Shown here one piece after another: positions 1 through 64,000 of a stretch of 64,000 nt of DNA; the first letter of the stretch is position 1, and the number at the start of each line of letters is the position of its first letter. The stretch covers positions 1,240,001-1,304,000 of the forward strand of contig PSQN01000006.1 of assembly GCA_002989075.1 (NCBI GenBank), read 5' to 3'. The notes under the pieces were generated by a model, which had not been told where the DNA came from, did no database searches, and was given only the letters and a program-made list of their open reading frames with translations. The translations under genes were made by a program, and so were the position numbers. The stretch comes from Arthonia radiata (Eukaryota; Ascomycota; Arthoniomycetes; Arthoniales; Arthoniaceae).

Positions 1-1648
1 CATGTGCGACGTCCCGTCAGCCATATATGTATGGGCAATGAATCACACAATGTCAGAAACAGGAGCGCTGACCACATCGATAGGCCTTTCCTTTCGATCC
101 AAATCCAGAGTGGAGCCACTTCTACAGTCGAGGCGAGGAGATACTCGACTACTTCCAAAAGACCGTCAAGAAATGGAACCTGGATCGAGATATTCGATTC
201 AACACCATGGTGAAGAGTGCGCATTGGCAGGAAGACAGGTCTCAATGGCAGCTGACGGTCCAGCGTCGAGGGGAAGCCGAGAGGGTGGAATACGCAGACG
301 TACTGGTATCAGCTCGTGGCTTCCTGTCCCAGTGGAAGTGGCCGAACATATCTGGATTGCATGACTTCAGAGGTCAGCTAGTCCACTCTGCAGGATGGAA
401 GCACGACTACGACTACACCCATAAACGCATAGCATTGATCGGGAACGGCTCCTCAGGCATACAGATTCTGCCAGAAATGGCCAAACTGTCCGGTACCCAA
501 GTTACTTGCTTCCAACGTGGTCCCACCTGGGTCGTCTCGCGCATGACACCCGCAAAATTACTGGGTAAGGATGATCCCAGCTTCAACCCTGAGTACACGG
601 AAGAGGACAAAGCCAGCTTCCGCGCCAACCCGGACGAGATGAAGGACTATCGTAAACTCATACAAGGGCGGATCAACAAGCTTTTCCGCATGTTTGTCAA
701 AGGGTCCACTGAGAATCTTGAGTCGACCGACTTCGCCCGTAAGCAAATGGCCGACAAGCTCAACAATGACCCTGAGCTCTGTGACAAGCTCATACCTAAA
801 TGGGAGCTCGGCTGCCGCCGCATTACGCCCGGTCAAGGCTATCTTGAGTCTTTCACGCAATCCAATGTTCATCTCACCAATTCAGCTATCACACACATTG
901 ATGCGACGGGCGTGAACACTGAAGACGGCGAACATCACGATGTGGACGTCGTCATCTGTGCCACTGGCTTCGACGTGAGTCAAGTCCCAAACTTCTTTGT
1001 CGTGGGTCGAAACGGTGTCTCCCTCGCGCAGAAGTGGTCAAAAGAGCCCGAGAGCTACATCAGTGTTGCGTGCCCGGAGATGCCCAACTACTTCATTTTC
1101 ACCGGCCCAAATGCCACCGTCGGTCATGGTTCACTGCTGTATTCAATGTCGTGGGCCGCGGACTGGATGGTGCAGTGGTTCGCTAAGATGGCCACCGAAG
1201 ACATTGCGAGTGTGGCGCCAAAACAGGACGTGGTGGATGAGTTTGTGAGATACAGTGATCAGATACACAAGACCTTGACGTGGACTGGTGGTTGTAGGAG
1301 TTGGTACAAAGGCAATAGAGTGGATGGACGTGTTACGGTAAGTCAACAGCACTTCAGCCGCCTTTTATGGATGCCTGCATTGCAAATTTTGCTATACGCC
1401 GGCAGGGCGTCAGCGGACGACATCCAACAATATTTGATCTACATCATGGTGAGTGCTGACGCTACAGACAGGCAACATTCGCAGGAAGCGTGCTTTTATT
1501 CCACAAGCTTGTCGAGCGCGTTCGACCAGAGGACTTCGACATTCGGTACCGAGACGCACGCAACCGATGGGGAGCCATGCTTGGTAACGGCTTCACGAGC
1601 TTTGAGCTGGACGACGAGAATGACTTGAGCTGGTACGTTACCCAGTGA
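1..1648 (+). CDS. Flavin-containing / Baeyer-Villiger-type monooxygenase, 5' end cut by window edge
   Basis: This is an FAD- and NADPH-dependent monooxygenase that inserts oxygen into ketones or other soft substrates; the natural substrate cannot be read from sequence. Seen: the end of an exon (to 28) with the CDVPSAIY segment usual after the FAD site, an intron at 29-83, exon 84-1337, an intron at 1338-1471 and a last exon 1472-1648 ending in TGA. The reading frame is continuous across these joins. The long exon carries the family fingerprint FRGQLVHSAGW (FxGxxxHxxxW), the NADPH Rossmann motif GNGSSG just after it, and the late CATGF motif. At least 486 residues are encoded; the N-terminal FAD-binding GxGxxG lies outside the window. 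The family assignment is secure; whether it is a true Baeyer-Villiger enzyme is inference. Confidence 0.9.
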
Positions 1649-1874
1649 GAGAATACTCATACCCGAGCAGTGCCAAGATGTTGAGCGCGCATACCGAAAT
1701 AGTGCTATTCTCGAGGAAGCCGCACATACAGCAAGAAGCTAGCGCAGTAAGTACTTTGTGAAGATAAAGACATAACTTGCTCCTGGCGAAGGCTCTGACT
1801 TTATGCTGATACTGAATGCCTCTCAACAACGCCCGGTATTCTGACTTGACAGGGACAATATGTCCCGCGGTCTC

Positions 1875-2350
1875 TCACTCACCCAGCGAGATGATCTCTT
1901 TCCAGTCTTGGGCAGTGTCGTCGTCATATTCCTGGTCGAAGAACCTCACCTCGTACTCCTCCGTCTCAGGCAAGTACCTCCACATATGTTAGTATCGCAT
2001 GTTAGCCCACCAGCATCTAACGCAGCTGCTACTCACTCGACCGCCACGTATCGGCAAGGGACCTCAGTCCGCTGCTCATACTTCTCTCGTTCGGCATTCA
2101 ACTTGTTTATTTTGGCACATAGTCTCGCTACCAGGAGGTCGTCCGCGCCCGGCGGTAGCCCAAATATTGCGAACACCATTTCGTGTTTGTCTTTATTGAT
2201 GGTCGTCGAGAAACAGCGGTCCGACGACGATGTCACTTTCTCCTTGACAAACTCGCGATCGGCCGGCCAAGCATCGGCGTTGTTCTCAGGTCCTTCTTCG
2301 TGCAGATGTTGGCAGTAGCTCACGAAGCGTGCCAGTTCCGTTTGCGTCAT
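1875..2350 (-). CDS. Hypothetical protein, tandem paralog A (138 aa)
   Basis: Two-exon gene of unknown function. Exon 1 is 2037-2350 (314 nt, starting MTQTELARF) and exon 2 is 1875-1977 (ending ISLGE), with a 59-bp intron (GTGAGT...AG) at 1978-2036 that removes an otherwise in-frame stop. The product is acidic and has no signal peptide or membrane segment. It is the sister of the next gene: exon 1 has the identical length of 314 nt, the intron phase is the same, and the same blocks align, for example ARFVSYCQHL with PRFFAAIKEAL, and EYEVRFF with EYSLRLF, followed by a D-W pair near the C-terminus. Pairwise identity is low, so the duplication is old or the pair evolves quickly. I do not recognise the family. 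Confidence 0.7.
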
Positions 2351-2795
2351 TCTGATGTCTGCGTCGCGAGCTTGCGGTGATAGTATCGTTGTGATGAAGA
2401 TTTTGAATGTGCAGGAAAGTCCGAAGAGTAAGCAAGCATCAAAGGTAAGTTCACAGCGTCCACACTTCAGCTTCTGTGGTATCTTGTGGCCTAGTAAAGC
2501 GCCCAGAGTCTCGGTGTCAGAAGCGCAATCTGCTCGAATTGACGCCCATGCTCCTCAATTCTTCTTACATTGTTGTCACGAACGCTCCACGATACTAAGT
2601 GATTCGCAAACAGAGCGGGGGCGTACGCGCCTGCAAACGTATAACAAGAGCGCTACAAACACCTGACAAGAGCCAACACCGACAGTAGATTAAACATTAT
2701 CTGGCTAAACAATGAGAAGCTCATGAAAGCCTTCGAGTGCAGCAGAAAAGGAACGATACATCATGAGCGTTGTCAGACTGCCCGCGCCTCCTTCT
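2351..2795. other. Intergenic, nothing recognised
   Basis: Spacer between the two tandem paralogs; it must hold the promoter of paralog A and the 3' end of paralog B. No convincing frame or repeat was seen. Confidence 0.5.
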
Positions 2796-3289
2796 CTAAT
2801 GTTGACCCGAAGCAATCGAGATCCCCGTCTCCCAATCAAGTTGCGTGGGCTCACCGGCGATTGGAGCAAAAAGTCTGAGAGAGTATTCCTCGCCTAGGTG
2901 CTGGCCCCTGCGACATATCAGTATCAGTCCTCGCGTCCGCTTGACAGTAGTACCGCTCATCAGGCCAAGCAATACCGCGACAGTTCCAGCGTCGGCGCAT
3001 CACTGATCTCAGTTCCCAGCTTGCGATTCAAGTTCTTCTGGCTGATCAGGTACTTCGCCCAGTCCTCTTTCTTCGGATCGAGCTCCGTATCTTTGGGCAT
3101 GAGCAGCGCGACCGTGAGGTGCTCGTCGTCACGGCCGGAGACGTGGAACCAGTGGCTTGCGGGGGCCGCGAGTACCTTGACTTTCGCTTGCTCGAGTGTT
3201 GTGGGGTTCCAGGCGGTGTCTGAGATTTGGAGGGCCTCTTTGATTGCGGCGAAGAAGCGTGGGAGCTCGGGGTGGTCGGGCTCGGACAT
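2796..3289 (-). CDS. Hypothetical protein, tandem paralog B (141 aa)
   Basis: Two-exon gene of unknown function, paralog of the gene at 1875-2350. The start is taken at MSEPDHPELPRFF (3289), because it gives an exon 1 of exactly 314 nt like the sister gene; the frame stays open upstream to 3445, so a longer N-terminus is possible. Exon 1 is 2976-3289, the intron 2908-2975 (GTATTG...CGCAG, 68 bp) and exon 2 2796-2907, ending ASGQH. The splice adds the block GEEYSLRLFAP, which aligns with the C-terminal exon of the sister. There is no signal peptide, membrane helix or known motif. Shared exon length, phase and strand make tandem duplication the simplest explanation. Confidence 0.7.
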
Positions 3290-3775
3290 GGTGGTTGTGG
3301 GTTGGACTTGTGTGGTGATTGAGGTACGTTGCTTTGGTGGTGATGGAGCGTTGCTGTGGGCGATGCTGGGTGGAGAGTTGTCTGAAGAACACGCAAACAG
3401 TAGCAGAAGCCACGCCCTCTTATAACACTCAAATGGCACCTCCATGAAACACCACGTTATGGTAACAAAGGCTGGTCAGGTACGCCGTCGCGCGGTCCAC
3501 GTCTACGCAAGGACAGTACAAAAGGTTGATCGCGGCCTTTCAAGGAGACTCGGCCACGGACGAATTATTGTGGGATACGTTAGGCCGTCGATGGTTATGC
3601 GCCGAAGACACTGGCAGGACAGCCCCCACGATGACTGGAATCGGCTCAGCAAAGCGCGAATATGGATGCCGTTCACTGGCCCGGGACGAAATGCGATACA
3701 CAGGCATCGAAAGGTGTGTGTGCGGCTGCTCGAGGGCACCGAGACGCTCAGCTTACCATGCTTGTCAACCTAACT
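3290..3775. other. Intergenic, nothing recognised
   Basis: Upstream region of paralog B. Overlapping short frames exist on both strands but none shows protein-like composition or splice support. Confidence 0.4.
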
Positions 3776-4262
3776 TGCCGATATTGTCATTGCTGTCAGC
3801 TGAGCATGTGTGTGGGTTGAGGAATCTTTCACGTCCAAGGGGATACAGCTACGCCGGATCTTTGGCATCGTTACGACAGTCTTAGATACCAAATGGCTCT
3901 TACGTGCACGCTCGACCTCCAGCAGTCGTGCGTGTCAGGACAGCATGCCGATATTGTCATTACAGTCAGCAGAGCGTTCGTGTAGGTTGAGGAATCTTTC
4001 ACGTCCGAGGGGATACAGCTACGCCGGATCTTTGGCATCGCTACGACAGTACGTGATACCAAATTGATCTCATGAACACGCTCGACGTCCAGCAATTCTG
4101 CATGTCAGAAAAGCGTGCCGACATTGTCGTTACTGTCAGCAGAGCGTTTATGGAGGCTGAATAATACTGCAATCTCGGGGAATGCCAGCTACGCCGCCTC
4201 TCTGCCATCTCTGCGACAGTTCCAGATACTGAATTGCTCTTATGTATACGCTCGACATCCAC
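3776..4262. repeat. 170-bp tandem repeat, about 2.9 copies
   Basis: Three head-to-tail units begin with TGCCGATATTGTCAT-like sequence at 3776, 3946 and 4116, so the period is 170 bp each time. The block GGTTGAGGAATCTTTCACGTCC followed by GGGGATACAGCTACGCCGGA is nearly perfect between units 1 and 2 and more diverged in unit 3, which stops about 20 bp short. The unit length is not a multiple of three and no frame crosses all copies, so this is not a coding repeat. It sits in the intergenic space between an unknown gene and the channel gene, and could be a local satellite or a regulatory array. Confidence 0.85.
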
Positions 4263-4687
4263 CATACCTGATCATCTCATAGCCCAGCGTTCTAGAACAT
4301 AACACTACGTATATCGATCGTTCTTTCTCACAGCAGCGGCATCTAGAGACCAGAAAAAGTAGTAGTAGTGAATGATCTCACATTCAATTCTATACAATCA
4401 CACCATGCCAGCGAGCGTAACAACGCCCGCCTGCTCTTTTCCAACCTCCCAAAAAGGGCGTAATGCCTATATAAACGATCGACTATACCACTCATATCTA
4501 TGCTTTTGTGCTGCCAGAACATCATCCGTGTCTCATTAGTGTACGTTCTTCCCTCCTAACGTCGTCTTCATCTGCTTGCTCACCAAGCCCTCAATCCTCA
4601 TAATCACCTTTCCCTCCCCACCACCCAATCAGCCCATCATCCACCCCAATCATCCAGTCAACCCACCATCCACCCCAACCACCACGA
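4263..4687. other. 3' flank of channel gene
   Basis: Gene-free space downstream of the channel gene stop codon, with pyrimidine-rich CCACC runs near 4615-4690. Nothing else is recognised. Confidence 0.4.
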
Positions 4688-7324
4688 CTACAGCCCCGTC
4701 CTCGGACTCGGCTGCCCAGGCAACCCTCCATACGCCCCGGCGGGCAACCTCGGCAGCGCCTCCGGCTCCTCCTCCTCCTCCCTCCTCCGATCACCACGAC
4801 TCGCCGCTCTCGGCGGTGCCTCCACATGCACCGTCGGCGTCGGCGGAATCCCCTCCTGTTCCTCCCTCCGCCGCGCCCCAAGACTCTTCGTGCTCTTCAC
4901 ACTGGGACTGCTATACAAACTCCGCCTGGGATTATTACTGCTCTTCCGCCGCCCCTTCAGCGTCTCCTTCCGCAACAACCCCCTCACCTCCTCCAACTCC
5001 GGTCCCTCGACCTTCTGCCGATCCTTCAAATCGTCGCTATGATCCCGCGACTTATCCACCGCGGCGTTCCGCTCGTTCAGGCTCTTCACCGCATGCATCT
5101 CGCTCGGCGCCGTGGTCCGCTTATCGCTGGACCCGCCGTCCTTCCGCGTCGGCACCATGCGTGCGCCCTCCTTCGCGGCCGCGGCGTCCGCTTTGTTCTG
5201 GTCGGCCAGCTGCGGCGGGATCGCGACGGAGTAGCTCGGGTTCGCCTTGTCGCCGAGGCTTGCGCCGCCGCCGCCAGGGCCATTGATCGGGATCCGGCGG
5301 AGAGCCAGGACGAGCGCGCACATGAACTTGCTGCGCCTAGCAGCGCGGACGGCCTCGTTGGACCAGTTGGACTTGTGCATGATATCCACTTTCAGCTGCA
5401 TCTTGTCCATGTCGCCGATACTGAGGACTTGAATGTCAAGGTCTGGGAAGAAGTCGCGGGAGTTGGCGGGGTCGAGGACGAACTTCGTCATCTCAGAGCG
5501 GAGGAGCTGGATGTCTTCGAAGGTGGTGGCGAAGTCGATGGAGATGGTGAGTTGTTCGCGCATGGCGATGGAGCGGGTGACGTTGTTGATCCAGAGGGAG
5601 TTCAGGATAATGTGGGGCACCTGAACGAGCTGGTTGGACTGGACCTTGCGGAAGACGGAGAAGAGGAGGGAGATGTGCTCGACGATGAGGGCTTCGTCGG
5701 AGACGTGAACGCGATCGCCGATGTCGTAGGGGTGCTTGACGAAGAGGAAGATGCAGGAGCCGAGGAACTCCTGGCAGGTGGTGGCGAAGACGAAGGAGAG
5801 CGAGAGAAGGGCTGTGCCGGTGGTGGCGAGCGTGGTGTAGAAGGTAGTGACGAGGAAGGAGACGAGGACCAGCACGACGGCGATGAAGACGACGCCCATG
5901 AGGAGGCGGTCGAGGACCTTGATGGCTTGGTCGACGTCCTGCAGGGAGCTGGAGATGGCGTGGCGCTCGCGCCCGAACTCGGTGACGGTGAGGATCATTT
6001 CGTCGAGAGATACGTCGCCGTTAGCGTCGCGGTCGAGGGCGCTGAAGCAGGCTTCCGCCTCGGGCTGGCGGCCGGCGCCGAGGACTTCGACCACGTCGTC
6101 CATGTAGAGAGCGTCGTTACCTTCGACTACAAAGGAGAGCCAGATGCGTCGCGCAAGGGCTTCGGCAGACTTGTTCTTTTCGAGCGCTTGCACCACGATA
6201 CCGTGCGCGCTATCCGGGTTAAACAAGTCCTTGCCTGTCACTTCGTGGGCGACGTGGCCAAAGGCGCCCGTAACTTTGTCGCCAATCTTGTCACCAACGC
6301 GAGCCATTCCCCGAACAAAGCGCATGGGTGTGGCTGCTCCAGATTTGTCATGCTTCCTGGTGTCGACGACTATGCTGTCGCTGATGACTGCATCCTCCTC
6401 AGCGAACTCTTCACAAAACGCTGGAAACATTGCTCGGCTGGCATCGTAGAGCAGACTAAGCAAAAAGATACTGTGCTTCGAGTCCTTGATCCGGAAGTTG
6501 AACTGTTTTCGATGGTAGCCGATAGATAGAGACTGGATAAACACCCGTTCGATGAGAAGAATAAGTGTGCCAATAAGCGCAGAGGCAAGGATGCGCTCGA
6601 CGATGCTGACCCAGTGCGGCGCGTTCAATGAAAGACCAGGCCGATTTGGATCAGGGGTCTGTGAAGGGTCACCGGGCAAGTCTGCAGTAATGGGCCTGAA
6701 AGTGGCCAACGAGATTAAAGCCCAGCCGACAAGTGATATGGGGATTTCAAGAGCTTTGATAACCTGCGAATACTTTCGCACACCAGGGCTGACAACCCCA
6801 ACCAGTGCCTGGAAAACGAAGGGAAGATAATGAGCGAAGGCTTTGGATATCCAGAGGCCGCACCAGGCGACCAGGAGCCAGCTGAAGAACCATTGAGTAG
6901 GCACGCCGCCGATATTAGACTGCTTTTTAACAAGATGGCAAACAACGATCGGGATTGCAAGTATTATACCGACCGGAACGACGTAGACCAGATATTTCGT
7001 GACGACAGAGAAGTTTGTGAATTTGTCGTAGAACACCCCCATCTTCGTCACTACATCATCCTCCTCATCGTGGTCTGGCATGTTCCCGGCGGCGGTCTGT
7101 GCAGCCATGCCGGGCTTGATGCTTCTTCGATGTCCACTCCCCGCAGGATTGCTGTGCAACCCCTGCTTCTCATTGTTGGGGGAGGGAGGGTGGTAAGAGG
7201 CGGCGGGGGAGGGCACGCGGTTCATGGGGATGTTGACGGTGCTGTCACCGGGTTGCAGACGCTGGAATCCTTGCCTTGAGAAGCGGTGGTTGTTTGAGTT
7301 GGGAGTGTTGTGAAAAGAGGCCAT
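4688..7324 (-). CDS. MscS-type mechanosensitive channel with EF-hand (Msy1/Msy2-like)
   Basis: This is a calcium-regulated mechanosensitive ion channel of the fungal/plant MscS family; the fission yeast Msy1 and Msy2 proteins act in the endoplasmic reticulum during hypo-osmotic shock. It is a single 878-codon frame without introns. Order seen: a polar N-terminus (1-95), several hydrophobic helices (about 105-280), an EF-hand with the loop DRDANGDVSLDE (about 445-460), two further membrane helices, and the MscS pore/beta region with FVKHPYDIGDRV and HIILNSLWINNVTRS (about 540-620). The last 170 residues are disordered and very rich in R, E, P and S. The start MASFHNTPNS is the first Met of the frame. 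The long plus-strand open frame across this gene is a codon-bias shadow. Confidence 0.93.
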   Translation of the reverse strand: MASFHNTPNSNNHRFSRQGFQRLQPGDSTVNIPMNRVPSPAASYHPPSPNNEKQGLHSNPAGSGHRRSIKPGMAAQTAAGNMPDHDEEDDVVTKMGVFYDKFTNFSVVTKYLVYVVPVGIILAIPIVVCHLVKKQSNIGGVPTQWFFSWLLVAWCGLWISKAFAHYLPFVFQALVGVVSPGVRKYSQVIKALEIPISLVGWALISLATFRPITADLPGDPSQTPDPNRPGLSLNAPHWVSIVERILASALIGTLILLIERVFIQSLSIGYHRKQFNFRIKDSKHSIFLLSLLYDASRAMFPAFCEEFAEEDAVISDSIVVDTRKHDKSGAATPMRFVRGMARVGDKIGDKVTGAFGHVAHEVTGKDLFNPDSAHGIVVQALEKNKSAEALARRIWLSFVVEGNDALYMDDVVEVLGAGRQPEAEACFSALDRDANGDVSLDEMILTVTEFGRERHAISSSLQDVDQAIKVLDRLLMGVVFIAVVLVLVSFLVTTFYTTLATTGTALLSLSFVFATTCQEFLGSCIFLFVKHPYDIGDRVHVSDEALIVEHISLLFSVFRKVQSNQLVQVPHIILNSLWINNVTRSIAMREQLTISIDFATTFEDIQLLRSEMTKFVLDPANSRDFFPDLDIQVLSIGDMDKMQLKVDIMHKSNWSNEAVRAARRSKFMCALVLALRRIPINGPGGGGASLGDKANPSYSVAIPPQLADQNKADAAAAKEGARMVPTRKDGGSSDKRTTAPSEMHAVKSLNERNAAVDKSRDHSDDLKDRQKVEGPELEEVRGLLRKETLKGRRKSSNNPRRSLYSSPSVKSTKSLGARRREEQEGIPPTPTVHVEAPPRAASRGDRRREEEEEPEALPRLPAGAYGGLPGQPSPRTGL

Positions 7325-8595
7325 GTGCGTACACTTGGCAGAGATCGGTTGGTCGGTCAGATCTGCATTGATTATGGACGGGTGCGGAAAGCTGTCTGAG
7401 CACCAGGCCGAAGTGTTCTATTATTTGGTAGGGGGATCCCGAGGGTGGGTCTGAATTAAGCTGTGGGCCGTGTAGATGAGCAGTGAAGTGCAATGCTTGT
7501 CAATGAGTGACTGGTAGCTGACTGGTGTCGCGATAAAAACAGCAGCAAATGAAACGAGTGTGAGAGCGGCGGATTAAAGCTATGGGATGGAAGAGCAGGG
7601 CAAAGAGAAATGGTGGTGGAGAAGGGAGAGGAATTCAAGAACCAGGAGAAGGCTGAACCCTGGTTCCTGGGATGGCAACCCTTTTCCCTCTTCGGGTATG
7701 TATGTTAGCCCCCGACACGCTTAATATAGACTAGCTTCAGGACCCGAAACACGATGGGGGGCAGAATGTCAAAACACTTCAACGTCACCAACGCAAACAG
7801 AAGGCCCCATGGTCAGTCTACGTTGCTTCAATTCTCTGTTTATTGTTATCGACGTCTTGGTCCGGTGTCCAGGAGAGACACTCAAGTCATCATTGCCACT
7901 GAATGGAACTGCTGCATTGCGGCATAAGGCTGATCTCGCCGAAGCCTATCACCAATCCCGCCCGTCCAACACAGCCCTATTCGAGCTTTTCTCAAACGTG
8001 TCCACGTTGAGTCTCAATGCGATACTTGAAACTTGAGGCTCAACTGCTCGCATACTTCGGTATCCCCACGTGGAAACCCGTCTCGTTCCCATGCCTGCAG
8101 CGCCGCGACAACAGCACGTCAAGTGCTGTAACTATTCCTCTGTTGCAGTGAGGCTATGGTACCCGTCTCCGCGGCGGAGAGCAATTTGATCACAATTAAG
8201 CCGGAGCGTGTCCTTCCGCCAAGGTCTTTACCGACCTCGGCGGCATAGGGGAGGCTTGACTAAGTCTGGTCGCACACCTCCTCTTCATCCTCCCATGGTT
8301 GTATTTGTGAGTTCTGGGTAGCAAGGCTAAGGCAGCAGGATTGGCCGCTCTTTGCAATGCGAATGTCTCGTCTTGGCATCAGTATGCCTTACTTTTGTCG
8401 AAGAATGTTCGAGCCTGATTTCTGGACAGCTAGGCGACGGTATTTCTCCGAACTTCAAACATTGGCCTGGCCATGGAGTTGCCCCTGGGTGACTTGTTTG
8501 AGCGGCCGGCAGTGTTCCTTTCGCATTATTTCGGATCAGCCATTTTTGCAACGCTGATCGCGAAGCTCGCATAGCTTTTGCGCAACCAACCTTAA
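7325..8595. other. Long intergenic region upstream of the channel gene
   Basis: This 1.27-kb stretch contains the promoter side of the channel gene (pyrimidine-rich on the minus strand at 7500-7650) and the 3' side of IES6. Short frames (for example 7809-8036) look random. A GC-rich palindrome CTCCGCGGCGGAG lies near 8165. No gene is supported. Confidence 0.45.
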
Positions 8596-9189
8596 TTACT
8601 TGAGGACGAAGTGCGCTCCGCGAGCGATCAAGTACGCCTCGATGGGATGCTGTCCCAAAGTGCGGACGGTGTTGAAGATCTCGCCATTGTGATACCTGAG
8701 CTTGGATTTGGGATCTGTATACAGTGCTGGTAGTCCTGTGACGTCGCAATACCGCCTCTGGCTACTAGGGTGCAGAGACGGAGCAGACTCGATATTGGTG
8801 TATGTAATGGAAGGTGGAACGTTCGCACCGGCTCTCTCGCTCTTCACTTGCTGTGCACTCTGCTCTAGTGCCAGTCTTGAGAGGTTCTGATCTGCTTTCT
8901 CGAGGTTCGGTTTGGACTGCACGCCGTTGACTGATGGGGTTGCGCTCTCTGTCGCTCCGTTGACGGACTCTGGTGTTGGCGTCGCCAGACGACTGTTCTC
9001 TTGCGTGGCTAGTACCGATGCTTCGTTTTTCCGTGCGGCTTCTGATACAATCTGCTTGACGTTCTTGTTCCGCCGCTGAGCAGCGCGCCAGTGGGGATTG
9101 CGAAACGGTTTACGGACGCCGTAGATATCGAGCTTGTCCATCAGCTGTTGGTGGTTGGTCTCGTCCGACGCCTGTGTGATGGGCGCCAT
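8596..9189 (-). CDS. IES6: INO80 chromatin-remodelling complex subunit Ies6 (YL1 C-terminal domain)
   Basis: Ies6 is a subunit of the nuclear INO80 remodeller, where it binds Arp5 to form a module that couples ATP hydrolysis to nucleosome sliding. The 197-residue intronless frame has an N-terminal KPFRNPHWR block (about 27-35), typical of Ies6, a Ser/Thr/Asn-rich linker (60-130), and the YL1 C-terminal domain RYCDVTGLPALYTDP...KLRYHNGEIF (about 146-175), which is diagnostic. Yeast Ies6 is 166 residues, so the length fits. The gene is divergent from DAD4 (239 bp between starts), and its partner ARP5 begins only 560 bp away on the other strand. Confidence 0.93.
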   Translation of the reverse strand: MAPITQASDETNHQQLMDKLDIYGVRKPFRNPHWRAAQRRNKNVKQIVSEAARKNEASVLATQENSRLATPTPESVNGATESATPSVNGVQSKPNLEKADQNLSRLALEQSAQQVKSERAGANVPPSITYTNIESAPSLHPSSQRRYCDVTGLPALYTDPKSKLRYHNGEIFNTVRTLGQHPIEAYLIARGAHFVLK

Positions 9190-9428
9190 GACTACTTCTA
9201 TAGATGTTCCGTTGTCTGAGATGTGAAAAGTGTATTATTGCGGAGGTTCCTGCAACGTGGATGCTTGCCGGTGAGAAAGCGATAAAATTGAAAGTGTTTA
9301 GGTGAAGACCAGAATCGCCGCGTCTGCCGCTACCCTGCACCACTGCACCAACCTCCGTTGACACAAGCGCAACGAAGCAGTCCTGCTCCGTCGAATAAAA
9401 CTGAATCCGCGGATGGTGGCCGTGAAAT
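9190..9428. promoter_or_regulatory. Bidirectional promoter IES6 / DAD4-ARP5
   Basis: Only 239 bp separate the divergent start codons of IES6 (9189, minus) and DAD4 (9429, plus), so this segment must carry both promoters and both 5' leaders. No clear TATA box is visible, as is common for housekeeping genes. Confidence 0.6.
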
Positions 9429-9717
9429 ATGGTAGGACAGCTCGTCACGAAGGTTGGAACTCAAGGAAAGAAGGTTGACACAGCCCGCACAGGAAAGCCC
9501 GCATGAACATCAGCAGAACCTCTTGTTCTCCCGCATCATCACCAACGTCGAGAAGCTGAATGAAGCGGTGTCGGTCCTGAACAAGTCTCTGCAGGATATC
9601 AACTTCCAGAACATGAACGTAGAGCTCGTGGCGCAGATGTTCAAGAACTATCAATCTAACGTGCTGTTTCACCTCGAAGCAACGGACAACCTCAAGGACC
9701 CTACAGAAGAGAAGTAA
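9429..9717 (+). CDS. DAD4: DASH complex subunit Dad4, start codon alone on exon 1
   Basis: Dad4 is a 70-odd-residue helical subunit of the DASH/Dam1 ring that links kinetochores to microtubule plus ends. The spliced model has exon 1 = ATG only (9429-9431), an intron at 9432-9492 (GTAGGA...TTGAC...GCACAG, 61 bp) and exon 2 9493-9717, giving 75 residues that begin [12 protein letters not shown]. Yeast Dad4 begins MENPHEQVQ, so the splice restores the conserved N-terminus. An unspliced Met at 9454 in the same frame would give an odd 12-residue extension ([12 protein letters not shown]...) that the family lacks. The C-terminal FHLEATDN block matches the yeast FHLEATNN. The stop lies just 33 bp before the ARP5 start. 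Confidence 0.9.
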
Positions 9718-9750
9718 GATCGTATATAAGCATACCTATATTCCACCAAA

Positions 9751-11976
9751 ATGCCTGAGGCCGTCGACGAACCCGCACAGCGCGCTCCCAAGCCGCCGCC
9801 GGCGCAAATATACGGCGCCAGCGAGCCTCCCTTTGCAGGACATCTGACGGCAGATCACGCTGGCTACAAACAGTCTAAGAGCGACACAGCCATTGTCATC
9901 GACAATGGTTCATCGATGGTGCGCGCGGGATGGTCTTTCGACGAGAACCCGCGCGTGGTTACGCCTCCGCTCATGGCCAAATATAAAGACCGTCGCATCA
10001 ACAGGTACTACATGTTCTGCGGCTCGGACGTGTTTGCAGACGGGACGTCGCGCGGCCAGTCCAAGAATGCCTACGAGCCCGGCAGCAATATAATCAACAA
10101 TTGGGACGTCCTCGAAGGCGTCCTCGACTACGTGTTCATCAAGCTCGGTCTTGAAAGCGCAGAGGGCGCCATTGACCGACCAGTCCTCATGACCGAACCG
10201 GTCGCCAATCTTCCATACGCGCGGAAGACCACCAACGAAATCCTCTTCGAATGCTACGGCGCCTCCAAAGTTTCCTACGGCGTCGACGCTCTCTTCTCGT
10301 ACCGTCAGAACCAAGGCTCATCCGGTCTTGTTGTCTCTTCCGCCTACACTTCCACACACCTTATCCCCGTCTTCGAGCGCAAGCCCCTCCTCTCTCACGC
10401 CACACGCCTCAACTGGGGTCGCTGGCAATCCGCTGACTACCTCAACAAACTGCTCAGGTTGAAATACCCCTCGTTCCCCGCCCGCATCACCGACCCCCAG
10501 CTCGAAGACCTGGTCAATGAACACTGCTACGTCTCCCAGGACTACGAGGCCGAGCTCTCCCGCTACCTCGACTGGACCGGTCTCGAGGACCGCGAGCACG
10601 TCATCCAATGGCCCTTCACCGAGCAAGTGGTCCCTCAAAAGTCCGAAGAAGAGCTGGCCCGCGCCGCCGAGAAGCGAAAAGAAGGTGGTCGCCGCCTCCA
10701 AGAACAGGCCGCAAAAATGCGTCTCGAGAAACTAGTGCGCAAAGAGCAAGAGCTCGAATACTACAGACAGCTCCAAGAGAAAGTTCAAAACACAAACAAG
10801 AAAGAAGGCAAGCGCCTCCTCGAATCCGACGACTTCGACGACGAATCCCAGCTCGACCGCCGCGTTAAGGATATGGAACGCAGCATTAAGCGCGCGCGCA
10901 ACAAAGACGTCGGCGATCTCGAACCAGAGCCAGAAGTGCCGCACTCCTATCCGTTGCTGGAGATTGCAGACGACCAGCTTGACGAAGAAGGCATCAAACA
11001 AAAACGACAACAGCGCCTCCTCAAATCCAACCACGACGCCCGCGCCCGCGCCAAAGCGGAAAAAGAGCGCGAGCGCCTCCGCAAAGAAGAAGAAGAACGC
11101 CAGGACGCCGCGCACCGCGACGCCAACCCCGCGGAGTGGCTTCAAGAACACCACGCCGCCCGCAGAAGCATCGTCCAGAAAATCAAAGACCGTGCCCGCC
11201 TGAAAGCCGACCTCTCCGACCGCAAGAGCCTCGCCTCCCAGATGCGCATGAAATCCATCGCCAACCTCGCATCTGACAACCCGACGAAAAAGCGCAGACG
11301 CGGCGGAGGCGACGACGACACCTTCGGCGCTGACGACGCGGACTGGGGCGTCTACCGCACGATCGCGACGGGCGAGGGCTCCGACGACGAAGAGGAGGAG
11401 ACGGATCTGAATACGAGCTTGAAGGCCGTGGAGGCGCAGCTGCTGCAGTATGATCCGCATTTCACGGAGGAGAGCACGCGCGACGCGCAGAGCGACTGGA
11501 GCCGGAGTTTACTGCACTCTTTCCTGCATGGGCCACGGCCGTTTGACCCGGAGAGTCAGCGGGAGGCGCATCAGGTGCATTTGAATGTGGAGAGGATACG
11601 CGTGCCGGAGGTTGTGTTTCAGCCGAGTATTGCGGGGTTGGACCAGGCGGGTGTGGTGGAGATCGCGGCGGATATATTGACGCAGCGTGTGGGTGATCAG
11701 GGGGTGAGGGATGCGTTGTTGAAGGATGTGTTTTTGACCGGGGGAAATGTGCTGTTTCAGGGTTTCGAGGAGAGGGTGCGGAGGGAGCTTAGGGCTTGTC
11801 TGCCGGTGGAGGCGCAGCTGGGTGTGAGGACCGCGAAGGATCCGAGGTTAGATGCGTGGAGAGGCGCGGCGAAGTGGGCGGGGGAGAAGCAGGAGGGGTG
11901 GGTGACGAGAGCGGAGTATGATGAAATGGGGAGTGAGTATATCAAGGAGCATGAGCTAGGGAATGCGGTGGGTTAG
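9751..11976 (+). CDS. ARP5: Actin-related protein 5, INO80 complex subunit
   Basis: Arp5 is a nuclear actin-related protein that, with Ies6, binds the Ino80 ATPase insert and is needed for nucleosome sliding. The 741-residue intronless frame shows the actin nucleotide-binding start IVIDNGSSMVRAGW (about 49-62), the block VLMTEPVANLPYARK, and the C-terminal actin half with VFLTGGNVLFQGFEER (about 655-670). Between them is a long charged, coiled-coil-like insertion (about 295-560) that distinguishes Arp5 from actin; yeast Arp5 is 755 residues. The start has a good context (CACCAAAATG). A TATATAAG sequence sits within the 33 bp that follow DAD4. The antisense frame of 242 codons at 10732-11460 is a shadow of the charged insertion. 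Confidence 0.95.
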   Translation: MPEAVDEPAQRAPKPPPAQIYGASEPPFAGHLTADHAGYKQSKSDTAIVIDNGSSMVRAGWSFDENPRVVTPPLMAKYKDRRINRYYMFCGSDVFADGTSRGQSKNAYEPGSNIINNWDVLEGVLDYVFIKLGLESAEGAIDRPVLMTEPVANLPYARKTTNEILFECYGASKVSYGVDALFSYRQNQGSSGLVVSSAYTSTHLIPVFERKPLLSHATRLNWGRWQSADYLNKLLRLKYPSFPARITDPQLEDLVNEHCYVSQDYEAELSRYLDWTGLEDREHVIQWPFTEQVVPQKSEEELARAAEKRKEGGRRLQEQAAKMRLEKLVRKEQELEYYRQLQEKVQNTNKKEGKRLLESDDFDDESQLDRRVKDMERSIKRARNKDVGDLEPEPEVPHSYPLLEIADDQLDEEGIKQKRQQRLLKSNHDARARAKAEKERERLRKEEEERQDAAHRDANPAEWLQEHHAARRSIVQKIKDRARLKADLSDRKSLASQMRMKSIANLASDNPTKKRRRGGGDDDTFGADDADWGVYRTIATGEGSDDEEEETDLNTSLKAVEAQLLQYDPHFTEESTRDAQSDWSRSLLHSFLHGPRPFDPESQREAHQVHLNVERIRVPEVVFQPSIAGLDQAGVVEIAADILTQRVGDQGVRDALLKDVFLTGGNVLFQGFEERVRRELRACLPVEAQLGVRTAKDPRLDAWRGAAKWAGEKQEGWVTRAEYDEMGSEYIKEHELGNAVG

Positions 11977-12531
11977 GAATGGCGTTCTGTGACTTGGGCT
12001 GGATTGACTAGGTGAGGAAGTCAGAGCTACCATGAAATCGAAGGTCTGCAACAAGACGAGTTTCTGTCTATGCTTTCTTGATGATGTCGGCGGGAAGCTC
12101 AGCCGTCGGTTTGGGCTTGGAGTACGCCGCGCCACAATGACAGCGACTAGACTATATGGCTTACGCTAAGGGTATGTGGCGTTGACAACAGTGTACGAGT
12201 AGACACATTCTTTGGTATACGCGAAACAGATACGAGGCTTTCTGTTTCTGCCACGTTGCGACGGAGTACTGAGCGAGGTGAGGTCAGGTAAAGCCGTTTT
12301 ATTTGCTCAGCACAGATCCAACAGTAATCCAGACAATTCAGAGAATCAAGAAGGTCAAGTGATCAAGCATTTGCACTAATGTTCGGTCGCCGCAAAAAAG
12401 TGTAGTTCGCAAGATACATCGCCGAGTAAAAATGAAATAAACCCCATAGATGGCCTAACGTCCTCCTACCCTCCCAACCAAACATACAGCAGCCGAATAC
12501 CGGAGCCTTTGTCTCCAACCATCTCGCCCTT
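11977..12531. other. Intergenic between convergent ARP5 and a small secreted-protein gene
   Basis: This holds the 3' ends of two convergent genes. No other feature was seen. Confidence 0.4.
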
Positions 12532-12947
12532 TCAGCATCGAACACCTCCAGTAGCGTCGTCAACATAGCAGAGCGTGTTCCGCGTCGGATCAGGGCACTG
12601 CGCCGCCACGTCAACATACCTCGAACCGCACATACGCGATACGCTGTACCCACAGTAGCTCGATTCGAACAAGGCAAGTGGATGCGCTGACCGCAGTAGA
12701 AGATGCTACAATAGCCCACGCCGGTTGAAGCTCCGTTCGCGCAAATCTGCAATGAGCCCGACACATTAGCCGTCTCCGCCTACTCGAGGGGCCGGAGGAG
12801 GAAACTTGCACCCTGATATATGGCGCGTCGTTCGAGGTCGTTCGCGGGGTTCTCTGATCGCTTGGAGGCGGCGTTGGATGATTGACATGGTGGGAGGATG
12901 TCTGCGATGGCGGAGGCGCTGAGGAGCGCGAGAAGGAGAGATCTCAT
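12532..12947 (-). CDS. Candidate small secreted cysteine-containing protein (96 aa)
   Basis: I do not recognise the family. The proposed model has exon 1 12812-12947 with a clear signal peptide (MRSLLLALLSASAIA), then PPC and dibasic KR/RR sites that Kex2-type proteases could cut, and exon 2 12532-12686 with five cysteines ending GGVRC. The intron 12687-12811 (GTGCAAGT...GGTCAG) is chosen because it is the join that keeps the cysteine-rich end in frame; a nearer acceptor (TTGCAG at about 12746) leads to a stop after 13 codons. The splice is therefore inferred from frame only. Composition suggests a secreted or cell-wall peptide. Confidence 0.42.
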
Positions 12948-14176
12948 GGTTCTTTGGGCTTGGTGCGGGTTTTGTGGTGGTCCTCTCTAAATGCTGGACA
13001 GGTGCTGTGAGGCAGCTTGAGGCTTCTCTTTTATGTCGAACCGTGCGAAGAACACGCGGGTGAGATCCGTTGCTACAAAAGTAGGGCGTATGAACCAAAG
13101 ACTGCTTTGGGATTTCGGAACAGGACGCTTCAGGACATGATGAGTTAATGGTAGTGACGTACCGTTTCATGGTGCACCGCTGGTGTAGTGTGCAAGTACA
13201 TGAAACGCTTAATGCATTATTATTCAAACATGAAACGCTTAGTGGATTGCTTATAGTGGCTCTGGGAGCATACTTCCCCGACTCTTCGTATTCGACGTCT
13301 TACCGAACTGACCAGATACCTAATACGTCTAATAACTTGTCAAACCGAGCTGACGCAATATGGAGTTGGACTGAATAGGGGTTTGGGTGATTTATTGCCG
13401 TTTCGCTCGGCCTAGCTTTACAAGGATTTCAGGAGACCTGCGGTGGCCAATATGTGCTTGATTGTTGAGTATATCATGAGTAATGAGATGAGACAAGAAG
13501 GGTTTGCTGGCAGCAGCAAATGTTCAGGCTAAGCAGGCTCGGAATGAATGTCCTCGTCGTATGACGGGCCAGAAACGTCTTTCGCAGGATTGCCAATCTA
13601 GACTAAGACTGTGAAGCCGAAAGCTTGGCCAGACGGGAGCCCCTCATCGAGTGTGGGGTATGAAACTGATGATTCTATAGACCGGTCTGATCTTGAGTTG
13701 AGATGCTATTGGAGAGACGGTGATCCTGAAGAGAGGCTGAATCTGAGACTAAGGTTGTCCTGAGTGGAGATCAACAAGGAGAAGAGGAGAATGTCGAGGA
13801 CAAGATTGATCCGATGAAGAGGATGCCCACATGAAGACAATGATCTTGTGAAGAGGACAACTCTGAGGACAATGCTCCTCCGCATCAAACACACTGCTGA
13901 CTTAACCTACCCTCATTTGGCATCAATTGGTTGCCAGACCAGCCGATGGATGCGTTCGAGGTTCAGTCCCGCGCACGACCCTTCACCTGTCACCAGGTCT
14001 CGGTTCAGCTGTGTGCGTGATAGAATCTCAGTCACGGATATAAATGGTCGAAAGTCCTCCTCGTTGATGAGGTTTCCCTCCCATACAAGCCGCTCGTTCA
14101 AGCACTCCCTTTCAATCAAGCAAACACCTCCCGCTCAATCAAGCGTCTTCGTCTAGTCAGACGCTCTTTCAACAGT
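12948..14176. other. Long intergenic region with divergent promoters
   Basis: Upstream space shared by two divergent small secreted-protein genes. A TATA-like GATATAAATGG at about 14036 lies 140 bp before the start at 14177. Purine-rich GAGA/GGAGA stretches occur at 13680-13880. No gene is supported. Confidence 0.45.
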
Positions 14177-14537
14177 ATGCATCATGCCTCCATCCTTCTC
14201 TCGGCTGCGGCTATTCTCTTCGCCTCTACGGCATTGGCGACGCCCGCCGTGGACGCAGCTCTGATTGCGACAACGCGCCAGTGAGTATTCTCTCTGAAGT
14301 AAAACAAATCGGTTAACTGACGCGCACGGTCTAGAGCTGCCTGCAACCTACCCAACAATGGAAGTAAGAAGGAAGGCAGTAGTTGCAAGTTCTACGAAGG
14401 CCCATCAGACCAGTCTACCATTATCAAAGGCGGTAAGTGCATCCGCCCGTCATTCATACACGGATCAGTCACTAATATTGTGCGCAGTTTGCGTCGACGA
14501 GGGCGGCTTTTTGGTCTGCGCCGAGAAAAACTCTTAA
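14177..14537 (+). CDS. Small secreted protein with four cysteines (83 aa)
   Basis: Three-exon gene: 14177-14280, 14335-14432 and 14488-14537, with two introns of 54 and 55 bp (GTGAGT...CTAG and GTAAGT...GCAG). The spliced frame is MHHASILLSAAAILFASTAL, a typical signal peptide, followed by a mature part of about 60 residues with cysteines in AAC, SSC, VC and VC, enough for two disulfide bridges, ending CAEKNS. A TATA-like box is 140 bp upstream. No known domain is seen. Secretion and small size are usual for fungal surface or host-interaction proteins, but no role can be assigned. Confidence 0.7.
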
Positions 14538-14848
14538 GCCGCTGGCGGTCTGCCGTCGATGCGACGCTTGCAGGGGTTGCAGTCTTTCGAAATCTTCATA
14601 TGATTGGGATTACACTCTTTGATATTAGCTTAGCTAAATATTTACTCGAATACAGTCTGCGGCTTCTGCTTGGAATGTGTGTGATCGAAAAGAACCTGTC
14701 GTTCAGTATCTTATGATGGCCGACAGGTACAGGGGGGATTCCCCTCAGTTTGCTCGCGTGTGCCCTCTCCGAATGCAGCAAAAAGTGCCTTGCAGACTGA
14801 GTATGGACACCCCATAGGACTCACGCGCTTGCTCTGAACTCCTCTACA

Positions 14849-16108
14849 TCAACGCGCAGATGAGCCTTGTCCATAGCCCTCACGAGGTGGTACGTACGCT
14901 CTTACGATGGACTGAGACTCACCTGCCAGCTTTGCTGCAACCAGCTGCACCTGCTCATCTTGCGTAATAACGTGAATCGCAGGGAACTCAAGCTCGCGCA
15001 GATGAGGTTCCTCAACATTGAAGAATTCCGCAGACCCCGCAACCCTCGTCACAGTGAACTCCTGGCCGCTGGAATCAATCAGTAAGTCCCACTCTTCTGG
15101 GCGCGTACGTTGTCGGGTGCCATCCTCGTTTTCCGGATGGAAATCGTAGATAATCCAGATGGCGCCGGGTCGGCCCTCCTTGGACACCTCCACGACGACG
15201 CCATACCCTGTGCCTACCCAAGGCTCCTCAGCGAGATTTTGGAGATCGTGATTCGCGTCGGTGTCGCTTGATGGGTAGCAGACTTGCATTTCACCTAGCT
15301 GATGGAAGCAGAAGCCATCGGATACCGGGTGATCAGCATGTGCGGTGTCCTTGAATTTGACGGAGTCCTCGGGAAATCGGTTAGCCTACCGTGAGCGCTT
15401 GAGATGTCCCGCGCTTGATGATGAAGCCTTCGCTGGAGTCGTCGACACCGTTGTGTTGACTCCCAGAAAGTTTTGCTGGAATAACGGACCAGAATCGGAG
15501 GTTGCGTAATTCTCATGTGCCTCGAGAAAAGTGTAGCATGGTGCTAATTGGTAGTACGCTCCCTTGTGGTAGCCCAGCGGGAGCAAGGGTAGCGCGTTAT
15601 TATCCAGCATCGCGAGTAGCTTGTGAAGCGAAGCTTGATCACGAAAGTCGGTGTTCAGAACCTGGCCCCAAAATTCTTCACGAGACAGTGGTTTGTTGTC
15701 TTCGGCCCACATACGATCCGCTCTTTTCGTAGCAAACTTGTCGAAGAAGTCTCGATTTGCTTTACTCCCAAGACGCCTGTCGACTCCTTCTCCTTCAGCA
15801 TCCAAATCCCAATTTCCAGCAGCTTTCAGAGCGGCATAGACTTGCTGTTCGATACGCTCACAGTCTCGTTCTGAGACGGTCACTTGGTCCATGTTTGGAA
15901 GGTGTTGCGTGAAAAGATTCTCGAGCGCAGGAAGAGTAGCGAAGAAATGGGGATGAGTGAGTGCCAGGACTTCTTGGATGTATCGGCTGTCAGAGCACTT
16001 GCTTCTCCCCAACTCGCCACATCGGGAATTGCTCACGCCTAATGCGGGCCTGATTACTATTATTAAGACGAAGATGATAGTGAAGGGTATGATCCATACC
16101 CGCGGCAT
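14849..16108 (-). CDS. Unknown membrane-anchored protein (about 398 aa)
   Basis: Function not recognised. Exon 1 is 15449-16108, the intron 15386-15448 (GTGTCG...GGTAG, 63 bp), and exon 2 14849-15385. The N-terminus MPRVWIIPFTIIFVLIIVI is a single hydrophobic anchor; the rest is soluble, with the block LLPLGYHKGAYYQLAPCYTF and, in exon 2, GTGYGVVVEVSKEG and GAIWIIYDFHPENE. The join is chosen because frame and composition run on without a stop; the donor could also be GTCAAC 12 bp earlier with the same frame. The last residues are uncertain because a GTGAGT donor near 14925 could change the C-terminus. An upstream Met at 16144 would add 12 residues. Confidence 0.55.
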
Positions 16109-16495
16109 GATTACAAAAGTATTGCATGCCCTCGAGCACAGCAATCATTGTTGGAGCGACCTCAAGCTAAGTCCTACACGGCATCTCTGCTGGGGTCGGA
16201 ACTCACAAAACTTGCCGCAGTTGCAGACCTGATAAGTATCCAGATGTTTTGCATTATGGGGGAAGGTAGCGCCGGAACTGCTCGATCAGGATGAGAGCTG
16301 ACTGGCTCGTAGCAACCGCGAAGGATTCTGAGATCATCAATTCCCTTCTAGAAGATACCTGCAAACTTCCTGCTGCTGAGAACGTCATGCGCATGAAAAC
16401 ACGCTGTGGGTCCTGCAGGTGCCGCTCCACATTTCTCGGAATCCAGGCGTTTGGTCTCTGACAGCGTTGAGAGCGTTTTGCTGACTGCTGCTGGC
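16109..16495. other. Intergenic, nothing recognised
   Basis: Short spacer between two minus-strand membrane-protein genes; it holds the promoter of the left one. Confidence 0.4.
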
Positions 16496-17408
16496 TCAAT
16501 AAGCAGCCTGCAACTCCTGTGGCGGTGCTTCTAGCTGCACAGGCGGTCCCTGCGATGTAGCGTGCTCGACAGGATGATACTCGTAATAGTTTGGCGGTCC
16601 ATCCTGCAAAGGGTGCGTCTTGCTGATCTGCGCGGGCCGCTGCCGCCTCCTCCTCAAGCACCACCAGACAAAAAACGCAGCTATCAAGAGTGCACCTAGC
16701 CCTAGCCCGACGCCTAAGCCTATGGCTAGTTTGAGCGTGCCGGCGAAGTCGTGCTGGTGCTCCTGCGTTCCACCGCTCGTGGTTGAGGACGACGTGTATG
16801 ATGATGAGTCGTCATCGTCAAAGGCCTGGGGCCCCCGATTCACCTTCCCAGGATCCGTTGTGATGTTGAACCAGTGGCTGTAGGTGGTGTCGTCCGTGTC
16901 TTGGTATGACAGGAAGAAGTAGAACATATAGGGCGCCGACGTATCGAAACGACTCCTGGGTAACATTAGGATGAAAAGATCCACCAGCGAACGGGACTGG
17001 CAGGGCCTACAAGTCTACGGGATACTGCACGGTGTAGTTGGGTCCGCCTGCCGCTTCGGTAGCTTGCGCTGGTGAGAAAGTCAGAAATGATGCGATAGGG
17101 GTTCAGATTGAGACGGGCATAAAGCGTACATGATACGAAATGCGTGGTAGATGAACCGGATTGATGGACGTATAATGACCAGCGTGGAAGATCCGTCTCG
17201 AATCTGACGAGATCAGTGGCGCCATTTAGCCAAACGACATTGTTCTCGTAGTCAGTATCGTTTGTATTGCCTGCGCCTGCTGGGCTGTCTATCGCATCAT
17301 GGGTCAGTTGCTGAAGACGCTGTGAGGGGAAGTCGACTCACACCAGGTGCCGACGCTGAAGGCCGGTGTGATCATAACGAGCGCGGCGATGAAAGTAGCA
17401 AACAGCAT
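16496..17408 (-). CDS. Single-pass membrane protein, Mid2/Skg6-like architecture (247 aa)
   Basis: The four-exon model joins 17342-17408, 17130-17288, 17011-17068 and 16496-16955; introns are 53, 61 and 55 bp, and the last has a TAATG branch and a TTACCCAG acceptor. The product has a signal peptide (MLFATFIAALVMITPAFS), an extracellular part with N-glycosylation sites (NYT, NIT) and the block YMFYFFLSYQDTDDTTYSHW, a Ser/Thr-rich stretch, a transmembrane helix with small residues (IGLGVGLGLGALLIAAFFVW), an RRRR stop-transfer, and a cytoplasmic tail ending PPQELQAAY. This layout is common in ascomycete wall-stress-sensor-like or Skg6-type proteins; the specific role is unknown. Confidence 0.72.
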
Positions 17409-18394
17409 CTTGCGTGCAGCGAAGAGAAAGGCAGAAGGTGCACCGCTTTATCACGACTAGAGGCCACGTTGACATTCACTACTCCGTACCTTCCGACTTG
17501 CTTGACGAGAGCTTTGGGGGGTCGAGGCAATGCGATTGTGGAACCGGCAGGAAATGTTGATGGGCAGACCTACAGCCATTTGCAGAACGGGCTGTTAGCG
17601 AACTCTTGGGGGTCTTCTGCGAATACATTTGCTGAGACGAAGGCGATCTCAACCATAGTGTGCGGGTGCCAAGAGTTGTTTTCAATACTAGGTATAGCGA
17701 GTCTGCCTGAGCTCGCTAGAGGTCTTAGAGGCGCTTGTTATGTTGCCACCATAGCCACAAACATGATATTTGTATCCATCGATTGGTCGAGATAGGTGCT
17801 AACAGCCCGTTCGGGTTCAAGGCTGTAGTTGTAGGCGCTGGAAAGGTAGGGAGAAAACCGTTGGGGTCCAAATCCGTCCGACTTCCCGCAGTTTCAGATA
17901 TAATGGCCCCCAAAGTGGTTCGCATATGGGCGCAGGAAGCCTCAACAATGAATGCGGCAATAAAGTGCGATTGGCGTTTTGCACCAAGCGGTAACGGATG
18001 GGATGAGAACCAGACCATTGCCGGGCTTTGGATGCGGCTTTGTAAGCAGCGTGTGGTCAGTGTAAGCTCCGTCTCTGCCACCCCTGCGGAAGTCCTAGGC
18101 GCCAGGGCCGGCAGTCTGTGCCAGAAGATTGGCTCGCATATAAGACTGCACGTCGCTGTAGAGTGAAGCTCTGCGTTGCCGAGGCATGTTGCTGGTCAAA
18201 TAGATGCCTCACGCTCTCGGTGCATGATTCCTCGGCCAATGTGCCACGGTGTCGCGTGCCGCAAAAGCTGTGGAGGAGCATCTGACTCTAACAATGGGTA
18301 ATTTCTCTTCGTCCCGAGTGCTGGGCACTAGGGAGAGATCATTCGATTGGAATGAACTCCGAGCAGTGATGCGCGAAGCTCATCGATGATGCGC
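17409..18394. other. Intergenic, unresolved frames
   Basis: Overlapping frames of 118 and 143 codons on opposite strands occur at 17725-18166 but neither has a signal, domain or splice support. A short imperfect direct repeat encoding NPNGLL/DPNGFL-type sequence on the minus strand lies at about 17800-17870. Confidence 0.35.
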
Positions 18395-18871
18395 TCAACG
18401 CACATCGAAGCTATCCGCCGGCATTTCGAAAGAGCTTCGTCTATCGTCTGCTTTCATGTCCAAGTGCAGCCGCCGCAGTTCCTTGGGCGAGCGGTATCGT
18501 ATGTCGTTCGAAGCGATGTCTCGCTGGCTCCGGTTGTGCAACAATTGAAATGCCAGTATCAATACTGCAGCCAGGATAATGAGGACCGCTGCGGTGAGAC
18601 TGATATTGAGCCTGGGTTCCGACGCTGAAGCATGCGTGGATCCTGACCCAGGCTCGAAGAAGCTCAGTAGAGCGCTGCCCGAACCGATGGACGTCCCTAG
18701 AGAGTTTTCCCCAGGCTCATCAGGGATGGAGGGGGTAAATGGAATGCCTGTGCTCCTATGTCAGGGATGTCGTCGATGGTGCGAGAGACAGAAGTATGAC
18801 TTACACCTAGCTAGGCCGGCTTGTGCAGAGAAAATGAGAATCGTCGAGATGGAGAGGTTCCTTTGAAGCAT
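18395..18871 (-). CDS. Small single-pass membrane protein (139 aa)
   Basis: Two exons: 18805-18871 and 18395-18747, with a 57-bp intron (GTAAGT...GCACAG). The spliced product has a signal-peptide-like start (MLQRNLSISTILIFSAQAG), a short Ser/Gly-rich lumenal part, one transmembrane helix (LTAAVLIILAAVLILAFQLL) and a basic cytoplasmic tail ending MPADSFDVR. No domain is recognised. Exon 1 is 67 nt with phase 1, exactly as in the membrane-protein gene at 16496-17408 on the same strand, so the two may be remote relatives; beyond architecture I see no alignable sequence. Confidence 0.62.
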
Positions 18872-19732
18872 GGTGTGATACCAAGTCGAGGCAAGCGCAC
18901 AATCGCTATGCTCTGGTTTTGCAGTGGTGAATACTTTACAAGGAATGACACGATCCTGCAGGGCCTGAACGGAGAACGAGAGGATGGAGCTGCTTTAGAG
19001 TCAAGAGCGACAGAGAGTGAGATAAGAACAGCTGTATTTGCTGTCTATGCAGAATCAAAAAACCGAGCGAGCGTAAAGAAAGCGTGAGTACTATGTTCCC
19101 AGCTGCGACGTATTGAAGACTGAAATAAGGATTTCTACAGCCCGTAGTCACAGATTGGGTGGATAGTTTCCCGTGCCGGAGTGATCATATAGGCCAGAAT
19201 GCGAAGAAACAGCGGTCTGGCCAGTCAGGGTATAACAGCGATAGGACGCAAATTATAAGCAGGTAAAAGCTGACAGGTGATTGAAAGCAGGGGTGTTGTA
19301 GACTAATGAGCCGTTGTTATATCAGCCGTTGACGAGGCTGGCCGTAGGGCGCGGTCTTTGACATATCCGTACAGAGGGAATTGCAAGACAAACCGGTATC
19401 TGAGCATGAACATATTGCTGTCTTCTCGAAGGGCAATACGCGATTGTAAAGAGCGAACTGTTGGCTTCAGATAACGAGAAACTGGTATTGTTTAGTGGTC
19501 GTATTGAAGGAAGGCGTGAAATTAAAGCGGGTTGTCATCCACGGGACGATATAACATCTGGTCCGTGGCCGTTCAATGGGGCGGGCTGTGCAGCAAGGAG
19601 TGCCACAATGACGACAGCAATCACTCCCGTCCTTCAACTCTTGGCATTCGCACACAGTCGCCCTAAGCTTCACAAAACCATCACCGACGACACCTCAAGA
19701 CATCACACGACTGCGCGTCGCCAACCGTCAAG
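18872..19732. other. Intergenic with divergent promoters
   Basis: Upstream region shared by the small membrane-protein gene and RPL13. No gene or repeat was recognised. Confidence 0.4.
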
Positions 19733-20398
19733 ATGGCGATCAAACACAACCAGATGATCCCGAACAACCGTATGTGACTTCACCGGCGAATCCGCGCCTT
19801 CTGAACCAGGAGCTAACGAGCGAACAGATTTCCGCAAGGATTGGCAGCGTTACGTTCGCGTTCACTTCGATCAGGTAAATTGAGCCTTCCTCTCAGTGAC
19901 AGGAACTTCTCCAGACCTTCCAACAACGCCGTTATCCCTTTTCGCCGCCCACAGCAACACCGGCTGCCCATTCACACTCCCTCAAATCCCCTCAAGCGCC
20001 ATCCATCACCCGTCCCAAACCATCACCCGTCCCAACCCAACAAACCACAACTAACACCCCCCCAGCCCGGCAAAAAGAAATCCCGCCGCGTCGCCCGCGC
20101 CGCCAAAGCCGCGCGCACCGGCTCCCGCCCCGTCGACAAACTGCACCCCGTCGTCCGCTGCCCAACCATAAAGTACAACCGGCGCGTGCGCGTAGGCCGC
20201 GGTTTCTCGCTGCAGGAGCTGAAGGCTGCCGGCATCAGCAAGCGGTACGCGCCCACTGTGGGCATCGCGGTCGACCATCGACGGAAGAATCTGAGCCAGG
20301 AGGGGCTGGATGCGAATGTGGCGCGGTTGAAGGAGTATGAGAAGAGGTTGGTTGTGCAGCCGAGTCGGGCGCAGAAGCGGAGGGCGGAGAAGAAGTAG
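19733..20398 (+). CDS. RPL13: 60S ribosomal protein eL13, C-terminally short
   Basis: eL13 is a structural protein of the cytosolic large ribosomal subunit. Three exons: 19733-19769, 19828-19874 and 20066-20398; intron 2 is 191 bp, with a CTAAC branch and an acceptor after a C-run. The spliced N-terminus [19 protein letters not shown] and the blocks [32 protein letters not shown] and [10 protein letters not shown] match the family closely. The protein ends at [12 protein letters not shown], 138 residues, whereas yeast eL13 has 199; the expected middle and C-terminal part after the [10 protein letters not shown] block is missing, and no further coding sequence follows the TAG. Either this is a shortened functional version or a second, full copy exists elsewhere. 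Confidence 0.88.
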
Positions 20399-20761
20399 TT
20401 AGGGGATGGTCATGGAGAGGGGGTGTGATTGTGATGGAATGAGGGATGGGAAGGGCATATGAGAGGAGACTCTCGAGATGATGGAGCGTCTTGATGGAAT
20501 GCTGCGAGCGTCGGCAGGAGCAGCTAGCGATACATCGTTGAATCGAGCATGCATGTCATGAAGCATGTGTATCAATGAAGATGAGGGGCTTGAGAGCGAT
20601 ATCGAAACATGCACCTACATATGCCATTCTGAAGGTAATGCAGCAGAGATTAGAGATGGATCATCTCAATTGCAGAACGGCCACACGCGGCGGCTTGCTC
20701 GGTAGTAATAGCATTAAGCCTCTATGCATTCCCACATCATCTCATCAATAATGAGCTGTCA
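20399..20761. other. Convergent 3' spacer
   Basis: Region between the RPL13 stop and the stop of the peroxin gene; only 3' ends are expected here. Confidence 0.4.
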
Positions 20762-22648
20762 TCACCCCAACTCCATCCCGACATCATCCCCCATACCCCA
20801 AGCCCGCTCCCACGGCGCCTGCCGCATGGGCACACATCCATCATCCTCCTCATCCCTCGTCGTCCTGCTCATTATACTCTCTCCGTCGTCACCCTCACTA
20901 GTCACGCTTGCCGCGCCTGTCGTGCTCGCCACAGTCGGCGCCTGGCTCGTGCTCCTCGATCGTGACTTCTGCCGCCGCCTGAACCAACTTCTGTGGTCTT
21001 TCGTGGGCGATGCTGGCGTTGACTGGACACCTGGCGCGACACTCGGGCTGCCGGTGCTATCGAGCGAATCTGAGGCGCGCGAGTGACCTTTGCCGTCGGG
21101 TATCGCAACGAGGTTGGATGACTTCGCGGCGCTAGAGGGCGTGAGTAGTGAGCCGTCTTCCGTCAGCTGCGGTAGAGCGCTCTTGTCGTCGTCCGTGTTC
21201 GCGTCCTCGGCTGACAGACGTGGCGAAGGCGTCGGCGTGACGTCCATGCTCGGCGTGATCTCCGCGAGCTCTGCATCTCGAACCCATTTCCTGCGGCGCG
21301 TGTAACGGCCCCAGCCGTCGACTCCGCGCCGGCCATTTGCCCATTTGTTGTCGTAATAGATCCAGGCTTCGTCGTCGTCAGCGTCTGCGTCTGCATCCAC
21401 TTGGCTGGTCTTTGACGAGGTGCTGGCTTTCGAGGCGCTACTAACGGCTCGCTTTCGCTTCTCTGCTTCACGCTCGGGGTGTGTGCTGTCGTCTTCTACG
21501 CGCCATGCAGAGCCTTCTGACCACCGCCATTTGGCAAGACCGCCTTGCACTTTGGGGAGCTTGAACTCTTCCTTCGGGGTTGAAGGGTTGAGGTACTCGT
21601 CGGTCCATGCTGCACGCTCGTATGCGAGCATGCTGTGTGTCCAGCCGATGCCGAGCCATCTTCGCTGGTTCTCATAGAGGGAGAATGTGAACTTGATGCC
21701 TTCTTTAGTCTTGCCGTCTTTTGCCAGCTTCGCCGCGGCCGCAGCCGTGCGGTCGGCATCGTTCGTGTTCGAGGTTGCATTTGCAGCTGGAAGGTCGAAA
21801 GTCAAACCTGTGATAAGCGCCGCCGCCCGCCGAACCGACTTCGAGCGCCAAAGGATGACACGAGAAACGCGCGCCGGGTGAGAGTGCCAGGACAGGAAGA
21901 GAGTGCCAGCCGTGAGGATAATACGGTGCGTGGTGATGAGGCGCAAAGGTAGAAGGGTCAGAGCCCACCAGATAGGCGTTACGAACAGCAGCCTTGTGAA
22001 CAGCGCTGTCAAAGCCGGCCTCGTCGTTGCTGTTGTTGCGGTATGTTGTGTACTCAAGAAGTCGGTCAAGTCAAGCAGTGGCTCAAGTAGTATATTACAC
22101 CGCGTGGTGAGCGTCTGCAACGAAGCGACGATCTCGTCCAGACTCTTGTGATGACTTGCACTCTGCTTCTCTTTCCGCGCGCGTTCTCTTACAGACTCGC
22201 CAATTGTGCGTGAGCTCGTTGCCCAGCCGATGGAGGAGAGAGGAGAGAAGCGCCTGCAGTACATGCCGAAGATGAGGAAGGCGCCGAAGAGCAAGGGACC
22301 TGTCGTGCGCAATACCGTGTCACCGTATAGGACCACTCCCCAAAAGACAGCAACTAGGAGAAACGACTCCCATGGATCTGAAGTGGACCATGATAATAGA
22401 CCGGCTAGCTTGGAGAGCGGCGAGATAAACGGATGTGAGTAGGCAAGAGCGCGTGTGATCTGCGGTGGTGTCGCGATGAGCAGTGGTGACTTTTGGTGTA
22501 CTAGAAGAGTAGTGCGCCGATGCTGGGCGGATGCAGTACTCGAGTTGGCGGGGGAGAAGGCTGCGTAGACGGGATTGGTGTTGGTTGTGGCTGTAGCAGC
22601 AGTCGGAGGACTGGGACCAGGAGCACTATTCGGGTTCAAGGCCGACAT
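20762..22648 (-). CDS. Peroxisomal membrane peroxin, Pex30/31/32-type (DysF domain)
   Basis: Proteins of this family sit in the ER and peroxisome membrane and control peroxisome number and lipid-droplet/ER contact sites. The 628-residue intronless frame shows an N-terminal membrane region with several hydrophobic helices (about 80-130 and 225-250, the Pex24p domain), then the two halves of the dysferlin motif: DysF-N FSLYENQRRWLGIGW...AYERAAWTD (about 325-355) and DysF-C AWIYYDNKWAN...GWGRYTRRRKWVRDA (about 425-460). The tail is acidic and Ser-rich. The family is clear; which of Pex30, 31 or 32 it equals cannot be decided. Confidence 0.9.
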   Translation of the reverse strand: MSALNPNSAPGPSPPTAATATTNTNPVYAAFSPANSSTASAQHRRTTLLVHQKSPLLIATPPQITRALAYSHPFISPLSKLAGLLSWSTSDPWESFLLVAVFWGVVLYGDTVLRTTGPLLFGAFLIFGMYCRRFSPLSSIGWATSSRTIGESVRERARKEKQSASHHKSLDEIVASLQTLTTRCNILLEPLLDLTDFLSTQHTATTATTRPALTALFTRLLFVTPIWWALTLLPLRLITTHRIILTAGTLFLSWHSHPARVSRVILWRSKSVRRAAALITGLTFDLPAANATSNTNDADRTAAAAAKLAKDGKTKEGIKFTFSLYENQRRWLGIGWTHSMLAYERAAWTDEYLNPSTPKEEFKLPKVQGGLAKWRWSEGSAWRVEDDSTHPEREAEKRKRAVSSASKASTSSKTSQVDADADADDDEAWIYYDNKWANGRRGVDGWGRYTRRRKWVRDAELAEITPSMDVTPTPSPRLSAEDANTDDDKSALPQLTEDGSLLTPSSAAKSSNLVAIPDGKGHSRASDSLDSTGSPSVAPGVQSTPASPTKDHRSWFRRRQKSRSRSTSQAPTVASTTGAASVTSEGDDGESIMSRTTRDEEDDGCVPMRQAPWERAWGMGDDVGMELG

Positions 22649-23689
22649 GAAGGGCGTGTCTATGTTGACATGGTAAGCATGCGTATATCACAAGTGCTTG
22701 TAATGATGTAGCTAACCAAAGGCTGCCATGTGTTTCGGGTGGCTGGCGTCATGCCTTGCAGGATTGGCCCGAGCAGCTACGCGCCCTGCTCAGAACGCTG
22801 AATTTGAATGGCCTGGAAAGCACAGTAGATCGCCCAGCAAATCCGACTTTTGACGCACATTGAACGAGCAACATGCCTCTGCGCGTAACAGATGTCAGAC
22901 GACACTGCCGTCCGCACTATCACATGCTTCGGCGTTATGATGATGACTAGCCGGATCTTCTGGAATTCCCGAATCTCGGGCCGAGCTCTACTTAGATATC
23001 AAATGGTCACAAGCAGTAATAGAAACAAGGTTGAGGAGAGCTTGAATCGAGAATTGATGGTTGCCTTATGGTGAGTGGCTAACACGTAGACTGTAGACAG
23101 CACTTCGCACTTGGAGGTGAAACGCGCTGAGGCGTTCCGTACCTTGGGAGAAGGCCTGTCCGCACGGGTCGTCAAAAGTGGCTCACTCTGCCTTCACATC
23201 CCAAGCCTCCTGTACCTCCCCATTCTTGCAGGACACACAGCACTCGACCGACTCAATTCTGCCTTCGAGACTTCTCGCATCGCATCAAGTCAAAAATATG
23301 TTTGGATCTTAGGGGAACACCCCGTGGACCATCGGACATCTGACTGGATCAGGCGAGCCAGTCCTCTTTAAACCGGGATCATGTCAGCATAGTCGGCAGG
23401 CAAGACTCAAGATGTTTTAGATGTTGTCCACACTACCTGAGGCCCGGACGAGGTTCTACCGAGTGGCCTTTACAGTATGTTTGTGAGGACTCCATGACGC
23501 ACCATGGGTCTTCTTCTTTCCGCTCGCACAAGGTGTCAAGAGCAATGTCTTGATGGTATCGGCAAGTGAGCCAGACGAGTTTGCCTCTTCCTGACTGAAT
23601 GTGCGCTATAAAAAGTCTGCGTCTCCCGCCGAAGATGGGCAAGCAAGACTGGATAAGAAAACACTCCCCCGTCTATTGAAGCGACAAAC
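22649..23689. other. Intergenic with promoter of the next gene
   Basis: This 1-kb region between divergent genes has no coding evidence. A TATA box CTATAAAAAG at about 23606 is 84 bp before the start codon at 23690. Confidence 0.5.
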
Positions 23690-24370
23690 ATGGCGACCGC
23701 ACACGGATCAGAGAAAACCATTTGGTATGATCAGCCGCTGTCACTCCGAGGCAATGGCGCGGCGGGCTCGTCTACTCAAGACGCCCCCCAAAAGGTCAAA
23801 CTTGGCAGACTTGATCCCTTGCCCGAGGATTACGGTGTCGGCCACATTGTAGCAGATTTGGTTGAGTCACATCCGGATAAGTTGATGGAAGACCGCACGC
23901 GGCATGAGGTGACCAAGGCCTTGGAAGAGGCTCTCGATGACCACCGCATTGCCGGTGTTCGCGAGATCGTCATTATGTGAGTGTGGCCGTGAGACGCGGT
24001 TTGCGGCTCTACTGACTCGAAAAGCGAAGGATGGAAAACCAATAAGCTTAAGCGACCAGTCTATTGCAAGGCTGAAGCTTACCTGACATCCGCCAAATCA
24101 TCCTACAAGGCGAGTGAACAGTTGACGGCAGATTTTCCTCAACTGGAGGACTTGGGGGGTTCAATCATTTTTTATGTCGCTCTGAACGCGAAGAAACAGG
24201 CCGCTGTGAAGAATATTCCCGCAGAGAACGATTCCGATAGCGACAATGCCATTCATCGAAAGGCTGCAGCAACTATCTCCCGGCATACCAGCAGTGCGGG
24301 TGGGAGCATCAGGTCGGGATTAAAGAGTTTCGCGGGAAGTATCAGAGGCAAGAAGAAAAGCGAAGACTAG
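23690..24370 (+). CDS. Hypothetical protein (210 aa)
   Basis: Two exons, 23690-23976 and 24025-24370, with a 48-bp intron (GTGAGT...CTGAC...AAAG). The product begins MATAHGSEKTIWYDQPLSL and is soluble and mixed in charge, with no signal peptide or membrane helix. Central blocks are REIVIIEGWKTNKLKRPVY and GGSIIFYVALNAKK, and the tail is Ser/Gly- and Lys-rich, ending GKKKSED. The splice join IVI/IEGW keeps frame and composition. A TATA box lies 84 bp upstream, which suggests regulated expression. I do not recognise the family. Confidence 0.7.
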
Positions 24371-25133
24371 GTCGACGGAATGGATACAGTCGGTTGGCTG
24401 CAGTCCCCTCATGGTAATAGTGAAAATTCAACAGACAAAGAAAAAGGGTCTGAGGTTGCCAGGCCAAGTCGTCCAGACCCGGGACCGGAGGCTTAGATTC
24501 GCTGGAGCGTTCAAACAAGCAGTACTGCTCTTTTCAAGAACGCCAACAAAGTGGCCTACCGGAAGCTACGTGTGACATGAACGCTTCTGAACCGTACTTG
24601 CTGTGTAAGTCTGGATAGATTGCCGAGGTGTGGAGCCTCCTCCTTCCGGGGGTTCTTATGCCAGAAGCCTCTTACAGACTCTCGAGGCTAGGGCGTGCGG
24701 GGCGGAAATACCATCAACGCTCGACAACCGATCCTGTCATCCACACGTGCCTTGGCACGCTTGGTCAATCTTAACAGCATTCGAGCATACTGCTCTCCCA
24801 CGTCTCCGTCATCCGGCCAAGGATCGCGCCATCTTAGGAAGAGACTTGTAATACTACTTTGATTGCCAGCAGAGTACCAGTCTATACCGCTTTTATCATA
24901 CTTAGCTACCTCCGATCCCTGCTAGTCAGCCAACATAGGCGTTTCCACTAACGAACGGGGAAGGTATCCTCATATTTAGAAAGATTGCGTGCTTCTCAAA
25001 TGTTAAGCATATCCTTAAGCATACGCATTCTTGCGCTAGCAGATCGCGTCAGCACGCATCCATGCTAAGCTTATGCGTGACTGTGGTGACTGACGATGCC
25101 AAGATGACCCGTGTACCGTCACGTTGGGAATCA
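24371..25133. other. Intergenic, nothing recognised
   Basis: No gene is supported. Near 24995-25075 the motif TTAAGCAT/ATGCTTAA-like occurs several times in both orientations, a possible weak hairpin. Confidence 0.35.
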
Positions 25134-25756
25134 TGAGTAAAGGTTTGGCGGTGATTGGCACAATAACACTCCAGCCGATCTCGAAGCAGCGCTTACCTGG
25201 AGAGCATGATGCTCAAGTACAAAGCACTGTGAAGGCTATTGGTAAGCGCCGTTGGCTCTCGGGCTCCGCGCAAGTGAGAAGTCCAACGGCTGTGTAGCCG
25301 ATACGGTCACGCTGATTCTCATGTAAAGCAGGCCATGGTATGATCGTGACTCTCACTGGCGAGGTATCGGCGAAACGCTTGACCTGACGAACAAGCGCTG
25401 GCAACCACTCGCAGCTCTAACCCAGGGCACCTATCTGACCGTTCACGGTCGGCATATGTCTCGCTAGACGTCCTCATGGTCCCATGCCATCCGAATACGG
25501 CCCCAGAGCGAATTCTGCTCGCAAAGGTCATCTGGAGGGTGCTGATGGCTCGGTCATCGGCGTGTTCCTCCGGGCAAAACTTGCACCAACATCCGCGCCG
25601 CCGGAGACAGAGCAAGCCACGCCGTATTCAAGAAGGCTTACTGAACATGTTGCCACGCTTGACAGTATTGGGCTTAGGCTGCATGTGATGTATCGCTCCT
25701 CGCCCCGTGACGATCTACCCTCCGATGTAGACTTGGAATTCTACGCTACTGCATGA
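25134..25756 (+). CDS. Possible unresolved small gene or gene remnant
   Basis: Two stretches look protein-like. The first runs from an ATG at 25134 (MSKGLAVIGTITLQPISKQ) to a GTAAGC donor at about 25231. The second is a 90-codon frame at 25484-25756 with GADGSVIGVFLRAKLAP and ending DLEFYATA. A short frame GHGMIVTLTGEV lies between them after a possible acceptor near 25330. I could not find one set of canonical splices that joins all three, so this may be a multi-exon gene that I misread or a decaying gene. No family is recognised. Confidence 0.3.
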
Positions 25757-26147
25757 GACTCAAATTAATCTCAAGGCTTGTTTTCGTATACTCGCTACTT
25801 CATGACGCCGCTGAGCTCATGTGGTCAGAGGGTACTTCTCATATCGGGACATTGACCACCCACAGATATGTGCCTACCCCACTCCCTACTGCAGATCGCC
25901 CCTATCTAGCATCATAGTAAGACGTGATCTCGTTTAGAGAACTTGCCCCAGTGCTGTCAAATAAAACGGCATGGCGAAATTTGCTCTGCAGCACGAGATT
26001 GTCGAGGAGCTGAACTCTCAATGATGACCCTAGCAATGCACCTGATATATAAGCTTGGTCAATATCCAGTCTTATCCTGAAATTCTTAATACCATCAAGC
26101 ACCGGACATAGATCTTTGCCCACGAGTACTCGTACTTCGCGCTCACC
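25757..26147. other. Upstream region of the peroxidase remnant
   Basis: A TATA-like GATATATAAG at about 26045 lies 100 bp upstream of the old start codon at 26148. Nothing else was seen. Confidence 0.4.
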
Positions 26148-27571
26148 ATGTCTCGGACACTTACTATCGCCGCCATGGCCTGTGTGGCCGCATCCTTCCC
26201 AGCTATGCTCAACGAAAGGAGTCCGGAGATATCAAGCACCGTCGGTGATATTCTCAAACGACAGCTCAACGGTCAAGACCCTCTAGGCGTCAGTCAGGCT
26301 CAAACCAATTGCGGCTTTCAAGGTCCTTGTATCACTTTCTCAGAAGACCAGTTGGTATCGATCAGCGGTGAGAATCAATTCGTGTCACCAGGTGCGGGGG
26401 ATATTCGAGGTCCTTGTCCAGGATTGAATGCTGCTGCGAACCTTAATATTTCCTTCCACAATTCCGATCAACTCATCACTGATAATGTTCTCTAGATGGC
26501 TAAATTCCTCGTAACGGCATTGCGTCCGTGGAACAGAGTGAGTTGGACGCATTTGCAAATGCATCAGTTGCTGATAGTGTCGTAGCTGCCACTGGCCTCA
26601 GCGCGGCGTACGGCCTGGCACCCACCATTGGCGCCGTCCTTGCCGCATATGCTGTTGCCCTCGATGGCAACGTACTTCAGGGGCTGTGGTCTATCGGCGG
26701 CCCTCTTCCATCTGACTTCCTTGGCGGTCTCATCGGCAACGGCCAAGGTATCAGCTATAGCCACAGCAACTACGAAGGAGACGCCTCCGTCGGTCGTAAT
26801 GATGCCTACACCAACAACGGCGACGCACACAGCCTCAATATCGACAAGTTCTAGGAATTGTACCAGGTCGGTGCGCCGGACGATCGGTACACACTTGACA
26901 AGTTCCGTCAGCGTTTTGAAGGTGTCCAGCAGGCCAGCATCAGCAGCAACCCGTATTATTTCACCGGTCTATTCTCCACCGTCGTCGTTGTGCCTGCCGC
27001 GTACAACTTCGTCATCAATCTCATGTCCAACCACACCGCAGAGGAGCCCAGCGGCTACCTCGACGGCTACAACTTCAAGACCTTCTTCTGCGTCTCCGGC
27101 GAGCCAGGCTCCTTCGTCTGGAATCGCGGTCAGGAGCATATACCCGAGAACTGGTACAAACGTCCAAACGACAACCAGTACGCTTCACAAGACAGCGTCG
27201 GTGACGTCGCCCTTGGCTACCTTGCGTACCCGAACACGTTACTCATTGGTGGTAATACTGGTACGACCGACTCTTTCACAGGTGTCGACCCAGGCGACCT
27301 CAGTAGTGGCGTATATAATGCTCAGACACTATTCGAGGGCGACAACTTTGGTTGTTTCGTTTTTCAAGTGCTGCAGAACGGCCTTCCTGACGCGCTGCAA
27401 GGGAACCTTGGGCAGCTTGCGCCGGCTACGCAGCTACTAGTTAGTGTGTTGGCGCCGGTGCTTGGTGATCTGAGTTGTCCTGAGTGGAGCAACTTGGATC
27501 AGGGTCTGTTTAATGACTTCCCTGGGTATCAGTACCATCCGACTGGGCCTGATACGAACTACAAGAAGTGA
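26148..27571 (+). pseudogene. Heme-thiolate peroxidase (chloroperoxidase / unspecific peroxygenase family), inactivated
   Basis: The family comprises secreted fungal heme enzymes that use hydrogen peroxide to halogenate or oxygenate substrates. Seen: a signal peptide region (MSRTLTIAAMACVAASFPA), the proximal heme motif GPCPGLNAAAN with the Cys ligand, the distal motif EGDASVGRNDAY with the acid, and a full C-terminal half to 27571. The gene is broken. After the heme motif the expected GT splice donor is absent, so the frame runs into TAG at 26493. In the following frame a TAA (26501-26503) interrupts the conserved PRNGI block, and a TAG (26852-26854) lies between KF and ELYQVG. The TAG could come from CAG by a C-to-T change. 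Everything else is well preserved, so inactivation is recent. Confidence 0.8.
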
Positions 27572-28170
27572 ATTGAGTGAAGGGCAGCGACCAGATGATC
27601 TTTAGTAGCTGCTTCTTTGTGTCTGGAGATTGGTGTCAGTTTGATGACTTATAATAACAATTAAGATATCGTGCAATAATGCGCGCAAGACAGTGCATTT
27701 TTAGATGGAGGGATAGCCTATTCTTTTCCTCTCCCAGGACGCCACATAGATCGTGAATTCAGTACATTGTTGCGCTGCGAGAGTAAGGGATTAGCGGCGA
27801 GGGTGCCACAGGGAACGCCACACAGAGCTGCCTTTCAAGGCCCTTCAGGGGCTTTTCAGGGGCTCAATCCTCCACCCCATCCTGATAAGCAAACATACCT
27901 TGCTATCTTACGCCCTGCCTTCTATCATTATTACTATTGGGAGACAGCTTCTTATTTCAGTAGCAAAAGCATGAGTTGCTAATGCAACTCTTGTGAAGTA
28001 AATTCACTCACCTTTGCCGTCTTGATCCTACCCTTACACAAACGCCAGTACTCTTGGATACGTACGTACTACTCACTCACTTGGATATAAGCCCATCAAA
28101 TTCATACAGCTCATTTTGGACGCATCAACCGCATTTCGGAATCTAACATCCACCCACACCATCCACCACC
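27572..28170. other. Intergenic with promoter of guanine deaminase gene
   Basis: There is no gene. Three GGGGCTTTTCAGGGGCT-like short direct repeats lie near 27840-27865. A GATATAAG TATA-like site at about 28085 lies 85 bp before the guanine deaminase start. Confidence 0.4.
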
Positions 28171-29586
28171 ATGTCATCGCCCACCACCGCACCCACCAGC
28201 GCCGCCCGCGCCCCCCTCACCCACACAATCTACACCGGCACCTTCATCGACACTCCTACGCCCACCTCCCTCCGCATCCGCCACAACCACGCCCTCGGCG
28301 TCGACCCCACCGGCACCATCGCCTTCATCTGCCCTCTCTCCTCACTATCTCACCACTCCACCTTCCCAGACACCCAAACAACCTACGCCCTCCCCCCCAA
28401 CCGCACCGCATTCTTCTTCCCCGGCTTCATCGACACCCACACGCACGCCCCCCAGTACCCCAACACAGGCATCTTCGGCGCCTCTACCCTCCTCTCCTGG
28501 CTGGAAACGTACACCTTCCCGCTTGAGGCCTCGTTCTCTGACACCAATCGGGCGCGAAGAGTGTACAGTAGGGTTGTGGACCGCACGCTCGCGAACGGCA
28601 CCACGTGCGCGGCGTATTACGCTACGCTGCATGTGCCCGCCACGAAGCTGCTTGCGGAGATTTGTTTCGCCAAGGGGCAGAGGGCGCTGGTGGGGCGCGT
28701 GTGCATGGATCGGATGAGTCCGGTGCGGTATCGGGATGAGAGTGCCGAGTCAGCGGTGGAGGCGACGGAGGAGGTGGTGCGGTATTGTCGGGGGTTGGAT
28801 CCTGAGGGTGAGATTGTGAGACCGGTGGTTACGCCCAGGTTTGCACCGAGTTGCAGTGGTGCATGTATGGCTGCGCTGGGAAAGTTGGGGAAGGAGGAAG
28901 GGTTGTGGTGCCAGACGCACGTCTCTGAGAATAAAGCGGAGTTGGAACTGGTGAGGAAGTGCTTTCCGGAGTCAAAGGATTATGTGAGTGTGTATGACGA
29001 GCATGGGTTGCTGGGGGAGCGGACGATATTGGCGCATGCGATTCATTTGTCTGATGATGAGGTTGCGTTGATTATAGAGCGGAAGGCGAAGGTGAGCCAT
29101 TGTCCTACAAGTAATACTGCTTTGACGAGTGGTGCGGCGAGGGTGAAGGAGATGATGGGCAAGGGCGTGACGGTGGGGCTGGGCACGGACATGTCTGGCG
29201 GCTATAGCCCAAGTATCCGCGAGATTGCTAAGAGCGCCATGATGGTGAGTCGTCATGTGGCGATGGAGAAAGGGGACGAGCATAAGTTGAGTTTGGAGGA
29301 GGCGTTGTATCTGGGGACGATGGGCGGGGCGGAGAGTGTGGGCTTGGGGGATGCGGTGGGGAGTTTTGAGGTTGGGAAGAAGTTTGATGCGCAGTTGGTG
29401 GGGTTGGATGATGTTGGGGAGGATGGGAGGGTGGAGGAGGGTGCTGGACAGGCGGATTGTTGGGGCTGGGAGAGCTGGGAGGATCGCGTGGCGGAGTGGG
29501 TGTGGACGGGGGATGATCGAAACGTTTGTGCGGTTTGGGTCGAGGGAAGGAAGGTGCACAGTAGCGTGCGAGATCCGTTCGGGTGA
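28171..29586 (+). CDS. Guanine deaminase (EC 3.5.4.3)
   Basis: The enzyme hydrolyses guanine to xanthine and ammonia in purine catabolism; it is a cytosolic zinc amidohydrolase. The 471-residue intronless frame has the metal site FIDTHTHAPQYPN (HxH, about 88-100), the substrate loop TLANGTTCAAYYAT, the third metal histidine in CQTHVSENKAE, the fourth in ILAHAIHLSDDE, and the catalytic aspartate in GLGTDMSGGYSPS. All key residues are present and the length fits fungal guanine deaminases (about 450-490). The first 15 codons are Ser/Thr/Pro-rich and very C-rich. A TATA-like box lies 85 bp upstream. Confidence 0.95.
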   Translation: MSSPTTAPTSAARAPLTHTIYTGTFIDTPTPTSLRIRHNHALGVDPTGTIAFICPLSSLSHHSTFPDTQTTYALPPNRTAFFFPGFIDTHTHAPQYPNTGIFGASTLLSWLETYTFPLEASFSDTNRARRVYSRVVDRTLANGTTCAAYYATLHVPATKLLAEICFAKGQRALVGRVCMDRMSPVRYRDESAESAVEATEEVVRYCRGLDPEGEIVRPVVTPRFAPSCSGACMAALGKLGKEEGLWCQTHVSENKAELELVRKCFPESKDYVSVYDEHGLLGERTILAHAIHLSDDEVALIIERKAKVSHCPTSNTALTSGAARVKEMMGKGVTVGLGTDMSGGYSPSIREIAKSAMMVSRHVAMEKGDEHKLSLEEALYLGTMGGAESVGLGDAVGSFEVGKKFDAQLVGLDDVGEDGRVEEGAGQADCWGWESWEDRVAEWVWTGDDRNVCAVWVEGRKVHSSVRDPFG

Positions 29587-29960
29587 CGATAATCAGCCAG
29601 CGCCGAGATACTACTTCTACGAAGCTTCTTGGCCGACATAATGCGTACAGCGCTGGTGTTACATTTAAGATTGCAAGCTATGTGGTGACGTGAGAAGGAA
29701 GAGACGTGATAGCATTCACAGGCTACAAGCACGGCGCTTCATCAAGGGGAGAGATTCAGATGAGATGTCTTCGATTACGTAATGGGTCTATCCCCCCTTC
29801 CTTGCTCACGTCCGCTGGACGGAGATGCGTATCGAATCGGTCGACAAAAGAGATGCGTCAAAGGAACGTAGCGGCGTCAATGATCGGTTGTCAAGCTCGA
29901 CGGTGCGTGGCTTGAGATGTCGCTGCAGGCTCGTGATGCCGCAGTATCGGAGGCTTGCAT
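29587..29960. other. Convergent spacer
   Basis: Between the guanine deaminase stop and the metallothionein-like gene on the other strand; short overlapping frames look random. Confidence 0.4.
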
Positions 29961-30109
29961 CTAGTGCTGCTTTGGTGTTAGAACAATCGACTTTGCAGAG
30001 TGCCACCAGGAGCATTGAGACATACATTGCAGCACCCACATTCCTTGCAGTTGCCGGCACAGCCTCCGCATTGGGTGCAGGTGCTGCGTTGTGTCAGCTG
30101 AGAATTCAT
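29961..30109 (-). CDS. Metallothionein-like cysteine-rich peptide (about 29 aa)
   Basis: A very short gene. Exon 1 is 30026-30109 and encodes MNSQLTQRSTCTQCGGCAGN followed by CKECGCCN: seven cysteines in 18 residues with C-x2-C spacing and a CC pair, the hallmark of a metal-thiolate peptide. It ends at a strong donor GTATGT (30025). An intron with a CTAAC branch ends at 29967 (GCAG), leaving a two-codon exon 29961-29966 (His, stop). Later AG acceptors would give a longer tail without more cysteines. A TATATAA sequence lies about 170 bp upstream on the minus strand. The likely role is chelation of copper or zinc in the cytosol. The cysteine pattern is seen; the exon 2 boundary is inferred. Confidence 0.5.
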
Positions 30110-31293
30110 TGATGCAGTTGATGGGAGCCATACCAGTCACCCATGATGTTGGTGTCTTGGGAGTGGTTGGAGGGTATTGATGGTTATTGAGAACGTCTGG
30201 CTGTGTTGATTTCTTGGTAAACGTTTGTGAAGTGTGTCGAGGATGAAGAGAAGTCAGTTGAATGGTACTCTTGGTACCTCATTATATATCCAGCGCTCGG
30301 CTGCACGCCTCCGATCATGTGTAACACGAGCTGTAGGCACGAGCCATCGCTTCGGCCCAGAACAGCCATCCGACGTTTAATGCTGATCAGCATTGACCCT
30401 TCTCCATGGCACAAAAGGCGCGCGGGCCAGTAAGGGCGAGCTGTCAAGCACGGTAGTGGAGATCGAGGCAGAAAGAGCTCAAGACAAGCCACCAAATGCT
30501 GCCTTGGCGGATGAGGCGAGCTCCTGACAGCTCCCCTGCGAGTCATCGTCGCGCAATATCAACGCGTCTAGTAATGCAGGGCGTTTGACGTTTAACCCTT
30601 CAGCCTGGGTCGTACCAGCCCATTGGGATATATAGTCGGGTCGAGCTGCTATGTTCGCCGGCTCAGACCACCACAGCGTCGGCGGCCGATGCTCGGCGGT
30701 GCCTTACGCTCGCCTAAAGGCAGGAACAATGCTGGTCAACGTCTATCCTGGGCTTCTGGAAGCTGGAAATCTCCACTATTCTCGCAGGAAACGTGCATGA
30801 GGAGTTTCTTCCCCTTTGAGCGTCGTGCAGGAACAGTTCCTGAAATCAGCGCCTCATCAGACCTCGAACATCGCTGATGCCCGACCATAGCCGGTCATCC
30901 GAGTCGTGAAGCTTTTCGGTGCTGCCTATAGGCGCGCTCCAAGGGCGCGAGAATTTGCTGAAGCTCTTTTCGGAGGCGGATTGAGTAGAGGATGGATGAG
31001 GGATGGAAAGCAGGAAACGGCGGTGCCTGCAACGAGACTGGTAGCACCGAAGGATCGTGTCACGGGCACGACGAGTGCCACGTATAATGACTGCTGCCTC
31101 GCCGCTTAGCCGAGAGAGTCAAATGCTGTCTCCTTTTATCGCAACACCTGGCTGTGATACTGGACTGTGCAGTGAACTATATGAAGATATGATAATCAGA
31201 AAGCCAACAAGATTCCTGACTATATGACACCAACGCCGTTCCCCACCGTCGTCATTCCCTTTCTAATCTCCAAAAGTTGCGCATGGAGAGACC
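30110..31293. other. Intergenic, nothing coding recognised
   Basis: Promoter of the metallothionein-like gene (TATATAA near 30280) and about 0.9 kb of unassigned sequence; small frames at 30623-31109 have no supporting features. Confidence 0.4.
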
Positions 31294-32525
31294 TTACTCC
31301 AAAGGCTGCTCGAGCAAAGCCAGCACCATCTGATGATCCGGTTTCGGACTCGGAAACATGACAATGACGCGGCCAGCAACCGGCACAACGTCTAGCAGCG
31401 GCTGGATGACATTCTGCTCTATGATGATGCACGTCTCCCGAAGGCGCGGCAAGCACTCCACCTGGGACGGAGATGTCAGCACAGACCCTTCTGACATTCG
31501 CTCAGTTTTCAAACACAGTTTTGGGGCAGCACTAGCGCGATGGCTGCCTGACAAAAGATTTGATGCAACAGAAGGGGATATGTGGAGTCCCCAAGACTTA
31601 CTGGAGAAAACGCCACTTCTTCGAAGACATCAATATCTGATGCCGCAATCTTCTCGAGGTCGATCCTCTAAGCGAGCATGAAGATGCCATTCCCGAACGC
31701 CTGCGCAGCAATGTATGCTACTCTGCACTTCTTCACATCTTCTTCGATTTGAGCGCGCATGGCCTGCGCTGTGGCACTCGTGTCGTATGTGTTCGCATCG
31801 TGAACGACAACAAGTAGATACTCTACGATGCTAGTACTGAGACCGCGCTGTTGCGCGTTGATGCCGCGACCTAGGAGCTCAAGTTCGAACGGACTTCGCA
31901 ATCGGCGCAGAGCGCTCAGAGCCTCTAAGTAACTGGCATAGAACTCGGCTCGCTGGGCGAGGAGTTCAAGCTCACTGCCATTTTCTTGCATTGCTTGCAG
32001 GCGCTGTGCCTTCCAAGTCTCTGCCAAAAAGCGCGGTATACGAGGTAAGATTCGGTAAGAGACGTTCGCACGGTCAAAACGGTGAAAACCCGTCTCGTAT
32101 CGGGCTATAGCTCTGTCGAACATTTCGAAGCCACAATCCGTGAAGGCCTTCACCAAGAAAATGAGGATCTGGACTATGTGGCTTTGCTTGGACTGTGGTG
32201 TATTGTTGGCAAACATGTTGCTCACCACGAGCTCATGGGCTTCGTTTAGGAAGCGTTTGTGAAACGGAGTATCGAAGTCACTGCAAATATTCCGAATCGT
32301 CGAAAAGCTTGGGCTTGCCTGCTGCTCATTCGCATGATTGTCAATCGTGCTGTTTGACCGAGTTGAGGCATGAATAGTGGCGGGACCTGCAGGGTACGTT
32401 AGATCAATCCTAACTGACTGTGGAGTATCGCATATACCTGGTGATGATTGAACCAGTCCAAGCTGGGACATGGGCACTTCAATGTCCGGCCGAGAATTAT
32501 GAGAATCACTACGCTTTGGGGTCAT
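31294..32525 (-). pseudogene. Family P member 1 (unknown family flanking the repeat island), one in-frame stop
   Basis: Function unknown. Spliced model: 32438-32525, 31602-32386 and 31294-31461; introns are 51 bp (GTATAT...CTAAC...TGCAG) and 140 bp (GTAAGT...CCCAG). One TAG at 31668-31670 interrupts exon 2 after AFGNGIFMLA; the frame continues as RIDLEKIAASDIDVFEEV and then exon 3 VECLPRLRETCIIIE. CAG to TAG would be a typical RIP change. The protein is helical and soluble. It aligns with member 3 at 48107-50095 (TPFHKRFLNEAHEL with NPFHTHLYQAYLDV; RLRETCIIIEQNVI with RLARLCQLVDESVV), also past the stop, so the part after the stop was once translated. It lacks the N-terminal domain of members 2 and 3. 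It could instead be a functional shortened protein of about 268 residues. Confidence 0.55.
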
Positions 32526-33639
32526 GCTGGAAACGAAGTGTCAGCGCAGTTCCTTCTGAAGTTTGCTCCGGTTCCAGACAAAGCGTTTTGACACAACACC
32601 GGCGCGCTAGCTGCCGAACGGTGGCTTTTGAAGCATCGGAAAGAAATTTGTGGAGGCTCTAAGACTCACATGGTGGGTGTGGAACAGTGTAGCCGACTTG
32701 ACTAACACCCAGAATGAGCAGCTTGCTGAATAGGAGGTGTTCGGCTCTGTCGTTTTGAAAGTCCAGAGCCACCTCAATGACAAAAAGGATTGATATCTCC
32801 ACGCAGAGCAGTTGATTCGAACGAATAAACAAACTTCTTTTGGTTGTGTAGCTCGAGAGGACGAAGAGAGTGTGGTGCGCAAGATCCACACCCCCTCCTT
32901 TTTGTCGCCACGGATACCAGCCGTCGAATATGTACGCTAGTCTAGTCGAGGGCGCATGCCATCCCTGCATCAACAGAGTCACCGCCAATAGGAACGCACA
33001 GCGACAGTAACAGGCTTAAAAATGATCAATTAAGTGAACATGTTTCGACGTGCGTGAGGAGTGAGCCAGGTGCATCCACTGAGTCTGCATGTAGCATGTC
33101 ACAAGGTGGCTCTTTTATTCGATGCATGCTGGCAACTAGCACGTCAAATTGCAGGTGAAATGGAGCATCACTGGCTGAATGCCATACATGCATGCTTGGA
33201 CTATATTAACGGCAGAGTCAAGCTTTTGCAAGAGCATAATACCTCCTCAAAGTTGTGCATTGCCCTGGACAAATTGCGCTTGTTCAAGACCAGTCGTGAA
33301 CATCACAGCTTCGCACGACCCATAAGCACACTTGCAGAGCACTGCACAGAGCGACGTAATATGTGACTACTCTCCCCAGCACTGACACTGGCTCTTCACA
33401 GCTCCTGTGCTCGTCCAGTCAGAAACGTCGAAATAAGACACCGCCTCACGATCCATCGCCCGGACGTTGTGAAGATATTCCAGAGACCTCAGTCGCAACC
33501 CAGCTGGATCTTACCACTTGAGTCTCAGGCACGACTGAGCGAGTCTGCGAGCGCTGCGAATCGAGTACCGCAGTGCTACTTCCAGCTCCAGAGGCAAGCT
33601 CAGAGCTTTGTCGCGGGTTCTCCAAGGGAAAGTATAGTA
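32526..33639. other. Intergenic flank of the AT-rich island
   Basis: Ordinary base composition until about 33635, then an abrupt change. No gene is supported; the 80-110-codon frames here lack splice or domain support. Confidence 0.4.
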
Positions 33640-36600
33640 AGAATCTTACTAACTTTATCTCTATAAAAGATTATCTACTAGAAATCTTTATAAATAGGGT
33701 TCATAGACAGAAGAACGTTATAAAAATAGAAATTATAATAATTATAATTAATGTCTATAGAATTTATAAGAATTTTACTATCTATAACGTTTTTTATATC
33801 CTAGATATTCGATTTAATCTACTTTTTTGTAAATAATTAGCTCTCTATATAGTTTAGTTAGAATTTTATATATAGTACTATAAAATTTAATAAAAAAATA
33901 GCAACTAGATTGTTATCTATAGTACTAGTACTGGCGTTAATAATCTCTATAAGCTTACTAAATATATAAGCTCTACTTCTACTTTTACTATTTCTACTTC
34001 TATTATAGTAAAAGCTAGTATAATTAACTAGAACGTTAAATTAATAGAGCTTTAATACTAAAGACTCGGTTATCTAAATAAGCGTATACTTAAGTAATTA
34101 TTAAAGGTCGCTAATAAAATAACTCTTAGTTATAATACCCTTAATATTTATAAGTTTTATTGTATTATAAAGTAAAATCGATAGAATAAATCTATGTTTA
34201 TATAATACTACGCTATAAAACCGCTTAAAAGAATCTATATTAACTTTAGTAGCTCTTATTTATTATTATACTACAGAGATTAATGTTTTCTTAGTATTAT
34301 AAATAATTACTTCTAAATATACTTTATCTTCTTTTTAAAGTTAAAAGATAAAGCTTTCTAATAGATTTAGGTCTTTTAAAATTATAAAGAAAAGTAAATT
34401 AAGCAAATTTTTAAGATTATTTATAGCAATAATAGTAGTAAATTTATAAGCGGTCGGTTTTAGGCGTTTTTAAATAATAATAGTATTATTTAAGAATTAA
34501 CTATATTATATAATTCTAAGTAAAATAGTATAATAGAAAAAGATATATATATTCTCTAAAATAAAGCTAAAGTAATTTTATATAATATAGCTCTTAATAA
34601 AAGGCTATAGTTAGAACTAATACGCTCTAAAGTATATTTTTAAATATTAGCCTTATCTCTACTTTAAAAGGAGTTACGCTATACTAGAAATACTATAATA
34701 AGCAATTAAATATCTTTTATCTTTACATTCTTAAATATATTAGCTATAAGATAGTACTACGTAAAAAGCTATCTAAAATAAGTTTTGAAAATAATAAATA
34801 TATACTTTTAGGCTATAATAGAATAAATTCATAGTATATATTTAACCTTATATTTTACTATATAGAGACTATACGTTACGTCTAATTTAATAAACTTTAA
34901 GACTTCTATAGTAACGTTTAGCCGAATATTAACGTTAATACTAAAAAACTTCTCTCTAACTTATAGCTTATAGACAATAAAAATTCTATATAAACTATCT
35001 TGGAGAAACTTCTACTACGCCTATTAATATTGGTAGAGGTCTCTACTAAAAGATACCTTAGTATATATATTAAGCCTACTAAAAACTATTTAGATATCTC
35101 TACTAAAGAAACGCTTTAGTATCTATCTTAAGTTTACTAAGAACCGTCTAAGTATCTAAACTTAATTCTATAGCTTATCTAAAGGTCTCTCTATTAGTTA
35201 CTATACCGCTATATTTTAAGGTAGGTAATATCTATAGAATAGTATAAAGGTCTCTATAGCTAAAATTAAGGCTAAAATTAAGTATACTGTTAAGCAAGTT
35301 ATTAATAACTCTTCTTCTCTATACTATAACGAGACTTAAGCAGCTACTATTCTTTTAATTATTACTAAGGCCTATTAATAATATATAGAGTAAGTAGTTT
35401 TAGCCGATTCTAACAACTATCTATATAACAAATCTATAATATTTTAGTAAGTAATAGCTAAACTATAAGTATAGAAATAATTTAAAACAATAACAAAAAA
35501 AGTTAACTTAATTAATAATAACTAGATATAGAATATTATTAATAAATCTCTTTATTAAGCTACGTTCTATAAAAAATAGATCCTTTAAAGTAAAAAGAAA
35601 TAAAGACGGTCTTATATAGTAATATAAAGTCTAATAGATTATTTAAAGATTTAAATAAAAGTATAGTATTAACTTTAATAAGACCTTTATAGTAGTTATA
35701 AAGCCTATAACCTATAAATCTTTTGTTATAGTTATAAATCTATTTAACTAGAATATTAAATAAATAAATATAAAAATAGTATTTTTTTATATTAAACTTT
35801 CTAGTCTCTCTAGCTAAGCTAACCTCTTTAGTAAGGTTTATAAACTATAGAAGGCTCTTTATAGTCTTAAGTAAGTACTATACGTTTAAAACTAGACGCT
35901 TATAGACTTTCTTATATAATAAGGCTACTATCTACTTACTAACAATAAGAGTGTCTTTTAGAATAGCGTAAAGAATATATTTATTATAGTTTATATTAAT
36001 AATCTTTTGCTTACTAGAGTAGATAAAGAAGAAATTTTTTAGCTTAAAACTACTTTTAAATTTTAAGTTTAAAATATTTAATCTTAGCTTAGTCTCCTAC
36101 TATTTAGATATTAAAGTTTTTTATATTAGGTTAATTTATAAACTTTAACTTAGTTAGAAGATATATATATAGAAGATTATTATAGACTTTAGCTTTAATA
36201 GTCTTAAAACTTAAAAAACGCTAATAAATTCTAATAAGAAACTTAAATCTCTCTCTTTTAAATATAAAGCTCTAAATAATCTAAAAATAAAGTACTAGTC
36301 TGCCGTTAGCTTTCTTATATATCTTATGTTTAGAATATATCTTAATATTATCTACGCTGTCTTATAAGTCTCTTAGTTTAGTATTAATTCTATAGATTAT
36401 TACTAGATAGCCATTTAGTATATCTTTTACTATATTAAAGATACGGCCGGCTATAGACTTATTTATTAGAAAGAAGGGTTTAAGACCTATACTAACGCTA
36501 ACTAGGCAATAGAAACCGACCGTAAATCTACTAAAGAGTATATCTTTTAGCTAGAAGGGGCTACTATTTCTTAGTACTTAAAGTACTAGTAAACAGTTAT

Positions 36601-36990
36601 GCTCTTTAGTACCGAGTTAGAGTATATAGTCTATATAGAAGTAGAAAAAGAGGCTAATTAGCTTTAGCGACTACTTAAGAGTATAGAATACCTAGTTAAT
36701 TACGTTAACTTATAGTATAATAACTAGAGCGCTATTAATATTTTCTATAATCTATAGTATTATACTTGTATAAAGTATATTAATCTATAATAGTACTAGA
36801 TACAGAATAAGATTAACGCTAGTAATATTAAGATTATATATCTATCTATTAATTATTAAGTTACTAATAGCCTTATAAAGTCCCTTAATATTAGTAAGTA
36901 ATAGACCTTTATTAAAGACCTTAGCCTTTAGTAGGTTTAACTATCTAATTTAAAAGTTACTTATACTATTTTAGAGAGGACTGTAAATAT
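33640..36990 (+). mobile_element. Ty1/copia LTR retrotransposon, heavily decayed fossil
   Basis: Family Ty1/copia on the plus strand. Traces of the reverse transcriptase active-site region are recognisable at about 35950-36020, followed by the copia-type RNase H region at about 36390-36740; reverse transcriptase directly followed by RNase H at the 3' end is the copia order. The element is broken many times over by RIP-type change and cannot be active. The outer limits are approximate: the left one is set by the composition border, the right one by the end of the RNase H trace. No terminal repeats could be paired with confidence. Confidence 0.7.
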
Positions 36991-38112
36991 ATATAAGCGT
37001 ATATATATATAGAGAGGCTCTCTATAATCGCTTATATCTCTGTTTATTAGTTACTTTACGCTAACTAGAGTTTTTAGAGTATATATACTTACTACTATGC
37101 CCTCTTATAGTTAATTAACGCTAACTTTATTTAAATCCTTCTACTGCTAAGATTTTCTAAAATAGAACCTTATATAGTTAACTTTAGCTTCCTCTCTTTA
37201 AGTGTCCTTCTTAGATTTACTAATAAAGACAATTATAATAGTAATAACTCTTTACTACGTAATGAATAGTAACTGTAGCTAAATCTAGTAGCGTTTTGTT
37301 TTAACTACGTAAATACCTTACTATCGCTAGTATTAATACTTCTCTTAAGAGAGCTTTTTATTAGAAACTCTCTAGATTACTTAAATCTATTAGAATCGAA
37401 CTAATCTTAATTATAATATATTTATAAACTCTAAAACTAGGTAGCTATATACTAGTATTCGTAATTTAAATACCTCTAGTTACTACTAATAGATATTATA
37501 GCTCTTCTATACCCTACTAGTTCTTTCTCTCTTAATAGCAATTAGATTACGTGTCTTTACGCTCTATAAGCTAGTTTAGACTCTTATATTTACCCTTAGA
37601 TTATTATTTAACCTAGTACTACAAGTAAGACTAAATAGAAGTCTCTAACTTAATTCTATAACTATAATATATAGAAGTAATTTCTTAAAGCTAATAAGCT
37701 CTTAGATATTTATACTTAATATACTATTATATTATAAATATTTAAATATAAAACTTAGCTATAATAAACTATAAAATTTAATACTACTCTAACTAGTATT
37801 AATAGGCGGTTATAATTATATATACTAGTACTACTATATAGAGTATTTATCTTATTATCTTTAATATTAATTTATACGCTCTACTTGCTAAGAATAGGTA
37901 TATAAGAATTACTACTATTTAAACTTAAAATTTTATAGATTTTATTTGTAGAAAGTCTATAAAGATATAGTACTAAAACGTTATAGAGATTTAGCTTTAT
38001 AGCTTCTTTCTTAGCATAGATAGCTATCTTTTAAGTACTAACCTTTAGCTTTATAATATAGTTACGTAGCGTATTAATAAATTCTTTAATAGTAAAGGTC
38101 TTAAAGAATATC

Positions 38113-38587
38113 TTTATTACGGACATTAGCCTTAGACGGCCTAGCGCACGCTTAAGTATTAAATATTACTAGTTATCTTAGTTTTACTAGTATTATTTCT
38201 AACTAAACCTATAAACCTACTATAGATATTATCGAACAAAATAGCTAAGAGGGCCTATATTCTTTATAAACCCGCTATAAGTATTATTAAAATTAATAGA
38301 TATAAAGAAACTCTCTTATATATCTTAAACTATATAGCTAAATTAATAATTAACCTTAAAATAAACTTTAGTTTATTAATTTAATATTTAAATATAAGTT
38401 TTTTAACTATATTTCAGTAACGTACTTTATTTTCTGTTTACTTTAAGTTAAGCTTCTCTTATCTTTTATAATCTGTTTCGCCTCTCCTACCTTTTAGTCT
38501 CTAGTATATAAGATACTTACTACTAAGGTCGATAAGTATATAAGGTAAGTAAGCCTTAGTTCGATTCTTCTAGCGATCGGCGTTACA
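38113..38587. mobile_element. LTR-like arm, left copy (475 bp), RIP-mutated fossil
   Basis: A 475-bp sequence that is the reverse complement of the right arm at 38791-39778 once the nested element there is removed; both arms are then the same length. The ends correspond to TG...CA in the better preserved arm. This copy is the more mutated one. The two copies are separated by 203 bp. Confidence 0.75.
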
Positions 38588-38790
38588 ATCTTAATATAAA
38601 CTACTAGCGTTAGCTTTTCTAAGCCTAATAGTTTAAGTTATATAGCGTTTTAATATAGCTATATAAACTTTAATCTCTCTCTAGCGTTTTTTTAATTAAT
38701 TAGCTACTATTATAGAGGAGTTTATAGTATAGCTATATATATAAATACTTAAAGGCTACTTTCTTTTATCTTAAATATCTATTAACAACT

Positions 38791-39778
38791 TGTAACGCCG
38801 GTCGCTAGGAGAACTAAACTAAGGCTTACTTATCTTATATACTTATCGACCTTAGTAGTAAGTATTTTGTATGCTAGAGACTAAAAGGTAGGAGAGGCGA
38901 GACAGATTATAGAAGGTAAGAGGAGCTTAACTTAAAGTAGATAGAAGGTAAAGTACGTTACTTTGTTAAAAAGGGTGCAGGGAAGAAGAAGGATACTACT
39001 ACAAAGAGTAGGAAGACGAGACTAGCTTGGGACTAGTGCAATACTTAGGCTTGTTACAGGTACAATACTCAGTAACAAAGAGAAGCTGTTGTTGTATTGC
39101 CTGTCTTGTTAGCTAGAATCCTCTAGAGAGATTCTAGCTTATATATCTAAGTCTAGCGGCCCGTACAGGACTAAATAGATATCTGTTCTTTTGATAGGGG
39201 CCAGATAACCCGTAACTTACCGTACAAGACAGTAATTCCGTCTATCTAAAACTGTTAGTCTCTAAATCTATTCCGTGTTGTCTTAGACTACGGGCCAGCT
39301 GTCTAGGACGGGTCGTACAATGCTCCTTTTTGACCTAGGCCCGGGCTACTAGGCCCGACCCTTTAGGTAAAAGGCTTGTTCTATTCTAGGCCGAGACAGC
39401 TGGTAGGACCTGTCCGATACTCCGGGCCCCTGGGGGTTCCGGCTAACCAGCTAGTTGGTTAATTTCCAACATACTTAAATATAGTTAAAAAACTTATATT
39501 TAAATATTAAATTAACAGACTAAAGTCTATTCTAAGGTCAGCTATTAGTTTAGCTATATAGTTTAAGATACATAGGAGAGTTTCTCTGTATCTGTTAATT
39601 TTAATAATACCTATAGTAGGTTTATAAGGAACGTAGGCCTTCTTAGCCGTCTTGTCCGATAATATCTATAGCGAGTTTATAGGTTTAGTCGGGAATAATG
39701 CTGGTAGGGCTGAGATAACTAGTGGTGGTTGATGCTTAGACGTGCGCTAGGCCGTCTAAGGCTGGTGTCCGTAATACA
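38791..39778. mobile_element. LTR-like arm, right copy, with nested solo LTR
   Basis: Begins TGTAACGCCG and ends CCGTAATACA, so it has TG...CA termini. It is 988 bp long including the nested 508-bp element and its 5-bp target duplication, leaving 475 bp, the length of the left arm. It is less mutated than the left arm. No target-site duplication was found around this arm. It is best read as an LTR of an old retrotransposon, inverted relative to its partner. Confidence 0.75.
38964..39471. mobile_element. Solo LTR (508 bp) with 5-bp target duplication TACTT
   Basis: The element starts TGTTAAAAAGG and ends TTTCCAACA and is flanked on both sides by TACTT, a 5-bp duplication. The empty site is visible in the partner arm (reverse complement of about 38410-38430), where the sequence runs through without this element. 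Base composition is much less AT-rich than the surroundings, so it arrived after most of the mutation had happened, or escaped it. No internal coding region is present. It looks whole as an LTR. Confidence 0.8.
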
Positions 39779-40520
39779 ACTACTATCTTTACTATAGTAG
39801 TATTATTATTACTAGTTCTTTAGTAGTAAGAAACCTTATTTACTTTCTTTTCTTACTTATTGAATAACTAGCGCTTAACTTTTAGTTTTAATTTTCTATT
39901 TATACCTATAAAGAAGATATAACTACTATTCTTACTAATTTTTTTAAGACTTTTAACTATTTTAAAATTTATAGCTATAATATTAATACTTTAAATCTTT
40001 GTACTCTAACCTAGTAGATTACTAGCAACTATACCTTTAGGTACTATAATAACTATCTTCTTTAATATCTACTACTCTTTCTTATTTTTATTTTGATTAA
40101 GACGTAGCGGTTAGACTTTTTTATTTATCCACTACTAAGGTTTTTTATTTATAAACGCTCTTTTTATAAATTAAGAGAGTTATAGTTTAAAAAAAGAAAG
40201 AAAACAATTAGAAACTAGAGTATCTTTTATATTATTAGTAGTAATAACGCTATTAGTAATAATAATAGCTTATCTCCTTTAAGATAATTCTTAGAGTAAG
40301 AAATTACTTTAAGTTATTTAATAAAGAACGTATACTCTATCCCTTTAATAGAGATAGTAAGCCCTTATTAAAAGAGATATTATAATAAAAAGGGTATATA
40401 CCCTTATTAAAGGGGGTATCAAAATATTTTTGGTGTAACCTTATATTGCTACCTTGCTACCTAGCATCTATTATATATATAGAGGGCTCTATCCCTCCTC
40501 TAGTACTATACTGAATTTAA

Positions 40521-42080
40521 TTATGGATTACTCCACGTTAGGCGCCTCTCGACCCAGCAAGCTGCAGATGCGTTTGAAGATTTCGACGCCAGCTGAGGAG
40601 TTTGCGCGAGGCCGATTTGGGCTCTGGGTTTGAGGACCAGGAAAATGCCGCTTGTGAAAGTTATGCGCATCATTTCTACTGCCTTGGCCTCATTCAGTAC
40701 GGCCGTGAATTGTAATCGACTTTTTTTGATCTCTGCAGGGCCCCCAGCCAGATCGATGCCTTCAGCCACCCAGAGATAGTAGTACTTCACGACAACCTCA
40801 AGGCCACGTCCCTGTCCGGTTTTGAGGTATGCAGGGTATGTGACTGCTGCCTCAGCGATGTCTTGAGACAGACTGCTGTCTTCATTTTCGGCCTCTTCGA
40901 CGAGTTGTGAGAATTTTGTGTGGAGACGGACAAGACATTTGTACTGAATGAAGTCCGCAAGCTCTTTCTCAAAGCGGCTAGACGTGACCTGGTGGTAGGC
41001 TGAATGTACTTCTCGGATATAAAGGTCTGTAGCCCTTGTGGTTGGACTCGTCACGCTTGGCAGGCTTCTGTTCTGTGACACGTATTGATCCATGACCTTG
41101 AGACCGTGATTTAGACCTGTGTCGATGAACGCGTGAAAAAGGTATTTCAAGTTTTGGTGGATGAGCAAAAGAATGTTGTTCTTCTCCTTCATGTTCGCTG
41201 ACGCAGGGATGGCTTCATCGGTCACAATCTTGAACACTTTCGCAAACTCGCCTGGGAGATACCGATGCAAACTTGTCGAAATACTGTCGCATTCTCTGCG
41301 AGCTTGTTGGAGATGTGGCCACTCCGAATCCGACGTGTGCACCGCTTGTTCAGACCCAGTACGGTGGCGTTGGGACGTGGACGCAGAGACAGAAGCATCA
41401 AGGAGCGTACGTCGTCGCTTGCGACGGATAGTGCTCTGCGTTCTGCTCACGGAGCTCCGATTCGAGGCTTGCGGGGTGGACTCGCTGCTTTCTCGAGTTG
41501 TAGGTGCTCGACTTCGTCTGTCTTGTTCTTCGGCTTCTGTCGATGGAGCTGCGCCTTGACTTTCGTTAGCCAAAACGCCGTGCAAGGTTGTAAACGAATG
41601 CTTACTCGAAATGTTGAGCACGTCGTCCAATGCCGTTGCCACATCAAGGTGTCGCTCAGCTGACCAAGTTGATGAGATGCGACGAGCAAACTTGCTGAAG
41701 CATGGGAGAATGTCTTCGTGGATTCCAAAGGGGCCACTAAGTAGTTCCATCAGTGTGGTGACTGTAAGAAGTTCTTCGTCGTCCAAGTTGGGGAGCGCAC
41801 AGAGGACTTTCAGACTCTGCACGATAGTTGCGATCTTGTTCGACATTGTGTCTTCATTGTAGCCCTCCTTTTTCCACCTCTCTGAAACGTCCGCCATGAC
41901 TTTACCAAGGTATGATCTGGTTCTGGCAGGCCGATCAGAGGAGCTGTCGCTACGGTGTGGACTGAGTTCGGACCAAGCTTTGTAGCTGGCGTGCTGCACT
42001 TGTATTCGATCCATCACTTCACGCGCTCTCTGTTCCTGATCTAAAGGCATGCCCCACTCGTCGCGCTCAATTGCACACAA
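40521..42080 (-). CDS. Family P member 2 (519 aa), 3' end at the repeat-island border
   Basis: Function unknown; single frame from MCAIERDEWGMPLDQ to a stop at 40521-40523, which lies exactly at the island border. N-terminal helical domain (about 65-150) with the block KIATIVQSLKVLCALPNLDD, which aligns with member 3 (KSIHVIQNLICHMKGLIDDM); a basic, Ser-rich, disordered middle (about 180-250, with RRKRRR, a possible nuclear signal); and a helical C-terminal domain (about 270-480) with HQNLKYLFHAFIDTGLNHGL and FTSGIFLVL, shared with members 1 and 3. The region that members 1 and 3 have after this point is missing, so the gene was probably cut short by insertion of the island, and the last residues come from the junction. 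No signal peptide or membrane helix is seen. Confidence 0.7.
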   Translation of the reverse strand: MCAIERDEWGMPLDQEQRAREVMDRIQVQHASYKAWSELSPHRSDSSSDRPARTRSYLGKVMADVSERWKKEGYNEDTMSNKIATIVQSLKVLCALPNLDDEELLTVTTLMELLSGPFGIHEDILPCFSKFARRISSTWSAERHLDVATALDDVLNISSKHSFTTLHGVLANESQGAAPSTEAEEQDRRSRAPTTRESSESTPQASNRSSVSRTQSTIRRKRRRTLLDASVSASTSQRHRTGSEQAVHTSDSEWPHLQQARRECDSISTSLHRYLPGEFAKVFKIVTDEAIPASANMKEKNNILLLIHQNLKYLFHAFIDTGLNHGLKVMDQYVSQNRSLPSVTSPTTRATDLYIREVHSAYHQVTSSRFEKELADFIQYKCLVRLHTKFSQLVEEAENEDSSLSQDIAEAAVTYPAYLKTGQGRGLEVVVKYYYLWVAEGIDLAGGPAEIKKSRLQFTAVLNEAKAVEMMRITFTSGIFLVLKPRAQIGLAQTPQLASKSSNASAACWVERRLTWSNP

Positions 42081-43588
42081 GTGCTGAATAATTCTCGATA
42101 TCAGGGAAGGGAATTGATGATAATAACAGTTATGGCCTCGAGGTAAAGCACCCAGGCAGCTGTGGAGAGCTATGAGGTGTTGTGACTAATGGAGAGATTT
42201 TCAAGTCCCTAGTTGCGAGCGAACAAACGAACCGTCCACTTCAACCTGCAAAAAATTCACGGGATGGGGAGGCTCAACATTGAAGAAGAGAGCATCCCGG
42301 AGCAAAACAAAGACACAAACATTGAGCTGAATAGGGGAGACCGCCATTACAGTAATTGTGGCAGTGATTATAGCGCCGTCGCAACCGTATATGTTGAGAA
42401 AACTCTTGCAGAAGTCACAAAGGTGATCTAATTGAGCGTTGACACAAGGCTTCGGGCGCGAAGACCACAGACCTGATTGTAGATTTGACAAGGAATCCGC
42501 AGTCCTCATTCTTAAGTTCCATGACATGTGAGAAGCAGTATTGATCCTGTGAGTGCCAGCAAAGGCTACATTGCGCAAAAAAGCGCTCTATTTTATTTGT
42601 TGCATGAACAGAGATAAAGTGGTCTTTCTATACACTGATACGGATCGACCAAAGCGGATAGAGCTCTCGCGTTGCTAAAAGCTCGAACGAAGCCTTTGAA
42701 CCGGCCACACAGATTGGTATTGCGACCTTTGCATCGGACAAAGGAGCTCAAATCTCGCCGTGGACAGCACTTGCAATGCCAGGTATGCTGCATGCACGCA
42801 TGCATACACCATATCACGTGTGCGCCGGTCAGACAACAAGAAACCAACCCGAGGAGCACGGTAGTGCGCAACCCACTATCTTGTTCTCTCGCACGCTAGC
42901 ATTGCTTGACGGACCTTGACATCTTCTTCATTGCTGCAGAGGGTGGCTAAAACACGTGATATATGCGGAGAAACTTTTCTGCGATTAAATCTTTCGTTGC
43001 CGGTCTGGACAAGCCGATGCTCGATGCGCGTGGACCGCTATGTGGATGGAGAACCTTTTTGTTGAAGGCTGGATTACTCAGAGCATGCTCGATCAACTTG
43101 GTATATGGACAATCTTTCTGTAATCGCTTTTTGCTGACTTATGATATCAAGACATAGCGCAACGACAATTTTGTTTCCTAGCGTGCAGCACCGACGTACT
43201 ACAAACAGCGAAGATGGCCGCTGCGGTGCTCTCACATGGCCAAAGAAGCGGACGTCCACGCCCAGGCGGATGCGCGCACGTCGCTCGAAGGACAAGTCTC
43301 TGATTCGACGAGCAGCAAGAGCGACACTGCATGATGTTCATGTGCTTCCTTCTTTTCATTATTGCGCGGAATTCCGACGTACTCCTGCCATTTGAAAAAG
43401 AAAGACGAAGAATCTTCAAGGGACGGGGTTGCAGACTGGGCGACTACCTGTTCTAAAACATCGTTTGATGGTAATATACAGTATGCTTTAGTGTTAGGTG
43501 CTGAATTACCCGATTCAGTGGCTTGGTAACGATTCAGTGGCTTGGTAATGTCTGATGGTAGTCGGCTCGAGACTGCAGAGATGATGGT
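42081..43588. other. Gene-poor stretch
   Basis: Upstream of family P member 2. No gene, repeat or domain is recognised; base composition is moderate. Confidence 0.4.
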
Positions 43589-44059
43589 TCAGTAGCGTGA
43601 AAGTGCCGGACGATGCACATCGTCCTGGGCGAATGAACCCGTTGTTGGACATTCCCAGTAGTTAAGGTCGTCCAAAATCGGCCAGGGACCATATGAGACC
43701 TTTTCTTTCAGACTTTCAGTGATCATGAGCGATGCCTGATCGACTATAAGGTATTGGGGTTGGATGAGCGAGTCGAGGTAGCCTTGGTGACGGCAGAAGG
43801 TGCTTTGCTGCCTGTCGTAAGCTCCAGAGTAAGTTGAGCCCGTCTCAACCAAGGTGGTCCCCAAAGTAGACTTATGGGGGGCTGTAAAAAGGGAAGTACT
43901 TGAAATGAGGGGGAAGCACGAAATGACACCGAGAACCAGAACTGTCAAGACTTCGCGTAGCGGCGTTTTGCGCGAAGCAGGGTCTGTGCAGTGTTCACGC
44001 GACAGTCTGAAAATACCTGAAGCAGACTGTCGGGGCCACAATCCTACTGCACAAAGCAA
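43589..44059 (-). CDS. Possible hypothetical protein (up to 156 aa)
   Basis: An open frame in a gene-poor stretch. It contains a hydrophobic run (VLTVLVLGVISCFPLISS, about 39-56) that could be a signal or membrane segment, then a protein-like C-terminus with QGYLDSLIQPQYLIVDQ and YGPWPILDDLNYWECP. The 38 residues before the hydrophobic run are unusual for a secreted protein, so a first exon may be wrong or missing. A CTTATAGG TATA-like site lies only about 30 bp upstream of the ATG. No family is recognised; it could be a chance frame. Confidence 0.3.
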   Translation of the reverse strand: MLCAVGLWPRQSASGIFRLSREHCTDPASRKTPLREVLTVLVLGVISCFPLISSTSLFTAPHKSTLGTTLVETGSTYSGAYDRQQSTFCRHQGYLDSLIQPQYLIVDQASLMITESLKEKVSYGPWPILDDLNYWECPTTGSFAQDDVHRPALSRY

Positions 44060-46803
44060 TTCTTCCGCGCGCTGAGGTCAGTAGAGTCCTATAAGAGTAC
44101 CTATTCGTACAAGCGTCATATGGTGGAGTGGAAGAGAGGTAAAGATAAGTGATGCAAGCCATATGTAAAGCAAAGCTTGAATTTCAAAGCCGAAAAACAC
44201 GAAATTGCCGGACAAGAAAGGATGAGGACGTGAGAGAAGTTACGAACCGCACAGGTCGGAACAACTAAGCTCCGGGGATGGTCGGATTGGTGTTGCAGCA
44301 GCGCAGCGACTCGCAAATATCACAATCAGATGAGAACTTTGGATTGTCACCCGTGTACGGATGTATGCATGCAGTGGCTATTCAGGACGGTATTCGCTCT
44401 ATGCTGTTACATCTGAGCGACAAGCTTTATCATCTCTAGTTATAGGGTGCATGGAATGGAAAGACGTCGACACACCAATGAACCTCAACTGGCATCTTCA
44501 AAGGCTGATACGCCGTCTAACACTTACGATGGCAGCCACCAGATATGTCACGAGCTTGTAAGCGGTTGCCGCAATAAAGAGATGTGCCAGTGGACTGGCG
44601 GATAAGGAATGGATTTCCGGGCGAAATCCCCCGTAAATACATACTTGCCGGAGTGGGCTCCGCCAGAGGGCTGAGCATTGACGTTCTACGTTATTTACGC
44701 CTAATTGCACATTCTCTTTGGAGGCCATCACGTTGGTCCATAATTTACCGCTCGCGTGAGACCAATCTAGCACTTCTAGTCCTAACATCTTCTCCAGAAT
44801 CCCCGCTCCAGATAGATTCTTTTGTGATGTACTAAGGTCTTCGGATATCGTTCCGGCAGCAGATCAGCGACCGATGGATCAAGTAACACTTGAACGGGTC
44901 GCCAAATTTGCTGTACGAGATCGTACACGCTGCTTGAGAAATGTATCACCAGAGAACATAAGCGCAGCCCCGATGCAAGAGCGTGAAACCAGCGAAATTG
45001 GCCCAAGTTTTCAAGATGTGGTTCAGTCTTTCGATCAAGACGCGACAAATCAAATATTAACCTACAGTTATTAATTGCCTATTATGGCATCTGAGTATGT
45101 AGGCAAGCGACTGATCCGTGCAAGCGCGTGGCGCAAATGTATCTCAGTTGCAAGAACCGAAATCCTTCTCAGACCTCACATTTGTCTACCTTTTGACTCT
45201 GTAACATTATGACATACGCAAACAATTTTGGAACAAATCACAACGATACAGACGTAGCCTCGTCCTGGACTCAGCCCTTTCTCATCCTGACGGTCGTGGC
45301 TGCTGGTTGATGCTAGCTTCCAAAGCCATTCATCGTTCGAGTCTGCTTTCGATTGCCAGCTTTGGACCGAGCTTCAGAAAGATTATTGCTAGGCATTGGG
45401 CGTCAACACTCCCTCCTGTGGCTCTGTCCTGGCCAGCGTCACCCCTCCGGGCTACTGTCACCGGTACCATGATTGTGCTTCAGGCCGCTGGGCCGAAGTA
45501 ACAAGCATGCTGGATCCTCAAGCGGCTGTTCATCCCCCAGTTCAATGTCTGATGGCGGACGGAAAGAGTCAAGAGCTACAAATAAATCAAATATCAACAT
45601 ACTGCTATGATCGCATCTATTTGGTCGCACATTCTTGGCTTCTGCATAGTGGTCCTATGATTAGGCGATGGACACACCTGTGAAATCAAGGTGTGGGTGC
45701 GCCGGCTTGTTTGGTACTGTCAGTCAAGATCTTGTTGAGTCAACCATCGACTCATTGCTTGTGCATGCACATAGTATCCGTGCGCATTCAGCCTCTGTTC
45801 ATTTCCCTACACCACGCCAGCGGCGCTTTCGGAGTGACGAGAAGGGCAAGACCTGAAGATACAAATGAGCTTTGCTGCACGCCTACAGTCCCTGATACGG
45901 CTTTCTCGCTCGTAGAGATGCTCCGAATGGCCGCATGTGCAATACAGCAGCTCAAAAAATTAGCACACGGATTTGTAGCTGACGGCAAGTACCTGAGCGC
46001 GCATCACGCGACGTTCAGGTTTTCGCGTACTTGGGCGCACCGGTGAATGCTTCGGTGCGAACACTATGGACCATTCTACAACTGACTCAATAGCGCTGCA
46101 GCACATTGAAAACACGTGAAGCTATGGATAAGACGTGACTAAGGGGTAGACTCATGAACGACCAAAGAGGAGAAAAAATGACGCGCTGCAGACCGTAAGC
46201 GGCCATTTTTCTGGAGCGGATGTACATCCACCGTTATGGCTCCCTGAGGTAAATTTTCACACATGATCGCGGTCCTCATTGGAGTACAAAGAAGCTGTTC
46301 CATTTGGTCGCTTCAAGTTGTGGGAGCTGCTTGGAACGAGGGTTCTAGCAATACATATGATTCAAAGTGAAGTACCATATCAGCTTGCTTCGAAGCATGT
46401 GTAAACAAGTTGGTGCTTGTTGTCCAAGCAAGAAAAAAGGGCGCGTGGCTCTCGTCCGTCCAAGCCAGTGCTCGTATTAACAATGTGCTCTGCCAGCTCC
46501 TTGGGAGCACGTCATGGGCTTATTATCTCGACAGGTGCATTCGTCACTGGCCGTTTCGACGTCTTCATGCAAATCTAGCAGCTGCGTTACGTCGACCGTG
46601 GTTTCTTGGAATCGCGGAGAGAGCGTCGGGAAGAATGGGTTGCACTGGGGAGTCTGATTTGGACTCAAATTGGCTATTATATTCTGTTTGCACTACTTGC
46701 AAATTGGTGGTGATTATGGTGGTGTGCTAGTTTTATTGTTACCCGCATGACCATCATGGCGCCATAAGGTTATCGTTTTGGGCCACTCGGCCTCTGCTAA
46801 CGC
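44060..46803. other. Gene-poor stretch between a weak ORF and the telomere-like tract
   Basis: 2.7 kb without a convincing gene. Frames such as 44782-45048 (minus) and 45396-45683 (plus) have somewhat protein-like composition but no domain, signal or splice support and may be relics. Confidence 0.4.
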
Positions 46804-46925
46804 GACACCCTAACTTCAACCCTAATACCACGCTGCACCCCAACCCTAACCCTTTCGACCCCAGTACCTACCCTAGCCCTAACCCAAACCCGACGTGAAG
46901 CCCTAACCCAAGCTCAGACCCTATC
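46804..46925. repeat. Degenerate interstitial telomeric repeat (CCCTAA/TTAGGG)
   Basis: Five exact CCCTAA units (46808, 46820, 46844, 46878 and 46901) plus variants such as CCCTAG (46871), AACCCAAACCC and ACCCCAACCC occur within 120 bp. TTAGGG is the telomere repeat of most filamentous ascomycetes. The C-rich strand reads 5' to 3' on the plus strand, as it would at the left end of a chromosome. The tract is clearly mutated, so it is old. It lies in the gene-poor stretch between family P members 2 and 3. Confidence 0.8.
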
Positions 46926-48106
46926 CATCGGACTTCATGTCAAACAATATTATTATATTTACGTTCAAATAATATCTCCTCTCAATTCTCAATCTTCCAG
47001 CACAATAAGATTTATATTCGGACTAGCAAGCAAATGCGTAGCGAGGCGCATAGCTTCGCTGCATCTATGGCCTGGAGTCCTTCCGTCCTCAGTCCTACGT
47101 GTTTCCAAGAAGCGCCGCTGTAAAAGACTGGCGACAATATCTCCATGGCCTTCGAAGACTTCCAATCTTCAATCGAGGCATCATATATGGAGAGAAGTCG
47201 ATGTGCTGCAGGACCTTCATATTCAGGAGCTGATCCATCTCGTTATAGGCAATCACCCTGGGTCCCGAACGCGAAGGCGGCAGTCTCTTGCCTTCTTCAA
47301 TCGACAACATAGATGGGTGAAAGGCAAACCTATTAAACCGGAAGAGGAGACACTTCATGACATACAGACTCCGCCGCGCGCGCAATCATGAGTGTACAAT
47401 GGGAATGCCGGCCGGACGAACATACGATGTCTTTGACAGGTGCCAGCTACGCGCCTACCCTTAAACCGCTTTTGTATGGCCATGCGACAACAACAATTCC
47501 ACCCCGAATTACGCCGCAGCCTAGCATCCCCTGCACAAGTACTAGAGAGGATGTGGACTGCTTCACTCGATGAATCCAACCGAATGGAATGGCGGCCACG
47601 CGCAATTTGGATAAGCATATGAATATCATGGCACTTAATTTCCGTCACCAAAATTCACCAGTATCCTCATTTTGCATGATTCACCCCGAAAAACTTGGAG
47701 GATCGGCAGACAAATTGAAGAGACAAGAAAACACTGAAGCAATCAGTCGGGGCTCGTAGACAGTCTCGTTGCGCGTTTTCAATCATCATCAGACAGCTAG
47801 CTCAATGCCTTGTATGCTACGGTCATGCCTGATACCTGCAAACCCGAGGAGAAGCCGCTAGAAAACGCGTTCAGCGTTCTCCGCTTTTTGTCTTCTCACT
47901 CAAGTTGTCAATCATAGATGGGTTGAACACGTATACTGATTGACCTTTGTTATTTTTTCGCATAGTCTGCCATCGCACTAAGCCGAACGCTCTCAATTCC
48001 AGCACGCACCGTTGCATACACAGCACGTCGAGACCGCGAGACCGCGAAACCAAACCCGCTGAGTCACTTCCACTTTGACGGCGCAGACATTCATACTGAC
48101 ACGATA
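46926..48106. other. Gene-poor stretch upstream of family P member 3
   Basis: Nothing is recognised between the telomere-like tract and the start of member 3; it holds the promoter of that gene. Confidence 0.4.
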
Positions 48107-50095
48107 ATGGCTGATAGCTCGCTTCCCGGTCCGATCCCTTCTTTGCCATCGTCGTCCGTGCTGCGGAACGCCGATACCATCGAAGAATGTGGGGAACAGC
48201 ACCGCGCCATGTCCTCCCACTCACAGCCGCACGAGACGTCAGATCTTTTGCCGTGCATAGCGACCATTTGCCAGCGGGCAGCGTCGCTCTCAGCGCACGA
48301 TGCACGCAAGAAAAGCATCCACGTCATTCAAAATCTGATATGTCATATGAAGGGTCTCATAGACGACATGGACGAAGGAGATCTAAAAGGCTTGCAAGAG
48401 ATTTGCAATGACATCAAGACAGGTATCAGCATTGACGTAGTCCTGAGTCAGCTGTGTGAAGTGGCTGCACTATTACAAAGCCACAGCGATGAGACCTCAC
48501 AGGTGTCCCCGCTCGGAACATCCTGCCTACGTTATGCTGATGACGACGCGATGGTTATCGATCAGCCAATCATTGACCGCATCAGCGACGTAGATGACAG
48601 CACCAGCAATGATGACATCGTTGGCGGCGTTGCTATGATGTCGGGTGCAATCCAGCGAACTGCGGACCTGAGGGTTGCTGTTCAAATACCTGGACTGAAG
48701 CAGCGCGCGACTCTGAACATATCTCAAATGGAAGAGACGGCTTCAGCTACGAGTGGCAAGGGCTCACGATGTCCCGACTTGGAGCATGCGATGTCAACGA
48801 GCGCCGCCACAGTTCTACCTCTCACGTTTACAGGCGCGCTTCTTCCCACTATATGTCAGATGTTTGCACGATACCACAATCCGTTCCACACTCATCTTTA
48901 CCAAGCCTACCTAGACGTCCGTGAAAAGGCAACCGTAGAGCTCTGAAGTGAAGGATTTCGCATCGACGACAAGACATCATTGCAGATCGACGAAAACCTT
49001 GTATGGTGGGCTGAAACTTTCTCGAGGATTGGTCTCCAGCGAGCGCAGGACCTCATAGCAGAATATCAGTCACACGAACACTCTGCAGCGACTTCCGATG
49101 CATCTCATCCGCATCAGGCAGATATGGAAGGCCGGGTCCAGCTGGCGGTCACCGCCTGGAAACAGATCAAGAATGACGTCGGCAGCAACCACGCTGACTT
49201 CTTCAATTATGGTGTGAAGCAAGCCCGCTTCTATGACCATTACTCGGCCCTCCTTGAAGAGGCTCGAAACGGAGGCTCCAAGCTTTCCGCAGAGATCTAC
49301 CGTCTATTTGCGAACATCGGGAGGGGCCGGAATCGCACCGTCGACGGGAGATTGAAACTGTATTTTCTTTATCTACTAGGTTTCATCCACCTGGACCAAC
49401 CAGAGAAGTGGGGAGAGAAGCGTGCATATTTCACAAACCAGCTCAGATCCGCGAGAATAGTGCATCGTACCTCCAATACCTTGGGCCTTGGAGTGCTTTT
49501 GTTTTCCAGAAGACGAGGGTATGAAACGATTGCTATGAAGCATGAAGGCGTCGCCAATTGCATCTGCGCCTTGCTCAATACACACATCCCACGACTCGCT
49601 CGACTATGCCAGCTCGTTGACGAGAGCGTCGTGAAGCGGATGGCGGCAGGGCAACCGCTCCCAGCAGACATAATCGATCATGCTGAGAAGCATGTGCTTT
49701 TCACCGACGGCTATTTCCAGCATCACGAGCAGCTGCACGCGCCAGCAGATGCGACAGAACTTGAGACAGCCCAGAACGTCTCTGACTTTAGACGCCGGAT
49801 ACGCGTCAACGTCCGACAACGCGGCATCTGCGCATGGCCGTTGCGTGTCTTGATGCAAGAAGATGACGTAACGTTCAACGCCGTCACAGGCAAAGGCACG
49901 ATCGGCCAACATCCAGGCGAATGCGGCTGTGCGAGATTCAAGCCGCCAGCCATGCAAAGAGCTTGCTTGCTCGACTTTATGAATCTCGGGGATCTTAGTT
50001 TGTTATCTATTCTGGTTCGAACATCTCAAGAGACGATCTATGCTGCGAAGCAGCACATAATGCTCTTCGCTGCTCACAATCTCATTTTTGGGTAA
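48107..50095 (+). pseudogene. Family P member 3 (about 662 codons), one in-frame stop
   Basis: Function unknown. One frame runs from MADSSLPGPIPSLP (48107) to 50095 and is interrupted only by TGA at 48944-48946, after REKATVEL; the frame continues SEGFRIDDKTSLQIDENL. The N-terminal helical domain (about 55-130) aligns with member 2, and the C-terminal domain aligns with members 1 and 2 (DENLVWWAETFSRIGLQRAQ; TNTLGLGVLLFS-like end). It alone keeps the long C-terminal extension (about 480-662), with ADIIDHAEKHVLFTDGYF and GECGCARFKPP. TGG to TGA would be a RIP-type change. No signal peptide or membrane segment is seen. If the stop is real, a 279-residue N-terminal protein would remain; recoding or a sequence error cannot be excluded. 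Confidence 0.6.
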
Positions 50096-50790
50096 CGACG
50101 TGTGGTACATACTTCAAGTAGCTCTTTTTGAATAAGTCTACTTACATACTGCGTTTCACGGCTTGAGAATGTCCCGCGCATGCCTACGTCTGACGCAATC
50201 CTGTCACGACCCAACATCCCCGTGTGCTGTAGTCTCAGGTCACGTCTGCAAATGGCGCTTGGTTTCGACACCACAACGCGCCCCTTCCTAGCCTTGCCTC
50301 TTGGATTGGCATCGAAAGCTCGCTCGCAGGAATGTCGGCTCGCATACGCGGTGCAGAATCTGCACCATGGTGACACAATTTACCAGCCGAGCAACATGAG
50401 CACAATAGAAAAAGTAAAGATCGAGAGTAAAGATCCAACATGAAAATGCGACTACGCTGAAGGGCCAAAGCCCACGAGCTTTGCGTTTATGGCATATAAG
50501 TCCCACTTCACATGAAAATATGCTAGGCATGATGTGTGTGGGCATCCTTTTTGTGAACAAGTAATAGATTCAATCTGGGTCGTCGGTTAGAACTCAGAGT
50601 ATCGACCGTATATCCAACGTGCATGCTGCAGTATCCAAACTGCCTCATCCGTGTGAACACCGATCAAGCCCATCACGGGCACGATGATCGAATTTCGGCG
50701 GCGAGAGGTCCATACGTGAACGCGTGTTGCGACTCAAACATGTGGTGGGTTCTCATGCTGCTAATCACGCATCTCGAGACGGTGAGATGT
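50096..50790. other. Convergent spacer
   Basis: Between family P member 3 and the metallothionein gene on the other strand. No coding evidence was seen. Confidence 0.4.
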
Positions 50791-50911
50791 TTACTTCGGC
50801 TGGCACTCCGTTAATTGAGATCTCAGGTCAGATCTACGGCTTGCTTACGCAGCTGCAACTGCTGCACGTGCAATTATCGCCGCAGCTACAGTTTTCGCCG
50901 CATCCACCCAT
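50791..50911 (-). CDS. Copper metallothionein, fungal short type (23 aa)
   Basis: A metal-binding peptide that chelates copper (or zinc) through cysteine thiolates. Exon 1 is 50849-50911 and encodes MGGCGENCSCGDNCTCSSCS followed by C; the intron 50800-50848 (GTAAGC...TTAAC...GCCAG, 49 bp) leads to exon 2 50791-50799 (Pro, Lys, stop). The C-G-x-N-C-x-C-G-x-N-C-x-C-S-S-C spacing is that of the very small ascomycete metallothioneins known from Neurospora crassa and Magnaporthe, which also end in Lys. It is too short for normal ORF filters. A TTATAA box lies about 205 bp upstream. It is unrelated in cysteine spacing to the peptide at 29961-30109. Confidence 0.85.
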
Positions 50912-51656
50912 CTTTGCAACCACGAGGTGATTAGTGGGTTTTCCTATTGCTGTTGTGTCTACAAGTGGCTTTTAGCGAAGGGCTGGAATCCTTGAAGGTT
51001 CAGACGTACGTGGAGTGGTCTAGAATGTAGACAACGATTTGGCAGCTATTTACTGCCTTTTACTGCTTTTGCTGTGACAGTACAGAAAAGAGACGAAAAG
51101 CTTACACACGAGGTCTTATAATGCGCCGCCACACGTAAACGAGCGGTCAAGCATTACTGTAGGTTTGGACAAAGCTACGCCTGGACAGCCGACAAAGCCT
51201 ACCACGGTACGGTATCATTGGATGACAGGTCACGTTATCATGCGACCAAGGAGGCGGAGAGCTGCATGTGAACGACTTGAGCAAGTTTTCGGTGATGCAA
51301 AGACCGAGTCAACGCATGTGCCATCGACTGGGCTCATGCATGGTGTGGTCCAGACCGTGCTGGGTGTAGGTCTCGATATGTTCACGAATATCGAGAATTT
51401 TGCTGTGGTGTTGGCTCTGAAAGAAGGAGAAGTAGTTAATCCCAATGAGACGAAAGTGTTTGCTTCTGGTCCACTTCAGAGCTAGCGGGGAACGGAACTG
51501 TTCCGTCGTCCACTAGCTTGGACGCCAACATCGACGGCAAGTGCCAACAGATTCGCTCTCACCAACTGCTGGAGGGTACAGTGATCGACTCCTAAGCATC
51601 GCGCTTTTTTCCGTACAGCACAACAAAACGCTTCGGTGAAGCTCCTGAACGATGAG
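50912..51656. other. Divergent promoter region of metallothionein and EAF7
   Basis: Contains the metallothionein promoter (TTATAA near 51116) and the EAF7 promoter. A 106-codon plus-strand frame at 51165-51485 has mixed composition and no support; I do not call it. Confidence 0.45.
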
Positions 51657-52505
51657 ATGGCTCCGCCAAAGAAGCGAGCGCGTACCTCGCCCGCGACGAC
51701 CGCTGCCAGCTCTCCACCAGCATCAACACCGTCCGCAGTGAAAGCTGCAAACACCACAGAGCTTGCTCAGCCTTTCGCGCCTGACGCGTGGACACCCGCA
51801 CAAGAGACCGCTTTATTCAAGCTCCTGATCCATCACAAGCCCACCGGGATTCACAAGCATTTCCACATGCTGAGCATCTACAACTCGCTTCAGTCGCAGG
51901 GCTTAACGCACACACAGCCGTCGAGGACCTCGCCCGCCGCACCTATCGAGCACATGCTTCCACAGAGAATATGGGACAAGCTGAAAGCTCTTTACGATCT
52001 TGACACATTGGACGAGCGGGAGGAGCATTACAGATTGAGTAACACATCAAGAGAGGGCAGCGAGGACTCAGACTCGCAAGATGCCTGGCAGTTTGGTCGC
52101 GAGTTTGTGCTGGATGCGCCTAGGAGAGATCTGGTCAATGCGCAGCAAGCTGATGACCTTTCTGAGAGGATGTTTGCACGAAGACTGAAGAGCATCTCAG
52201 AGCCGGCAAGCTCACCTCCTTTAGAGGAGCGATCCGTCAGCGAGGTACCCTCGACGAGAGGTGGAAGAGGCAGGGGAGGTGGAAGAGCTGTGAGGAGCAG
52301 CCTGAGACAGAGCGCTCCAAGTGCGAGGAGGGGAAGTCGAACCACTACAGCCACCACCTCGACAGCAGGTGACGACGAAGACAATGCAGAAGACGAAGGT
52401 GCAGGAGAGGTCGAGGCAGAGCTTCGGAAGCCAAGTCGCGCAACAAGAGGTTCGGCCCGGACTGCGAGTAAAAGAGGCAAAGGCGCATCGAAGAAGAAAG
52501 GTTGA
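51657..52505 (+). CDS. EAF7: NuA4 histone acetyltransferase subunit Eaf7 (CT20 family)
   Basis: Eaf7 is a nuclear subunit of the NuA4 acetyltransferase (with Eaf3 and Eaf5, the TINTIN module) and is related to human MRGBP. The intronless frame of 282 residues starts at MAPPKKRARTSP; an in-frame ATG 21 nt upstream is less likely because the basic nuclear signal normally follows the first Met. The diagnostic CT20 domain is at about 40-125: W-T-x-A-Q-E-T-A-L-F, then HHKPTGIHKHFHM and IWDKLKALYDLDTLDERE. The rest is acidic and then RGG-, Ser- and Lys-rich. The gene is convergent with the dehydrogenase gene 143 bp downstream. Confidence 0.92.
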   Translation: MAPPKKRARTSPATTAASSPPASTPSAVKAANTTELAQPFAPDAWTPAQETALFKLLIHHKPTGIHKHFHMLSIYNSLQSQGLTHTQPSRTSPAAPIEHMLPQRIWDKLKALYDLDTLDEREEHYRLSNTSREGSEDSDSQDAWQFGREFVLDAPRRDLVNAQQADDLSERMFARRLKSISEPASSPPLEERSVSEVPSTRGGRGRGGGRAVRSSLRQSAPSARRGSRTTTATTSTAGDDEDNAEDEGAGEVEAELRKPSRATRGSARTASKRGKGASKKKG

Positions 52506-52647
52506 AAAAGAAGAGGACGCTATCAAAACGCTCTTAGTCATTGGTATCTATACACTTTTGAGGCGTCGACTCGATCGGAGGATTTCTCTTGTCAAGGTGG
52601 AATACGCACGTCAGGACTGGACTGAAGTCGGACGTGAACAGCATTGA

Positions 52648-53994
52648 TCAGTACTCCGTCAGCTTGGGGCAGCCTTCACAAGGTGGGAAGCTGTTCTTGG
52701 TCTCAACATAGACCTTCTGCATCCCATCCTCACGCTTCTCGAACTTGCTGTATACCGTCACGAGGTCATCAAGTTTGACGCGATGGCTGAGCATCCTCAT
52801 TGGGTCGATCTCCTTTGTCTGGATCATCTTCAACAACTTCTCCCAATACATGTGTACTGGCGCTTGACCGTTGCCAATGAGTCGAATACCACGCTCCATC
52901 ACAGCACCGATTGCGAAGTGGTTGGTATAGCCAGCATAGATACCGGTGATACCGACACGACCAAACGACTTGACGCTGGTGACGCACTCGTTGACGATCT
53001 CCGACGTGTCGGTCTCGAGACCCAGCTGTAGCTCGAAGTAATGGGCCCAGCCTTTCGGATACTCGCCAGCAACACACTCCAGCGCGACGTCTGGTCCACC
53101 ATGCACCATCTCCTTGAGCTTGGTCACAACAGTCGTGCCCTTGGGTAAACTGCTGAAATCGATCGTCTCCACCTTCGGGCTCTTGGACTTGACGTACTCG
53201 AGGCGCCAATTTTGGTCGATCATGATGACACGGCTTGCACCATTGATCCACGCAAAGTCCGCACACATCTGGCCGATTGGTCCCGCGCCCCAGATGGCCA
53301 CCACGTCATCTTTCTTCACACCCGTATCCACGACACAGTTCCAGCTTGTCGCGAGCACATCCGATAAGAAGAGACCCTTCTCATCAGGAACATCATCCGG
53401 TAGCTTCAGCAGGTTGACATCACCAAACGGTACGCGCACGTACTCCGCCTGGCCACCAGCAAATCCACCAGTGAAGTGGGCATACCCAAACATACCTGCG
53501 GTCCGACCTCCATACATGCCGTTCTCTATCGTGTTCGAATTCGTCTTCTCACACATACTGCTCTGCTTCTTCTGGCAGTACATGCAGCTTCCGCATGCGA
53601 TCTGGAAACTCGCTACCGCGCGGTCGCCTTTGTTGAATCCCTTACCCTGCGCATCGGGGCCAATGTCTTCGACAACACCGCAGAACTCATGGCCCAGAAT
53701 GTCGCCCTTCTCCATCTCGACAATGGCGCCATGGAGCAAGTGCAGATCTGACCCGCAGACGGTGGAGCCTGTGATCTTGAGGATGATGTCGCGCGGGTCG
53801 ACGACAATGGGCTTGGGAACCGTCACCATCTTGACGCTGTTCTTGCCATTCCAGACGAGGGCTCTCATGGTTTCCGTGGGATGCCCGTATTTGGCACGGT
53901 CGCGTGCTGGGTTGGTGACATCTTGGGTGATGACTGCGTTGTCGCCGTGGCCGATCATTTTCTCCGCGACGGAGGCGGCTTGTGCGAGAGCCAT
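52648..53994 (-). CDS. Zinc-dependent alcohol dehydrogenase, formaldehyde-dehydrogenase-like
   Basis: A medium-chain NAD(P)-dependent dehydrogenase of the formaldehyde-dehydrogenase-like subgroup; the true substrate is unknown. The intronless frame of 448 residues is taken from MALAQAASVAEKM; an upstream in-frame ATG at 54042 would add 16 residues of poor quality. Seen: catalytic zinc ligands in VCGSDLHLLHG and GHEFCGVVEDIG, the structural zinc site CGSCMYCQKKQSSMC (four Cys), the Rossmann motif WGAGPIGQMC, and a C-terminal half with MERGIRLIGNGQAPVHMYW, typical of this subgroup. The first 40 residues form an N-terminal extension. All catalytic residues are present. The large plus-strand frame over this gene is a shadow. 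Confidence 0.92.
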   Translation of the reverse strand: MALAQAASVAEKMIGHGDNAVITQDVTNPARDRAKYGHPTETMRALVWNGKNSVKMVTVPKPIVVDPRDIILKITGSTVCGSDLHLLHGAIVEMEKGDILGHEFCGVVEDIGPDAQGKGFNKGDRAVASFQIACGSCMYCQKKQSSMCEKTNSNTIENGMYGGRTAGMFGYAHFTGGFAGGQAEYVRVPFGDVNLLKLPDDVPDEKGLFLSDVLATSWNCVVDTGVKKDDVVAIWGAGPIGQMCADFAWINGASRVIMIDQNWRLEYVKSKSPKVETIDFSSLPKGTTVVTKLKEMVHGGPDVALECVAGEYPKGWAHYFELQLGLETDTSEIVNECVTSVKSFGRVGITGIYAGYTNHFAIGAVMERGIRLIGNGQAPVHMYWEKLLKMIQTKEIDPMRMLSHRVKLDDLVTVYSKFEKREDGMQKVYVETKNSFPPCEGCPKLTEY

Positions 53995-54437
53995 GTTAAT
54001 TTGATTCTGGCTGTTTTTGCTGAAGATGTTGATCTTTTCCAAAGGGCACGGAAATGTATTTCAATCTTGAACTGCACGAAGATTTGCTGCTGTTTCTCAT
54101 CGGCAGTTGCTGCGGTGCTTGCTTGCACCCTTGTGCCTGACGTCATCATTTTGCCTTTCATCATCATCGGTGCCTGTTGCAGAAGGTGGCTCCGGAAAGT
54201 GTCTGAACTTTGTTGCGGAAGAAAGAATAACCCCAGCAAAGTAGCATGACTGTTGGAAATCAAGAACAAGAGGGTGCAGCAACATTTTGTAGATCTTGCC
54301 GCATTGAGTACCCTGATGGATGGATGCCCCGTTTGAGGCTCTGCTGTCATATTCATTGTCTCATCCAATGCACTAGTATTGAGTACACTCTATATTGTAG
54401 AAGCTCATCGTCATAGTCCGGCCATCAATCATCATTG
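53995..54437. other. Intergenic, promoter of the dehydrogenase gene
   Basis: Region between two minus-strand genes. No further gene is supported. Confidence 0.4.
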
Positions 54438-55419
54438 TTATCGTCCCAACAGCTCTTCGCCCATCTCCACGGTGAACAGCACCCTCTCGGTCGTCTCAAC
54501 CTCTACCGTTCCATCGTGGCTCACGACATGATTACTCGTGCTCACCTGGCCGGTCATTGACGTCGACCAATCCTCAACGTCCCATTCAAGACCCTTCGTG
54601 CTGATCATAGCTTTACCGAATATGGGTAGTATACCCACATTGGGCGAGAACAACCGGTTCTTCTTTGCGCCTACGGTACTTGCGGGAGGTGACAGCTGAA
54701 TAACATGCCTCCTCCCCGAGTTCAGAACCCAGCTCACGCTCCGCTCACTCACCAGCCAGAACCGCAAACCTTCATTAGCCTCTCCATGTCGCGCGAATTC
54801 AGAGAGCAAACCAATACCATGATCTACGCGCCCGCCAAGGCCGCCGAAGACAATCACATCGCTCTCTTCGCTTTCAGGCACTCCATCAACGTTCCGCGTC
54901 GCGAGTGTATTCAGCACATTCTCAAAGCTGTTCACCTGGTCCTGAAAGCCACTAAGCTTTCCCTCAGCATGTTCAACAAGCTGCTTGGGCGTCGCAAAGT
55001 GATCTTGTAGAACGCGTATCCATTTAATGCATTTACCGAAGTCTGTGCTATATTGATCGGGGTCGTGGGAGATCAGCACTGGATCCTTTGAGCGGAGGTA
55101 ATGCTCGATCGTGCTGGGCTGGATGGAGTCGAGATCGCCGGGGATGATGTGTGGTGGCTTTTCGGGGTGTGAGTTCGCATATACATAGACTTGTTGTAGG
55201 ACATACATAGTGCGCCCCGTTTTTGCTAGCCTCAAGGTCTTTTACGCGATTCGCACCGCCGTCAGCGTAGAGCCGCCATGTTGCTTGCGCGTAGCAGCGG
55301 TTGAAGGCTTCTTTGCTGAGGAGGGGCTGGTCGAGGACGATGAGGAAGGTGTTGCGTTTGCTGCTGCTATTTGTGGGTGCGCTGAAAAGTAAGCCAGGGT
55401 CGTCAGTGATGGTTGCCAT
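54438..55419 (-). CDS. Thiamine pyrophosphokinase (EC 2.7.6.2)
   Basis: The enzyme transfers pyrophosphate from ATP to thiamine, making the cofactor thiamine diphosphate. Two exons, 55207-55419 and 54438-55157, with a 49-bp intron (GTATGT...AAAG). The 310-residue product has, in order, LIVLDQPL (start of the catalytic fold), YADGGANRVKDL (about 51-62), IIPGDLDSI with the metal-binding DLDS, DQYSTDFGKCI, and FGGLGGRVDH, the thiamine/ATP site. The C-terminal beta domain ends with LEWDVEDW and STSNHVVS. These motifs and the length match yeast Thi80 (319 residues). The exon join HY/PPHIIPGDLDS restores the normal spacing between the first two motifs. Confidence 0.92.
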
Positions 55420-57352
55420 ACGTTGCTGATGCTGCAGGAGCGATGATCGAGATATGCATGGTGTGATGCTAGACTTCTTTTGGCAGTATGTGATGCTACG
55501 TGGAGAGATGCGTTCTGTCTTCCACTCCTTTTATATGCGCTCGCAAACCGTGTCCATGCCATCTTAATGTTCTTGAGGAAGTAACTATGAGCTCGAGAAT
55601 CCCGTGAAGCCTTTTTGACGTCTGATAGCCCTCTGAACGACAGCTCGATGGCCAGCAAGCACGGCGTGGAGCCGTGTAGGCTCAGCTCTGCAACGGTCCA
55701 CAGGTCATCCTGGGAAGGACAACACGGAAAAGGGCGTATCGAGTGCGCAGAACGCGTAGCGAGGACAGACATTTTTCACGAAAAGAGCACGTGAAAGAGC
55801 GAAAAAGACAATATCTTCCCTTACTCCATGTCGTTATTTGCTATTGCTCCTCCGATTGCTAGAGGTGTTGAAGATAGAGACGTCTTACAGTTCTCACAGC
55901 TTTGCGAAGTCCTTTCTTGTTCGTTCTTAGCTTTGTATCACGCAGAAAACCCAAAAGCGATCCCATCATTTTCTTGCTTGGGTATCGTAACGTCGACATT
56001 TTATTCCACGCTTTGCATCATCCCTTCCGACCGTAATTTGATAGCTGAACGAGTGGGACATACGATCTCGGTCACCTCGACCTTGCTTGTTCCTGAGCAA
56101 AATCCTGGGGTGTCGCATGGACCCTTAGCAAACGACTGCCAAGGGCAAAAGAAAATCCTATCAACGATCAAATCCAGCTGCAGACCATCGCTCGAGGGTG
56201 CCTTCTATAGCATTCATATTGACACTAAGCACCTAAGATGAGGAGCCTGAGGCCTGGGCTGATCGTCAACAGCGTCTCTGCTTATCATTGCCTCACACCA
56301 CATGTCAAGAGCTATCGACATCCAATGAATCAACATTGACCATTATTGGTGAAGGCCAGTGTGAGTTGCCATATCAAACAGCAATCTGCAGCATAGAGTG
56401 ACCCATGGACCATCACCTCAGGCGCACACATCAGCGGCATGTCTAACACTCGCTGCAATGGTTACGGCACATGTTGCTCTCGTTTCGCTCGGACTGAATG
56501 AGTGAGTCTGTCAGCGGAGCCTGTACAGCTTTTCGGAACGCGTAGACCACCTATAGCATTATGTGAGTTGCGCTGTGTGCGTTGCGCGCCTCTGGTAACA
56601 ATTCGCGCCACAATCGTTGGGGCGATTTGCCTGCCATAACCAATTGTGCCCGGTTTGCGAGCTTGCCCCTGCGGTATGGAGTTCGGCACCTGATCGAGCA
56701 AGAAAGTGGAAAGCAGCACATCAACAACAATACAAACGGTGTATGTACATCAAGGCATAAACGGGCCAGCTTCGTCATTCGCCAGCCGCTCGTTCGCAGT
56801 CAGGTCGACACCGAGCAATATCAAGGTCGGTTTTCGTCATACTGCTAACGCCTCCTCGTTGCACGTCACAAACCTCAACTGACTCGGTCTGTATTCCAAA
56901 CATATGTTCTTGGTCGTTTGCAGAAATACGAACGGCATGGTTTGCATCAACTCTTGTCGAGAAACTATTTAAGGGCCTTTTTCGTCTTCCTTCTTCCCCT
57001 CTTCCGCACCTACTCGCATTATTAAAAGCTTCGAAACTTAGCAGTGTCTACCAGAATACACATCAAACGACCGCACCGTTCGTCGCCACCGTAAGTCTCC
57101 TTCAGGGCCTTCCTCGTCCTCCTACTTCCTTATTCCCTTGCTCTGCATTTGCTCATATTGATGCAGACTTGGAAAGCCCGCAGTCAATCACCGTTTGTCG
57201 ATAGTAAGTCTACTCAAGGCCCTCCTCGGCCGTGCTTCCTCCTTCCTCATGACGATGTCACGCACCAAAACTTCCTCGGATACAACGAGCTTCACCCAGT
57301 CAATAGCATATTGTACGCAGCATTACGAAGTATAACCTGTATACACAGAGCA
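55420..57352. other. Long intergenic region with spliced 5' leader of the proline-rich gene
   Basis: A 137-codon plus frame at 55828-56241 lacks support. From about 56960 (TATTTAAG) the leader of the proline-rich gene begins. Two introns are readable: 57091-57166 (GTAAGT...GATGCAG) and 57204-57348 (GTAAGT...ACACAG), the second ending 4 nt before the start codon at 57353. Both introns start with similar pyrimidine-rich sequence. Confidence 0.5.
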
Positions 57353-58957
57353 ATGTCTTCAGTAGCTTTACCAGCACTACACCCTGGTCCGCGGGGCGGG
57401 TCACCACCACCCGATCCACCACCAATCCCGCCACCGCGTCCGATCGCGCCGCGCCCGCCATCGCCCAGCCCACCGTCGCCTGGCCCGCCATCGCCCACTA
57501 AAACCAGTCCAGCTGGGCTTCTGGCTATTAGCGGCTCGGATATGTCTCCGCGGCTACCTTCACCTATCCCAGACCAACCGCCGCGTCCGCGCACGCCAAC
57601 GTCTGACCCATCCAGAACCGATTCCACAGTCTCATATGTGCTGAGCTCGTCCCACGACACGAGCAATACTGTTGTCCAGGGCACCGGCCCAGAGCCCACT
57701 CCTCAACCGCCGCCTTCACCACCACCAGGGCCAGCACCACGTCCAGGGACGCCTCGTCCACCAGTCCCCAGCCCACCCGGACCTGATGCGTCGGTACTGT
57801 CTGTGAAACGCTCATCGCAAGGCAGTTCGAAGCATACTGTCTCCGGCGTATCGAATGGCGGTCTTATCGTCGACGGCACTGTTGCCTTCGCCATCCCGTC
57901 ACCTCCGCCGCCCACTCCACCACTTACTCCAGTACCTGACCATCCGCGTCCAGTCAGCCCGCTCACCCTGCGCCCTTTATCTCTCGCTGAAGCCAGTCGA
58001 GCTGGATGCCTAGACAATATGCCGTCACCACCGCCTTTACCACCGCCATCCCCGGACCAGCCTCCGATTCCGGATCCACGTCCGCCTACGCCGCGTCCCC
58101 TCACGCCGCCTTCTCAGCCTAGGCCGGAGACGAGCCCAGTAGCACAGAGCGATGGACCGGCGTGTGCTAGGGGTAGACCCCGCACTCACTTGTTGAGATC
58201 TGTACCGGGCCTCCCACCCAACTCAGCGGACGATGCGGACATGCGCAGCATCACGCAAGTGGGTGTGGGTGCTGGGACGATCTGGCTTGCTGATGATGAT
58301 CAGGACCCAGGAAAGGGCAAGAGCTCTCCTCCACCGGAGCCACCAAAGCCACAGCCGCCGCCACCATACCCTACTCAGCGAGGTGTTGGAGTGATCATGC
58401 TCAGCGATGATCAAGATCCAGGCAAGGGCAAGAGCTCGCCTCCACCGGAGCCACCAAAGCCAAAGCCGCCGCCGCCATATCCTACTCAGCGAGGCATCGG
58501 CATTGATATGTTCAGCGACGACCAAGATCCAAGAAAGGGCAAGAGCTCTCCACCGACGCCACCGCCCAAGCCGAAGACGCCGCCGCCATATCCGACACAG
58601 CGACTGGTCTACATTCATGGTCCATACCCTTCACCGCCACCGACGCGACCGGGATCGCCGCCGCCGAGGCCACCAACACCGCCACCCACGCCGCCTCCTG
58701 GCCACCACGCTCATGTCGATGATTTAGTGGACAAGCACGAAGATTCGGAGCCTGAGCCTGCGAGACCGAAGCCTCCACCAGAGCCCCTCCCGGATCTGCC
58801 GCGCCCCGACAGCCCGCAGGGTCCTCGTCCAGACTTCTTCGTTTTAGGAAGTGATCACGAGAAGTGGACGCTTGAGCAAGCATACGACAGTCGAAAGCCG
58901 GCACACGGCGGCAGCACTACTAGTGTGTGGACGTCGCCGTATCTGCTGGTCACCTGA
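57353..58957 (+). CDS. Proline-rich, disordered protein with internal repeats (534 aa)
   Basis: Function unknown. The start is MSSVALPALHPGPRGG (57353), right after a predicted leader intron; the open frame extends upstream to 57149, but that part lies within introns. The protein is mostly PPP, SPPxP, PRPPxP and similar polyproline runs separated by short Ser/Asp-rich blocks, so it should be unstructured and full of SH3/WW-type ligand motifs. Three 37-residue repeats beginning DDQDPGKGKSSPPPEPPKP occur in the C-terminal third. The last 100 residues are less repetitive, ending TTSVWTSPYLLVT. No signal peptide or membrane helix is seen. A 62-bp intron with a GCTAAC branch (58967-59028) seems to lie in the 3' UTR. 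Several long antisense frames here are shadows of the proline codons. Confidence 0.7.
   Translation: MSSVALPALHPGPRGGSPPPDPPPIPPPRPIAPRPPSPSPPSPGPPSPTKTSPAGLLAISGSDMSPRLPSPIPDQPPRPRTPTSDPSRTDSTVSYVLSSSHDTSNTVVQGTGPEPTPQPPPSPPPGPAPRPGTPRPPVPSPPGPDASVLSVKRSSQGSSKHTVSGVSNGGLIVDGTVAFAIPSPPPPTPPLTPVPDHPRPVSPLTLRPLSLAEASRAGCLDNMPSPPPLPPPSPDQPPIPDPRPPTPRPLTPPSQPRPETSPVAQSDGPACARGRPRTHLLRSVPGLPPNSADDADMRSITQVGVGAGTIWLADDDQDPGKGKSSPPPEPPKPQPPPPYPTQRGVGVIMLSDDQDPGKGKSSPPPEPPKPKPPPPYPTQRGIGIDMFSDDQDPRKGKSSPPTPPPKPKTPPPYPTQRLVYIHGPYPSPPPTRPGSPPPRPPTPPPTPPPGHHAHVDDLVDKHEDSEPEPARPKPPPEPLPDLPRPDSPQGPRPDFFVLGSDHEKWTLEQAYDSRKPAHGGSTTSVWTSPYLLVT
58292..58612 (+). repeat. 111-bp coding tandem repeat, three units
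   Basis: Units beginning near 58295, 58406 and 58517 share GATCA(A/G)GA(C/T)CCAGG...AAGGGCAAGAGCTC and CCATA(C/T)CCTACTCAGCGAGG. The period is 111 bp (37 codons). Units 1 and 2 are the closest; unit 3 is more diverged in its second half. The repeat lies inside the proline-rich gene and preserves its frame. Confidence 0.85.
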
Positions 58958-60303
58958 GTGTATACGGTAAGTAGGTGTAGCGCCTGCCCGTCTCAATTCT
59001 CTTCAAGCATATAGCTAACGCTCTATAGAAGACATGAAGCTGTTATCAGTGACTTGATGGAAAGGCACGATAGCATTTGGCGAGTACGCCCCGTTGGATG
59101 TTCTGTATAAAGTCTGTTTGTCTGAGATTCCCATGCATCTGAGACGCAGCATGGACAATTGGACTTCGCAACGGTGCATGCCAGCAGCTGGTGAGATCAG
59201 TACGCGAGCATGTACCCTTCGTATTGCTACAATGTATTAATCGTCGAATCATTTCGTGTTGACCACAAAATTGCCTCTTGTGCTGCTTCGCGAAGAACAT
59301 GCTGCTACTCGCGTTCACCGCGCAAAGCGACCTTGTAGTATACTACTTGAAACGATATTAATCAAGCTTAAACACCCCGATTAAGAAATTATCAGTGACC
59401 AGAACATCGCGACCAGGCCACTATGTATTATAGATGATGTGTTCTTCCTCGTGGTCCCTTTTGATCGTTTCCACTGTTCTGATCACCAACCATCTTACAA
59501 CCGCTGCTCTTTTGCAATGTGCGACTTGGTATTCATCGACACGTTGAATGAACGTGTCTGGAGCACACATCTGCACACATCAACTATGCCAGACCCCGGT
59601 CCAGACTATCGCGGAGGGCAGCACGCGTGATCGCAACAACTAAAGTCGGCCCGAGTGCATAACATTCTAGCCAAATCCCTCTTCCAACAAAACCAGAGAC
59701 TGGTATAGAGAGGGAGCCGGACGCCGTTCGTCGCTCGGGCCGGGAATTGGAACGTGTTGAGTGCCTGATCGAGAGTGATTTTGAGGCTATGGACCACCTC
59801 TTTGGAGTAACAACTTCGGCTGGTTAAGTAGGCTATGGTAGCGTGGCAAGCACGACAAGCTCATGAGCAGCACTCTTGCCGATGCTTCGTGTCTCAACTG
59901 ATAGCTGCTGCAATCGGCCTGCATTTTGTCAACACCAATCCAGATGATGTATTCATTTTATTCGTATGCTGCAAACATGTCCAGATGTCGCGCATTATGA
60001 AGTGTGATATTCCAGAAAAGCTGAGAGAGGCCTTATCAAACGATATCGTCTGAAAGCTGTATAAAGAGACTTCTCAGCAGCACTTGTATGATGTATATGC
60101 CACAGTCAAACATTGACGAGGATATTCGAGCGCAACATTCGAGTCAGCGCTCGCACATCAAAGTACGCGTATCATGAGCATTCACGCACTCCAAAACTTC
60201 GAGAAAGCTCCGCGCCAACAACGCGTTCCATCAGTGTGGCTCTCCGTTCGCCGTTGCGTCCGTCAGCCCGTTTCCCAACGCGTTTGCCGTCGTTAACAAA
60301 ACC
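58958..60303. other. Intergenic, nothing coding recognised
   Basis: Starts with the 3' UTR intron of the proline-rich gene; the rest (about 1.2 kb) has only short frames without support. From about 60150 it resembles the upstream region of the second small Gly/Pro gene (about 61190 on). Confidence 0.4.
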
Positions 60304-60439
60304 ATGTCTCTGCTCCCTCGGTCTTCCTATTCCTCACCACCTTCAACACCTTCCGCACAATCTCCAACTTTACCAAACTTCGAAACCCCGGAAACACTCG
60401 CTTACCCTCGAACTCACTATCAACGCACGCACCAAAAAC

Positions 60440-60683
60440 ATGACGGCCCCACCCCCCAACTCTCCCGATCCCGACGGCGGTGGCGGCTGAGGAGGCGGGC
60501 GGCGGCGGACAACCGCCGTGGAACAATCGCTGGGACGAGATGTCAGTCGGGCAGATCGACTTTCGTGGGCGGTATATGCTACCCAACTCGAAAGATGCAC
60601 TGCGCAAAGATGCTCGACAGAAGCTGGGTGCGCAACTTCATGTGATGGGTGCGACTGGCAGGAAGTACACTGGCAAGCGTTAG
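60440..60683 (+). pseudogene. Small Gly/Pro-rich protein gene, copy 1, frameshifted
   Basis: Paralog of the gene at 61474-61719. The ATG at 60440 begins MTAPPPNSPDPDGGGG and then meets TGA inside the GGC/GGT run; the rest, QPPWNNRWDEMSVGQIDF and PNSKDALRKDARQKLGAQL, is in another frame and ends at 60683. In the sister copy both parts are in one frame. A length change in the glycine-codon run is the simplest cause, either in the genome or as a sequencing error in GC-rich repeats. The leader before the ATG also resembles that of copy 2. Confidence 0.6.
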
Positions 60684-61473
60684 ATCAGGTTGTCAATGGC
60701 GCTGGGCAGACTGGTATGCATTGAAGATCGGTCTGCCGGCGCTGCGATGTTGACCCTTCTGGAATCGCCTTGGACGCTATGGGGCTTGTCTGCCTCGCCC
60801 TGGCGATGATATGGACAGAGCATGCGTGTTGAGGAGCGTGTAACGACGCTTCTAGTAACGACAGATGTGCGGGGAGATAGCCGAGAGCATATCATGATCT
60901 CGCTTTCTGGGATCTCGTGGTAAAATACCAGATACCTCTCGTCAAATGAATCTTCTTGCACATATCTTGAGATTGTTCTAGGAAGTCGTTGTAATTTCCA
61001 ATGTCTTTGCACAATGTCATCCTTAAACCTCCCTAGCTCGTTATGGACATGACATCCCAACATGTCTTCATCGTGGACAGTCTTGAAACATGCGGCTCTT
61101 GTAAAAGCTAATCCACTCTTCTTGCGCCATCGTGCCTACCCGGGGCGTAGTTATACGCTTTCAAAATATTGGTAGATGACGCTTTGGCGGCGTCGAAGCT
61201 TCACGATCAGCGGCGACACCCGTAGCACCAACGAAGTCTCCGCAGCGTTTGCTCCTCGTTCTTCCTCTCGTTCGCATCCGGGCCGGCAAACCAACGTCGT
61301 CGTCCGCTACGCAAACATGCTAGCGCATCAGTAACCTACTTAATGCCTCTTTCTCGCACCCTTCTTCCTGCTCTTCACCAACCCTCACACTCGCAAACTT
61401 GACCAGATTCCGAATCTTTGAACAACTCGACATCATCTACACTTACTGAACCTACACTACTCTCGACACTACT
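60684..61473. other. Spacer between the duplicated small genes
   Basis: A minus-strand frame at 60680-61063 is unsupported. The second half (from about 61190) is the leader region of copy 2, similar to that of copy 1. Confidence 0.4.
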
Positions 61474-61719
61474 ATGACGCAACCACCCCCAAACGCGCCG
61501 GATCCTGATAACGGCGGCAACGGCGGCGGTGGAAACAATGGGCCGCAGCCTCCCTGGAATAATCGCTGGGCTGAGATTTCGGTGGAGCAGGTCGACTTCC
61601 ACGGCCAGTATGGGCTAGCCAGTCCGAAAGACGCGCTGCGTAGAGAGTCGTGGCAGCTACTAGCTGCCCAACTTAAGGCGATGGACGCGCAGTCCGACAA
61701 GCTTCTTCGCCAGTGCTAG
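61474..61719 (+). CDS. Small Gly/Pro-rich protein, copy 2 (81 aa)
   Basis: Function unknown. The product has a disordered N-terminus (MTQPPPNAPDPDNGGN, then a glycine run) and a conserved C-terminal half QPPWNNRWAEISVEQVDFHG...SPKDALRRESWQLLAAQLKAM that also occurs in copy 1, so the WNNRW-to-AQL segment is the likely functional part, probably one or two helices. No signal peptide or membrane segment is seen. The leader is pyrimidine-rich with ACTACT repeats before the ATG. The distance to copy 1 is 1034 bp. Confidence 0.6.
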   Translation: MTQPPPNAPDPDNGGNGGGGNNGPQPPWNNRWAEISVEQVDFHGQYGLASPKDALRRESWQLLAAQLKAMDAQSDKLLRQC

Positions 61720-62441
61720 ACTGAGCACAGTATTGTTGGAGTTGTGCGGTGGGTTCTCCTTCCAATATCAGCTCATCTCTTACGCGTCCTAAAGAATTAC
61801 GCTGACTTCCTGCTGAGCCGACGACAGCCCGCTGGTACGCTTCGACGACCTTCAATGTGCAAGCATCCTCTTGAGCTTGCCGCTCTCGCCGGTCGATCGG
61901 TTTCAGTACATCAGAGATGAGCGCACGATCATGTGCTCGGGCGTTCAGCCAGGCTGAAAACACTTCACTTGAAGTGTAGACTTTGGATGGAGTTGATGAT
62001 GTCTGGCAGTCATTCCTTTGAGTAATCGTTGTATTTGAGTCAGCGCGACGCTGCTGGCGAGGGTACTATCTAAATTACTTAGCCAGTCTCTGGAGTAATC
62101 GATTCTATGTCTTCAGTGTTCTCCACGAAACTAAAATGTTTCTGTCGGGCATTTGGTGCCTTAAATATCGGGCACGCAGAAAATGCCATAGCAACCAAGA
62201 TGCGTATCTTAACATCATGGCTCTGACAAGCTTCAAGATCGCTAAAAGATGGCAGGAGCGACTGTCATTCATGCAGGTTTGGCTGAAAATCGGCAGCACC
62301 TTGCCCACAGATACAAGACGAGCCTCACTTCACACAGCTCCTGCACTGAATCTCACCCACTTGAGACTTTATGCCTGACTCACGACCCGTTAGCCTTTTT
62401 CGGCTTTCAGACAGCCCTTGCGAATTTTCTGTTTTGTTGCA
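61720..62441. other. Intergenic, nothing recognised
   Basis: Upstream region of the last gene; short frames on both strands look random. Confidence 0.4.
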
Positions 62442-63868
62442 ATGAACTCTTTGAAGCGCAAGCGCTCCGAAACGGAGCTCCAAAATGAGGATTCAGACAC
62501 GTTTACAGAGACCCAGCAAGCTCTGACCGAGAAGAACTTGGAAGAGCACACCCAATTATCGAGCGGACGAAGGTCGAGCAGCGGCGGCATGCCAAAGATG
62601 TCCTCTTCCTCGAAGAAGTCTGGCACCGGCGCCTCCGATTCAAACCGCAGCGAGACACCCACAAGCATAGACAGTGCGGCTCGAACGCTCGAAAAGTATT
62701 GCATCTACCATGATAGTGGAGCCAGCATGCCCAAAGGTAAGCGCACTGCAGTCCTGCTACGAACTTGCAAGCGTCTGCTCGATATGGAGGCTCTCTGACT
62801 GCTCCAAACTAGTCCTCGTGGACTTCATTGCAAGCATTACCTCGTTCAGGGAAGGCACCCCCTCACCCCAATCGCTAAAGGTCGCAATGTCGAACAAGAA
62901 AACCATGTTCATGTCCGAAGCTCAGCAAATACACGACCTTGAAGAACACCTTGGCTACAAGCCTGAGCTAAAAGGAGGCGAAAAGCATATCGCCCGTGAG
63001 CAGGACCGCCGCTGGCACAAAGAGGCCTTTCCCAATATTGATCCCTACGAGCCGAACGAGGAAATCAGGGAGGTAAGCCGAAGAGCATCCCCTCATTACA
63101 TACTGTGCTTTCGGAGCTATGGTCGGGCAGCGCGCGCCGGCCTTGTCCCACAATGCCTTGTTTGATCTCGAACTCCGGAAGGGGCTGTGTTGACGTCTTG
63201 TTTACAGGCTTACGCCAAAGAACCTCCGGCTCCCTCACCGGCTCCCGACGTTGAATACGGTCACACCGAGACTGCGTTCACTGACCAAGAGCTCAAGATC
63301 ATTAAGCACGTCCTGCCGAAGGAGTGCTGTGTTTATCCAGGCGAGCCGTTCTTCCCTTTCTGGTGCAACCAATGGAAGAGTGAGGCAAAATTCGGCAACA
63401 TGTTGAAAGCAAACATGCAAGCATTGAGGGATGGCGCAGCTGCAGTCTATTCACTCTGGGAACTCTACCAGTCTAGGAATGTCACATCTACGGCGGCAGA
63501 TACTGCAGGTAAGCTTTTTTTCTCCTAAGTCAGGACTCGAGTGGGACTAAGATAGTATGAAAGCATTCACGTCCTGCGTTGATGGACGGCACATCGAGAT
63601 ACGTGTCCACTGGCGCAGCTATAGCGAGGGAAAGTCAGGCTCTAATGATCGACCGTCCCTCTCGTGGGAATGCGCCTTGATCGCTAGTGCCAGGCTGAGC
63701 AATGAGCAGGAAGTGTACCAGGTTAGAGGCGTCATCTACAAAATTCTTGACTGGGCAAGGGATGTACGCCTTCTGGCTATCAAAAACCTGTCGCAGATGA
63801 AACAACGCCAGCCAACATCATCACAGGCATCTGCGGGGTCGAAGCGGAAAGGCGATTTCCGTGAGTAA
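62442..63868 (+). CDS. Unknown fungal protein resembling the DUF7924 group (390 aa)
   Basis: Four exons: 62442-62736, 62813-63072, 63208-63508 and 63552-63868; introns 76, 135 and 43 bp, all starting GTAAGC. The start is MNSLKRKRSETELQ. Layout: a basic and Ser-rich disordered N-terminus (1-95, with KRKR, a possible nuclear signal), a middle with AREQDRRWHKEAFPNIDPYE, and a folded C-terminal half with FFPFWCNQWKSEAKFGNM, QALRDGAAAVYSLWELY and GRHIEIRVHWRSYSEG. The FF-PF-x-x-x-E-K core followed by an Ala-rich helix and a short HIEIRVHW strand is what I recall of fungal DUF7924 proteins, which resemble nuclease-like folds and are often expanded near repeats; this assignment is tentative. The end at 63868 is the first stop; the window ends 132 bp later. 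Confidence 0.6.
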
Positions 63869-64000
63869 GCTCGAGTACCAACCGCGTTGCGTGGTAGATT
63901 CACAGCCTACATAACTAAGGTCTTATGAGTGAAACGCCTGTGCACCATCACTTGCTTTCGTGCTCTCTCACAGTAACAAAAATCTTGTCCGTGCTCTGGA

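Follow-up and report, generated by a model that had tools for sequence, protein, structure and literature searches.

Three diverged proteins around a RIP-type island of Arthonia radiata: a probably lineage-limited local family that may be losing constraint

A gene-poor stretch of the Arthonia radiata genome (GenBank assembly GCA_002989075.1, contig PSQN01000006.1) carries three protein-like genes arranged around an AT-rich island, and it raises the question of whether these genes represent a fast-evolving family, as an earlier note on this DNA had suggested by comparison with subtelomeric and self-recognition genes, or an older group on its way out. We analysed a window of 64,000 nucleotides (positions 1,240,001 to 1,304,000 of the contig, forward strand), in whose own numbering all coordinates are given here, and refer to the three genes as M1, M2 and M3. 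The window is internal: in this 33.5 Mb genome of 16 contigs, about 0.9 Mb separate the locus from the closer end of its 2,188,936-base contig, which is at odds with a subtelomeric setting. The telomere-like tract reported between M2 and M3 does exist (46808-46912, plus strand) in a degenerate form, with five CCCTAA units in about 100 bp. A two-unit telomere pattern allowing up to two mismatches gave seven matches in the window, five of them inside the tract, compared to 3.1 expected overall, and as many matches occurred in 4 of 100 shuffles.

The flanking genes are ordinary. The left side has an amidohydrolase gene ending at 29586 and a Peroxidase_2-like frame that falls just short of the Pfam cut-off; on the right follow EAF7 (start 51636), thiamin pyrophosphokinase and a gene of the zinc alcohol dehydrogenase type. 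All open reading frames above 156 aa that lie wholly between the amidohydrolase and EAF7 genes are held by M1, M2 and M3, in agreement with the description of these three as the only sizeable protein-like genes of the stretch. A search for further members within it yielded best matches of E 0.09 with M2 and 0.24 with a profile, neither of them significant. RNA genes were not detected at Rfam cut-offs in 29.5-51.7 kb, nor tRNA genes within the window.

Two of the three genes do not constitute single open frames. M1, on the minus strand, had been assigned to 31294-32525, where a gene is indeed present, but the frame starting at its ATG encodes 285 aa (31671-32525), with the core shared by the family at about residues 115-285, and is closed directly after this core by an in-frame TAG (31668-31670). 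The tail beyond the TAG (31294-31667) consists of 22 codons, a predicted intron of 140 nt (31462-31601) and 55 codons leading to a TAA. M3, on the plus strand, also stands as a gene over the extent proposed for it (48107-50095), but this extent is divided by an in-frame TGA (48944-48946) into M3a, a 279 aa portion preceding the stop (48107-48943), and M3b, 382 open codons following it (48947-50092), which comprise the common core plus a longer tail. In both genes the open frame resumes after the stop. M2 (40521-42050, minus strand) extends over 509 aa from its first ATG with no internal stop, and its stop codon is located at the edge of the island. Introns were considered in place of the two stops and rejected. 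A 54-nt intron ending at the M1 TAG would excise sequence that, by eye, looks alignable to the other members, and a 51-nt in-frame GT..AG intron spanning the M3 TGA has a poor-looking donor and would likewise remove sequence that seems by eye to align.

Judged by their codon usage, the pieces of M1, M2 and M3 look like weakly biased genes and not like chance frames. Eight long open reading frames from parts of the window beyond the locus served to train the codon frequencies; two of them overlap on opposite strands, so that at least one is probably no gene. With these frequencies, the own frame of every piece of the three genes gave the highest score of the three sense frames, and the five large pieces reached -0.043 to -0.025 compared to -0.19 to -0.36 in the two remaining ones. 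For M3b, an antisense frame drew level with the sense frame over the core (-0.039) and another exceeded it over the tail (-0.003 versus -0.033), both with stops within. The N-terminal half of M2 is weak when scored alone (-0.092), near a 156-codon open reading frame taken for chance (-0.112), and the tail pieces of M1, though short, scored 0.12 and 0.18; the gene controls gave 0.15 and 0.20 and were both themselves part of the training set. The large pieces have a GC3 of 0.54-0.59, between the values of two neighbouring genes (0.74 and 0.70) and those of two intergenic controls (0.47 and 0.48).

The earlier note had claimed a C-terminal homology among all three members. Smith-Waterman comparison against shuffles established it for the C-terminal blocks of M2 and M3b (z 13.4-14.0) and of M1 and M3b (z 7.4-8.7). 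The third pair is less clear. M1 and M2 at full length reached z 3.5 with BLOSUM62 (9 of 1000 shuffles as high) and 5.4 with BLOSUM45 (1 of 1000), the BLOSUM45 alignment being collinear over nearly the whole of M1, but their cores alone reached z 3.0-3.2 (14 and 9 of 1000 shuffles) and did not exceed the best control pair. As controls we used ten open reading frames from elsewhere in the window, eight of which have a Pfam match while two have none; z 3.2 was the highest value in 85 control pairs, a set that also contains the pairs formed by two controls, and the four trio pieces compared with the ten controls remained at z 2.2 or below.

Other searches gave a similar picture. BLASTP linked M1 to M3b at 1e-4 and M2 to M3b at 3e-4, and for M1 and M2 returned only 13 non-collinear residues at 0.075. 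In the search of the whole genome M2 and M3b were linked at E 1.6e-5 and 2.7e-5, and M1 was linked to neither. With a two-row profile of M2 and M3, M1 took first place among 2001 sequences in whole-sequence score, at E 0.048 compared to 0.054 for the best shuffle, but not in best-domain score. M1 thus appears to join the family mainly via its link to M3. Among the aligned positions, 59/278 are identical in M1-M2, 57/218 in M2-M3b and 32/173 in M1-M3b, or 18-26% overall, which may reflect age as much as speed.

The N-terminal domain proposed as common to M2 and M3 was not significant, being equalled by 59-286 of 1000 shuffles (86 and 286 for the proposed domain, 59 and 64 for the N-terminal parts alone). 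The end of M3a compared with M1 before its stop was matched by 142 and 114 of 2000 shuffles, so that homology here is suggestive only, and compared with M2 by 785 and 411 of 2000, which gives no homology. At the other end of the protein, the last exon of M1, which has no Pfam match, resembles the M3 tail (equalled by 2 and 3 of 1000 shuffles in the comparison with M3b, by 129 and 101 of 1000 in that with M2). As the M1 tail scores best in its own frame and is like that of M3, it was probably once coding. Two candidate matches at the end of M2 were rejected: a frameshift there, whose other frame briefly matches the M3 tail, but is equalled by 57 of 1000 shuffles, and the last 72 residues in the own frame, which compare with the last exon of M1 at 20 of 1000 shuffles, but belong partly to the M2 core and are not collinear.

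The view that the family is undescribed stands for the collections covered, namely Pfam, PDB, and viral and prokaryote contigs, where it has no significant Pfam relative and no clear PDB one. The trio proteins alone gave chance-level Pfam matches far under the cut-off (E 0.096 and 0.14), phmmer found no PDB entry at E≤1 for M2 or M3b, and a three-row profile retrieved one engineered PDB protein at E 0.07. Pattern searches of viral and prokaryote contigs produced 193 and 99 matches, none confirmed by tblastn, and phage records contained no match to M2. A genome-wide search brought to light no copies beyond the locus: single-protein searches of the own genome with E up to 10 matched at the trio locus only, and as these searches score heuristic candidates only, very distant copies may escape them. 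Both AlphaFold models built on three-row alignments were mostly helical at very low confidence (mean pLDDT 41.0 and 36.5), a quality at which matches to known folds would carry no meaning. A signal peptide was not apparent by eye or hydropathy, and the cores are without a strong hydrophobic segment. The tails of M1 and M3 contain borderline hydrophobic segments with 19-residue means of 1.75 and 1.67, the customary membrane cut-off for such means being 1.6, and a soluble intracellular place is therefore not secure. The proteins would be mostly helical and probably intracellular, M2 perhaps nuclear given its basic cluster RRKRRR at residue 209, and they would most plausibly work via contacts with other proteins.

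The RIP-type AT-rich island reported at this locus was recovered at 33500-40520 from its dinucleotide ratios, and M2 ends at 40521, just where it begins. TA/AT is 1.35-2.64 in the island and (CA+TG)/(AC+GT) is at most 0.38 in 24 of its 28 rows of 250 bases, the four others comprising the left edge (0.90) and an LTR-like repeat (0.52-0.64); in the remainder of 29.5-51.7 kb these ratios are 0.27-1.8 and 0.86-1.9. The three genes lack the RIP signature. The LTR-like repeat is about 508 bp long (38964-39471). Among the best 40 of 1095 candidates scored, it occurs in at least 39 further places at 93-96% identity and forms at least nine pairs about 4.8 kb apart on the same strand, which is an LTR spacing. 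High TpA/ApT, low (CpA+TpG)/(ApC+GpT), a GC content mostly of 18-35% and a dispersed LTR-like repeat are all features that the island shares with RIP-mutated transposon islands.

The intron in the M1 tail (GTAAGT...CAG, minus strand) is introner-like, as is a second predicted intron of 143 nt just upstream of the M1 ATG (32527-32669, minus strand, GTGAGT...CAG), and the two are 69% identical over 131 positions. They are a feature of M1 and not of the trio family. The M1 copy has 20 further matches in the genome with GT..AG ends, and a second search gave at least 50 matches, the query's own place included, from the best 40 of 107 candidates scored. Introners were found directly adjoining one another head to tail, with exons of zero length between them, an observation that is perhaps more interesting than the trio itself. 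In 13 of 27 stretches that were fetched for alignment and selected for having introner matches, two or more copies of the same orientation were no more than 25 nt apart; at least two copies had zero bases between them in 11 of the 27, and one locus carried four copies in a row. The junction read AG|GT in 14 of the 16 printed. Arrays were present in 9 of 19 stretches chosen by a two-copy query, which favours arrays, and in 4 of 8 chosen by the single M1 copy. Abutting copies are what one would expect of insertion at AG|G sites, since an introner already in place offers such a site at its end. The three copies in the window fold no better than shuffles (z -1.04, 1.53 and 0.43). The introner-like elements of Dothideomycetes (PMC4457414) are likewise a set of similar introns with GT..AG ends that recur at many sites within a genome, and some genes bearing them are marked there as likely pseudogenes for an in-frame stop. 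Here, by contrast, many copies abut head to tail, an arrangement of which the available portions of PMC4457414, PMC8469720 and PMC9860276 contain no description.

Taken together, we consider an old and probably lineage-limited local family of mostly helical proteins, at a locus that is losing constraint, to be the best explanation, with a probability slightly above one half (roughly 0.55). The three genes would be old paralogues, probably confined to one fungal lineage, in a cluster born by local duplication. The in-frame stops, together with the end of M2 at the island edge, point to loss of constraint rather than to fast evolution or self-recognition: M1 and M3 each carry one stop, M2 ends at RIP-mutated transposon debris, and this would reflect decay rather than working genes ending early. 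Lineage-restricted orphan families of fungi resemble the trio in that they lack recognised domains, comprise few paralogues, are weakly biased in codon use and lie next to transposon debris; the trio differs in being chromosome-internal and limited to one locus. Nevertheless, a long-dead gene would bear many lesions, whereas M1 and M3 have a single stop each and M2 has none, and the genes are free of the RIP signature. The M1 and M2 cores compared by themselves, not exceeding the best control pair, also count against this explanation.

With so few stops, M1, with its 285 aa and full core, and M2 may instead still function and yield products that end at the core, with only M3 or the tails lost and the family active and fast-evolving. 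The M1 frame includes the entire core and stops about where the similarity of M2 and M3 ends, M2 is open over 509 codons, and the codon signal is still present. The M1 tail behind the TAG, however, being best in its own frame and similar to the M3 tail, was probably coding, and we regard this alternative, the main rival of the preferred reading, as rather unlikely.

Two further explanations appear improbable to us. The stops could be assembly or consensus errors in intact genes, which would be compatible with the other functional readings and would fit a single stop per gene within otherwise long open frames; but for an assembly of only 16 contigs to contain two such errors, independent of each other, within 17 kb would probably be bad luck. 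Alternatively, the trio could be remnants of mobile-element proteins, the rest of the element having been erased by RIP, as it flanks a RIP island whose LTR-like repeat also occurs dispersed through the genome. Several results speak against this origin: protein searches gave no second copy of any member, M1 DNA matches elsewhere solely in its introner, the 6 kb separating M2 from M3 are unique, with no other match in the genome, no transposon domain was found in the three proteins by Pfam, and the genes do not carry the RIP signature.

A role in self-recognition, heterokaryon incompatibility or spore killing is very unlikely and finds no support in any of our measurements. Orphan, diverged and clustered paralogues, some of them broken, near LTR repeats would be reminiscent of such families by analogy, but no HET, NACHT or other incompatibility domain was found in the trio at Pfam E≤1, and the sole match of the genome to the mating-type alpha-box lies on contig C3 and not at the trio locus. 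Still less credible is the specific version in which the trio would be a single-locus orphan family for self-recognition or gamete killing, its broken members the leavings of turnover and its helical fold without described relative.

If loss of constraint in an old local family is the right reading, the trio would add one more uncharacterised fungal protein family to domain libraries and would illustrate how a cluster of paralogues loses constraint beside RIP-mutated transposon debris. The analysis also corrects gene extents that would otherwise cross two stop codons. The introner arrays could matter more than the trio, since they make preferential insertion at the ends of earlier introners testable, and with it the splicing of introns that are parted by zero-length exons.

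Introner-like introns of about 140 nt each were frequently arranged head to tail in the 27 loci fetched from elsewhere in the genome for matching introners (L015-L022 and L026-L044), with zero-length exons, that is, no base between two consecutive copies. Exactly abutting copies were found in 11 of these loci, 19 of the 27 having been picked with a two-copy query, and the longest array comprised four copies in a row. AG|GT was present at 14/16 introner-introner junctions. The three copies within the window, located at 31462-31601, 32527-32669 (both introns of gene M1, minus strand) and 63073-63207, are each single and not part of arrays.

Two tandem repeats were also detected, one with a period of 170 bases (3776-4261) and one with a period of 111 bases (58295-58603); the latter is contained in a 598-codon ORF for which no Pfam match was obtained. 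A long minus-strand ORF (4691-7324), to which Pfam assigned a mechanosensitive-channel domain, overlaps a second long ORF on the plus strand (4826-6526), for which Pfam yielded no significant match.

A degenerate, interstitial telomere-like tract in one orientation (46808-46912), distant from the contig ends, is flanked by family members M2 on one side and M3 on the other. The older RIP island, an AT-rich block with RIP signature, harbors a 508-bp LTR-like repeat (38964-39471), which showed 93-96% identity to at least 39 other places when 40 of 1095 candidates were scored, and whose two flanks match one another in inverted orientation.
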